Shown here piece by piece: positions 1 to 44,309 of a DNA stretch of 44,309 nucleotides. The DNA comes from Micavibrio sp. TMED27 (lineage in GTDB: Bacteria > Pseudomonadota > Alphaproteobacteria > Micavibrionales > Micavibrionaceae). Numbering within the stretch: position 1 is the first letter of the stretch; every line of letters starts with the position of its first letter. The stretch covers positions 91,458 to 135,766 of the forward strand of contig NHCG01000017.1 in assembly GCA_002167715.1 (NCBI GenBank), written 5' to 3'. The position numbers and the translations under genes are program-made. A model generated the notes under the pieces. The model had not been told where the DNA came from, searched no databases, and was given only the letters and a program-made list of their open reading frames with translations.

Positions 1-217
1 ACACAAGCAAGCGTAGTGAGTAATAATGATTTTTTTAAGCTATACATAGGCATTGTTAGCATCGTCCTGGCTTAGGTTTGATTAAAATGTATGTGAATAA
101 GTGAAGTAAAATACTGTACCCCAATAGAATTTCCTTGTGACAGCATCCTTATTATTAAGCTCTGTGTCAAGCAAAACTCACTTAAACACTATATTTTTTG
201 CGTAAAATAGCTTTTTG

Positions 218-242
218 CATCAATTAAATTGATGTTTTTTTT
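218..242 (+). terminator. Rho-independent terminator
   Basis: A 7-bp stem (CATCAAT / ATTGATG) with a TAA loop is followed by eight T residues. It would end transcription of a gene lying left of the window. The rest of 1-217 is AT-rich and I see no gene in it. Confidence 0.6.
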
Positions 243-253
243 AAATCTAAGGC

Positions 254-282
254 TTGCATTAATAAATTTTATAACGTATGTT
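254..282 (+). promoter_or_regulatory. Possible promoter of the tRNA-Arg gene
   Basis: TTGCAT and TATGTT are separated by 17 bp, with the predicted start about 35 bases before the tRNA. The match to the sigma-70 consensus is moderate, so this is an inference from spacing and position. Confidence 0.3.
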
Positions 283-322
283 TCGCCCACTTTTGAAGAA
301 CGACACATATTTCGTTCCGTGT

Positions 323-399
323 GCGCCCCTAGCTCAGCTGGATAGAGCGCCTGACTACGGATCAGGAGGTCGGGGGTTCGAATCCTCCGGGGCGCGCCA
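323..399 (+). tRNA. tRNA-Arg(ACG)
   Basis: A full cloverleaf can be drawn. The acceptor GCGCCCC (323-329) pairs with GGGGCGC (389-395). The D arm has the AGCTGGATA loop, and the anticodon stem CCTGA/TCAGG encloses the loop CTACGGA, which gives anticodon ACG. The T arm has the TTCGAAT loop. The CCA end (397-399) is encoded. The recombinase gene on the opposite strand ends inside this gene (stop at 362-364), which marks the tRNA 3' half as the element's integration target. Confidence 0.97.
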
Positions 400-1909
400 T
401 TTTGTTTTCACCCCCGCAAAAGCCACCTAACGCTTTGAAAGGTAAGGTGGTTTCGGGGGTTCGAAAACCTTCTCCCCGTATATACCCCAACTTATCGGTA
501 AACGTGAGTTTCATCACTGCATGACGGTCTTCCATTCGGCCTGTAGCCCATAGCTGGTGGGGGTTTGCGAGAAAATCCATTGAGGTTCGAAAACTTTCAT
601 CAAAGTCTCGCAGAGGACGGCCACAATTCGCGACTTTTTCCTGCATTATCTGCTTTTCAAGCTGCAATTCGCCTATACGTTTCTCATAGGCACTCACAAC
701 TGAAGTTGATTCCGCATCCACGATACGATCCAGCAATTGCTCGATCTTCTTCTCACTCTTGGCCATATCCAATTGAAGCGATTTACTGTGATTTTTTTGG
801 AATTCTAGGCGGTATCCCCACAACTCTTTAAACATCGCCAGGGCAAGATTGAATAGCTCTTTTGTGGGTTTGAGCGATAACAGGAACTGCTCAAATTCAC
901 CCTCAATTACATCTCGACGAATTGACTTACGGTAGCTGGAGCAGCCTTTTTTAAAGCACATGTAATAAGGATGCTTAGCTGTGTTTCCCTTCGACCAAGC
1001 GGCCGTTAGATTGTGGCCGCATTCGCCACAAGAAACGAAACCACGCAACGGAAAGTCCAGGTTAATGTCCTTGCGAGCTGGAGCGTAGGCATTGCCATTC
1101 AGGCGCTCTTGTATCTTCTTGTATGTTTCAAGAGAAATAAGCCCCTCATGTCGGCCAGGGCGAAGGTTAACCCCCCAATCATTGGATTCAACGTAGCCTG
1201 CATATAGCACTTTGGTTAAAAGATCAGTCACACGCTGATTTACCACGACGCCTTTTCGGTTTTTAGGATAGTCGGGAAACGACTCTAAAAAGCGCTTCAC
1301 TTCGACCTGCAATTGAAAACGCCCACAGGCATAGCCTTCTAGGGCTTCTTGAATAATACTGGCAATGGGCTCATCCCTAACCAGTATCTTTCCTTGTCCA
1401 GAGGTCTTCTGGTAGCGGTAGCCTACTGGCGCTTGAAACACCCAGTAGCCATTCTTTAGACGGGATTGCATCCGATTGAGCGTTTGTTCCGAGTTTTTCT
1501 GGCGTTGATGCTGGGATACGCTGGCAAGAAGGTTTTCCACTAATACAGAGTCGGAATCGTCGCCAAACTCAATCGAGGGTGATTCCAGCGTGGCTCCAGC
1601 CTTGGCGATTGCGCCTCTAAGCTGAAGGTGAGCATCTAAACCCCGCGCCAGCCGCGATATATCATCAATAATAGCCACACGCGGGTTTTTGCGGTGCTTG
1701 CTCATATGCGCCAGCATGGCTTGCATCCCAGGGCGCTTGATCAGGCTACCGGATACATCATCGGTAAAGACTTTTTCGACTTCATAGCCCTTATATTTGG
1801 CGTATTCACGGCAGCGTGTTTCCTGAGAGCCAAGGCCGTCGCCCCGCGTCGTCTGGGTTTTATTGGATACACGGCAATAGATGACAGCCTTTTGTACGTT
1901 AGTCGTCAT
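362..1909 (-). CDS. Large serine recombinase (integrase)
   Basis: This is a 515-residue site-specific recombinase expected to integrate and excise the element. The resolvase domain carries nucleophile S15 in AVIYCRVS and the downstream DDISRLAR motif (about 82-89). It is followed by a recombinase domain, a zinc ribbon (C294, C297, C318, C323) and a coiled coil at about 370-425. I chose the ATG at 1909 because GGAGG sits directly before it. The longer reading frame would start on top of that ribosome site. Its start overlaps the end of the upstream 104-residue gene, so the two are probably translationally coupled. The last residues (MARPGGFEPPTS) are read from the tRNA gene, so the C-terminus depends on the attachment site it occupies. 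Confidence 0.95.
   Translation of the reverse strand: MTTNVQKAVIYCRVSNKTQTTRGDGLGSQETRCREYAKYKGYEVEKVFTDDVSGSLIKRPGMQAMLAHMSKHRKNPRVAIIDDISRLARGLDAHLQLRGAIAKAGATLESPSIEFGDDSDSVLVENLLASVSQHQRQKNSEQTLNRMQSRLKNGYWVFQAPVGYRYQKTSGQGKILVRDEPIASIIQEALEGYACGRFQLQVEVKRFLESFPDYPKNRKGVVVNQRVTDLLTKVLYAGYVESNDWGVNLRPGRHEGLISLETYKKIQERLNGNAYAPARKDINLDFPLRGFVSCGECGHNLTAAWSKGNTAKHPYYMCFKKGCSSYRKSIRRDVIEGEFEQFLLSLKPTKELFNLALAMFKELWGYRLEFQKNHSKSLQLDMAKSEKKIEQLLDRIVDAESTSVVSAYEKRIGELQLEKQIMQEKVANCGRPLRDFDESFRTSMDFLANPHQLWATGRMEDRHAVMKLTFTDKLGYIRGEGFRTPETTLPFKALGGFCGGENKMARPGGFEPPTS
372..405. other. Candidate attL (tRNA 3' end)
   Basis: This stretch covers the T arm, acceptor and CCA end of tRNA-Arg plus the first bases of the element. 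It resembles 27,797-27,833: both contain GGTTCGAA, then CCTCCG, then GCGCCATT, with 15 of 18 bases equal over the CCTCCG-to-CCATT part. The exact crossover dinucleotide cannot be read from one sequence. Confidence 0.45.
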
Positions 1910-2213
1910 GTATTCCTCCATTCGGTTTTAATCGTTTGTCCTGCCCATCAACTTTTGAAACAGGCGCTAAACCCGGCTTTTCATCGGATGCGGAAAGGAG
2001 CTGTATTGAATCTACCCCAAAACCTAAATCAACGAAAGCCGCCATTATCAGCCACAGGTTTTTTATTAACTCGGCCTCTTCTTCAGCCGTCAATTCAAAC
2101 TCCTGCACGTGCTCGCGATATTTTTCAATATCACATTTTGGCGGATTAACAACAGGCAGAACTTGAGAAGAAGCCCATTCATCAGTCAATCTGAATTTAT
2201 CTTTATCAGTCAT
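1899..2213 (-). CDS. Small acidic protein coupled to the recombinase
   Basis: This 104-residue protein has no motif I can name. A conserved-looking core (about 32-72) runs EFELTAEEEAELIKNLW and then FVDLGFGVDS, probably helical. The start is fixed by AGGAGG a few bases before the ATG at 2213. Its stop overlaps the recombinase start by about 11 bases. Small genes coupled to a serine recombinase are sometimes directionality factors or regulators. That role is only inferred from position here. Confidence 0.8.
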   Translation of the reverse strand: MTDKDKFRLTDEWASSQVLPVVNPPKCDIEKYREHVQEFELTAEEEAELIKNLWLIMAAFVDLGFGVDSIQLLSASDEKPGLAPVSKVDGQDKRLKPNGGIHDD

Positions 2214-2242
2214 GGTCTTCCTCCTTTCGCGGCAGACATATC

Positions 2243-2361
2243 GCCAACTCGTAGTTGGCAAGCTGAAAAGGATGAGAGAAGCGACGCAAAAGTATTGTGC
2301 AAATAAAATTGCAAAATCTTTTGTCTTTGGAAGACAAAATCGCAAGTAAAGAAACTGCGAT
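2243..2361. promoter_or_regulatory. Dyad symmetries upstream of the recombinase operon
   Basis: Three inverted repeats lie in the gap before the recombinase operon: GCCAAC/GTTGGC (2243-2259), the perfect 9-bp arms TTTTGTCTT/AAGACAAAA with a 3-base centre (2319-2339), and ATCGCA/TGCGAT (2339-2361). No T-tract follows on the minus strand, so operators or leader structures are more likely than a terminator. Confidence 0.45.
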
Positions 2362-2436
2362 ACGTAGCATATCTATATTCATTTTACGGTCTCACCCGTT
2401 AATAAAATCTTAATTTATTTCGTATAGGCCAATTTT

Positions 2437-2880
2437 TTAGCGCTCTAAACTTGGCTCTGACAGCCGATTTTGTTGCAGTGCAATCTGCCGTTGTGTTTCA
2501 AATAGTCGGACTTTTTCGGCTCGTTGTTCTCGAATCCACTCCTGGTTAAACGAAGTTTTTTTCAAGTAATGGGAATAACTTGGCTTTAATTCAGGATGGG
2601 GTTTTTGACGCTTTACCATTTTCGAACCATTGCGACCGTCATCTCTGTTGCGATCACCGTCATTCAAATCATGCGCTGTCGGTTTTTCTACGCGATCATT
2701 TGCTGCAATAAAATGCCCTCGAACAGACCCCGCCCGCCGTAAACTGGGCGGGGCTTGTTCTCGCAGAGACGGCTCGCTCATAGCAAAGCTAATGCTTTGC
2801 CTTTCGCTATCTTGCGCGGCCACGACCTTCTTTCCTCTCAGAGCTGCGCTCTGAAATTTCAGCCTGGCGTTCATCTTCAT
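2437..2880 (-). CDS. Hypothetical basic, charged protein
   Basis: The frame encodes 147 residues, rich in K, R, Q and S, with no recognizable fold and probably partly disordered. The C-terminal third (SYSHYLKKTSFNQEWI onward) is the most protein-like part and predicts as helical. The 5' 74 bases overlap the preceding gene. A later ATG at 2781 would remove the overlap, but neither start has a good ribosome site. It lies in the same direction as the coupling-protein genes and is probably an element accessory gene. Confidence 0.55.
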   Translation of the reverse strand: MKMNARLKFQSAALRGKKVVAAQDSERQSISFAMSEPSLREQAPPSLRRAGSVRGHFIAANDRVEKPTAHDLNDGDRNRDDGRNGSKMVKRQKPHPELKPSYSHYLKKTSFNQEWIREQRAEKVRLFETQRQIALQQNRLSEPSLER

Positions 2881-3091
2881 AAGAATTCATGCGTTCATCA
2901 CGCAATTCTCGAAGTGTCACGCGGCCATCGACTGGCGTAGCATCAAGTTGCAGGTCGATACCTTGACCGTCGCGATGCCCCCAGGCTGCACCCACCTTAT
3001 TCCAATTGCCTTTGCCGTCGTGTGTATCGCGTACGGAGTAAGCGATATAATCCGGCTTGCGCCCAACGCTATCGTTTTCTTTCTCACTCAT
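2807..3091 (-). CDS. Small conserved-type element protein
   Basis: This 94-residue protein contains a central block, GNWNKVGAAWGHRDGQGIDL followed by DATPVDGRVTLREL, of the kind found in small proteins carried by proteobacterial conjugative elements. I recall this family only as function-unknown. The start at 3091 is chosen because GGAG lies seven bases upstream. The C-terminal 30 residues are highly charged and overlap the next gene. Confidence 0.75.
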   Translation of the reverse strand: MSEKENDSVGRKPDYIAYSVRDTHDGKGNWNKVGAAWGHRDGQGIDLQLDATPVDGRVTLRELRDERMNSYEDERQAEISERSSERKEGRGRAR

Positions 3092-3163
3092 AATCATTCT
3101 CCACTTGGCCTCCACGAATATTGAAAAGTGTTGTCAGCCGAAGGCCATTGCTGACAAATCTAT

Positions 3164-3442
3164 TTAAAGCTTCCGCCTGTCGATAATGGAGAAGACAGGG
3201 CAATCACCACTTTCGCGATACCGGACAAAACCTCGCGAACCGATATACTGGCAGTCAATCATGTAGCGATAGGAACCGTGCTGTTGGTAGGTGTATTGCC
3301 AACGCAAATGAGGCCCGATGGGTGAAACTAAAAATGCTGCAAGCAAAAACAGAGGCCAACTACTTATAATTCCTGCAATGCTGCGAATGAAAGCAGCAAA
3401 AACCTTCCCCCACCGAATACGTTTGGGTTTGTAATGGCTCAC
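3164..3442 (-). CDS. Small membrane protein next to the coupling protein
   Basis: This 92-residue protein has a basic N-terminus, one hydrophobic segment (about 18-42) and a C-terminal domain with two cysteines (IDCQY and SGDCPVF). It starts with GTG, and that codon shares bases with the TGA stop of the VirD4-like gene, so the pair is tightly coupled. A T4CP accessory or anchoring role is inferred from this overlap. No family is recognized. Confidence 0.75.
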   Translation of the reverse strand: MSHYKPKRIRWGKVFAAFIRSIAGIISSWPLFLLAAFLVSPIGPHLRWQYTYQQHGSYRYMIDCQYIGSRGFVRYRESGDCPVFSIIDRRKL

Positions 3443-5193
3443 TGAAAATCACCTCTGCGAAGTCGAACTTTGATTTTTCTGAGAAATGGCTTGCCGTGAA
3501 ATGGATTGATGCTTGCCTGTTTTCGCCAAGGATCAATCTCCGCAATTGATACAGGTTCAACCAAAGCTGAAGGCGATTGCCTAATAAAAAGAAGGCTGAG
3601 CTTGCAGCGTCTGATTTCTTCGCCTGTCATCAGTGCGCGGCCTGTTTCACTGGTGTTTTCCTGAAGGCCTTTTTCATTCGGTGAAAGCCCAGCGCTCATT
3701 ACGCTTTGCTCGCCCAATAATTGGCTGATTAACGCCAAAGTTCGTGGCGAGCGTTGGCCTGGAAGAAACTGTTTAATTTCCGTTTCGGAAAGAAGTGTTT
3801 CGACGGCAGTTTTACCATAGGTATTTTCAAACGCTGAAATATCTTGAAAGATTAAATGGAGCCTTAAACCGTATGAACGCCCCCAAGTTAAAAGGCTGAC
3901 AAGGCTATGAATCTTGTAATTCGTTGCCTCATCCATAATGAAATACACAGGGACGCTTTTATTCTCATGGCGCTTGATGGCTGTCATCGCGCACCACTGG
4001 ATTAAGCCGATATAGCTTTTATAGGCTTCCATTCGGCTGGCATCGGCGACAATGAATAAACTAGTGGGAACCTCGCCACTCTTGAGATCATTCATGCTGA
4101 AGGTAGAGCGACGCATTGCCGGAGCCAGCCTGCCAAAAGCGAACGGCGCGAGCGCTTGTTGCGCGCCGCTAATAAAGGAATCGAAGGTGCGGCTCTCGCC
4201 AGTACTCATGAGGGAAAGTAAGCTACGCGCTTGTGCTCGCACCCACTGAATAAATTCGGCGAGGCCTGCCGCATCATGCGCTTGTGCCCATGCACAGCTT
4301 TCAATGGGCATCGGGCCTTCTGCCAGAGGCTTGCCCTCCAGGTCAATTCCAATAACCCAGCGCAAGTTATGTTCAAGGGCTTCACGGTCTTCGATAAGTA
4401 ACGCCACTGATGCTAAAGTGGCATCGCGGCCTTCGATCATACATTCGAGGATTGCAGCCATGCCCATACATTTGCGTGAACCTTCGCGCCAGTATTTATC
4501 TTCACCTTCGCCTGAAGCAGGTTCCGGCAAAATCTGTGAGCTTTGCTCCCTGAGATCATCTGGCACATCGCGCAGACCACCTGGACGCTCAAGATCATCG
4601 GCAATAATATCGAGTGGGTTATAACAGTCACTCTCACCGACGTAATCGCTCCACAAACCGCCAGGATTTAAAACGCGAACTTTCTCCCCGCGCTTTTCTA
4701 AGGCTTCTTTTAGGATGCAGACCAATTCACCTTTAAAGTCACTAAAGACTTTTGACGAGCGTATGGCCAAGCCATTCGTAATGACGCTATAAATACCTTT
4801 TCCTGATCCGGCTGGTGCTACCGTCACGGCATTGGAGGCGTAATCGCTAAATACGGGTTGTTTTTTCCCTGTCGTCATCCTTCCCCAGAACGGGCCGATT
4901 TGCTTATTACTCAGTTCCTTTTTCAAATCCTTAAAGCTAGCCCACTTGGCAGTACCATCTTTGCCTGTCGGTTGATGAGCACTCATCCACTCCAGAAAAA
5001 TTGCCAGATAATTCAATAATTGAATAAAAGCGCGCAAAGCGAACAGCGCTGTGAATCCATATAAAACGGCAGGCAACCATTGCAGCTCGCCGCCGATATA
5101 GAGTTCACCAGTCTGATAACTACCCCAGGATAGCAAGCCAGTGATAATTAAAAGGCTTGGGAAGTGTTCTGCTTGCTGTCTGCTCTGGCGCAT
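3439..5193 (-). CDS. VirD4/TraG-type conjugative coupling protein
   Basis: This 584-residue inner-membrane ATPase would dock the relaxase-DNA complex to a type IV secretion channel. Two N-terminal membrane segments (about 11-35 and 40-68) precede Walker A (APAGSGKG, about 127-133) and Walker B (VYFIMDEATNY). The start at 5193 follows GGAG and lies four bases after the stop of the vWA-like gene. The frame could extend to 5253, but that would overlap the upstream gene. The length fits short TraG-like coupling proteins. No VirB genes accompany it. Confidence 0.92.
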   Translation of the reverse strand: MRQSRQQAEHFPSLLIITGLLSWGSYQTGELYIGGELQWLPAVLYGFTALFALRAFIQLLNYLAIFLEWMSAHQPTGKDGTAKWASFKDLKKELSNKQIGPFWGRMTTGKKQPVFSDYASNAVTVAPAGSGKGIYSVITNGLAIRSSKVFSDFKGELVCILKEALEKRGEKVRVLNPGGLWSDYVGESDCYNPLDIIADDLERPGGLRDVPDDLREQSSQILPEPASGEGEDKYWREGSRKCMGMAAILECMIEGRDATLASVALLIEDREALEHNLRWVIGIDLEGKPLAEGPMPIESCAWAQAHDAAGLAEFIQWVRAQARSLLSLMSTGESRTFDSFISGAQQALAPFAFGRLAPAMRRSTFSMNDLKSGEVPTSLFIVADASRMEAYKSYIGLIQWCAMTAIKRHENKSVPVYFIMDEATNYKIHSLVSLLTWGRSYGLRLHLIFQDISAFENTYGKTAVETLLSETEIKQFLPGQRSPRTLALISQLLGEQSVMSAGLSPNEKGLQENTSETGRALMTGEEIRRCKLSLLFIRQSPSALVEPVSIAEIDPWRKQASINPFHGKPFLRKIKVRLRRGDFQ

Positions 5194-5197
5194 AGCA

Positions 5198-6055
5198 TTA
5201 GTCTCCGATAACGCCGTGACGGACTCGCACGAAGCTCGGATCAGCCGCACCATTGGAAACTAAATAGTCTTTCCAAAATCGACGCAGTTCTTCCTCGCTA
5301 TAGCAGTGCGAAAGATCGCTCACGCCGTAGCCATGGCGTTGAATCATAAGCACATCTACTTCGATGCCTTCCAGCGACTCCGGCTTTAAGCGGCCGTAGA
5401 TGGACTTTTTCTTGAAAATAGAAAATGGCGGCATGTCGTTTTTTGTTCGACAAAACTGCACCGTGTCGCTGTTCTGGATCAAATCGCTGGCAATAACCAA
5501 GCGATCACCAGGGCGTAAAGGATGGAAGCGGCGAATGCCTTGCACCATTTCCAATATGGGTGACTGATAGCGCTGTCTGCTATCGGTGTTTGGTGAAAGT
5601 ATTTCTGCCATGGCAGGGGCAAATTTGTGCTCAAAGAGCCGTTCTCTTTGCCTGACCAAAAATCCGCTGGTTGCAGCATCGGCATTGATGGCTTCAAGCT
5701 GAGCCGGATTGCTGGCCTGCCCACAAACATGAAAGCGCGGTTTGGGTACGGAGCCAATCTGGTCTTCAGCTGTTGTCACTACGCTTAACCGCTCGTTAAA
5801 TTCAAGCTTGCTGTAGAGCTGGTTAAAATAGCGAAACAAAGAGCGAGTTTGTTCTTCGTTGAACTTAGGCTCACTCACATCGACCAAAACCACGGTTTGG
5901 CGCTGCGGCGCTTCTGCAAAGCAGCCATACTCATCGGCAGTGGCTTTACCCATCGACTGCCACGTAATGTACCCAAGCCCACCTATACCAACTGCTAAAA
6001 CAGAAGAAAGGCCAACGGTTTTTAGAATATTGTTACTGCGTGAACGTCTTCTCAT
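5198..6055 (-). CDS. Membrane-anchored vWA-like protein
   Basis: This 285-residue protein has one N-terminal membrane helix (about 12-32), after which the bulk should be periplasmic. The segment VVLVDVSEP (about 55-63) followed by a helix resembles the start of a von Willebrand A fold, but the MIDAS DxSxS motif is incomplete. RPGDRLVIASDL fits a later strand of the same fold. GGAGG precedes the ATG, which overlaps the stop of the preceding gene (ATGA). Its place between a multi-pass membrane gene and the T4CP suggests a coupling-protein partner. The vWA call is tentative. Confidence 0.7.
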   Translation of the reverse strand: MRRRSRSNNILKTVGLSSVLAVGIGGLGYITWQSMGKATADEYGCFAEAPQRQTVVLVDVSEPKFNEEQTRSLFRYFNQLYSKLEFNERLSVVTTAEDQIGSVPKPRFHVCGQASNPAQLEAINADAATSGFLVRQRERLFEHKFAPAMAEILSPNTDSRQRYQSPILEMVQGIRRFHPLRPGDRLVIASDLIQNSDTVQFCRTKNDMPPFSIFKKKSIYGRLKPESLEGIEVDVLMIQRHGYGVSDLSHCYSEEELRRFWKDYLVSNGAADPSFVRVRHGVIGD

Positions 6056-7323
6056 GACTTACCTCCAGCAGGTGAAGTAGCGGTTTGAAAAATACTGGTA
6101 AGGCGATTTACCGCTCGGTTCTTCTCAAGCAGTAATTCAGATTTGTGCGAGGCCATTTCAGGAAGTGAACGAAACGCAGGAATATCGACATCTAAATACT
6201 TTTCGAAGGACACCATTTGATGCAGTGTCTCGATTGGCACTTCTTGCTCTTCGCCAGCTATACAGCGATATGTCGTGATGAGTTCGGCGAGTTCGCCACG
6301 GCAACGGGTTTCAGCGCCTCTGACCGATTGTTCAAGCTGGCGACGTGCATCCAAACATGAAGAAACAGCCTGGTTGTATTGCTCGACGGTCTTCTTCTGG
6401 CTCTTCACCGGAGATTCAATTTCCTTTTCCGCGTCCTCGAAATAGACGGTGATTTCTTCTTGGTAGTAATCCAGCGCGTCATGCACATTATCTTTCGCCG
6501 CAGCTTCAGCCCGCTGCAATCGGCCGATTTCAGGGTATGGGCAATCAAAGCTATGAATTCCTTTGTGGTAGGAAATAACGCTCATGCAGCCACCCATCAG
6601 AATCAAAAAAATCGCTTCAGGGGTTTGGAGCATTTGCAAATAAGCCAGCGGTGAATGACTGACCGATTCAATAGTCTCCTGTGCTCGTACCAGCCCAACA
6701 GTGACGTGGAAAAAAACCATCAGAGCGATAAAGCTATAAAACTGGTATTTAGCTTTGGAACGCTTTTTCCTGAAATGGGCATCGCTACTGCCCAGGGCAT
6801 TTGATCCGTAATTCAAATAGCGACCAATAAAAAATCCTGCGCAGGCAGATGCGGCGACATTAGTCATGGAGATAAGAAAACTGGTGAGCAAGGCGGCAGC
6901 TGGCCCTGCCACCATATGCGCATTGGAGAAGAAAGCCGCGTTCAGCAATGCCTCAGCGAATACCATTACCAGGAGGATCAGAACGCTATTAACCACTGAC
7001 TTGTCATTAGCTGACCCAACGTAGCCATGCTGGAGCTGAGCCGCCTGCAAGGATTTCTTGGTAAATCGGTGGGTTTGAACCTTGTCGCTCAAGTCCTGTT
7101 CAGCGCAGGTGTAAAGATATTCCAAGTCATCACTTTGGCGGAAGGGAACCGCTTCCCGTTCTGCAAGGTCAGGGCTGATCTTTTCGGCTTCAGCGCATTT
7201 GCGCTTTAGATCGAATAACTTTTGCTGGATTGGCCTCTCATACTCAGAGAGGAGTTTCTGAAACTGTCCGTCTAATTTTTGACCAATCACCGCCTGTGCT
7301 GCTGCTCTTTCGTAGCTACTCAT
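6052..7323 (-). CDS. Four-helix membrane protein with coiled coils
   Basis: This 423-residue protein starts at the ATG at 7323, preceded by GGAGG; the open frame extends much further upstream but has no support there. A coiled-coil N-terminus (1-95) is followed by four likely membrane segments (about 110-133, 138-168, 193-214 and 234-252). A long charged helical C-terminus (about 265-423) should face the cytoplasm. No family is recognized. It is the first gene of a five-gene run ending with the coupling protein and small partners, with 4-bp overlaps between genes. Confidence 0.8.
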   Translation of the reverse strand: MSSYERAAAQAVIGQKLDGQFQKLLSEYERPIQQKLFDLKRKCAEAEKISPDLAEREAVPFRQSDDLEYLYTCAEQDLSDKVQTHRFTKKSLQAAQLQHGYVGSANDKSVVNSVLILLVMVFAEALLNAAFFSNAHMVAGPAAALLTSFLISMTNVAASACAGFFIGRYLNYGSNALGSSDAHFRKKRSKAKYQFYSFIALMVFFHVTVGLVRAQETIESVSHSPLAYLQMLQTPEAIFLILMGGCMSVISYHKGIHSFDCPYPEIGRLQRAEAAAKDNVHDALDYYQEEITVYFEDAEKEIESPVKSQKKTVEQYNQAVSSCLDARRQLEQSVRGAETRCRGELAELITTYRCIAGEEQEVPIETLHQMVSFEKYLDVDIPAFRSLPEMASHKSELLLEKNRAVNRLTSIFQTATSPAGGKS

Positions 7324-7396
7324 ACTGCCTCCAAGAGTTAAATAGAATTCCGATGGAAGCCATTTTAAATATTGGCTTTGGAGGTGCCGTACTAAG

Positions 7397-8338
7397 ATGT
7401 CTACCTTTCTGGTAAAATTGTCCAAATTTGTCCAAAAGATACGTAACCACATGAAATATAATGAAGAAAATATTGCAATTCTTTTAAGAAGAATAAAGCG
7501 GCTTAAAAGTGAGCATGGGGTTTCAAGAGGAAAAGTGCTGTTATATTTACAGAGAGAAATCGAAGCGCATAACAAAGAAAACCCCAAAGATCAGATCAAA
7601 TTAGTCAAACATGCATCGTTCAATGGGCGGATAAATAAGCCTGTGAAATTAATGAATATATTTGACGAAGGTGCTTTCAGAATATTGCTGAAATACTTTG
7701 ATCAAAAACTTGGGATTAACTTTCGAAGTGAATCTGTAGAGAAAATATCAGAAGCGCATAGTGCCCTCACGCATTTTGCCAGTGTCTCAGGTCACGATGA
7801 TGATTATCTTAGAAAAATGCTTCCTGGTCGTTATCGAACTTACCGCCCAGCAATTGGAAAACCCGGCTACGCTGTCGTAGGCATTCTGGAAGTAATTGAA
7901 GATTCTAAAAATAATTCAATTCAAACATATGAAGTAATGGCCTATCAGGAAAGGAAGGCCGGACAAGCACTGCCGAGACATACCTTCAATGGAATGGCGT
8001 GGTATTCCAAAGGCCACTATTTGATTATGTCAATCGACAGCAATACTAAATTCTTTCAAAATATATTTCTTAGAAGTATGCAGGCAGATAGAGCGGAGGA
8101 GCAATTAGAAGGAACATATTTAACTGTTACCAATAAGGGTGGTAAAAATATAGTAAGTTCAAAGATTATCCTTGACCGTATCCACTGTAGCCCTGGTGAT
8201 GGTGCGGCTTGGTTTAGAGAATTGCGTTATATGCGCGGATATAAACATCTCGATGCTAAAAGAGAAGAACAGCGGATTGAACAATCGATTTGGGATAGGA
8301 TTGATCCGGAAAACCCTAACAATTTCGTTAGGATGTAA
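7397..8338 (+). CDS. Unknown protein, possible regulator
   Basis: The frame encodes 313 residues and is divergent from the membrane/T4CP operon. GGAGG lies 12 bases before the ATG at 7397, which is a long spacing. An ATG at 7451 would give 295 residues but has no ribosome site. The N-terminal 70 residues are helical and basic, and could bind DNA. A middle section (LPGRYRTYRPAIGKPGYAVV) leads into a beta-rich domain. Two TTGTCCAAA repeats 10 bp apart (7418 and 7428) lie just inside the frame. A role in controlling the divergent operon is inferred only from position. The stop overlaps the converging gene. Confidence 0.7.
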   Translation: MSTFLVKLSKFVQKIRNHMKYNEENIAILLRRIKRLKSEHGVSRGKVLLYLQREIEAHNKENPKDQIKLVKHASFNGRINKPVKLMNIFDEGAFRILLKYFDQKLGINFRSESVEKISEAHSALTHFASVSGHDDDYLRKMLPGRYRTYRPAIGKPGYAVVGILEVIEDSKNNSIQTYEVMAYQERKAGQALPRHTFNGMAWYSKGHYLIMSIDSNTKFFQNIFLRSMQADRAEEQLEGTYLTVTNKGGKNIVSSKIILDRIHCSPGDGAAWFRELRYMRGYKHLDAKREEQRIEQSIWDRIDPENPNNFVRM

Positions 8339-8732
8339 GTTCGCTTGGAAAAGGTGCCCATACCGGAGGGTTCGCATCGTAATCAACTTCAGCTCGATGA
8401 TATGCTTCAAGTGCCTTTACGGACTCGTCTGGAATTCCGCCAGAGTCCATAATAATACTTATACGCGTTTTTACAGAATCAATATCGATATAAATCTCCG
8501 ACGTCAAAATGCCATCTTCATTTAGAGTGTAATTAGGTAACTGTGGATGGAGGTGATTTATCATTCGATATTCAAACACAAACAAATCTGGTTCTTTATC
8601 CCGACAAAAGCCGTAAAATTCTTTGAAGACCACAAAATCACTTTCTTTCCAGCCCTTGGGGAGTTTATCTGCGGGATCGTCTAAATCTTGGGTTGCCTTA
8701 ATAAAATTGGTTTTACTACTATTCATACTCAT
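8328..8732 (-). CDS. Hypothetical acidic protein
   Basis: This 134-residue soluble protein begins at the ATG at 8732, with AAAGG seven bases upstream. It contains WKESDFVVFKEFYGF and VKTRISIIMDSGGIP, with no recognized family. It converges on, and overlaps by 11 bases, the end of the 7397-8338 gene. AT-rich codon use resembles that neighbour, so the two may have arrived together as cargo. Confidence 0.65.
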   Translation of the reverse strand: MSMNSSKTNFIKATQDLDDPADKLPKGWKESDFVVFKEFYGFCRDKEPDLFVFEYRMINHLHPQLPNYTLNEDGILTSEIYIDIDSVKTRISIIMDSGGIPDESVKALEAYHRAEVDYDANPPVWAPFPSELTS

Positions 8733-8798
8733 TGTGCTGCCTTTCAGCAATAGACATAACAGATTATTTCGATATGGTGCAAGAAAAACCTGGGGCAT

Positions 8799-9420
8799 CT
8801 AATTGCTATGGGGGGGCATAATGAGGCTACGGTCGGTCTTTTCATTTGTGCGCAGCACAATTCCATAGGAGCTAAGCCCCTGGAATCTAGCGATAATGGT
8901 GGAAAGGACGACCGCAAGATGTGTATGTACTACGTTCATACCATCTTGGCAGGGAGATCACTGCCGTTCTCCCGTGCACCCTCTGGGCCGCTCTAGGCTT
9001 CCCTTGGTTCCTCTAGGAACACTGCGATCAGGCAAGAGCTGTGTGGCGCTTATCTGGCATCGAGCCATTCCAGCACCAGCAAACGATTGGCCGTTTGATC
9101 ACCACTTGGGAAGCCTCCGAGCTACCCCAAGACCCCATGGCAAAGGTGGAGATTTCAGTTCTCCCCCTTTGATCCCCCATCGACCATTGGGCATTTCATA
9201 GCCCCTTGGAACCCTCGATGATTTCATCAAGACCAACCGTGCGCCGTTTGGATACCGTAAGCATTTCGCTGCTTAACTCCGCCCCCTGTTTCGCCAGTGG
9301 AGGACGACCAAGGTACGACCTTGGATGCTCTGGTTATAAAAACGCCAATGCTCATATCTCAGGTTGTGGCTTCCCATATTTTCCCCTATTCTCTCCATAG
9401 CAATGAGGGCAATTTATGCT
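8799..9420. other. Hairpin-rich non-coding region
   Basis: No convincing gene is present; short open frames here lack ribosome sites and protein-like composition. Many perfect stems occur: TTGTGC/GCACAA (8846-8860), interleaved GGCAG/CTGCC and GGAGA/TCTCC (8948-8972, pseudoknot-like), GTTCCT/AGGAAC (9007-9020), CAAACG/CGTTTG (9080-9097), CTTGGG/CCCAAG (9105-9131), AAAGGTGGAG/CTCCCCCTTT with one mismatch (9142-9170) and CCAAGGT/ACCTTGG (9308-9324). It is visibly GC-richer than its left neighbours. It may be a structured RNA, a replication or transfer origin, or a long leader of the R-M operon. Confidence 0.55.
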
Positions 9421-9606
9421 ATGACTGATCAAATATTGACCTTGAAAGAGGTTGCAGTGTACCTAAAGCTTGCTGAGAAAACGGCTTATAAACTCGCCGC
9501 CGAAGGCAAGTTACCTGGCTTTAAAGTCGGGGGAAGCTGGCGTTTCAAGGCTAAAGATATAGACCGCTGGATAGAAGATAAAAAGAAAACTAACAAGGGC
9601 AACTAA
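9421..9606 (+). CDS. Excisionase-family HTH protein
   Basis: This 61-residue protein matches the excisionase/MerR-like small HTH pattern. LTLKEVAVYLKLAEKTAYKL is the helix-turn-helix, and PGFKVGGSWRFKAKDIDRWI is the wing and second helix. The ATG at 9421 begins this domain exactly. An in-frame ATG at 9403 is possible but would add an unneeded extension. The stop overlaps the hsdM start (TAATG), so it belongs to the R-M operon. It probably regulates R-M expression rather than excision. Confidence 0.88.
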   Translation: MTDQILTLKEVAVYLKLAEKTAYKLAAEGKLPGFKVGGSWRFKAKDIDRWIEDKKKTNKGN

Positions 9607-11615
9607 TGGCACAGCTAGTAAATATAGAAGCAATAGAGAAACGGCTTTGGGGCAGTGCCGATAACCTTCGCGCCAACAGCAACTACGCCAGCAATGAATA
9701 CTTCATGCCCGTGATGGGGCTGATCTTCCTTCGCCACGCCTACAGCCGCTATTTGGGGGTTAAGCCAGAAATCGAGGCTTCGCTGCCATCCCGAGGCGGT
9801 GTAACCAGACCGCTCACCAAAGAAGATTTTTCCAGTAAAGGCGCGATCTTCCTCCAGGAAAAAGCCCAATTCGACACTCTGGTGAACCTCACCGAAGCCG
9901 ATGACCGCGCCCAAGCTATCATTGACGCGATGGAGGCCATCGAAGACGACTACGAAACCCTCAAAGGCGTATTACCCAAAAGCGAATACCAAGAGCTGGA
10001 CAACGATGTGCTCGGCAACTTACTTCGCACATTCAACGACCCAGCTCTCAAAAAAGCCACTGGCGACATCTTTGGCCGTATCTACGAATATTTCCTAACC
10101 CAGTTTGCCAACCAAAGTGCCCATGACGGCGGTGAATTCTTCACGCCTGTGTCACTGGTGCAGATGATCGTGAACTTTATCGAGCCAGATCACGGCTCGG
10201 TGATTGATCCCGCTTGCGGTTCTGGCGGTATGTTTGTGCAAAGCGCTCACTTCATCGAGAAGATGCACAAGAACCCGCAGGACGTAGCCACCTTCTATGG
10301 CGCGGAGAAAAACCCGACCACCATTCGCCTTGCCAAGATGAACTTGGCGGTTCATGGCCTCGAAGGAAAAATCCAGAAAGCCATTTCCTATTACGAAGAC
10401 CCGCATGATTTTCTAGGCAAAGCCAATTTCGTGATGGCTAATCCACCGTTCAACGTCGATGACGTAGATGCAGAGAAAATCAAGAACGACCCGAGGCTGC
10501 CCTTTGGCTTGCCAGGGGTAAATAAGAAGGGCTCGGTTTCCAATGGTAACTACCTTTGGATTTCTTATTTCTACAGCTATTTGAATAAAGAAGGCCGTGC
10601 AGGCTTTGTTATGTCCTCGCAGGCATCCAGTGCCGGAGGGCAGGAAGCGGAAGTACGCCGCAAGCTCGTGGAAAGTGGCCATGTCGGCGCGATGGTCGCC
10701 ATTCGCTCTAACTTCTTCTATACCCGCTCAGTGCCGTGTGAGCTTTGGTTCTTTAACAAGAACAAGCCAGCACATATGAAAGACAAGGTACTGATGCTCG
10801 ATGCTCGCAATGTCTATACAAAAGTCACGCGGAAAATTTATGACTTCTCTCCCGAACAACTGGCAAACCTAACTTCTATCGTTTGGCTCTATCGTGGCCA
10901 GAATGAGCGTTTCCTTGAGTTGATCGAAAGCTACCAACGCACTGCACTTGACGAAGCGCAGGTATCAGCCAAAGCTCTCAATAGCTTTATCGGCTCTGCT
11001 GATGGTCTTATCACCAAGATAATTAATATTGATGACGAAACCAAGACTGCGTTCGAGACGCTATGCAGTGATTGTAAGGTTTTTACCGAGAGCAGCGAAA
11101 AGACCTCCGCGAAATGGGAGGCTTTGCCAAGCGACAATAACGGGCTGCACAAAGCATCGCTGCTTATTGAGCCGTTAGCGGAAACCAGCCGTGACCTTAT
11201 CAAGCAGATCGACCAGCTCTATAAGTTTATTGAAAAACAAGCCAAAGAAAGCGGTGAAAAAGGCTTGAACAAACCGATCAAAGAAATTGATGAACAGCGC
11301 AAAGAAGCTGTCGAGCAGTTAAAGCTCATCCGTTACTTCTTCAAGCAAGCGCATTGGCTGCAAGAGCGCTTTCCTGATGCGCAGCTTGCTGACGTGGAAG
11401 GCTTGGTCAAGCTGGTCGATATTGAAGAAATCAAGGCCAATGACTGGAGCTTAACCCCAGGGCGTTATGTTGGCATTGCGCCGGAGATTGAGGACGAAGA
11501 TTTCGACTTTGAAGAAACGTTGCGTGATATTCATGGCGAGCTGAAAGGCTTGAATGAAGAGGCCTCAAACTTAGCTGCCCAAATTCAGAAAAACTTTGAG
11601 GAGCTGGGTATATGA
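9606..11615 (+). CDS. hsdM: Type I restriction-modification methyltransferase subunit
   Basis: This 669-residue N6-adenine methyltransferase pairs with HsdS for methylation and with HsdR for restriction. The N-terminal HsdM helical domain (about 10-160) is followed by the SAM site DPACGSGG (201-208) and the catalytic NPPF (279-282). An extended C-terminal helical region makes it longer than the roughly 500 residues of EcoKI HsdM. That is usual for this subfamily. It overlaps hsdS by four bases (ATGA). All key residues look intact. Confidence 0.96.
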   Translation: MAQLVNIEAIEKRLWGSADNLRANSNYASNEYFMPVMGLIFLRHAYSRYLGVKPEIEASLPSRGGVTRPLTKEDFSSKGAIFLQEKAQFDTLVNLTEADDRAQAIIDAMEAIEDDYETLKGVLPKSEYQELDNDVLGNLLRTFNDPALKKATGDIFGRIYEYFLTQFANQSAHDGGEFFTPVSLVQMIVNFIEPDHGSVIDPACGSGGMFVQSAHFIEKMHKNPQDVATFYGAEKNPTTIRLAKMNLAVHGLEGKIQKAISYYEDPHDFLGKANFVMANPPFNVDDVDAEKIKNDPRLPFGLPGVNKKGSVSNGNYLWISYFYSYLNKEGRAGFVMSSQASSAGGQEAEVRRKLVESGHVGAMVAIRSNFFYTRSVPCELWFFNKNKPAHMKDKVLMLDARNVYTKVTRKIYDFSPEQLANLTSIVWLYRGQNERFLELIESYQRTALDEAQVSAKALNSFIGSADGLITKIINIDDETKTAFETLCSDCKVFTESSEKTSAKWEALPSDNNGLHKASLLIEPLAETSRDLIKQIDQLYKFIEKQAKESGEKGLNKPIKEIDEQRKEAVEQLKLIRYFFKQAHWLQERFPDAQLADVEGLVKLVDIEEIKANDWSLTPGRYVGIAPEIEDEDFDFEETLRDIHGELKGLNEEASNLAAQIQKNFEELGI

Positions 11616-12751
11616 GTTGGGGGCAGATTGCAATTGAAGATATCGCGCTAGTCAAAGGAGGAAAGAGGCTTCCTAAAGGCCATGATTTCGTCTCGTATCC
11701 GACTCCGTATCCATATATAAGGGCTAGGGATATTGGTCAGGGTAAAATTGAAATCAAAGACTATGTGTACCTGTCTGAGGAAACGCATGAAAAAATAAAA
11801 CGATATATTGTTAACAAAGGTGATGTTGTCATAACAATTGTGGGGGCAAATGTCGGCGATGTTGGATATGTTCAAGATAATTTGGATGGCGCAAATTTAA
11901 CAGAAAATGCTGCCAAACTTGTAGTCGATAAGTCGAAGATTGATCCTTATTTTTTGAAGCTTTATTTGTCTACTGAGCAGAATAAAAAGCGATTAGCTTT
12001 TATTGCCTCAGGTGCTGCCCAAGGAAAATTGGGATTGTATAAGATCAAAACTTTTCCTGTTAGTAACCCACCGTTAGATGCGCAGAAACAGATTGTTCAG
12101 ATTGTTCAGACTTACGACGACCTCATTGAAAACAATAAGCGGCGGATTGAGCTGCTGGAGGAATCAGCGAGGCAGCTTTACAAAGAATGGTTTGTGCGTT
12201 TTCGCTTCCCCGGCCATGAGCATGTTAAAATAGTTGATGGCGTGCCGGAGGGGTGGGAGAAGAGGAAGCTCAAAGAGCTACTCACTTTAAACTACGGAAA
12301 AGCTCTGAAATCCGACAATAGAATACCAGGCGATTTTCCTGTTTATGGTTCCAGCGGTGTAGTCGGCTCACACAATAAAGCTCTTGTTAAGGGGCCGGGA
12401 ATCATTGTTGGAAGGAAAGGTAATGTCGGCGCGATTTACTGGTCCAACTTGGACTTTTTCCCAATAGATACCGTTTATTTCATCAAAGCAGAAGAAAGCA
12501 GTTATTTTATATATTACGCACTGCTACATATTACATTTATAAATACTGACGTCGCTGTTCCAGGTTTAAATCGTGATTTTGCTTATAGTAGGGAAGTAGT
12601 TGTACCAAACGACACATTAAGAGAAGAGTTTGAAGACGAGGTTGCACCAATTTTCAAACAGTGTCATACGCTCGAAAAGTACAATGAGCAATTATCGAAA
12701 GCCCGCGACCTTCTCCTCCCCAAACTCATGAGCGGTGAGGTTACAGTATGA
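11612..12751 (+). CDS. hsdS: Type I R-M specificity subunit
   Basis: This 379-residue protein determines the recognition site. It has two target-recognition domains (about 1-165 and 215-350), each followed by a conserved helix. The central spacer contains ELLEESARQLYKEWFVRFRF, and the C-terminal one ends in ARDLLLPKLMSGEV. The first domain is markedly AT-rich compared with hsdM, consistent with frequent exchange of recognition domains. It overlaps both hsdM and hsdR by four bases. Confidence 0.95.
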   Translation: MSWGQIAIEDIALVKGGKRLPKGHDFVSYPTPYPYIRARDIGQGKIEIKDYVYLSEETHEKIKRYIVNKGDVVITIVGANVGDVGYVQDNLDGANLTENAAKLVVDKSKIDPYFLKLYLSTEQNKKRLAFIASGAAQGKLGLYKIKTFPVSNPPLDAQKQIVQIVQTYDDLIENNKRRIELLEESARQLYKEWFVRFRFPGHEHVKIVDGVPEGWEKRKLKELLTLNYGKALKSDNRIPGDFPVYGSSGVVGSHNKALVKGPGIIVGRKGNVGAIYWSNLDFFPIDTVYFIKAEESSYFIYYALLHITFINTDVAVPGLNRDFAYSREVVVPNDTLREEFEDEVAPIFKQCHTLEKYNEQLSKARDLLLPKLMSGEVTV

Positions 12752-15700
12752 TGGCTCCGCTCAATGAAGATACGCTTGTTCAGGCTACGACGGCAGACTA
12801 TCTGGAAGAGCAGTTAGGCTGGGAAAGCGTTTTCGCCTACAACAGTGAGACTTACCGCAATGAAGGGACTCTCGGTAGGCTAAATGATAAGGAAGTTGTT
12901 CTTACACGCTATCTTGGCGAAGCGCTTGTGAAGTTCAATCCTGGCCTGCCCGATGCAGCCTATCAGGATGCGCTGCGTCAGATCACCGAAGCGCCTGTTA
13001 CTGAAAACACCCTACAAATCAATTTTGAGCAGTACGAGCTGATTAAAAGCGGCGTTCAGGTTCAGTTCCGCAATGCCAAAGGTGAGCTTGAGAAAAAGCG
13101 CCTGAAGGTTTTTGATTTCGACAACCCAGAAAACAATCATTTCCTTTGCGTGCGTGAGCTATGGGTGCGTGGTGATATTTATCGCCGCCGCGCTGACATC
13201 GTTGGTTTTGTAAATGGCCTTCCCTTGATGTTTATCGAGTGCAAGACCATTCACAAAGACATCCGTCATGCTTACGAGCAAAACCTATCCGATTATAAAG
13301 ATACCATCCCGCATCTCTTCCACCACAATGCCTTTGTGATTTTGGGGAACGGCGTGGATGCCAAGATCGGCTCGATCTCCAGCAAGTTTGAACACTTCAA
13401 TGATTGGAAGCGTTTAGCCGAAGACGATCCTGGCGTGGTGGATATGGAGACCTTGCTCAAAGGTATCTGTAACAAGCGCGATTTTCTCGATCTCTTTGAA
13501 AACTACACACTCTTTGATGAGAGCAAAGGCAAGCTGGTTAAAATCATTGCCCGTAACCACCAGTTTTTAGGCGTAAACCGCGCCATCGAAGCGGTGAAGA
13601 ATCGAGAAGAGCGCAAAGGCAAGCTCGGGGTGTTTTGGCATACACAAGGCTCGGGTAAATCCTATTCCATCGTATTCTTTGCGCGCAAAATTCACCGCAA
13701 GCTAGGTGGCAATTTTACCTTCCTGATTTGTACCGACCGTGAAGATTTGGATAAGCAAATCTATAACACCTTCGCAGGCTGCGGCCTTGTCGATAATGAT
13801 CAAGACCCATGCCGCGCAGGCTCAGGCGATCATTTACAGAAGCTATTGAAGCAGCACAAGGCCTATGTTTTCACGCTGGTGCAGAAGTTTAACAAGGATG
13901 TTGATCCGAATGAGCCTTATTCAGACCGCAACGACATTATCGTCATTACCGATGAAGCGCACCGCACCCAATATGGGCGCTTGTCGCTAAACCTTCGCAA
14001 TGCACTGCCCAATGCCAGCTATATCGGTTTCACCGGAACGCCTCTATTCAAGGATGATGAAATCACCCGCCGCGTCTTCGGCGATTATGTCTCCACCTAT
14101 GACTTCCAACGCGCTGTTGAAGATAAAGCCACCGTTCCTTTGTACTACGATGCGCGAGGTGAGAAGCTAGGCCTTGCCACCAATGACCTCAACGAAAAGA
14201 TTGCAGCCAAGCTGGAAGAAATCGAAATAGACGATCAGGACGTAAGCGAGCGCTTGGAGCGGGAATTAAAGCGCGATTACCACATCATCACTGCTCAAAG
14301 CCGCCTGGAGCAAATCGCTGAAGATTTTGTCGAGCACTACAGCGTAGGTGGTTTGAACGGCAAGGCGATGATGGTCTGCATCGATAAGATCACTTGTGTG
14401 CGGATGCAGGAGATTATCCTTGAGAAGTGGCAGGCTAAAATTGCTGAGCTTGCAAAGGAGTTGCCCAAGCTGGCTGATGAGCAAGCCATCATGGATATGG
14501 AGCGCAAGCTTACCTGGATGCGTGAAACCATCGTGGCCGTGGTGGTGAGTGAGGAACAAGGCGAAGTTGATAAGTTCCGCAAGTGGGAACTCGATATCAC
14601 CCCGCACCGTAAGCTGATCAAAGAAGGCTTTGAAACACCCGACGGCAAGCGCATTGATATAGAGAGCGCTTTTAAGAAGGAAGAGCATCCGTTCCGTGTC
14701 GCCATCGTATGCGCCATGTGGCTCACTGGCTTTGATGTACCAACCATGTCTACCCTTTACCTCGATAAACCGCTCAAGGCGCATACCTTGATGCAGGCCA
14801 TCGCCCGCGCAAACCGCGTGGCCGAGGGCAAGAATAATGGCTTGATTGTTGATTACTGCGGCATCTTGAAAAACTTGCGCAAAGCCCTTGCGACCTTTGC
14901 TGGTCATACGGGCGGTGAAGGTGGAGATGGACAGCCACCACCAGAACTTGATCCAGTAAGACCGGAAGAAGAATTGCTGGCAGACCTCGAAGAAACCATC
15001 GAGGCCGTAAGAGCCTTCCTGGTAGCAAAAGAATTTAGACTGGAAGATGTGTTGGAGAAAAAGGGCTTTGAGCGCAACAAAGCCATTATTGATGCAAAAG
15101 AAGTCGTTAACCAGAATGATGAAACCCGCAAGCGCTTTGAGATTATCTGCCGCGAGGTTTTCAAAAAGTTCAAGGCTTGCTTAACCATCAAAGCGATAAA
15201 TAGTTACCGCTCGGCCTACGATGCAATCAATATCATCTACAAGAGCCTGCAAGATGATGTTGAGAGAGCGGATATCTCTGACATTATGCGCGAGCTGCAC
15301 GCTGTAATCGAAGAGAGCATCGAGCCAACAACTGGCGTAAAAGAGCCAAGCAAGCTTTACGATATCAGCAAGATCGATTTTGAGCGGCTAAGAAAAGAAT
15401 TTGAACGCTCACCCGCTAAGAATACAACCGTGCAAAGCCTAAAAGAAATCATCGAGAAGAAACTCCTCAAAATGCTCATGCAAAACCCGACGAGAACGGA
15501 TTTTCAAAAGCACTACGAAGAAATCGTTAATGACTACAACAACGAGAAGGATCGCGTAACTATCGAGGCTACGTTTGAAGCCTTGCTCAAGATTGTTGAA
15601 GGACTTAGTGAGGAAGAGCAGCGCGCAGTTAAGGAAGGTTTATCCGAGGAGTCTTTGGCATTGTTCGATTTACTACTAAAGCCCGACCTTTCCAAAAAGG

Positions 15701-15954
15701 AGATTGATCGTATTAAAAAAGTGGCCGAAGGTCTTTACAGCACGATAAAGGAAGAGCTTGGCCGCATTCAAGATTTCGCTGCGAAGCAAGGCACGAGGGA
15801 TGAGATAAAGGTCAAGATCAAAAACTTCCTGTGGGATGACAAAACTGGATTGCCGGAAAGCTTTGCACCAGATGAGGTGGAAGAGAAAACAGATGCCGTA
15901 TTTAAACACCTTATTATCACGCAGCGGAATTCCTCTAGAAACATAGGCTTCTAG
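12748..15954 (+). CDS. hsdR: Type I R-M restriction subunit (translocase-nuclease)
   Basis: This 1068-residue protein translocates and cuts unmethylated DNA. The N-terminal PD-(D/E)xK nuclease shows D150 and E164-C-K166. The SF2 motor follows, with Walker A GSGKS (301-305), DEAH (402-405) and a later TGFD and QAIARANR motif (helicase motif VI region). The C-terminal third is helical and probably binds HsdM. It looks full length and intact. The next gene starts 49 bases downstream. Confidence 0.96.
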   Translation: MMAPLNEDTLVQATTADYLEEQLGWESVFAYNSETYRNEGTLGRLNDKEVVLTRYLGEALVKFNPGLPDAAYQDALRQITEAPVTENTLQINFEQYELIKSGVQVQFRNAKGELEKKRLKVFDFDNPENNHFLCVRELWVRGDIYRRRADIVGFVNGLPLMFIECKTIHKDIRHAYEQNLSDYKDTIPHLFHHNAFVILGNGVDAKIGSISSKFEHFNDWKRLAEDDPGVVDMETLLKGICNKRDFLDLFENYTLFDESKGKLVKIIARNHQFLGVNRAIEAVKNREERKGKLGVFWHTQGSGKSYSIVFFARKIHRKLGGNFTFLICTDREDLDKQIYNTFAGCGLVDNDQDPCRAGSGDHLQKLLKQHKAYVFTLVQKFNKDVDPNEPYSDRNDIIVITDEAHRTQYGRLSLNLRNALPNASYIGFTGTPLFKDDEITRRVFGDYVSTYDFQRAVEDKATVPLYYDARGEKLGLATNDLNEKIAAKLEEIEIDDQDVSERLERELKRDYHIITAQSRLEQIAEDFVEHYSVGGLNGKAMMVCIDKITCVRMQEIILEKWQAKIAELAKELPKLADEQAIMDMERKLTWMRETIVAVVVSEEQGEVDKFRKWELDITPHRKLIKEGFETPDGKRIDIESAFKKEEHPFRVAIVCAMWLTGFDVPTMSTLYLDKPLKAHTLMQAIARANRVAEGKNNGLIVDYCGILKNLRKALATFAGHTGGEGGDGQPPPELDPVRPEEELLADLEETIEAVRAFLVAKEFRLEDVLEKKGFERNKAIIDAKEVVNQNDETRKRFEIICREVFKKFKACLTIKAINSYRSAYDAINIIYKSLQDDVERADISDIMRELHAVIEESIEPTTGVKEPSKLYDISKIDFERLRKEFERSPAKNTTVQSLKEIIEKKLLKMLMQNPTRTDFQKHYEEIVNDYNNEKDRVTIEATFEALLKIVEGLSEEEQRAVKEGLSEESLALFDLLLKPDLSKKEIDRIKKVAEGLYSTIKEELGRIQDFAAKQGTRDEIKVKIKNFLWDDKTGLPESFAPDEVEEKTDAVFKHLIITQRNSSRNIGF

Positions 15955-16003
15955 TATTTATATTTTCGTCAGCGAGTAAAACGTAAAAAATGGAGGGTTT
16001 TAG

Positions 16004-16492
16004 ATGGCTAATAAAATTAAAAATGTTTTTGTGAGTCATCATCATAAGGATGATGCTAGTGTTGATGGTCTTACCAATATGCTTACAGGTAAGGGTTATC
16101 AATTAAGAAACAGCTCTATCCGCGTCAAGCCTGAAAACCAAAGCCGTTTCGATAATAAACAAGTAAGTGACAATACAATTAAACGTCTCCTACGGATGAA
16201 AATGCGTTGGGCCAGTCAGGTTATAGTCGTGATTGGCAAGGAGACTCATCAACGGGATTGGGTGAACTGGGAGATTGAAACTGCCCATCGGCTTGGCAAA
16301 CCGATAATTGGTGTTTACGAGAATGGCCTTAAAGATCAAGTCGAAATACCGGACAGCTTGAAGAAGCATGCAACGTCAATTATTGGTTGGAGATCAGATT
16401 CTGTAATTGATGCACTCGAAGGAAAAAGCCAGTTCCAGAATCCAGATGGTACCCCATCACCAAAGGTAGCAGGACGCAACATTACATGCTAG
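16004..16492 (+). CDS. ThsB-like TIR domain protein
   Basis: This 162-residue protein is a single TIR-like domain of the ThsB/DUF1863 type. The first strand is NVFVSHHHKDD. The ASQVIVVIGKETHQRDWVNW segment leads to E90, placed like the catalytic glutamate of NAD-consuming TIRs. GKPIIGVYE forms the next strand. In Thoeris defence, such TIRs make a cyclic ADP-ribose-type signal after phage infection. TGGAGGG precedes the ATG. The end overlaps the Nmad2 gene by seven bases. A signalling function here is inferred from family and context. Confidence 0.88.
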   Translation: MANKIKNVFVSHHHKDDASVDGLTNMLTGKGYQLRNSSIRVKPENQSRFDNKQVSDNTIKRLLRMKMRWASQVIVVIGKETHQRDWVNWEIETAHRLGKPIIGVYENGLKDQVEIPDSLKKHATSIIGWRSDSVIDALEGKSQFQNPDGTPSPKVAGRNITC

Positions 16493-17151
16493 TTACGCCA
16501 AATTCTCACTTATTTATATATGTGATTGCCAGGGATTATGGCTTTGCTCCAAATCCATTTCACGGTACTTGTACTCTGGCCACGTGCAAGCCAGGAATCA
16601 GGAAGTCCGCAATGATTGGCGATTGGATTTTAGGAGTGGGCGGAAAAAATCTCGGCTCTGCTCACAGGAAATGCATTCTGCTAATGAAAGTAACAGAAAA
16701 ACTTACATTTCAAGATTATTGGGAAGACGCTCGTTTTTCATTGAAAAAACCGTGTCGTAACGGAAGTAACGTGATGATGCTGGGTGACAACATATACCAC
16801 AAGAATGACGACGGAAATTGGATTCAGGAAGATTCACATCATAGTAATGCGGATGGTAGTGCGAATCTTTTTAATTTAGGCAGAGATACTGGAGATTCAG
16901 AACAAGTATTAGTCTCGAATTTCTTCTTCTATTTTGGTGGCCAAGCAATTACGGTTGATTTGGATTCTGTTAGCTACTTTTCTGGGCCAGGCTATAAGAA
17001 GATTGATCTAGCTACCTCCAATGCTGGAAAGGAATTAATCGAATCAACATATAAAAGCTACAAAAGTGATTTAAACTGCATTATTTCTGATCCATGTCAG
17101 TTTATGGATTCGCATCAGCGAGTGGATCAAGTCACAAATAAAATATCGTAA
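16486..17151 (+). CDS. Nmad2-family putative nucleotide-modification protein
   Basis: The 221-residue protein matches the nucleotide modification associated domain 2 pattern as I recall it. IYVIARDYGFAPNPFHGTCT is followed by LATCKPGIRKSAMIGDWILG near the N-terminus, with a conserved-looking FFYFGG later (about 145-150). Nmad families were predicted computationally to work with modified bases, and no reaction is established to my knowledge. It lies between two TIR genes and overlaps the first, so co-expression is likely. Confidence 0.8.
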   Translation: MLVTPNSHLFIYVIARDYGFAPNPFHGTCTLATCKPGIRKSAMIGDWILGVGGKNLGSAHRKCILLMKVTEKLTFQDYWEDARFSLKKPCRNGSNVMMLGDNIYHKNDDGNWIQEDSHHSNADGSANLFNLGRDTGDSEQVLVSNFFFYFGGQAITVDLDSVSYFSGPGYKKIDLATSNAGKELIESTYKSYKSDLNCIISDPCQFMDSHQRVDQVTNKIS

Positions 17152-17162
17152 AGGGGTATTCA

Positions 17163-17708
17163 ATGAATTTTGAAAAAAGGAAAGTTTTTATATCTCACTT
17201 CAAAGCTAATAGAGATGAGGTGGATACATTCATTGAGACTTTCCGTGAGGTATTTGTTCCGAAAGTTCTAGGTGCGAATGACAACGATGAATTTATAGAT
17301 AGCACTAACACAGAATATGTAATGCAACGTATCCGAGAAAAGTATCTTGGAGATAGCACTGTAACTATTGTGCTTCTTGGGTCGTGTACACATGGCAGAA
17401 GATACGTTGATTGGGAAATTAAAAGCTCGTTACGGCAGGGAAGCCAACTACCAAATGGTTTGATGGCAATCGTGCTACCAAGCCAAAATGATTCGGCATG
17501 GTTACCGGAAAGATTTAGTGCAAACTGGGATAAGGGTCATGCAAATTGCTATGCGAGATACTGGTCTTACCCTTCGACAAGGCAGCAATTAAGGGATTGG
17601 ATTGAAGATGCCTATCAGGCGCGTACTACACGCGCAAAACTGATTGACAATTCACTACCCATGATGAAAAACAACGCGAAATGCAAAACTTGTGAAGTCA
17701 CGCACTAA
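17163..17708 (+). CDS. Second ThsB-like TIR domain protein
   Basis: This 181-residue protein is another ThsB-type TIR, clearly diverged from the first. KVFISHFKANRDEV is strand 1 and helix 1. STVTIVLLGSCTHGRRYVDW leads to E85 in the catalytic-glutamate position. The C-terminal tail contains KCKTCE, a possible metal-binding or redox pair. AGGGG precedes the ATG, and the stop overlaps the next start (TAATG). Two different ThsB-like TIRs may recognize different triggers, as proposed for multi-ThsB Thoeris loci. Confidence 0.88.
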   Translation: MNFEKRKVFISHFKANRDEVDTFIETFREVFVPKVLGANDNDEFIDSTNTEYVMQRIREKYLGDSTVTIVLLGSCTHGRRYVDWEIKSSLRQGSQLPNGLMAIVLPSQNDSAWLPERFSANWDKGHANCYARYWSYPSTRQQLRDWIEDAYQARTTRAKLIDNSLPMMKNNAKCKTCEVTH

Positions 17709-19729
17709 TGGAAATTCAATATGCACCGCCACTTGCTGTTAATTTTGTCTGGAATTTTGCAGATTCCGAAGCTGTTAATCCAATAATTGACGTTGTAAGA
17801 AGGAGCTTTGCAAGAGACAAAGACAAGCCATTTTCTAGAGGGCTGAATATACCTCTATTTTTCTACAGCTCTCAGAATTCCAATGAAATTCCTCATGATA
17901 GCCCCAATGCATTAGCAAAGAAAAATGTATTTTTTGTATTCACAAGCGTGAATACAAATGGAAGAGAGAACTGGCGGAAATACGTGGAAGAGCTTCCTGC
18001 TTCGCCTTCCACGACCATTATACCAATAGCTATAGACGAAAATGGATTGGCACATAAAGGTTCTCTGGCGGGGGCGAACTGCATTCGTGCATATGATTGG
18101 CCGACTGATAATGCGGATTTTTACGCAATTGTGTCGCTGGCGCACGAAATCTATCGCTATGGATGTTTATCAATTAATCCTGACGATTCGAGCAAGACTT
18201 CCTCCATCACCATCTTCTTAAGCCATGCAAAAGCTGGTGATACAGGAAGGTTACATTCAGAGGAAATCAAAAAGTTTTTAGACAATACAAATCTCAATCG
18301 CTTTTTTGATGCTACAGAAATATCTCCTGGCTTTCAGTTTGATCAGGAAATCGAGAAGAGCGTTAAGAAGTCAACTCTTGTCGCAATTGAAAGTGATGCA
18401 TATTCATCTCGATATTGGTGCCAGCGAGAAATTCTTTGCGCAAAGCAGCATAATCGTCCCATCGTGGTAGTGAACAGCCTCAATGACTACGAAGATCGAA
18501 TTTTCCCCGCTGCATCAAACGTCCCGTGTGTGCATGTTTCGTCGGAAGCCCCGTTAAGTCAGCGTGACATATTGCGCATATTATCAGCAGCTTTACTGGA
18601 AACTGTTCGTTATACTCATTCTGTTCAATGCCTTGAATATTACAAAGAAATTGGATGGCTTGAAGATGAATGTGAATTATCGGCTCGACCACCAGAAATC
18701 AGGCAGGCATTGAAGGTAAAAAGCAACAATAAGAAAAAGATATGTTACCCAGAGCCTCCTATATATTTGGATGAGGCCGATTGGCATATTCATTTAGAGA
18801 TAGAGGCGTTTACGCCCCTTTGGAGCTTTGCTGAAAAAGATTGCTTGCTTCAACAGCAAATTGGTATCTCAATCTCTGATGTGCAAGGAGATAACTTTTC
18901 AAACAATCACATTCATCCCGATCATTTAATTCGACTAACACAAGACATTGCCAGACATTTGTTGGCACGATCTGCCACTCTGATTTATGGCGGCGATTTG
19001 CGTCCCGGCGGTTTCACAGAGTTTGTTCTTGATGAAGCGGCAATTTTAAAGGAGCGGATCGGAGGCGAATTGCCAACAATAGAAAATCATTTGGCATGGC
19101 CACTATATGTGTCGGAGCCTGAGATTGTTGCTTGGAGAGCAAAATACAGCGATGTAATGAAATCTGTTGAACACGAGATACCAAGCGACGTTGCGAACGG
19201 ACTTGCACAAGATGTCTTTTTGCCTCCAACTACTCGGGAAAATGCATACGTTTGGTCTAGATGCCTAACCGAGATGCGAGAAAAGTCTATTGCTTCCTCA
19301 ACAGTCAGAATTTGTTCCGGTGGAAAGCTGTCCGGTTATAAAGGAAAAATGCCAGGGGTACTTGAAGAAATCGTATTGGCTTTTAGCTCCCAAAAACCAA
19401 CTTTTTTGCTCGGGGCATTTGGCGGCGTAGTTGGAAGTGTCTGTAGCTTATTGCTCACGAAAGCTGTGCCAGAAGAACTGACTGAGGATTGGCAGGTGTC
19501 TCGCAATTCGGGATATGGTGAGCTGCAAGCTATTGCAAAAAGCCATGGGAAAGACTGTGATTACAGCGCTGTAATCGAATTTCTTCAGAAGCAAAATCTA
19601 TCAGATTTGGCAAATCGGTGTGGGCTTGCTGAGGACCAATACATAAGAATAATGAACTCTCCATTCATAGATGAATGTCTTTATTTGATCCTTAAAGGAT
19701 TAAATAAGTTGAATGGCAGTAAATCGTGA
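17708..19729 (+). CDS. TIR-SLOG fusion protein, predicted effector
   Basis: This 673-residue protein has three parts. Residues 1-155 look like a degenerate TIR-like fold, with strands such as NVFFVFTSV but no catalytic-type glutamate. Residues 166-290 are a TIR domain (ITIFLSHAKAGDTG, then SRYWCQREILCAK with E241). Residues about 385-590 resemble a SLOG/LOG Rossmann domain: IGISISD, IYGGDLRPGGFTEF, and FLLGAFGGVVGSVCSL. In Thoeris ThsA a SLOG domain binds the TIR-made signal and switches on an NAD-cleaving partner domain. Here that effector domain would be a TIR instead of Sir2. Sensor and effector assignments are inferred. Confidence 0.82.
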   Translation: MEIQYAPPLAVNFVWNFADSEAVNPIIDVVRRSFARDKDKPFSRGLNIPLFFYSSQNSNEIPHDSPNALAKKNVFFVFTSVNTNGRENWRKYVEELPASPSTTIIPIAIDENGLAHKGSLAGANCIRAYDWPTDNADFYAIVSLAHEIYRYGCLSINPDDSSKTSSITIFLSHAKAGDTGRLHSEEIKKFLDNTNLNRFFDATEISPGFQFDQEIEKSVKKSTLVAIESDAYSSRYWCQREILCAKQHNRPIVVVNSLNDYEDRIFPAASNVPCVHVSSEAPLSQRDILRILSAALLETVRYTHSVQCLEYYKEIGWLEDECELSARPPEIRQALKVKSNNKKKICYPEPPIYLDEADWHIHLEIEAFTPLWSFAEKDCLLQQQIGISISDVQGDNFSNNHIHPDHLIRLTQDIARHLLARSATLIYGGDLRPGGFTEFVLDEAAILKERIGGELPTIENHLAWPLYVSEPEIVAWRAKYSDVMKSVEHEIPSDVANGLAQDVFLPPTTRENAYVWSRCLTEMREKSIASSTVRICSGGKLSGYKGKMPGVLEEIVLAFSSQKPTFLLGAFGGVVGSVCSLLLTKAVPEELTEDWQVSRNSGYGELQAIAKSHGKDCDYSAVIEFLQKQNLSDLANRCGLAEDQYIRIMNSPFIDECLYLILKGLNKLNGSKS

Positions 19730-19785
19730 ATCATGTTTAGAGCCTCACCACTCGTGAGCCTCAAAAGAGACAGAAAGGCTGAAAA

Positions 19786-20898
19786 ATGGACAGTGACACC
19801 AGCATATCTTTTCTTCGACAGTACGAACTGTCCATTGAAAAGACTGATAGGTTTTCGAAGGATGAAATCACGCCAATCCTTATGGGGCTATACGGCGAAG
19901 TTGGCAGCATTATGGCCACCTCGAAAAAATACTATCGGGAGGAAAAGGCATATGCTGGTCATAGAACTGCCGTTGAAGAAGAATTTGGAGACGCTTTCTG
20001 GTATTTGTCGGCTTTGTGCCGTCGTTTAGATATTGATATAGAGAGTGTTTTCGCGGAGAAAACTGAGGATAAAGGCACTTTAAACGCTTTGGAATCCAAA
20101 TCAACTGTTTCAAAAGAGCTTGACGCTGCCTTAATTGATCTCGGTTGTGCTGTTACTGAGCTACTTAAGGCGAAAGAAAATATTGGTCTTCTAAAGAATG
20201 AAGCACTAAATGTTGCCTGCTTATACAGTTCTGCGCTTGAATTAACTGGCCTAGAATTTCGCAAAGTAGTTGATGATAATTTGAATAAGACGCTTGGTAG
20301 ATTTTCTGAGCTTGATCGAAGCAAGCTTGAGGATTTTGACGCAGCCTTTCCAGTAGATGAACAGCTACCAAGACATTTTGAAATTTACATTACTCAGAGA
20401 AAAAGTGGACTGAGCTATCTTAAGTGGAATGGTGTCTTTATCGGCGACCCTCTAACTGACAATATAAGTAAACCCGACGGTTATCGTTTTCATGATGTTT
20501 TTCATATGGCTCATGCCGCAGTTCTGCATTGGTCACCAACTTTTAGGTCATTAATTAAACAAAAGAGGAAGAGTGATCCTGCTACAGATAGAGACCAAGA
20601 TGGGGGACGTGCAATAGTTGTCGAAGAGGGGCTAACTGCATGGCTATTCTCTTATGCGCAAGGACTCGATAATTTTGAAGGGCATAGTGGTGTATCTTTT
20701 GATGTTTTAAAGACCATTCAAAAGTTTATTCAAGGCTATGAAGTGGAAAGATGCCCCCTTAAATTATGGGAGAACGCCATTCTTCAGGGTTATGCAGTAT
20801 TTAGAAAGATGAAAGAAAATAATGGTGGAATAGTGGTTGGGAATCGTGATGAAAGAACCCTGCGATACCGCCCAATAGGAGAGCGTGATGAAAGCTGA
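19786..20898 (+). CDS. MazG-like pyrophosphohydrolase with a novel C-terminal domain
   Basis: This 370-residue protein starts with an all-alpha MazG-like fold. LYGEVGSIMATSKKYY and then EEEFGDAFWYLSALCRRLDI give the E-x-x-E/D-type metal cluster, with S41 where many family members have glutamate. MazG enzymes hydrolyse nucleoside triphosphates to monophosphates. The C-terminal half (about 200-370) is a separate domain with YRFHDVFHMAHAAVLHW and VVEEGLTAWLF, whose histidine/aspartate cluster suggests a second metal site. AAAGG lies upstream of the start. It overlaps the UDG-like gene by 11 bases. Confidence 0.8.
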   Translation: MDSDTSISFLRQYELSIEKTDRFSKDEITPILMGLYGEVGSIMATSKKYYREEKAYAGHRTAVEEEFGDAFWYLSALCRRLDIDIESVFAEKTEDKGTLNALESKSTVSKELDAALIDLGCAVTELLKAKENIGLLKNEALNVACLYSSALELTGLEFRKVVDDNLNKTLGRFSELDRSKLEDFDAAFPVDEQLPRHFEIYITQRKSGLSYLKWNGVFIGDPLTDNISKPDGYRFHDVFHMAHAAVLHWSPTFRSLIKQKRKSDPATDRDQDGGRAIVVEEGLTAWLFSYAQGLDNFEGHSGVSFDVLKTIQKFIQGYEVERCPLKLWENAILQGYAVFRKMKENNGGIVVGNRDERTLRYRPIGERDES

Positions 20899-21556
20899 AT
20901 GCTTTGTAAAAAAATTGGTCAATTTGAAGTTCGAAAACACTTTTAATCCATATTCAGATCGCTGTGAAATTTATGATTATTTTGATGCCCCCAATAGACG
21001 GCGCGCAATTTTAAGAAAAATGTTGGAAGCTGCAAGTCAGGTAGAGGTTGATGCAATATGGATAGGTCGAGATTTGGGATATAGGGGTGGTCGACGGACT
21101 GGACTTGCGTTAACGGACGATATTCATTTTTGTAATCACGTAGGCAGATGGCAGCTCGATTATAGTAGGCTTACAAAAGGTGATGCAGTACCTGAGCGTA
21201 CTGCTGCAGTCATATGGAGTGTTCTATCTCAAATTACATCCCCTGTTTTTTTATGGAATGTATTTCCACTTCATCCATTTGAAGCCGGTTCTCCCTTTAG
21301 CAATCGTGCTCATAATTCAACTGAAAGAAAGGCTGGAGAAGAAATACTGGAGATTCTCATTGATTTTCTAAAGCCAAAAAGGTTAGTCGCGATTGGAAAT
21401 GATGCCAAAAGTGCCGTACATAGATTTGGGGATCGTTGTGAGGTTATTAAGGTTCGACATCCGAGTTATGGTGGCCAGAATATTTTTCTACATCAAATAC
21501 AGTCGCTCTATGGCATAGAGCAAGCTACCCCACGTAATATGGCGTTGTTTGATTAA
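20888..21556 (+). CDS. Uracil-DNA-glycosylase-superfamily protein
   Basis: This 222-residue protein shows the UDG-fold signature. IWIGRDLGYRGGRRTG (57-72) matches motif A. LWNVFPLHPFEAG (122-134) fits the base-recognition strand. RHPSYGGQ (190-197) matches the HPS leaving-group motif. The family removes uracil or other damaged bases from DNA. I prefer the ATG at 20888, with AGGAGA upstream, over the in-frame GTG at 20885. Its start overlaps the MazG-like gene's end. Activity and substrate are not predictable, and a modified-base target linked to Nmad2 is only a hypothesis. Confidence 0.83.
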   Translation: MKAECFVKKLVNLKFENTFNPYSDRCEIYDYFDAPNRRRAILRKMLEAASQVEVDAIWIGRDLGYRGGRRTGLALTDDIHFCNHVGRWQLDYSRLTKGDAVPERTAAVIWSVLSQITSPVFLWNVFPLHPFEAGSPFSNRAHNSTERKAGEEILEILIDFLKPKRLVAIGNDAKSAVHRFGDRCEVIKVRHPSYGGQNIFLHQIQSLYGIEQATPRNMALFD

Positions 21557-21588
21557 ATGCTGATGACGACAAAAGTGTCGATCAGCAT
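21557..21588. terminator. Terminator-like hairpin closing the TIR cluster
   Basis: A strong stem begins at the base after the UDG-like stop codon: ATGCTGAT/ATCAGCAT outside and CGACA/TGTCG inside, with an AAAG loop and a two-base bulge. No T-tract follows on the plus strand, so it may stabilize the mRNA 3' end or act together with Rho. It separates the cargo from the oppositely oriented small gene at 21,594. Confidence 0.55.
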
Positions 21589-21593
21589 AGAGG

Positions 21594-21764
21594 TTAAAGC
21601 CTGCATGTTAGTTCATTCTGGATATTCTCGATGGATGCCAGAGCGTTTCGTCGCTGATGCGTATCAAACTCACTTTTCGCAAGTGCATTAAAAGCCTCTC
21701 TCAATAAACCGCGCAGCTCGCTTTCACTTTTCGCTGCTAATTCAAATCTTGTTGCCAGTTTCAT
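21594..21764 (-). CDS. Small conserved-type mobile-element protein
   Basis: This 56-residue protein starts at the ATG at 21,764 with GGAGG directly upstream. The longer upstream frame lacks support. The sequence is helical: MKLATRFELAAKSESELRGL followed by a basic second half. I recall similar short proteins in proteobacterial integrative elements without a known role. It lies head to head with ardA across a structured 490-base gap. Confidence 0.75.
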   Translation of the reverse strand: MKLATRFELAAKSESELRGLLREAFNALAKSEFDTHQRRNALASIENIQNELTCRL

Positions 21765-22187
21765 TTTAACCTCCAGGTTTTGGAGGCCGCGCCTATCGCG
21801 GCCTTTGATGGGGCCGCTTGTGCGCGTTAGGTCATGGCTTGCACCTGTGGTCGTAATATATGAAGAAGCGTGAAGCTCACGCTTGCTGGGTACATGGGTT
21901 ATCGCCACTAAGTATCGGACAAAGAAAAGGCCGCTTAGCGCGGCTTGAATAATGGAGCGTTAATCTAAAGCTGATACGAGATGAGAATTTAAGGGAATAA
22001 AAACGCTGGCCGCGTTTTTGAGAAGTTGGTTTTACCTTGCAGGTAAGTTTTTCGCTGAAGAAATACGGGGCATTGCATCCCCGCAAAATCAAGAAAAATG
22101 ACGGTTTCCGCCTGATCCACTACGTGGGGCAGACCCTCCGCAATTTTTCTGGATTTTTTCACCCCCGCCTAGTCGGCCTAGTCGCCA
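21765..22187. other. Hairpin-dense non-coding region before ardA
   Basis: No gene is evident. Perfect or near-perfect stems are GGCCGCG/CGCGGCC (21785-21803), AAGCGTGA/TCACGCTT (21866-21884), GCCGC/GCGGC followed by a T-rich run on the minus strand (21930-21944), AAAACGC/GCGTTTT (22000-22018), TTACCT/AGGTAA followed by GTTTTT (22032-22046) and CGGGG/CCCCG (22066-22083). The set could include terminators, single-stranded promoters or a transfer origin. Confidence 0.5.
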
Positions 22188-22232
22188 GAGGTTCATGAGC
22201 AGCGCACCTCAAGCGGTGCTTGTAAGAACCTC
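22188..22232 (+). promoter_or_regulatory. Stem-loop in the ardA leader
   Basis: GAGGTTC (22188-22194) pairs with GAACCTC (22226-22232), enclosing an inner GCACC/GGTGC stem (22204-22219). It ends 25 bases before the ardA ATG and just before the AGGAG ribosome site. It could be an operator or a leader hairpin that tunes ArdA translation. Confidence 0.45.
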
Positions 22233-22257
22233 AATAGCGAATTTAGGAGCAAAGACA

Positions 22258-22773
22258 ATGAGTGAAGAAATCAGAATTTACGTGGCAGACCTCGCAGCTT
22301 ATAACAACGGCAAGCTACACGGCGTATGGATAGACGCGACCCAAGACCCTGACGACATTCAAGACCAGATTAACGCCATGCTGGCAGAAAGCCCCGAAGG
22401 TTTCGCGGAGGAATACGCTATTCACGATTATGAAGGGTTTGGTGGTTGTTCAGTAAGCGAGTACCAAGGCATTCAGTCAGTGCACGAAATCGCCTGTTTT
22501 ATCGAAGAATATCCCGAGCTTGCTGGGGAATTGCTTAGCCATTTTGGCGGCAGCATTGAAGATGCCAGAAAGGCTATAGAAGAAAATTATTCCGGCTGCT
22601 ACAAATCCCTGGCGGACTACGCCGAGGAACTCACCGAGGACACAAGCCAAATTCCTGAAAACCTGGCTTACTATATCGACTATGAACGCATGGGCCGTGA
22701 CATGGAATTGAGCGGCGATATTTTCACCATCGAAACCGCTTATGATGAAGTCCATGTTTTCTGGAGCCACTGA
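22258..22773 (+). CDS. ardA: ArdA antirestriction protein
   Basis: This 171-residue acidic protein mimics DNA and blocks type I restriction enzymes when DNA enters a new cell. EIRIYVADLAAYNNGKLHGV with WIDAT is the ArdA N-terminal signature. HDYEGFGGCSVSEY and the acidic C-terminal domain also fit, and the length is typical. AGGAG precedes the ATG at 22,258. Its leader has a strong stem-loop and it ends shortly before a GC-rich hairpin. Its presence on an element that also encodes a type I R-M system is noteworthy. Confidence 0.95.
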   Translation: MSEEIRIYVADLAAYNNGKLHGVWIDATQDPDDIQDQINAMLAESPEGFAEEYAIHDYEGFGGCSVSEYQGIQSVHEIACFIEEYPELAGELLSHFGGSIEDARKAIEENYSGCYKSLADYAEELTEDTSQIPENLAYYIDYERMGRDMELSGDIFTIETAYDEVHVFWSH

Positions 22774-22792
22774 CCGCAGGCAGTAGAAAGAA

Positions 22793-22813
22793 GCCGCCGG
22801 ATAATCCGGCGGC
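22793..22813 (+). terminator. Hairpin after ardA
   Basis: A perfect 8-bp GC stem, GCCGCCGG/CCGGCGGC with an ATAAT loop, lies 19 bases after the ardA stop and is followed by AAATTTT. It is likely an intrinsic terminator with a weak tail. Confidence 0.65.
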
Positions 22814-22858
22814 AAATTTTCGCACAATGTTTTTTGTGGAGGCTTGCAAAAATTTGCG

Positions 22859-22909
22859 CCGCCAAGCGTGTGGCTTGGCGGAAAAATGCGGCAAACGAGT
22901 TGCCTTTTT
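22859..22909 (+). terminator. Tandem hairpins ending in a T-tract
   Basis: CCGCCAAGC/GCTTGGCGG (22859-22881, a 9-bp stem) is followed by GGCAA/TTGCC (22890-22904) and five T residues. A second terminator behind ardA also shields it from the convergent GNAT gene. Confidence 0.65.
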
Positions 22910-22938
22910 AATTGGATCGTTTTCAGATTAGCGGTTAT

Positions 22939-23475
22939 CTACCAAAGTTCCGGCTTGTTTAACGCACTTACACATGATGAAGCGCCTGAAATCGGTATAA
23001 TGGTCTCGCTAACGAGAGACTGGCCTAACCAGCCCTCTGGCTGGTTCAGTTTTAAGGGCGCGGGAATTGTTTCCACCGACACCGGAATGAATCCGACTTT
23101 CGAATAAAACCGTGGGTCGCCATAAGTCACTAACAGTTCAACCCCGCTTTCCTTCAAGCGATCTATTCCAAACTTTATTAATTGTTGACCTAAGCCTTTA
23201 CCTTGACGCTTAGTCTGTATCGCCACTGGTGAAAGAATAAAAGCATTTGGCCCGTTTTCAAAACGCAGGCGACTAAAAGTGATACAGCCTACGATTTCTC
23301 CAGCTTCCTTAGCCACAAAACCGAAAATATCGCTTTCTTCAGTTTCGGCAACGAGCTGATAAGCCAAGTTAGCAACTAGCTCGCCTTCTTCTTCACTTTC
23401 TGATTCGGAAAATACCTTAACGAAAAGATGCCGTATGTCATCGGCATCGGTTTTCTCAGATTGTCTAAATTCCAT
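22939..23475 (-). CDS. GNAT-family N-acetyltransferase
   Basis: This 178-residue protein uses acetyl-CoA to acetylate an unknown substrate. The acetyl-CoA binding motif is IQTKRQGKGLGQQLI, preceded by ILSPVAI. YGDPRFYSKVGFIPV is the C-terminal strand region, a pattern common in YhbS-like GNATs. The ATG at 23,475 has GAGG upstream. A TTG six codons earlier is less likely. It sits between ardA and the AbiE operon as apparent cargo. GNATs can be toxins, but no antitoxin partner lies beside it. Confidence 0.87.
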   Translation of the reverse strand: MEFRQSEKTDADDIRHLFVKVFSESESEEEGELVANLAYQLVAETEESDIFGFVAKEAGEIVGCITFSRLRFENGPNAFILSPVAIQTKRQGKGLGQQLIKFGIDRLKESGVELLVTYGDPRFYSKVGFIPVSVETIPAPLKLNQPEGWLGQSLVSETIIPISGASSCVSALNKPELW

Positions 23476-23531
23476 AATTGGCCTCTTTCGCAATACTATG
23501 AAAGCTCATTTCTGAATTTGGCGTAGAACAT

Positions 23532-24980
23532 CTAATAAATCGTTTCCTCAAAATAACCAGTTCTTCCAGAGCATGGATAGCCTTCTTTTGTTTTATGGGG
23601 GTTTAGTCTGGAATTCTGTTTTTTGCGCTTGAAAGTTTTTTGGCAAACTGGGCAGCGATAAACATAGGTTGGGCCGCTGTTAGAAAAGCTAGTTCTTCTG
23701 GTTGGGTTTGCTCTCGGTCTTACTGGCGCGCTTTTGGGTATATCCAGGCTCGGCAGAGCGCCTCCAGAATATTGGGCAGGAGGAATATTCAAACTTGGCG
23801 ATAATTCAATCTGGTAACGCGGTATAAATGTTTGGTTGACAATAGAAGCATCATTAATTTGATTAATCTTGTACGCCCTGATTTGCCCGTTATCCGCTCG
23901 CACCGCGTAAAGTAAAATATTGCCGTTTTGGGCTTGGCGTAGTGAATATGGCTCAATAACGCGGGTTCTTCGGTTTCCTTCGTTATCTGTGTAATCCAGA
24001 TTGACGCATAATCTGTTCCCCGCTGCAAAGCGGATTATTTCTAAGGATCGCCCACTCAAAGCCCGCAAGTTTAATTGGCCATAGGCCGGACGATAAATAT
24101 TGCCTTCTCGTGATACGGCACCGAGAGTCGTTCTTCTTACTGTCTCTGGGCTTTCTAACCATTCAAAGAATTCTGGTAATGCATCCCAGTACAACTCAAA
24201 TGCAGGTAGTGCCGGAAGCTGGTGGGCAAGCATTGGCTCCCAGTTTTGAATAAGTGCGTCCCTGTAGTTATCCATATCGGCAAGCGTTGGCTTTTCGATT
24301 TCCTTGTAGGCACATTTTTGTGCCAGGACATCGTTTATTATGGCCGGAGCAGGCAATTGATCATTTCGATATAAGTTGATGACATCGTATAAATCTCTTG
24401 GTCTGCCGCGTTCGCCAAGTGCCCTTACTTTTTCGCCGAACACTTCCGGGTAGGAGTAGCAATTCACATGAATCCCGTCGCCGGGCACATCGCTATATGA
24501 ATGGATTACGGGTTGCCTTGAAGGAGGCATGACCAGGACTTCATCTGCTGTCAGATCAAGTTTGATTTTGGGCATCGCTCTTTTACTGCTTGCAAAGTAG
24601 CTGCCGTAATAAATACGACCCTGGCAAGACTTTTTGCCTCTTGGGTTTTCGTATATGTCGAACTTGAACCTGTCTTGTGGTAGTTCAATACCGCAGGCTT
24701 CGTACAACCATTCTGCTATTTCCGAAAATTGTGCGGTTAGAAAATCTTCATCAAGGTGGCTTTCATCTTTCAGGGTGAAATCCAAATCTTCAGAGAAGCG
24801 GTAGGTTTCGAAATAGCATTTTTTAAGGCAGGTTCCGCCCTTGAAAACCCAGCCATCAGAAAATGCCATGTTTTGGTGAATAGCGGCCAACAACCAACCG
24901 AGGACATAATCCTTTTCAACGACAGCCGGAGTTAAGCCAGTTTCATCGGCAACGGAAAGTATTTCGTCTTTACTAATCAA
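23532..24980 (-). CDS. AbiEii-type nucleotidyltransferase toxin with WYL-like and zinc-finger extension
   Basis: The 482-residue protein has three parts. The N-terminal nucleotidyltransferase carries VEKDYVLGWLL (21-31), FKGGTCLKKC (46-55) and RFSEDLDF (61-68), and GEKVRALGERGRPRDLYDV later. These are the AbiEii/AbiGii motifs. Residues about 305-380 (EIIRFAAGNRLCVNLDY, then RTRVIEPYSLR and LYAVRADNGQIRAYKI) look WYL-like. The C-terminus holds a zinc finger (YRCPVCQKTFKRKKQN plus a later cysteine). AbiEii toxins transfer nucleotides onto tRNA or other targets in type IV-class toxin-antitoxin systems. The extension is unusual. It overlaps the antitoxin gene by four bases. Confidence 0.87.
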   Translation of the reverse strand: MISKDEILSVADETGLTPAVVEKDYVLGWLLAAIHQNMAFSDGWVFKGGTCLKKCYFETYRFSEDLDFTLKDESHLDEDFLTAQFSEIAEWLYEACGIELPQDRFKFDIYENPRGKKSCQGRIYYGSYFASSKRAMPKIKLDLTADEVLVMPPSRQPVIHSYSDVPGDGIHVNCYSYPEVFGEKVRALGERGRPRDLYDVINLYRNDQLPAPAIINDVLAQKCAYKEIEKPTLADMDNYRDALIQNWEPMLAHQLPALPAFELYWDALPEFFEWLESPETVRRTTLGAVSREGNIYRPAYGQLNLRALSGRSLEIIRFAAGNRLCVNLDYTDNEGNRRTRVIEPYSLRQAQNGNILLYAVRADNGQIRAYKINQINDASIVNQTFIPRYQIELSPSLNIPPAQYSGGALPSLDIPKSAPVRPRANPTRRTSFSNSGPTYVYRCPVCQKTFKRKKQNSRLNPHKTKEGYPCSGRTGYFEETIY

Positions 24981-25771
24981 AATTTATATCCTTTGGGTAT
25001 CCATAGCCGCCACTTGGTCATAAGGCTTTTGTCAGTTGCCGTTTTATCAAGCTGCGTATATCCCGTTGTAAGGTTATTCGCGCATTCGTCAATGAAGGTT
25101 TGCTCAAAACCAAGCGCTTCAGCTAGGAAGCCCAGCTTTTTGAAGAGAGCGCCATTACCGATTTGTCTTGCGTAGGCCAATAGCTTGTCGAGATCGCTTT
25201 GCTTGCCATAGAGTTGCTTGAACTCTTTCAAACAATCGACGGTATGCTGTAGGCCAGCACCGAGATAGGGATCGTCAATTATGTCGAGAATTGTTTTATA
25301 GGGATCAGAGACGCTGATTTTAATCTGGTCACGCCAGATCGTTTTTGTTCCGAATATCTGGTCTTCTGGAATGTGTTTAACGAAAAAATTAACACCTTGA
25401 TGTTCAGTATTTCCAAAGGTAGTCCGCTTACTGGTGAGTACGCAAACTGAACGGAATAATTGTTCTGTCAGCTCCCAATGCTCAAGCGCACTCCAGCCGC
25501 CCACATAGCCAGGGCTGTATAGCTCGGGCACAAGTATCCAAGGGTCTTCCAAAACTTGAGTTTTTCCCAGTGCGGTGGGTTGGACTGGTACATAGAGACC
25601 TCTGGCAACGCGCCGAAGAACGCCTTGGTTATGCCAGCCAGCCAGTAGCTTTGCTGCATGTGACCTGTCTAAATCCAGAGCTTTCATAGCATCATCAACT
25701 CGGATAGTGCCCGAGCTATGCCGCAGGACGGTAGCTAACCTTTTTTGGCGCATTGAAACTTGATTATTCAT
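24977..25771 (-). CDS. AbiEi-family antitoxin and repressor
   Basis: The 264-residue protein has an N-terminal winged helix (about 8-65, with VDDAMKALDLDRSHAAKLLA and RRVARGLYVPV) and a C-terminal domain typical of AbiEi: PWILVPELYSPGYVGGWSAL, LTSKRTTFGN, and DPYKTILDIIDDPYLGAG. The family neutralizes AbiEii and represses its own promoter through inverted repeats. A large dyad overlapping a TATAAT box lies 40-85 bases upstream of this start. Its stop overlaps the toxin start (ATGA). Confidence 0.9.
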   Translation of the reverse strand: MNNQVSMRQKRLATVLRHSSGTIRVDDAMKALDLDRSHAAKLLAGWHNQGVLRRVARGLYVPVQPTALGKTQVLEDPWILVPELYSPGYVGGWSALEHWELTEQLFRSVCVLTSKRTTFGNTEHQGVNFFVKHIPEDQIFGTKTIWRDQIKISVSDPYKTILDIIDDPYLGAGLQHTVDCLKEFKQLYGKQSDLDKLLAYARQIGNGALFKKLGFLAEALGFEQTFIDECANNLTTGYTQLDKTATDKSLMTKWRLWIPKGYKF

Positions 25772-25810
25772 GTCACTATATTAAATTACGTTAAATTCTA
25801 CTTTTTTGAG

Positions 25811-25856
25811 AATAGCATGTATCATTATATAGTACTATAAAAATATACATACTATT
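25811..25856 (-). promoter_or_regulatory. Dyad operator over the abiE promoter
   Basis: Arms AATAG-c-ATGTAT (25811-25822) and ATACAT-a-CTATT (25845-25856) are symmetric about 25,833.5. The same centre holds a perfect 12-bp palindrome, TATAGTACTATA (25828-25839). A minus-strand TATAAT (25824-25829) lies within it. AbiEi autorepression at inverted repeats is known for the family, and binding here is inferred. Confidence 0.65.
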
Positions 25857-25926
25857 CCTTAAATAATGGAAATAGATGATTTTTGGTATAGTTTCTGCCA
25901 TTTTAAATGTCCAATACCTTTGTTTT

Positions 25927-25985
25927 GTGTCTCTTAACGTGTCCTTAAACTCTGAATTTGTCCTTTAAACTTTCTTTAAGGACAC
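25927..25985. repeat. Repeated GTGTCCTTAAA-type motifs after the relaxase
   Basis: GTGTCCTTAAA (25939-25949) and TTTAAGGACAC (25975-25985) form a perfect 11-bp inverted repeat. Between them is TGTCCTTTAAA (25959-25969), and a weaker TGTGTCTCTTAA copy starts at 25,928. The last copy overlaps the relaxase stop codon. They could be a minus-strand hairpin ending the mob operon or iteron-like binding sites. Confidence 0.55.
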
Positions 25986-27316
25986 TAGATTTCCGGCTCA
26001 TGCCCACGATCTCGGTTTTTATCCCGTTTTGGCGCGGGTTTTCGCTTCTTCTCATGTTGCTCTGAGCGTTTGCGGTATTCATCCTTCAGATTACTGGATT
26101 TTCCGGTTTTTAAATCCCGGTAATCTTCAATATCCTGGCGCAACAGTTCGATTTCCAGCTCATGGGTATGGATTTCACTACGCTGACGCAGGCTGAGTTG
26201 CTGGCGTTGCTGGATATGCTTGAAAATCAGCTCGTCTTTTTCCTGGCGGTCTCGCTGGAAGGCGACAAGCGCATCTAGTTCATTTTGGCGTTTGGTTTTC
26301 TCATACTTGCCTGTAAGACGATGCCAGATACCCATAAGTCCCTTGGATAGGCGCTCTGAGCGCTCTTTTGTTTCTGTCTCCCAGCGTTTGCGATGCGCTG
26401 TTTCAAGAGATTGCCGCTCTTTGCGCTGTTCTTCCACCAATCGCTGGCGTTTGAATTCAAAGGCGGCGGAGCGTTTTTGTTTGGTTGCCTCGGCGTGGGA
26501 AAGGTGTTGCTGAAGCTTCTTGGACATATCCGCCGCTATTTGCTCTTTGGCTTGCTCAATGGATGGCAGGGTTTGCGGGTCTCCCAGCCGCTCTCGAACA
26601 TCCTTGGCCTTTACGCCAGCATATCTGGCGACTGCGTAGGCTTCGCCACGGTAATCGACTGCAACAAAGCCTCGCCGATCACCGCGAGCAAGAACAAAGC
26701 CTTTACTGAGCAGAGCCGCCGCAAAGGCGTTGCGGTTATCAGAGATCGCCCAGCTTTCCTGAAATGTCCGTTTAATGTCTTTAGGGTTCAGGCCAACACG
26801 CCGAGCTTGTTGCCATTCCTCTCGGCTGAAGTTGAGTGGATTTCGATCCTTGCGGTCAATGATGCCTGGCGGAATTTTCCAGCCATGCTCCAAATACAGC
26901 TCCCTGGATACGTCTTTCAGCTTCATTTTGTAGAATGGCAGGTTGATAGCCTTCATCTCGTCTGTGTCGATCCTCGACCAAACGACGTGGGCATGACGGC
27001 GACCTTCTTTCTCGTGAAATACGATGGCGCGGGGCTGATCTTCCAGACCGAGCTTTTGCTCTATCTGCTCGATAGCCGTTTCAAAGACCTCAATCGGCAC
27101 ACGCTCGGTAGGCGGTGGGCTGAGACTCAGGGAGAAAAAAGGCTGTTTGGCACGAGTCCCCTTGCTCACTGCATGGATTTCAATGAAGGCGGAAGGTAGG
27201 TCTTCAGACATAAACCCCCGCAGCTCGTGGATTTCGACATGCTCATTGTCTTCGGTTTTGAGCAAATGCGCGGCGAGCTGCCTGCCGCCTGAGCGCTGGC
27301 TACCCTTCAAAATCAT
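25985..27316 (-). CDS. Relaxase / mobilization nuclease (MOBP-like)
   Basis: This 443-residue relaxase should nick oriT and lead the transferred strand. The N-terminal domain includes LKGSQRSGGRQLAAHLL (3-19) and ELRGFM. The metal-binding histidine motif HEKEGRRHAHVVW (101-113) follows. I cannot point with confidence to the catalytic tyrosine. The rest is a long charged coiled coil (about 255-420) with a basic tail. It lies two bases downstream of mobC in one operon. The coupling protein is encoded at the opposite end of the element. Confidence 0.9.
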   Translation of the reverse strand: MILKGSQRSGGRQLAAHLLKTEDNEHVEIHELRGFMSEDLPSAFIEIHAVSKGTRAKQPFFSLSLSPPPTERVPIEVFETAIEQIEQKLGLEDQPRAIVFHEKEGRRHAHVVWSRIDTDEMKAINLPFYKMKLKDVSRELYLEHGWKIPPGIIDRKDRNPLNFSREEWQQARRVGLNPKDIKRTFQESWAISDNRNAFAAALLSKGFVLARGDRRGFVAVDYRGEAYAVARYAGVKAKDVRERLGDPQTLPSIEQAKEQIAADMSKKLQQHLSHAEATKQKRSAAFEFKRQRLVEEQRKERQSLETAHRKRWETETKERSERLSKGLMGIWHRLTGKYEKTKRQNELDALVAFQRDRQEKDELIFKHIQQRQQLSLRQRSEIHTHELEIELLRQDIEDYRDLKTGKSSNLKDEYRKRSEQHEKKRKPAPKRDKNRDRGHEPEI

Positions 27317-27318
27317 GG

Positions 27319-27723
27319 CTACACCTCCGAGGAGTAATAGCCCAATGCCTGCATAAGCAACATGCGCATGGCTCGCACATCGTCACAGGCGGTTTGTAGT
27401 GCCTTTTCGGTATCTGGCGTGACAGGTAAAGAGCCGGAATTGGCTGCTTTAGCGAGTTGGTTGACGTTGCTGGCAAGACGGGACTCGCCAAGCTTGCCCA
27501 ACAGCTCACCCAAGGCTTTTTCATCCTTGAGGGGCTTTCTGGTACGGCTGCGCCGTCTTCTGGGCTTCCGTTTGTTGCCTAACAGCTTTTTGCGGATATA
27601 AGCGCCTAGCGGCTCATCTCCGGCTTCCTGTTCTAATGCAGCACGCTCTTCGAAAGTAAGCCTGAGCGAGAATGGGGTTGGTATCTTGTTGTTTTTATTG
27701 GAATTTAGAGGAGGTGTGTTCAT
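27319..27723 (-). CDS. mobC: MobC-like relaxosome accessory protein
   Basis: This 134-residue DNA-binding protein helps the relaxase open oriT. FSLRLTFEERAALEQEAGD (18-36) is the ribbon-helix-helix type start, and YIRKKLL follows. A strongly basic stretch (RKPRRRRSRTRK) precedes the MobC-type helical region (LGELLGKLGESRLASNVNQL). AGGAGG lies upstream of the ATG. Its stop is immediately followed by the relaxase ATG. Confidence 0.85.
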   Translation of the reverse strand: MNTPPLNSNKNNKIPTPFSLRLTFEERAALEQEAGDEPLGAYIRKKLLGNKRKPRRRRSRTRKPLKDEKALGELLGKLGESRLASNVNQLAKAANSGSLPVTPDTEKALQTACDDVRAMRMLLMQALGYYSSEV

Positions 27724-27840
27724 TACGCCACCTCCTTGAAGAATGGCGCATATTTCTTGAGAAACTCATTCCATTCCTCTAGTGTCTGGAAAAGGCGGTT
27801 CGAAGTTTCTCCTCCGAAGTGCGCCATTATTTCTTAAACC
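27724..27840. other. Candidate oriT and right attachment region
   Basis: Directly upstream of mobC is a perfect 9-bp inverted pair, AATGGCGCA (27742-27750) and TGCGCCATT (27820-27828), 69 bases apart. The right copy is part of a degenerate tRNA-Arg 3' end: GGTTCGAA (27797-27804), TCCTCCG (27810-27816) and GCGCCATT (27821-27828). Position next to mobC fits oriT, and similarity to attL fits attR. Both are inferences. Confidence 0.45.
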
Positions 27841-28098
27841 ATTTCTCATATTTCATTCAGCATTTTCATCTAAAAATCTTACGTATTCCAGATTTTGATA
27901 TACTTAAATATTTCTGGCCCACTAGAGATTTATTGGCTTTCATATCGTCCCAATACAGCAAGCCCATTTACACAGCATGTTAGGGTTTTCTTATTAAATT
28001 TATACTATAGTATTTAAATATCACTACCATAGGAATATGAGAGAAATTTTATGCTAGAGTGCTATGATTTTGAAATTCATAGCGTGATAGGGAATTAG
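27841..28098 (+). promoter_or_regulatory. AT-rich upstream region of the response-regulator gene
   Basis: The sequence is much more AT-rich than the element, consistent with host DNA. A perfect 12-bp palindrome, ATACTATAGTAT, lies at 28002-28013, about 85 bases before the start codon, and could be an operator. No gene is visible. Confidence 0.4.
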
Positions 28099-29013
28099 AT
28101 GCAGCAGACTACTAAACGTTTAAACAATTCTAATATACTTGCAGTAGAAGACGACGAAGTTGCAATGAGCTTTTTAGAAGCGCAGATTGAAGATCTAGGG
28201 CAAACAGTTATTAAGGCCTCTAATGGTCAGGATGCCGTCGATATACTTAAGACCCGCTATAATGAAATCGATGTCATTGTCATGGACCGTAAAATGCCAA
28301 TTATGGATGGTCTATCAGCAGTTAAGCACATTAAAGCAGATCCTTTTTTGAAAAACATTCCAATCATAATGGTGACTGGTGCTGATTCTCAATCTGAAAT
28401 AAAAGAAGGTTTAGAATCTGGAGTTTATTACTATCTTACTAAACCAACAAAACCTGAAATGCTAAAGTCTGTTCTTTATGCTGCTATCAGAGAAGCCGAT
28501 AGAACACGTTTACTTTTAGAAGAGCTTAGTAAACATAAGGCTAGTTTTGGGCTCATCAGCGAAGTTGGCTTTACTTACAAGACACTTGATGAGGCTTGCA
28601 ATCTTACAGCATTCATCGCCAACTGTTACCCCGATCCAGAGAGAGTAATAACGGGGATAGGGGAGCTTCTAGTGAATGCTGTTGAACATGGTAATGCTGG
28701 TATTGGGTACGAACAGAAAACACATCTTCTCAAAGAAGGGCTCTGGCAGGATGAAATTCAAAAACGTTTAGCTAAACCGGATATTTCTAAGAAGCAAGTT
28801 GAGGTTACCCTTAGGAAAGCACATGATTCTATCGTTCTTATCGTAAAGGACGAGGGGAGTGGTTTTAACTGGCAGGACTACCTGAGTTTTGATCCAAGCC
28901 GTGCAACGGATAGTCACGGGCGAGGGATCGCGCATGCAAATCTGTTATGCTTTGATATGTTGGAATATAACGAGGAAGGCAATGTTGCGATAGCTAAATG
29001 CAATGTTGATTAG
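28099..29013 (+). CDS. Response regulator with HATPase output domain
   Basis: This 304-residue protein has a receiver domain (1-130) with phospho-acceptor D63 (VIVMDRKMP), acidic pair EDD (17-19) and the switch K in YYLTKPT. A C-terminal GHKL ATPase of the anti-sigma/RsbW type follows: ELLVNAVEHGN (N box), DEGSGFNW and HGRGIAHANLL (G boxes). It probably controls a partner-switching protein rather than DNA. The convergent hybrid kinase ends 27 bases away and carries an HPt domain that could phosphorylate D63. Confidence 0.92.
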   Translation: MQQTTKRLNNSNILAVEDDEVAMSFLEAQIEDLGQTVIKASNGQDAVDILKTRYNEIDVIVMDRKMPIMDGLSAVKHIKADPFLKNIPIIMVTGADSQSEIKEGLESGVYYYLTKPTKPEMLKSVLYAAIREADRTRLLLEELSKHKASFGLISEVGFTYKTLDEACNLTAFIANCYPDPERVITGIGELLVNAVEHGNAGIGYEQKTHLLKEGLWQDEIQKRLAKPDISKKQVEVTLRKAHDSIVLIVKDEGSGFNWQDYLSFDPSRATDSHGRGIAHANLLCFDMLEYNEEGNVAIAKCNVD

Positions 29014-29040
29014 TTTTTTCAAGCAGCACAGCAAATTTAA

Positions 29041-31824
29041 TTAGACTGCTCTCAGTTCTTTATCCGAGATCGTCAGAAGTGGCATCAACTCATTACAAAG
29101 ACTACGAAGTTTATCAAGCGTTTCTTGCGGTAACGGGTCATCACTTGCTTCATATTGCTTTGTAATTTGCTCAATCTCTTTGGCAAGCTCAGATAACATG
29201 ATAGCGCCCATTTGCTTGCTTGATGACTTCAATGTATGTGCTGGCCTGATCATTTCGTCAATATTCATATCCTCAATAGCCTCAAGGATCTCGCTTATAT
29301 AATCAGTGCTATTTTTAAAATAGACATCTATCATCTGCTTATATTTGCCTTTAAGGATACCCTTTGCCTCTTCAACAGCCTCTATATCAATAACACCCGT
29401 TGAAGGAAGTTCTTCGTTATGCTCTTGAGCCGTATCTGTAACATGCTCGATTGGCTGCTCTGGCTCATCTGATAAAATCATCATATGAACATATTCTCGC
29501 AATTTCTTACGGCGGACTGGCTTAGCTAAGTAATCATCCATACCAGCTGAAAGGCATTTTTCACGATCACCTTTCATTGCATTTGCGGTTAGCGCCAGAA
29601 TTTTAACCTCTTGTACATTCCCACTTTTCATTAAGGATTTTATTTTTGTTGAAGCTTCATAGCCGTCCATTTCGGGCATCAGGCAGTCCATTATAATTAG
29701 GTCATATTGATCCTTTAAAACTGCAGCAACGGCTTCCTTACCGTTATTCACCATTGTAACATCGACCTTCATTTCATCCAGAATTTCCTGCATAAAATAA
29801 CTATTCACTAAGTTATCTTCTGCAACTAGAATTTTTCTGCCTTCTAAGCCTTTGTTGTAATCAATTTCCAATTTATTAGTGTTATATTCACCGGCTTCTA
29901 ATTCGATAAATTCATTAGTTCTCCCTGTACGATATTCGCTCCAGATATAAGACAAAGATTTAAGAAGATTGTGGTGTGTTATAGGCTTACTTAAATATGC
30001 ACTAAAGCCTTTTTGAACAAATTTTTCATTAGCAAGAGGATTGCCTGCACCGGTCAAGAGAATAAGGCATGCACTTGAAAGTTCGGTGGTATCTTTTATA
30101 GCCGCAGCAAGCCCATCACCGCTCATTTCTGGCATTAGGTAATCTATAAGGACAATATCATACGGTTTATTTTGTGCATGAGCTTCCAACATCTTCTTGA
30201 GCGCTTCATCACCAGACGTCACATAATCACAGCTAATGGATCTCGCTTTTAACTGTTCTTGGATAACACTGCCTACGATTTCTAAATCATCAACAACAAG
30301 TATACGTGTTGTTTCTAAGTCAGTATATTTTGTTTGATTGCCTTTGCCACTAACACGTTTGAACGGTATATCAATCCAAAATGTCGCGCCTTTGCCTTCC
30401 TCACTATCAACCCCAATATTACCGCCCATATGCTCAACCAAGTTTTTACAAATAGCTAAACCTAAACCTGTACCACCATATTTTCTTGTGGTTGAGCCAT
30501 CTGCTTGAACGAAGCTATCAAAAATAGTTTTTTGCCCCTTTTTACTTAAGCCAATACCTGTGTCGGTAATCGAAATGCGTAAGGATGTTTTATCCTGAGC
30601 CTCAATCTCAGCATTATTGTTGTTGGCAATATGAAGAACAATATAACCATTATTGGTAAATTTTATCGCGTTACTCAACAGGTTTCCGATAACTTGCCTT
30701 ATACGAACAGGGTCACCATAGACCCATTTTGGTGCAGATGGATCAAAACGAACCAATATCTCAATTGCTTTATCGCTAGCTTTCACGGCATAGAGTTGAA
30801 CGATTTCATCTGCCATATCCACTAAATTCATTTCAATAGATTCAAGCTCTATCTTATTTGCTTCTATCTTTGAGAAGTCCAAAATATCATCGATAATATG
30901 CTGAAGTGTTTCGCCTGAATTTATAATTGTTTTTGCGTAACCACTTACCTGCTTACCGTTGGGTGCGTTGAGAATAAGTTCAGCCATTCCCAAAATACCA
31001 TTCATCGGCGTTCTTATTTCATGGCTCATCGTTGCCAAAAACTGTCCCTTAAGCATATTAGCATTGTCTGCAGCTTCACGTGCCTCTATAAGCTCTATAT
31101 CTCGCTTTTCAATCTCATTAAGCATGGTATTGAACGAATCAACCAGCACACCGATTTCATCATTACTCTGCTTAACGGCTCTTAATCCGTAATCTTTTTT
31201 CTCGGCGAGTTTCATTGCTACCTTTGATAATGATAACACAGGCCCTGTAAAATAATTCTGGAAGCGTATTGCAAGTAAATAGCTCAAAAACACAGCAGAA
31301 AGCATACTTAGAACCATAATAATCAGATCAAAAATAAAATATTTATGTTCTTCTGATAGGTCATATAGCAAGAAAATGTGACCAAATGCTCTGTCTCTGT
31401 CCTTAATTTCATGAATATAACTAACATTCGTTAGATTACTTTTAGATTGAACAAACTCTTTTCGTTTGGGACATATTGTATAGCCACTCTGTCCATTGTC
31501 GCCTAAGTAATTGTAATGTGAAAAAAGCCTATTATTATCATCATAGATACATATTTGTTTATATGAACTATCGAAAGAGAATGCCTCTAATATACTTGTC
31601 GCGGCTTCGCTATCATAGAAATCCAATGGGCCAGCAACATTTTTACCTATCATGTCTGCCGTCAAATCAATTTTATCCGTGACCTTTTCACGTAAGAATA
31701 TGTAGCTACTTATAAGTTGGATTGTGAAAGAGAATGCAAGCAATACAAAAGTGATACCCATTATAACCTTAATGAGTTTCACCCTGAGAGTTTCATTAGA
31801 TTTTAAAATCTGTTCAGTAGCCAT
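29041..31824 (-). CDS. CHASE8 hybrid sensor histidine kinase (BarA-like layout)
   Basis: The 927-residue protein has two membrane helices (about 18-42 and 163-187) flanking a periplasmic CHASE8-like sensor ([19 protein letters not shown]). HAMP (about 188-240), HisKA with H268 ([10 protein letters not shown]) and an HATPase domain ([18 protein letters not shown]) follow. Two receivers come next ([11 protein letters not shown] and [11 protein letters not shown] carry the aspartates), and a C-terminal HPt has [11 protein letters not shown]. It is the last gene of an operon with a TonB receptor and YfiR. CHASE8 domains are the partners of YfiR-type periplasmic regulators. Confidence 0.93.
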
Positions 31825-31834
31825 ATATAGCCTG

Positions 31835-32368
31835 TCACTTAACTTCTTTCGCTACATTTAATAAACGCGAACTAATTTTCAGCCCAGATGATATAGCAGA
31901 CGTTCTATTTATGATTAGCTTAACACGTGCGCCATGCATTATCATTTCAATATGTGCCCCATAATCAGATGCGCCCTCTAAATCCGTTACAATCAGAGTA
32001 TTTGTGTCGATTTTATCTATCACTAGTTTTTGACGTGAAAAGAGGATGTGACAGCTAACATTTATTTCATCTAAATCATTAAAATACTTCACACTGTATT
32101 GAATATTGCGCTTACTATTTTGCTTATCTTTAATGATATCCAGAATATCATCAAAATTATGATTTCCAACGATACATATGCGCGCGCGCGTGCCTTCATT
32201 AATTGAATATGGCTCTGGCCAATCAATATAATCAATAAAGCGGAATAAAAAAGCCGCTTTAATAAGCTCAACTTTATTCTGAGCCATAGCATTAGAAACT
32301 GGCATAGTGATGCATATCGCTAACAGCGCTATAAATATTCTAATATATGGCCTTGCTGAAATTTGCAA
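31835..32368 (-). CDS. YfiR-family periplasmic protein (DUF4154)
   Basis: This 177-residue protein has a signal peptide (cleavage near AMAQN, about 30). The YfiR pattern includes [40 protein letters not shown] and the C-terminal [15 protein letters not shown]. YfiR holds the CHASE8-GGDEF enzyme YfiN inactive in Pseudomonas. Here the adjacent partner is the CHASE8 hybrid kinase, 10 bases downstream, so it probably gates kinase activity. It starts two bases after the TonB receptor stop. Confidence 0.92.
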
Positions 32369-32370
32369 AA

Positions 32371-34359
32371 TTAGAACCTCACCGTCAAACGCCCGTAAAA
32401 CGCACGGCCTGATTTAATTTTTATAGAATTGATATTATTTTGAGTTAAATCTGGGAAACGAATGTCTTCATCAAGCACATTGTCGACAAAAAAAGTAAAT
32501 TTCGTTTCTGGAATTTCGTCATGAAAATTAAGAGCCTTATTCATATCCACGTTCGCATTAAATGTCATGAGGTGATATGACTGAGGATCAGGGTTATTTT
32601 CAGGTATAGTATAAAACTCACTGAGCTTTGCTGGGTCACTAAAGTAGCTATCATATAACGATAGCGTTATACCATTGTCAGTATCATAGCTGACTCCAGC
32701 TTTCGCCATCAATTCAGGCGTGTATGTCGTTTGCTCTAAGCCTAAATGATTTTCGTTCTCCTGATAGGTGATATTGCCTGTGAAAGAAAGCCCATTATTA
32801 AAATTATGCTTTAATTCAAATTCCACACCTTCAGACTGTAATGAACCCGAGTTATCATAGTTTATAGGAAAAGAGTTCACGCGCGTGATGGCGTCCGAAA
32901 AATCACTATGAAATAATGTAAGCGCGGCAGATGTATCTGGGTCGGTGTAAAACAAGGATAATTCGGTCGCTTCTACACGTTCCGGCTTTAAGTTGTAGTT
33001 ACCTTGAATAATGTTGGGCACATTAATAATAGTTTCAATTTGATAGGGTGATCTAAAAGCCTGTCCATATAAGAGCTTAGCACCCCAGTTTTGGTTAAAG
33101 TCGTAAACTGATGCAAGCCGTGGTGAGAAACGTCGATCATGTTCTTCCGATTTATTTAATTGTAAACCTCCAACAAATTTAAGGTTATTAAAAGGTCTGT
33201 ATTCCACTTGGGCGTATGAATTATACCAATCAGTCCCCCCAGTTGTTCCAACAATATCTGTTTCGTGACTTTCATAAGAAGCGCCAAGCATTAATGAAAC
33301 ACTATCTGTAACATCACCTATAGCGCTCAAATCAAAAAGAATATCATTCGCAGCGATATCATTTCCACCACCCGCATTTGAATCGTTCAGGAGGCGGTTA
33401 TATGTAACATGTCCTTCAAGCTCCCAATCCTTATTTATTTCATGCTTATAACCAAGGTCGGCCATGGTTGTATAAAATGAGCGCGCATTCACAGACGTTG
33501 CTATCGCGGCCCCGTTAAGAGCTTCTAATTTTGAGCGCCCATGAAAAATGTTAGCTGTAAAGTTAGAGGCTTGTGCACTTAACATCACACTGTAATCATC
33601 TTGAAGAGACTTCATACTGGATTCCTGCCCAAAAAAGTCGACCACACGGCCACTCCAACCATCAGCGTTGCTACCTTTTGCACCAAGAACTATACTCACA
33701 TCATCATTTTCTATTGATGTTGCTGCATCTACTGCTTTTGCACCTAATGAGCCAAAAGTTAGGCTCACTTCGTTCTTATCAAGTTTATCACTTGTTTTCG
33801 TAACAACGTTAATCACACCTGATACAGCATTTGATCCATATAAGATGGAACTGGGCCCTCGAACAATTTCAATATGATTAATTACATTTATAGGAAATGT
33901 TCGTAAAAAGGTCAGCATAGTTCCACCCGTAAAGCTGTCACGAATGGGGCGGCCATTTATCAGAAATAAAACTCTATTATTAATGATATCGAAATTTTGG
34001 CCGCGAATAGTCACGTTATTCTCAGGTAGGAAAGAAGAGCCAATTGTCTGAATACTCGTTTGACGGTCAAGAATATCAATAAGATTATTTGCGCCATAAC
34101 GCTCAATTTCATCAGCAGTTACAACTGTGACAATTGCTGGCGCATCTGTAATTTTTTCATTTTTCTTTGAAGCTACGGATACTGTAGTATCAGCAAGCGC
34201 CTCTATATTCATAGCTATAAGGTCTTCAATTACATCTTCAGGGTGACTTTTCGGATCAAGAATATCTTCGGCTAATGCATCACCTGCACATATAGACACC
34301 GGCATAGCTACAGCCATGCACACACATAATAGTCTTAGATTCCAGAATTTACCCATCAT
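32371..34359 (-). CDS. TonB-dependent outer-membrane receptor
   Basis: This 662-residue receptor should take up or sense an extracellular ligand. The ATG at 34,359 follows GAGG with good spacing and begins a signal peptide (about 1-30); the frame extends 31 codons further upstream without support. The plug domain shows DAPAIVTVVTADEIERYGAN, NNVTIRG and IEIVRGPSSILYGSNAVSGV. The barrel ends in an aromatic residue (LTVRF). It leads the operon with YfiR and the hybrid kinase, which suggests a ligand-sensing chain from outer membrane to cytoplasm. The substrate is unknown. Confidence 0.92.
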   Translation of the reverse strand: MMGKFWNLRLLCVCMAVAMPVSICAGDALAEDILDPKSHPEDVIEDLIAMNIEALADTTVSVASKKNEKITDAPAIVTVVTADEIERYGANNLIDILDRQTSIQTIGSSFLPENNVTIRGQNFDIINNRVLFLINGRPIRDSFTGGTMLTFLRTFPINVINHIEIVRGPSSILYGSNAVSGVINVVTKTSDKLDKNEVSLTFGSLGAKAVDAATSIENDDVSIVLGAKGSNADGWSGRVVDFFGQESSMKSLQDDYSVMLSAQASNFTANIFHGRSKLEALNGAAIATSVNARSFYTTMADLGYKHEINKDWELEGHVTYNRLLNDSNAGGGNDIAANDILFDLSAIGDVTDSVSLMLGASYESHETDIVGTTGGTDWYNSYAQVEYRPFNNLKFVGGLQLNKSEEHDRRFSPRLASVYDFNQNWGAKLLYGQAFRSPYQIETIINVPNIIQGNYNLKPERVEATELSLFYTDPDTSAALTLFHSDFSDAITRVNSFPINYDNSGSLQSEGVEFELKHNFNNGLSFTGNITYQENENHLGLEQTTYTPELMAKAGVSYDTDNGITLSLYDSYFSDPAKLSEFYTIPENNPDPQSYHLMTFNANVDMNKALNFHDEIPETKFTFFVDNVLDEDIRFPDLTQNNINSIKIKSGRAFYGRLTVRF

Positions 34360-34457
34360 ATACTGCCTCATAATATCTACGCATTGGGTAGAGAGTAATG
34401 AAAAATAAGACCTATTTTGAGTCTTAATCCCCACAACTACAGATGTATTCACATAAA

Positions 34458-37400
34458 CTACTCAGAAATTTCAAAAACCAACTGATGCACTTCATTGTCA
34501 GTATTTTCAGGGGAGTAGCTTGAAACCAACCGAATGTTCCTGCTGCCTTGAATATAAATGATAGCTTCACCTTCCTTAAAGGTATCAACTTCCATCGCTT
34601 TAACTAGGGCAGGGCCTTCAGCTTCCCAGGACTCAGTATCATTCCATATAACATTTTTGAGCTTGATACGAATATACTTACTGTTTTCTTGCTCCAATAT
34701 ATCAAAATCTACCGGCGCGGAGAGATCCAGAGCAACACGTACGTGCCCCGAATGCTCTCCGATCCGGACTTGATTGACCATAGCAAATTCTTCGCTATGG
34801 ACGAGTGGACGAGCAGACTGTTTTGTCCAGTCCTGCACCAAAGAAGAGAGAGCGGTATCATGGCAAGGGTGGGTTATTCTACCATCATCACCCGCTTGGC
34901 TCTCTTCAAATGTACAGGCCACTTCCCCAGCCTGCTCATGGACGTGAAGATCTACACCAACATGGTATAAATCTTCGGAAGTAACCGAGACGAATCTCGG
35001 CGCGACAAAAAGCTGATTATGAGTTTCATCAAGCTCTAGGTAGTATTTACCCGGCTTTACAAACTCAAATGCGTAATAACCATCAAACTCTGTGATGGCT
35101 GTATCTTTAATGGTGCCGTCTTGCTGTTTCAAAACAACACTTAGGCCACTAAATGGTTCATTGTTAACGGTCACGATACCGTCAATAGAACCTGTTTCAT
35201 GGATTGGGAATTCGAAGTAATTAAATGGCCCAGGCCTGATAATAGTATTGTAACCAGGAACAGCAGGCTGATAATACGGATCGGGTAGGCTGCTTTCATT
35301 TATAACAACGCTCTCTGGTCCGTCATTTGAAATACCGCCTGCATAACCAATTACACCTAAAGCATTACTATTAGAGGTCTTACGTTTACCTATTTTCACC
35401 TGAACATCTTCTAGTGGCTCATCACCTTCGTTATATTCAAGATCGTAATTCTTATCGAGGAAAATGCGGCTCCTAATATTACCGCGGTTTGTTTTGTTTT
35501 GACTGCTATAAATATAATCGCCATTTGGACCATAAGGGGTCATAGAGAAACTGGTTCTAAGTACAGCACGATAATCATTATCTGGTGTTCTATCTAAATC
35601 AACACTACCGCGCCATGTATCAAAATCCTTACCTAGCTGAACCCCTATATTTGTGCCCGTCGTATTCAAGTTTCTATCTACGGATAAGGCCGCTGTTAAG
35701 CCTTCATCCCCGACATAACGTAATTCATTATTCAGGTTTCTAAGATCCCATTCAGGGTGCAAGGCATAATTCAGATAAGAACGAAGGGTCAGTTTAGGAT
35801 TAAAACGATAGTTTAAATTAAAGCGCCCAGTAGTACCGGTTCGATCACCATCTTGATATTGAGTATTTGTTGAATTCGTGAGCTGTAAATTATCTACCGC
35901 TAAACTCTGTGCCGTTGTAAATGTCGTTCGTGAAGGCGAATCTATGTATGAATCATGCCGTGCACCTGTACTTAATGCCATTGAACCAAATGGTAATTTG
36001 AAAGAACGGCTTAAAGAGAACTCTAAATTCTTTGTTTCATTATTGGCACCAAATTGGGTTGCTTCACTCTCAAAATCGGACATGAAAGCCGCTCTAGCAT
36101 TTGCATTAATACCAAAGAACTGTGTTGCTGCACGCACATCAACCGCAGAACCACCCGAGAAATCTTTATATGCTTCAACAGTTCCAGAAGCGCCGAGTAG
36201 TGAGAGATTTAGACCAATCGTAGCATAGTTTTTATTGCCTTGCTCTGTTGGACGTTTTGTAAATGTACCAAATGTAGAAAGCCATTTATTAATACCGCGG
36301 CTATATCTAAACGTTCCCGCAATACCACTATCCTCAATCAATTCATTTTCGTCATTAATAGAGATGAGATCTTTTTCATTATCCAGAATAGTCGCAGAGA
36401 AATGCTCTTCACCCGGTCGCAGCATGTCTCTTGAAACATTATAAACCTCTTCGCGCTCTTCAATCTGGCCTTGTGGACCATATAGGACAACGCGTAGAAC
36501 AGTTTTGAAGTAGTTTAGTGTCACATCTTCAAAACGATATTCACCATCACTGCCAACTGTATCAAACTCCAAGAGCTGTTTGCCGCGATAAAGCTCAACC
36601 TCCCAACCGGGCTCAGCAAAGCCCTCAACTGTCACGGTGTCAAAATCTCTATTTTGTTTCGCTGGAACATTAGAGATCATTACCCCCCGTCCAGATAATG
36701 AACCCTCGATTAAGTTTGGCGCTTTAACATTAATATCACCAGCTTGGAAAAGCTTAAGATTGAAAGGAAGCTCCGACCCGTCATATGACTTCCTCTCTAA
36801 ACGAATACGAGCCTCTTCTAGGAGGCTTCCATCTCTATCTTTGCTATTTTGCAGGCGTAAAGTATAGTTTGCTTCTGTTTTGAAAATATCTCCGCGACCC
36901 GTTACGTTTAAACTCTGCGAACCGTTTGTTTTTTCTGCAGTCGTTTCATTGATCGTCGTATTTATATTTAAGGATGGCTTACTAAAAAATTTATATTCAT
37001 TAGGCACATAGGGCAGGGATGGATCGTATGCTTCTCTTTTTTGATTATATTTACGAGAACTAAAAATACTGTCACGCTTCAAGCGCCTTTTCTCAGCAAG
37101 CTCAAAGGGTAAATCCTTCTTTGTGGTCAGATCTAAGCGTTGCTTGAGCGTATCTAAATCCAGCTCAAGCCCCCACAAGTCATTAATAAACTGTGGCGTT
37201 GCATAGAATTCAACAACACCATAGCCTTTATCTTTTAGATACACTGCTCCTTCAGGCAAAGCTTGTTCAGCTCCACGCAAAGTAAATGTACCCTTACCGA
37301 TATCAACCTTGTATTGATTATCGGAGCCACCAAATGTTCCCTCAACACTCTGAGCATCAAGGTTCACACTCACCTCAAAATTCACGAGGCGAGCAATTTG

Positions 37401-37625
37401 AGTCAGTGGAAGGAAGTACACAAACTCTTTCTCCATGCCAATAATGGCCTTAGAAAGAATCTTGCCCCTTCTTTTGACTTCGAGGATTATTTCATACTCA
37501 CCCTCATCCTCGAACACGGAATTCTCCTGTGCTAGGACAGGGGGCACAAAGTTCCCCAGCGCTACGGCACACGTCAGCAAGACGTATAGCATACGCTTTA
37601 TTTTATTTTTGCCATAATGATACAT
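34458..37625 (-). CDS. Atypical fimbrial usher-like protein with C-terminal AMIN-like domain
   Basis: The 1055-residue exported protein has a signal peptide (about 1-32) and an N-terminal domain (EIILEVKRRGKILSKAII onward). An extended beta-rich region with repeated long strands (about 215-735) is compatible with an outer-membrane barrel. SLSGRGVMISNVPAK and TVEGFAEPGWEVELYRGKQL fit the usher plug area. A carboxypeptidase-regulatory-like domain follows (GSIDGIVTVNNEPFSGLSVV). The last 100 residues (VRIGEHSGHVRVALDLSAP) resemble an AMIN domain, which binds cell-wall or envelope glycans. Neighbouring chaperone and DUF4402 subunits support a pilus-assembly role. Confidence 0.78.
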   Translation of the reverse strand: MYHYGKNKIKRMLYVLLTCAVALGNFVPPVLAQENSVFEDEGEYEIILEVKRRGKILSKAIIGMEKEFVYFLPLTQIARLVNFEVSVNLDAQSVEGTFGGSDNQYKVDIGKGTFTLRGAEQALPEGAVYLKDKGYGVVEFYATPQFINDLWGLELDLDTLKQRLDLTTKKDLPFELAEKRRLKRDSIFSSRKYNQKREAYDPSLPYVPNEYKFFSKPSLNINTTINETTAEKTNGSQSLNVTGRGDIFKTEANYTLRLQNSKDRDGSLLEEARIRLERKSYDGSELPFNLKLFQAGDINVKAPNLIEGSLSGRGVMISNVPAKQNRDFDTVTVEGFAEPGWEVELYRGKQLLEFDTVGSDGEYRFEDVTLNYFKTVLRVVLYGPQGQIEEREEVYNVSRDMLRPGEEHFSATILDNEKDLISINDENELIEDSGIAGTFRYSRGINKWLSTFGTFTKRPTEQGNKNYATIGLNLSLLGASGTVEAYKDFSGGSAVDVRAATQFFGINANARAAFMSDFESEATQFGANNETKNLEFSLSRSFKLPFGSMALSTGARHDSYIDSPSRTTFTTAQSLAVDNLQLTNSTNTQYQDGDRTGTTGRFNLNYRFNPKLTLRSYLNYALHPEWDLRNLNNELRYVGDEGLTAALSVDRNLNTTGTNIGVQLGKDFDTWRGSVDLDRTPDNDYRAVLRTSFSMTPYGPNGDYIYSSQNKTNRGNIRSRIFLDKNYDLEYNEGDEPLEDVQVKIGKRKTSNSNALGVIGYAGGISNDGPESVVINESSLPDPYYQPAVPGYNTIIRPGPFNYFEFPIHETGSIDGIVTVNNEPFSGLSVVLKQQDGTIKDTAITEFDGYYAFEFVKPGKYYLELDETHNQLFVAPRFVSVTSEDLYHVGVDLHVHEQAGEVACTFEESQAGDDGRITHPCHDTALSSLVQDWTKQSARPLVHSEEFAMVNQVRIGEHSGHVRVALDLSAPVDFDILEQENSKYIRIKLKNVIWNDTESWEAEGPALVKAMEVDTFKEGEAIIYIQGSRNIRLVSSYSPENTDNEVHQLVFEISE

Positions 37626-37814
37626 GCTCAGAACCGAGCTAGTGATGAATAAGCAGAATAACCCAATACAATAATATCAGTAATTTACTTATAAATAAGG
37701 ATTAACAGAGTTATTTACAGAGTTATCCACCAATATAAGAACAAACTATAAGCTTTTTTTATTAATGATCTTGCTTACGTTTTTAAAACCGCATGTCACT
37801 GATTCTAAAGCATG
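37626..37814 (-). promoter_or_regulatory. Probable usher promoter region
   Basis: This is 190 bases of AT-rich DNA between the chaperone terminator and the usher start. Because a terminator precedes it, the usher should have its own promoter here. I cannot pick a -35/-10 pair with confidence. Confidence 0.35.
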
Positions 37815-37842
37815 AAAAAACCCCGAAACTAACGAATCGGGG
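37815..37842 (-). terminator. Rho-independent terminator after the chaperone gene
   Basis: On the minus strand a CCCCGA/TCGGGG stem with a 10-base loop is followed by six T residues. It lies about 30 bases beyond the chaperone stop and separates chaperone and subunit transcription from the usher. Confidence 0.8.
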
Positions 37843-37873
37843 CTTAATTAAGATAGGTTTTAATATTAGGACT

Positions 37874-38713
37874 TTATTGCTGCACTGCGGCTTCACCTAA
37901 GATTTCCCCTCTAAGAGGATCATCCATATGTCCCTTTAATATAATTCGCATATCAGAACAGCCACCTTGTGGAACTTGCACAGACATCGTTTCAGTCCTC
38001 TTATCGGCCTCTGCATAAATTGCAAAAACTTTACTTCTTGTCGATATAACTTGATCACCACAATAAGTATCAGCCAGACCAATTATTGAACGATTTCCTG
38101 TTTTAGAAATATCAAATCGCACTATACGTGCGCCACTTTTAAGGACCTCATCTGTTAAAACAGCAGAGTTCAACGCAAATTCAACATTAACCTCACCATG
38201 GCGAACATAAACTGGCAGGGATCTAGAAACTATAATACCTACGTTAATCTTAGATTCACTTGGATCATTTACAGCTCTTTCCTGAACCTGCTGCCTCTCT
38301 AATGGCACTTTATTCAGTAGAAAATGGCTTCTATATTCTCCGTCTTGAAGATCTTTCGGCCTACGGATCAAGAATGTCACACGCTGTGTCTGCCCGGGTT
38401 TTAATATTGTCCTTCTAGGTGAAAATCTTACAATATCATCTAGAGGACGATACCTCTCAACCAATGGAGCATTTTCAACCTCAAGATTTACAACATTACC
38501 ATCCGGATCCATTGCCAAATGCGACCAAGCAAAATTATAGGCAACAGTCTCTTGTGAAGTATTCTTGATATATAGGTAAGCTTGCTTTTCATCCGATGAA
38601 AATACTAATCTAGGCGGCGTAACAGTTACAGCGTAAGAATTCACAGTATAGCCCAACATGGATACAGCAAAAATACCCCCAATCGCCATTGCCCTAAACA
38701 TATTTTTAAACAT
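37874..38713 (-). CDS. Periplasmic pilus-assembly chaperone (PapD-like)
   Basis: This 279-residue protein has a signal peptide (cleavage after NSYA, about 28) and an immunoglobulin-like chaperone domain: VTPPRLVFSSDEKQAYLYIK (G1 region), RFSPRRTILKPGQTQRVTFL and RSHFLLNKVPL. It would hold subunits by donor-strand complementation and deliver them to the usher. AGGAGA precedes the ATG. It is 20 bases downstream of the second DUF4402 gene and probably shares its transcript. Confidence 0.88.
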   Translation of the reverse strand: MFKNMFRAMAIGGIFAVSMLGYTVNSYAVTVTPPRLVFSSDEKQAYLYIKNTSQETVAYNFAWSHLAMDPDGNVVNLEVENAPLVERYRPLDDIVRFSPRRTILKPGQTQRVTFLIRRPKDLQDGEYRSHFLLNKVPLERQQVQERAVNDPSESKINVGIIVSRSLPVYVRHGEVNVEFALNSAVLTDEVLKSGARIVRFDISKTGNRSIIGLADTYCGDQVISTRSKVFAIYAEADKRTETMSVQVPQGGCSDMRIILKGHMDDPLRGEILGEAAVQQ

Positions 38714-38733
38714 TTTTTCTCCTATTAATTATT

Positions 38734-39252
38734 CTAAGGAATCGTCGTTAATACAACGCCAACATTACTTCTATAGCGCCCATGAGCATCATTTGTACCG
38801 AATTGTAATCTCATACCCACTTTAAATTGATGTGTTGGATCAATTCTAGCCGCAGGATAAGTGGCAGAAGCCGCTTTAGATCCAGCCTGTGTTTGTAAAT
38901 GAAATTGATCAATCGTAATCTGGCCTTGGCCGCCCGTATTTTGGATAGTTCGGTTTACACGATTAAATGTTATCCTTACATCAACGGCCGATGTTGGCTG
39001 CGTTGTTCCGATCGTGCAAATACCTGGTTGAACGGTACCGCCCATCACATCAACACAGCCATTATTGTTAGTTACACTTCCCGAAGTAGCTCTTACCGTA
39101 ATAGAAGCACTACATAAAGCCAAAAGCTGTCCAAAATTCATGAGCCGAGCGCAGCTTATAGTCGGTGAGGCGTGCGCCATTCTAAAAGGACTTAGTATCA
39201 GCGTTATCGCCGATATACATATAGCCGTACCTTTATATTTTTTGTCTAACAT
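38734..39252 (-). CDS. DUF4402 pilus subunit, possible minor or tip pilin
   Basis: This 172-residue exported protein has a signal peptide (cleavage near AHASP, about 29). The DUF4402 beta-sandwich is suggested by MNFGQL near the N-terminus, the VDVRITFN strand and the C-terminal VGMRLQFGTNDAHGRYRSNV. Four cysteines could form two disulfides, unlike the cysteine-free major pilin next to it. No ribosome site is obvious. Lower expression is expected because a terminator lies upstream. Confidence 0.82.
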   Translation of the reverse strand: MLDKKYKGTAICISAITLILSPFRMAHASPTISCARLMNFGQLLALCSASITVRATSGSVTNNNGCVDVMGGTVQPGICTIGTTQPTSAVDVRITFNRVNRTIQNTGGQGQITIDQFHLQTQAGSKAASATYPAARIDPTHQFKVGMRLQFGTNDAHGRYRSNVGVVLTTIP

Positions 39253-39313
39253 GATTTGTTATTAAAACTCTAGAATAGAAATCTAGTGTTTAAAGTATAC
39301 CAATTCAGGCAAT

Positions 39314-39342
39314 AAAAAAAGCCCGCAAATTTAATGCGGGCT
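39314..39342 (-). terminator. Rho-independent terminator after the pilin gene
   Basis: An AGCCCGCA/TGCGGGCT stem (39320-39327 and 39335-39342) is followed on the minus strand by a run of seven T residues. It lies about 20 bases after the pilin stop and should make the pilin transcript the most abundant product. Confidence 0.85.
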
Positions 39343-39363
39343 CTTAAAATATTTAATTTGTTC

Positions 39364-39930
39364 CTATGGAATATCGTTGATAGTTACTGTGAAGCTATTA
39401 CCTGTGTAAGCACCAAGAGATGGCGCACCAGAGAATGTAACCTGACCACCAACTTGAATGTCAGTAGAACCACCACCGAATGTTCCGTTTGCATTAGCAC
39501 CACCAGCTACTTGTACTGTCGATACCATTGCAGGGCCACCGAATGTAAGACGCTGAATAGAAACATTACCACCGTCATAGTCAACATTTGCACTTAGCGC
39601 GATATTAACACTAGCAGCTGTCGCACCAGCTGTGATGTCCATGTTACCTGGTGTACCAGAAACAACTACAGAACCATTCGTAAGAGAAGCAGTTACTTCT
39701 GTTGTATCAGGTTGTAGTGTAAATGTACCAGATATTGTACCACCGCTCTGTGCGAGGCGACCAAAATCTAGGCCGTTAACGTTACCTAAGGTAACCGCTG
39801 TCACGAGGTCAATATCAACAGGAAGGGTAGCAGTACCCGCCATTGCTTGGGGAACAAAACCGCTCATCACAGCAACTGCTGCGCCAGCGGCGAACTTTGA
39901 TTTTTTGAGGTCTATTTTTTTGGTATCCAC
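39364..39930 (-). CDS. DUF4402 major pilin
   Basis: The 188-residue exported protein starts with GTG at 39,930; AAGGAG lies seven bases upstream. The signal peptide ends near PQAMAG (about 32). The mature part is rich in G, T, V and S and contains GLDFGRLAQSGGTISGTFTL, the DUF4402 signature region. It ends in NSFTVTINDIP, a typical last strand. It has no cysteine. Its position before a terminator and the chaperone gene suggests the abundant structural subunit. Confidence 0.87.
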   Translation of the reverse strand: MDTKKIDLKKSKFAAGAAVAVMSGFVPQAMAGTATLPVDIDLVTAVTLGNVNGLDFGRLAQSGGTISGTFTLQPDTTEVTASLTNGSVVVSGTPGNMDITAGATAASVNIALSANVDYDGGNVSIQRLTFGGPAMVSTVQVAGGANANGTFGGGSTDIQVGGQVTFSGAPSLGAYTGNSFTVTINDIP

Positions 39931-40267
39931 AATTTCACTCCTTGGTTAGTGGTTATGCCGCGATCCAATATATAAGTATTCTTCTTATACAATCTTCATA
40001 CGTAGATCAGATGAAGCCAATATATCACAAAAAAAATATCTGAAAAAGCTTTTTTACTTACTTGTTATCATTTTATTTTTTTCATTCCATAAAATGCTCT
40101 TGCCCATCTTATATTAGGATCAATATATCCATTCTATGTATTAGGTGTTAATTTTTATTTAATAGAAATTGCGATTTTCAACAGATTACTTTTTAATAGA
40201 TTTATATTCTTATTTCGCAATGCGTCCATATTCATACGCGGCATCTTCACAGGGAGTTCACATATAA
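39931..40267. promoter_or_regulatory. Divergent promoter region of pilin and TPR-sulfotransferase
   Basis: This is 337 bases of AT-rich sequence without a gene. It must contain the minus-strand pilin promoter and probably the plus-strand promoter of the TPR gene, whose GGGAG site is at about 40,254. TATATT and TATAAG boxes occur near 39,970-39,990 on the minus strand, but the -35 match is poor. Confidence 0.4.
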
Positions 40268-42694
40268 ATGGCTAAACAGAGTATATTTCCAGGATACAAC
40301 AAGGAAAATCACGAGCTACCGTATGAAGAGGCCCTTAAGCTAGCAAAAGAGCATCACCATGCTGGCAATCTTGTAATTGCTGAGCGTACATATAAAGACA
40401 TTTTAAACGCTCTCCCTGACAACCCAACCGTCAATCATTTATTGGGTGCACTTTATTATCAGTTAAGTCTCGCTGATCTTGCTATTAAATACATGCAGCG
40501 GTCACTCGACATTAACCCTAACGAAATACAGTACCAAAGCAATCTTGCTATTGCCCTTGCCATGGCTGGGCGTTACGAGGAGGCACTAGAACTCCTTGAT
40601 AAAGTCATCGCAAATGACAATAAAAATGTAGAAGCCCTCGATAGACGCGCTGATACACTATGGAATTTAAAGCGCTATGAGGAAGCTGAGCAAACAGCAC
40701 GTAAGTCATTAGAGCTGCTTCCTAATAATCTCGACAGTATTCACGTGCTAGCCATCAGCCTTTCTTCACAAAATAGGTTTGATGAAGCAAATGAACTTTG
40801 GAAAAAAGCGGCTGAGCTTTACCCAGAAGAAGCCAATGTATGGAGTAATTGGGCCAACATGCTTAAGGAGCAGGGGACAAACCTTGCTCTTGCGTTAGAG
40901 AAGGCAGAAAAGGCCATTGAGTTAGCACCAGACAGTTTTGATGTGCAAAATAATATGGGCGCCATCCTAAAACAACTCGGCAGATCCGATGAGGCGATTG
41001 AATATTTTACAAAAGCAACAGATATAAAACCTGATTTTGCAACTGCACATTATAATAAAGCACTAGCTTGCGGGGATAGCGGACATCTCAAGGAATGTAT
41101 CGTTGCTGCAAAATACGCAATTGCATTTAAGCCAGATTATGCAGAAGCCTATAATATTCTCAGCTCCGCCTATATTGAGACTGCCGATTTCAAAAATGCA
41201 CATTTCACAGCGCAACGCGCAATTCAATATAACGAAAACTCTGTAGATGCTTATATAAACCTTGCTAGTGTTTTATATATTTTAAACCGTTATGAAGATG
41301 GTCATGCCGCCCTTAAAAAAGCACTTGAACTTGAGCCAAATAACGAAATTTCACATGCCAAATTGGCTGACACATATGAGAAGCTGTCAGAATTTGAGCT
41401 TGCGATAGAAAGCATCGATAACGCCATCGAGATCGCACCTCATAACTCAAAGCTCCTTATTAAAAAAGGATCATTACTGCACATGCTCAACCGTGTTGAA
41501 GACGCGTTAGAATATGCAGACAAAGCCATTGAGATCGCACCGAATATGCTTAATCACCACATGGCAAAAGTTGAATGGCTCATATCCGCTGGAGATAAGG
41601 AAAAGGCGCTAGAAACTCTCCAGGCCGCGGGAGAGAACCTCGATAAAAGAAACCCACTTTATTGTTATTCATTAACGAATCTAAAACGCTTTGAAGATGA
41701 AAGTGATCCAGACTTTGAGCTTTTGCTCGAAGTTGCAGAAAATATTGAAAATTATGGCGCCCTAGCTGGGTCTTCTTTGCTATTTGGTATAGCCAAGGCT
41801 TATGAGCAGGTTAAAAACTACGACCAAGCATTTGAGTACTATAAAAAAGCAAACGACTTAAAAAGAAGTATTCTCCCATTCTCTGATAAAGATATTCGCG
41901 GACCACATGTCAGCGTCAGAAAAGTATGGACACCAGAATATCTTGAGGAGCTCAAAGGTCACGGATGCGAATCTGACTTGCCTATCTTCATTGTTGGTAT
42001 GCCGCGCTCTGGAACTACACTTACAGAGCAAATCATTTCATCACACCCAGAGGTCTATGGTGCAGGGGAACTAGCAGAACTTGGCGCATCACATAGACGA
42101 GGAGGGCGAGCAACACCTGAAAATATTGCAGGGATAGGTCAATATTATATTGATCAAATCAAACCTCTAGATAAATCTGGAACAGCACGGTTTATCACGG
42201 ATAAAATGCCTGCTAACTTTTTTAATATTGGACTTATTGCAAGCGCATTACCAAACGCAAAGATTATACATTGCTGCCGTAATCCATTTGATACATGCTT
42301 ATCAAATTACAAACAGACCTTTATGGTGGGTCAGCACTGGTCTTATAATATGGAAGAGTTAGGTAAAGAATACCTTTATTACCTTGAGACTATGAAATAT
42401 TGGAATCAAGTTCTACCTGGACGCATTTACGAGATTAATTACGAAGAAACCGTTACGAATCTTGAAGATCAAGCACGTAAGCTCATCGACTTTATCGGTC
42501 TTGAATGGAACGATGCATGCCTAGAACCACATAAGCAAGAGCGAGCGGTTCTTACAGCTAGCAAGTCACAGGTCAGACGCCCAGTTTATACGAGCTCTAT
42601 AGAAAGATGGAAACGTTATGAGAAACAATTCCAACCGCTTGTGAAAACTATTGAAGCAGGCTTATCTGAAAAAGATTTAGCTTACCTCTCTTAG
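40268..42694 (+). CDS. TPR-repeat sulfotransferase family protein
   Basis: The 808-residue protein has about a dozen tetratricopeptide repeats (about 10-500; e.g. NLAIALAMAGRYEEALELLD). A sulfotransferase domain follows, with the PAPS-binding loop IFIVGMPRSGTTLTEQIISS (about 573-592). CRNPFDTCLSNYKQ fits the 3'-phosphate-binding motif. Such proteins transfer sulfate from PAPS to proteins or glycans, and no substrate can be named. There is no signal peptide, so it is cytoplasmic. A link to pilus or surface glycan modification is suggested only by the divergent pilin gene. Confidence 0.9.
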   Translation: MAKQSIFPGYNKENHELPYEEALKLAKEHHHAGNLVIAERTYKDILNALPDNPTVNHLLGALYYQLSLADLAIKYMQRSLDINPNEIQYQSNLAIALAMAGRYEEALELLDKVIANDNKNVEALDRRADTLWNLKRYEEAEQTARKSLELLPNNLDSIHVLAISLSSQNRFDEANELWKKAAELYPEEANVWSNWANMLKEQGTNLALALEKAEKAIELAPDSFDVQNNMGAILKQLGRSDEAIEYFTKATDIKPDFATAHYNKALACGDSGHLKECIVAAKYAIAFKPDYAEAYNILSSAYIETADFKNAHFTAQRAIQYNENSVDAYINLASVLYILNRYEDGHAALKKALELEPNNEISHAKLADTYEKLSEFELAIESIDNAIEIAPHNSKLLIKKGSLLHMLNRVEDALEYADKAIEIAPNMLNHHMAKVEWLISAGDKEKALETLQAAGENLDKRNPLYCYSLTNLKRFEDESDPDFELLLEVAENIENYGALAGSSLLFGIAKAYEQVKNYDQAFEYYKKANDLKRSILPFSDKDIRGPHVSVRKVWTPEYLEELKGHGCESDLPIFIVGMPRSGTTLTEQIISSHPEVYGAGELAELGASHRRGGRATPENIAGIGQYYIDQIKPLDKSGTARFITDKMPANFFNIGLIASALPNAKIIHCCRNPFDTCLSNYKQTFMVGQHWSYNMEELGKEYLYYLETMKYWNQVLPGRIYEINYEETVTNLEDQARKLIDFIGLEWNDACLEPHKQERAVLTASKSQVRRPVYTSSIERWKRYEKQFQPLVKTIEAGLSEKDLAYLS

Positions 42695-42838
42695 TGAACG
42701 CATGGCGAAGCCTAAGAGTATTTTGACTATAATTTTGTAGAGATTTCCATCGATTCTTCACCTCAGATATCAACACTCTTTTTTTCTTTTCAGCATGCTG
42801 ACTTGAAATATCTTTTCAAATGATTATGTTGTGCAGAC

Positions 42839-43297
42839 ATGAATATCTTATCGATAAGTAAAAAACATGATTGGCCAAGCTGGCTAGATCTTGAGTTCTT
42901 TGTCAATTTTCTTCACAAACACATGAGCCCCTATGAGGATGCGCCCGAAGATATTAGGCGCGGCTTGGAGGATGCCCTATCAGAGCAAGAAGGTAAAGGT
43001 GGCCTTATTGTTCTGGGCATAGAGGAGGGTTCTCAGAAATTAATTGGTGCCGTTGTTATGCTGCGCACGGGTATGAGTGGTTATATACCAGAGAACATTG
43101 TGCTCTTTGCCTGTGTTGATCCGGATCACCGTGGCAAGGGTTACGGCAAGACCCTATTACAATCGGCGATGAGTTCAGTTGACGGTGATATAAAACTGCA
43201 TGTTGAATACGACAATCCAGCCAAGCGTCTTTATGAGCGCCTTGGTTTTACAAACAAATATGCAGAGATGCGTTTTAGCGCTGAAAAGAAAGATTAA
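42839..43297 (+). CDS. GNAT-family N-acetyltransferase
   Basis: This 152-residue protein has the acetyl-CoA loop DPDHRGKGYGKTLL (about 101-114) after ENIVLFACV. LHVEYDNPAKRLYERLGF is the classical C-terminal GNAT segment. No clear ribosome site precedes the ATG. It ends five bases before the racemase-family gene and is probably co-transcribed with it. An amino-acid or amine substrate is a guess from that neighbour. Confidence 0.87.
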   Translation: MNILSISKKHDWPSWLDLEFFVNFLHKHMSPYEDAPEDIRRGLEDALSEQEGKGGLIVLGIEEGSQKLIGAVVMLRTGMSGYIPENIVLFACVDPDHRGKGYGKTLLQSAMSSVDGDIKLHVEYDNPAKRLYERLGFTNKYAEMRFSAEKKD

Positions 43298-43302
43298 ACA
43301 CC

Positions 43303-44309
43303 ATGAACCGCGTTATTTTTGACCTAAATGCACTAAGCCATAATGTTCGACAGATTGGTGATTGGATGCACGATCATGGTGCTAAATGGACATTAGTGAG
43401 TAAAGTGCTCTGCGGTAATAAGGATATCTTACGCGCCTTACAAATTATGGGCGTAAGATCCATAGCAGATTCGCGCTTAAGAAATCTACGCCATGCCGAT
43501 ACGGTTATGAAAGATTTTGAAGCATGGTACCTACGTTTACCGCATTTAAGCGTTGTCCCTGAAATCATAAGCCTTTCTGATGTTAGCTTGAATAGTGAAC
43601 TTACAATTATTAAAGCCCTCAACGAAGAAGCAAAGAAACAAGGGAAGATGCATAGCATCATCATCATGATTGAACTTGGTGATCTTAGAGAGGGTATTCT
43701 GCCAGGAAGCCTTATAAAATTCTACCAAGATCTTTTTGAACTGACCAATATTGAGGTCATTGGAATCGGCGCCAATTTAGGATGTCTATCAGGCACTCTA
43801 CCCAGTATAGACCAATTCACTCAGCTTGCGCTTTATCGTGAACTTTTGGAGTTAAAGTTTGATAAAAAACTTCAGTTTATATCCGCTGGCACAAGTGCGT
43901 CTTTACCGATGGTCATAAGCGGTGCTATGCCAAAGACAATTAATCACTTTAGAATTGGGGAAACCGTATTCCTTGGAAGTGATCTGGTCAGCGGCGAAAA
44001 GATGGAAGGGCTTCGAGATGATGTGGTCACTCTCCAAGCGGAAATAGCAGAGATTAAAGAAAAAAGTCTTGTACCAACTGGTGAGCTTGCAAACATCTCG
44101 CCTTTCGACACCCCAGATGAAGAACAGGCTTATACACCAGGCGAAAGGGGCTTCCGTGCTATTGTTACTCTTGGTCAGCTAGATACGGATATTTCAGGAC
44201 TAACACCTATTGATGATCGCTACACGATTGCAGGCGCAAGTAGCGATCTGACCGTTGTCAATTTAGGCGACAACCCAGAAAAGTTGAAAATTGGTGATGT
44301 TATCGAATT
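43303..44309 (+). CDS. Alanine/ornithine racemase-family PLP enzyme (partial, runs off the window)
   Basis: The frame is open for 335 codons to the window end and has no stop. IFDLNALSHNVRQI and LVSKVLCGNKDIL, with K34 as the likely PLP lysine, mark a fold type III barrel of the YhfX/ornithine racemase type. GVRSIADSRLRNLR, GIGANLGCLSG and HFRIGETVFLG continue the pattern. The last 90 residues begin the C-terminal beta domain. Substrate specificity between alanine, ornithine and other amino acids cannot be decided. Confidence 0.88.
   Translation, partial: MNRVIFDLNALSHNVRQIGDWMHDHGAKWTLVSKVLCGNKDILRALQIMGVRSIADSRLRNLRHADTVMKDFEAWYLRLPHLSVVPEIISLSDVSLNSELTIIKALNEEAKKQGKMHSIIIMIELGDLREGILPGSLIKFYQDLFELTNIEVIGIGANLGCLSGTLPSIDQFTQLALYRELLELKFDKKLQFISAGTSASLPMVISGAMPKTINHFRIGETVFLGSDLVSGEKMEGLRDDVVTLQAEIAEIKEKSLVPTGELANISPFDTPDEEQAYTPGERGFRAIVTLGQLDTDISGLTPIDDRYTIAGASSDLTVVNLGDNPEKLKIGDVIE

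Follow-up and report, generated by a model that had tools for sequence, protein, structure and literature searches.

A conserved and mobile pair of genes for predicted enzymes, MazG-MazG_C and a UDG-superfamily protein, in a TIR-linked cassette

What might a MazG-like protein with a second, conserved domain and a UDG-like protein do together, when their genes overlap in a bacterial genome? The question is raised by a 44,309-nt stretch of contig NHCG01000017.1 of Micavibrio sp. TMED27 (hereafter the window), in which a sequence-only reading had proposed a nucleotide-pool hydrolase coupled to a base-removing enzyme directed at unusual bases in phage DNA. Both open reading frames claimed by that reading are present on the forward strand: the MazG-MazG_C gene at 19786..20898 (370 aa), which also contains both of the residue strings quoted at the time, and the UDG-superfamily gene, which ends at 21556. 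The first start of the latter in the list of open reading frames is GTG 20885, and a relative, L013, begins at the equivalent of ATG 20888. Judged from this relative, the gene occupies 20888..21556 (222 aa) and overlaps its neighbour by 11 nt, in agreement with the overlap first noted. Compared with L013, dN/dS is approximately 0.10-0.11 for both MazG-MazG_C and UDG.

The N-terminal half of the first protein (residues 1-177, 19786..20316, forward strand) is a diverged MazG followed by a second unit of helices (about residues 105-173). PF03819 (MazG) was matched there with 21.6 bits (E 0.00026), slightly under the curated cut-off of 22. The MazG NTP pyrophosphohydrolases carry four acidic metal ligands in an ExxE...ExxD motif. 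Among 32 aligned homologues, E38, E66 and D69 are invariant, and the second glutamate of ExxE (position 41) is found in one only, being replaced by serine in the window protein; one of the four ligands is thus lost in 31 of the 32, the window protein among them, and full MazG activity should therefore not be assumed. In a VIA structural comparison, residues 6-176 of the predicted model (whole-protein mean pLDDT 81.5) were arranged like the all-helical dUTPases: rows 1-7 (Z 12.3-9.0) all hold dUTPases or structures published in papers on dUTPases, mostly of what we take to be the dimeric class, and the next row is a MazG at Z 6.9. The best row (Z 12.3, 184 residues aligned, rmsd 4.9) falls below the value of about 13 that VIA states unrelated helical bundles reach, which, together with the lost metal ligand, counts against reading this half as a nucleotide hydrolase. 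The second helical unit corresponds to a stretch of 67-118 residues in the intact long forms of the alignment and is missing from 12 of the 32 proteins. Foldseek with the whole protein gave no E-value under 0.001 (best 0.086, a helical sensor and designed proteins) and was uninformative because the helical half filled the list, so that the C-terminal half was modelled alone.

That C-terminal half, which the sequence-only reading could assign to no family, is the MazG_C domain of Pfam (PF18722), spanning residues 181-363 (20326..20874, forward strand) with 263.2 bits against a cut-off of 29.7 (E 1.5e-78). The proposal had been held to fail if this half turned out to be a known non-enzymatic domain and the UDG-like protein to lack base-excision activity; on the first count, PF18722 is a family not shown to be non-enzymatic, and a literature search found no paper in which a function of MazG_C was tested. 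Seven residues, H236, D237, H240, D268, D272, R275 and E281, are invariant in the 32 homologues, the window protein included. Three of them lie in the motif HDVFH (residues 236-240, 20491..20505) and one in the pair E280-E281 (20623..20628), of which E280 is present in 30 of 32. The overall observation made from the sequence therefore holds for the two genes and their overlap, fails for the family assignment, and holds in part for the cluster of histidines and acidic residues: H236, D237, H240, D268, D272, E281 and, nearly so, E280 are conserved, but H243 and H248 are histidines in 9 and 11 of 32 respectively. HxxxH with a distant glutamate resembles many metal sites, and the conservation pattern of MazG_C is compatible with a putative second metal site.

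The MazG_C domain modelled alone (pLDDT 89.9, pTM 0.88) is predicted to consist of a small sheet, an HDVFH-bearing helix, an E281-bearing helix, more helices and a terminal hairpin. The fold search suggested by the sequence-only reading brought no assignment, as no credible match to this model was found in the PDB (best E 0.69) or in BFVD (best E 0.074); VIA likewise gave nothing credible (best Z 4.1, a separase), nor did a profile search against PDB sequences (best E 1.3). This is an absence of matches in the PDB and BFVD and no proof that the fold is new. Neither MazG_C nor the UDG of the pair is represented by a PADLOC family.

The second protein matches PF03167 with 27.9 bits against a cut-off of 24.3 (E 2.9e-6), and its L013 counterpart reaches 30.7 bits. 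In an alignment of 24 members, including that of L035 at only about 30% identity, W58, G64, G67, R69, T71, G72, T76, N124, H129, P130, N139 and R140 are invariant, and the HPS motif (H191, P192, S193) is retained in 23 members at each position. Solved relatives were matched only weakly (4zbx, E 0.011). Family 4 of the UDGs has four iron-sulphur cysteines; these are not retained, C26 being the only cysteine conserved at 95% or above (23 of 24). Three further UDG matches, all stronger, and a dUTPase of family PF00692 are found in the host genome, which makes the UDG described here an accessory one.

The pair forms the end of a cassette of six forward-strand genes, in the order TIR1, Nmad2, TIR2, TIR-SLOG, MazG-MazG_C and UDG; the first four were absent from the earlier account of the pair. 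TIR1 (16004..16492, 162 aa) is of the ThsB type (PF08937 ThsB_TIR, 6e-22; PADLOC ThsB, 1.2e-65), with E90 invariant in 13 of 13 relatives. It is followed by Nmad2 (16486..17151, 221 aa; PF18753, 5e-61), for which no solved relative was found (best E 1.1), and by TIR2 (17163..17708, 181 aa), a second ThsB-type TIR protein (PF08937, 2.7e-15). The TIR-SLOG protein (17708..19729, 673 aa; PF13676 TIR_2, 1.4e-10; PF18163 SLOG cluster2, 2.6e-58) is likely an effector or a signal reader. The presence of TIR and SLOG genes in the cassette supports the phage-defence setting that had been suggested for the pair. The sole nucleotide match between the window and L013 runs from 16004, the first base of TIR1, to 21556, where the stop codon of UDG ends, at 86.4% identity; as this match is bounded exactly by the ends of the cassette, the six genes appear to move as a unit. 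Across all six, dN/dS against L013 is 0.03-0.12. The same gene order was observed in L015, where TIR2 is missing.

A type I restriction-modification set that looks complete (HsdM, HsdS and HsdR, 9606-15954, forward strand) ends 49 nt before the cassette, and L013 has no such set within 4.2 kb before its own. Elsewhere in the window are a tRNA-Arg (323-399), a serine recombinase gene (362-1921, reverse strand) whose end reaches it, a VirD4/TraG-type coupling protein (3439-5253, reverse) and a MobA/VirD2-like relaxase (25985-27316, reverse), which suggests that an integrated mobilisable element carries the cassette as cargo; for the tRNA-Arg region, direct repeats of at least 14 nt were searched for within the window and none was detected. 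An AbiEii toxin-like protein (23532-25771, reverse; PADLOC 1.9e-169) has a WYL-type match in its C-terminal part, and its gene adjoins one for an AbiEi-like protein, matched weakly and under the cut-off.

How tightly are the two genes coupled? Among plasmid records, UDG was found at 200 nt or less from a MazG_C relative in 22 of 30 rows (30 listed of 34 MazG_C records). For 6 of the 28 plasmid UDG rows (at least 42% identity) there is no MazG_C row among the matches listed, which counts against reading the pair as one module; some of the six may nonetheless have MazG_C, since four MazG_C records are outside the matches listed. Three of the six were examined: L027 has a MazG_C fragment, none was found in L028, and in L029 a NUDIX gene adjoins UDG instead. 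Two Hydrogenophaga UDG records with the same length and hit position were counted as one case. The distances between MazG_C proteins correlate with those between UDG proteins with r 0.878 over 24 loci, a value reached in 0 of 5000 permutations, and TIR1 and Nmad2 correlate with r 0.875 over 18 loci, compared with 0.61-0.67 for the four cross pairs (MazG_C or UDG against TIR1 or Nmad2); the calculation excludes L025, L027, L074, L077, L079, L081 and short proteins. All six correlations are higher than in 5000 of 5000 permutations, but shared ancestry alone raises such values, and the contrast between pairs is the informative part. Given this contrast, the cassette looks like two co-evolving sub-modules, MazG_C-UDG and TIR1-Nmad2. 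The coupling of MazG with UDG put forward from the sequence is thus borne out by both proximity and co-variation.

A search for relatives in 37 genomes gave a full-length match in the window's own genome only, with two others matching the MazG part alone. MazG_C was found in four of 398 genomes of a phylum sample and in 13 of 385 of a class sample, the window's own included in each. In the phage collection neither MazG nor UDG of the window had a match at 1e-5. Two divergent short relatives had hits in 293 and 250 phage records; in no case did the hit extend over 80% of the query, and among the 15 listed for each it lies in the MazG half alone. Divergent phage members of MazG_C do exist, as phrog_229 matches MazG_C alone (9.3e-17).

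The pair is, on the evidence of sequence comparison, a conserved and mobile two-gene module of predicted enzymes within a TIR-linked cassette. Our leading interpretation, tentative and held at somewhat less than even confidence, is that MazG-MazG_C and UDG form a two-enzyme module for dU-type nucleotides and phage DNA, standing at the end of a mobile anti-phage cassette linked to TIR and SLOG genes. The N-terminal half, with its diverged MazG and dUTPase-like arrangement, would hydrolyse a pyrimidine nucleotide that is dUTP-like or modified at position 5. HDVFH and E281 probably make MazG_C a second catalytic domain, which would then process the same nucleotide or what is formed from it; either the base would thereby stay out of host DNA, or the phage would run short of a precursor. 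The UDG-like protein would excise the same type of base from phage DNA and leave abasic sites, as Brig1 and Brig3 do with modified cytosines. Finally, TIR1 with Nmad2 and the TIR-SLOG protein would detect infection or damage, and both produce and interpret a signal derived from NAD, upon which the cell stops. We infer these activities, the TIR and SLOG roles being taken from what is described of Thoeris. By analogy with BapA and Brig3, MazG-MazG_C may be the nucleotide-level partner of UDG.

The partners of MazG_C bear on the nucleotide or uracil theme of this interpretation. Forty-five MazG_C loci were compared, comprising the 32 aligned proteins (window included) and 13 further loci. Dropped before counting were L025 (near L016), the same-contig repeats L037, L039, L040, L042 and L022-L024, the window's own loci L001 and L010, the MazG-only or partial L011, L012 and L026, the fragment L027, and L074 (on a contig as long as the L009 record). 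For L077, a 219-aa ORF where the contig breaks off, and L079, whose frames are split, the neighbouring genes decided the count. Since some of the remaining loci are closely related (e.g. L019 and L020), these numbers lack independence. The partner is UDG in 28 loci, HMUDK_hel in 14 and neither in three (L044, L045 and L050); no locus has both. Among the 32 aligned proteins, UDG accompanies all 20 long forms with the second helical unit and none of the 12 short ones. As a strict rule for the long forms this was rejected: in L083, L085 and L087, a MazG_C protein that has the second unit is accompanied by HMUDK_hel instead.

In 18 of the 28 UDG loci Nmad2 is present in the fetched flanks, 14 of these 18 also having a TIR gene (by comparison or Pfam). 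At least nine of the 28 have SLOG in the vicinity of the module, either as a fusion or as a gene of its own (the window, L002, L003, L009, L013-L015, L033 and L041). Seven others carry thymidylate-synthase-like, C1 peptidase and ImmA/IrrE genes, six of them together with an HTH gene; the flanks fetched for these seven contain neither TIR nor Nmad2, and the TIR link is therefore not obligatory. Three of the 28 (L014, L077 and L081) lie on contigs ending within or beside the module. Proteins of 144-165 aa stand beside Nmad2 in the place of TIR1 in L016 (1591-2088), L018 (6968-7414) and L043 (7826-8260), for which Pfam gave nothing; they may be diverged TIR proteins, since their counterpart in L017 (6928-7410) matches ThsB_TIR (1.4e-4).

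The 14 HMUDK_hel loci include three with Nmad2 and 11 with a thymidylate-synthase-like gene, a label based on RefSeq names and weak PHROG matches (5e-5 and 0.03); Pfam gave no thymidylate synthase match for two of these proteins. The uracil theme is supported in part, by the dUTPase-like arrangement, the exchangeable HMUDK_hel, the one distant NUDIX-UDG pair in L029 and the thymidylate-synthase-like neighbours, these last being weak by profile. By eye, HMUDK_hel resembles helix-hairpin-helix glycosylases; this likeness is not put forward here, as profile search of the PDB gave only aquaporin and CodY matches (E 0.18 or above); Pfam found nothing credible beyond HMUDK_hel itself. In two Bacteroidota-type loci (L031, 6517-9607; L038, 5517-8607), the genes after TIR1-Nmad2 encode HMUDK_hel and a radical SAM protein, and MazG_C is absent. 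An order of acyl-carrier-like, HTH, ImmA/IrrE, thymidylate-synthase-like, HMUDK_hel and MazG_C genes recurs in L006 (4205-8885), L048 (1537-6087), L051 (2287-6672) and L052 (2125-6729).

These neighbourhoods could also be read in terms of biosynthesis, with MazG_C, UDG or HMUDK_hel, thymidylate-synthase-like and carrier-like proteins making or editing a modified thymine or uracil nucleotide. Such a nucleotide would be a mark of self or toxic, and UDG would remove a misplaced base and not attack phage DNA. The frequency of HMUDK_hel and its association with the thymidylate-synthase-like genes argue for this, as do carrier-like genes in several loci (PP-binding only below cut-off), the fusion of HMUDK_hel with MazG and MazG_C in one 705-aa protein in L021, and the Sinorhizobium plasmid locus L032 (6474-11907), where TIR1-Nmad2 is followed by thymidylate synthase (Pfam 3.3e-14), an O-methyltransferase and HMUDK_hel, the synthase and methyltransferase standing beside Nmad2. 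We regard it as rather unlikely: the cassette of the window lacks genes for a thymidylate synthase, a kinase or a carrier, and TIR and SLOG genes are more in keeping with suicide signalling than with a mark on DNA.

A second alternative is that MazG-MazG_C and UDG control the signal, trimming or destroying an ADP-ribose-type messenger made by the TIR proteins and so setting its threshold or ending it. Pyrophosphohydrolases and NUDIX enzymes can cleave pyrophosphate links, for example in ADP-ribose; the pair sits among TIR and SLOG genes, and the NUDIX gene of L029 adjoins a related UDG. This explanation seems improbable given that the pair lacks TIR and Nmad2 in the fetched flanks of seven of 28 UDG loci and that MazG_C co-varies more closely with UDG (0.878) than either does with TIR1 (0.66-0.67). 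The MazG or dUTPase-like and UDG parent families are common housecleaning or repair enzymes, and the two proteins could on that ground be a redundant dUTPase-like enzyme and a redundant uracil-DNA glycosylase, but this is very improbable in a host with a dUTPase and three stronger UDG matches elsewhere in its genome, for a protein with no full-length relative in the 36 other genomes searched and a domain so sparse in the class sample (13 of 385), and in a mobile unit that takes in TIR genes.

The interpretation as a two-enzyme anti-phage module may be carried further. MazG_C would then be an undescribed catalytic fold acting on a uracil-type nucleotide, and the pair would provide immunity at two levels, pool and DNA, against phages with uracil or modified uracil, base excision being reported to a TIR-SLOG suicide signal and HMUDK_hel replacing UDG elsewhere; this fuller version we consider doubtful. 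If the two-enzyme module is right, it brings together attack on the nucleotide pool, the excision of bases from phage DNA and suicide through TIR/SLOG second messengers, each known separately as a form of defence, and gives the uncharacterised MazG_C domain a testable substrate class (dU-type nucleotides) and residues to mutate. The mutually exclusive UDG and HMUDK_hel of the loci seen offer a natural comparison for working out the role of MazG_C.

Relationships to known proteins and systems are partial in each case. The dimeric (all-helical) dUTPases have their helix arrangement in common with residues 6-176 of the predicted model, at about 10% identity, and differ in that the window protein has lost one metal ligand and gained MazG_C. 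In the consulted part of the DefensePredictor report (PMC13092281), MazG, MazG-C and NMAD are already listed as predicted, unvalidated defence domains, and UDG is spelled out in the same figure legend; the systems described there share these four domains with the cassette and are likewise predicted to act in defence, but its main text makes no mention of TIR or Thoeris, and TIR genes are present here. The same report labels MazG-C 'a predicted nucleotide kinase', a different guess that counts against the interpretation preferred here. The RefSeq name of the HMUDK_hel partner resembles this label, which may, at a guess, have come from it.

Like the cassette UDG, to which they are likened by description only, Brig1 and Brig3 are UDG-superfamily or UDG-like proteins of defence islands. 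Brig1 is reported to excise alpha-glucosyl-hydroxymethylcytosine from T4 DNA, with uracil DNA glycosylases as its top structural hits (PMC11078745), and Brig3 is described as a UDG-superfamily 5hmC glycosylase whose operon partner BapA turns glucosylated bases into its substrate (PMC13160076). As described, these substrates are modified cytosines, whereas uracil-type bases are proposed for the cassette UDG, and the partner preparing the substrate of Brig3 is a glucosyl hydrolase, in contrast to the MazG protein found here. With Thoeris, as far as the accounts consulted describe it, the cassette shares ThsB-type TIR proteins and a SLOG protein. TIR1 and TIR2 both carry the PF08937 domain of ThsB, and the TIR-SLOG protein does not qualify as the effector ThsA: no ThsA family was among its five PADLOC matches at E 0.1, and its Pfam domains are TIR_2 and LD_cluster2. 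ThsA is SIR2-SLOG or other in those accounts, whereas the SLOG protein of the cassette carries a TIR domain instead, and the cassette has in addition the genes for Nmad2, MazG_C and UDG.
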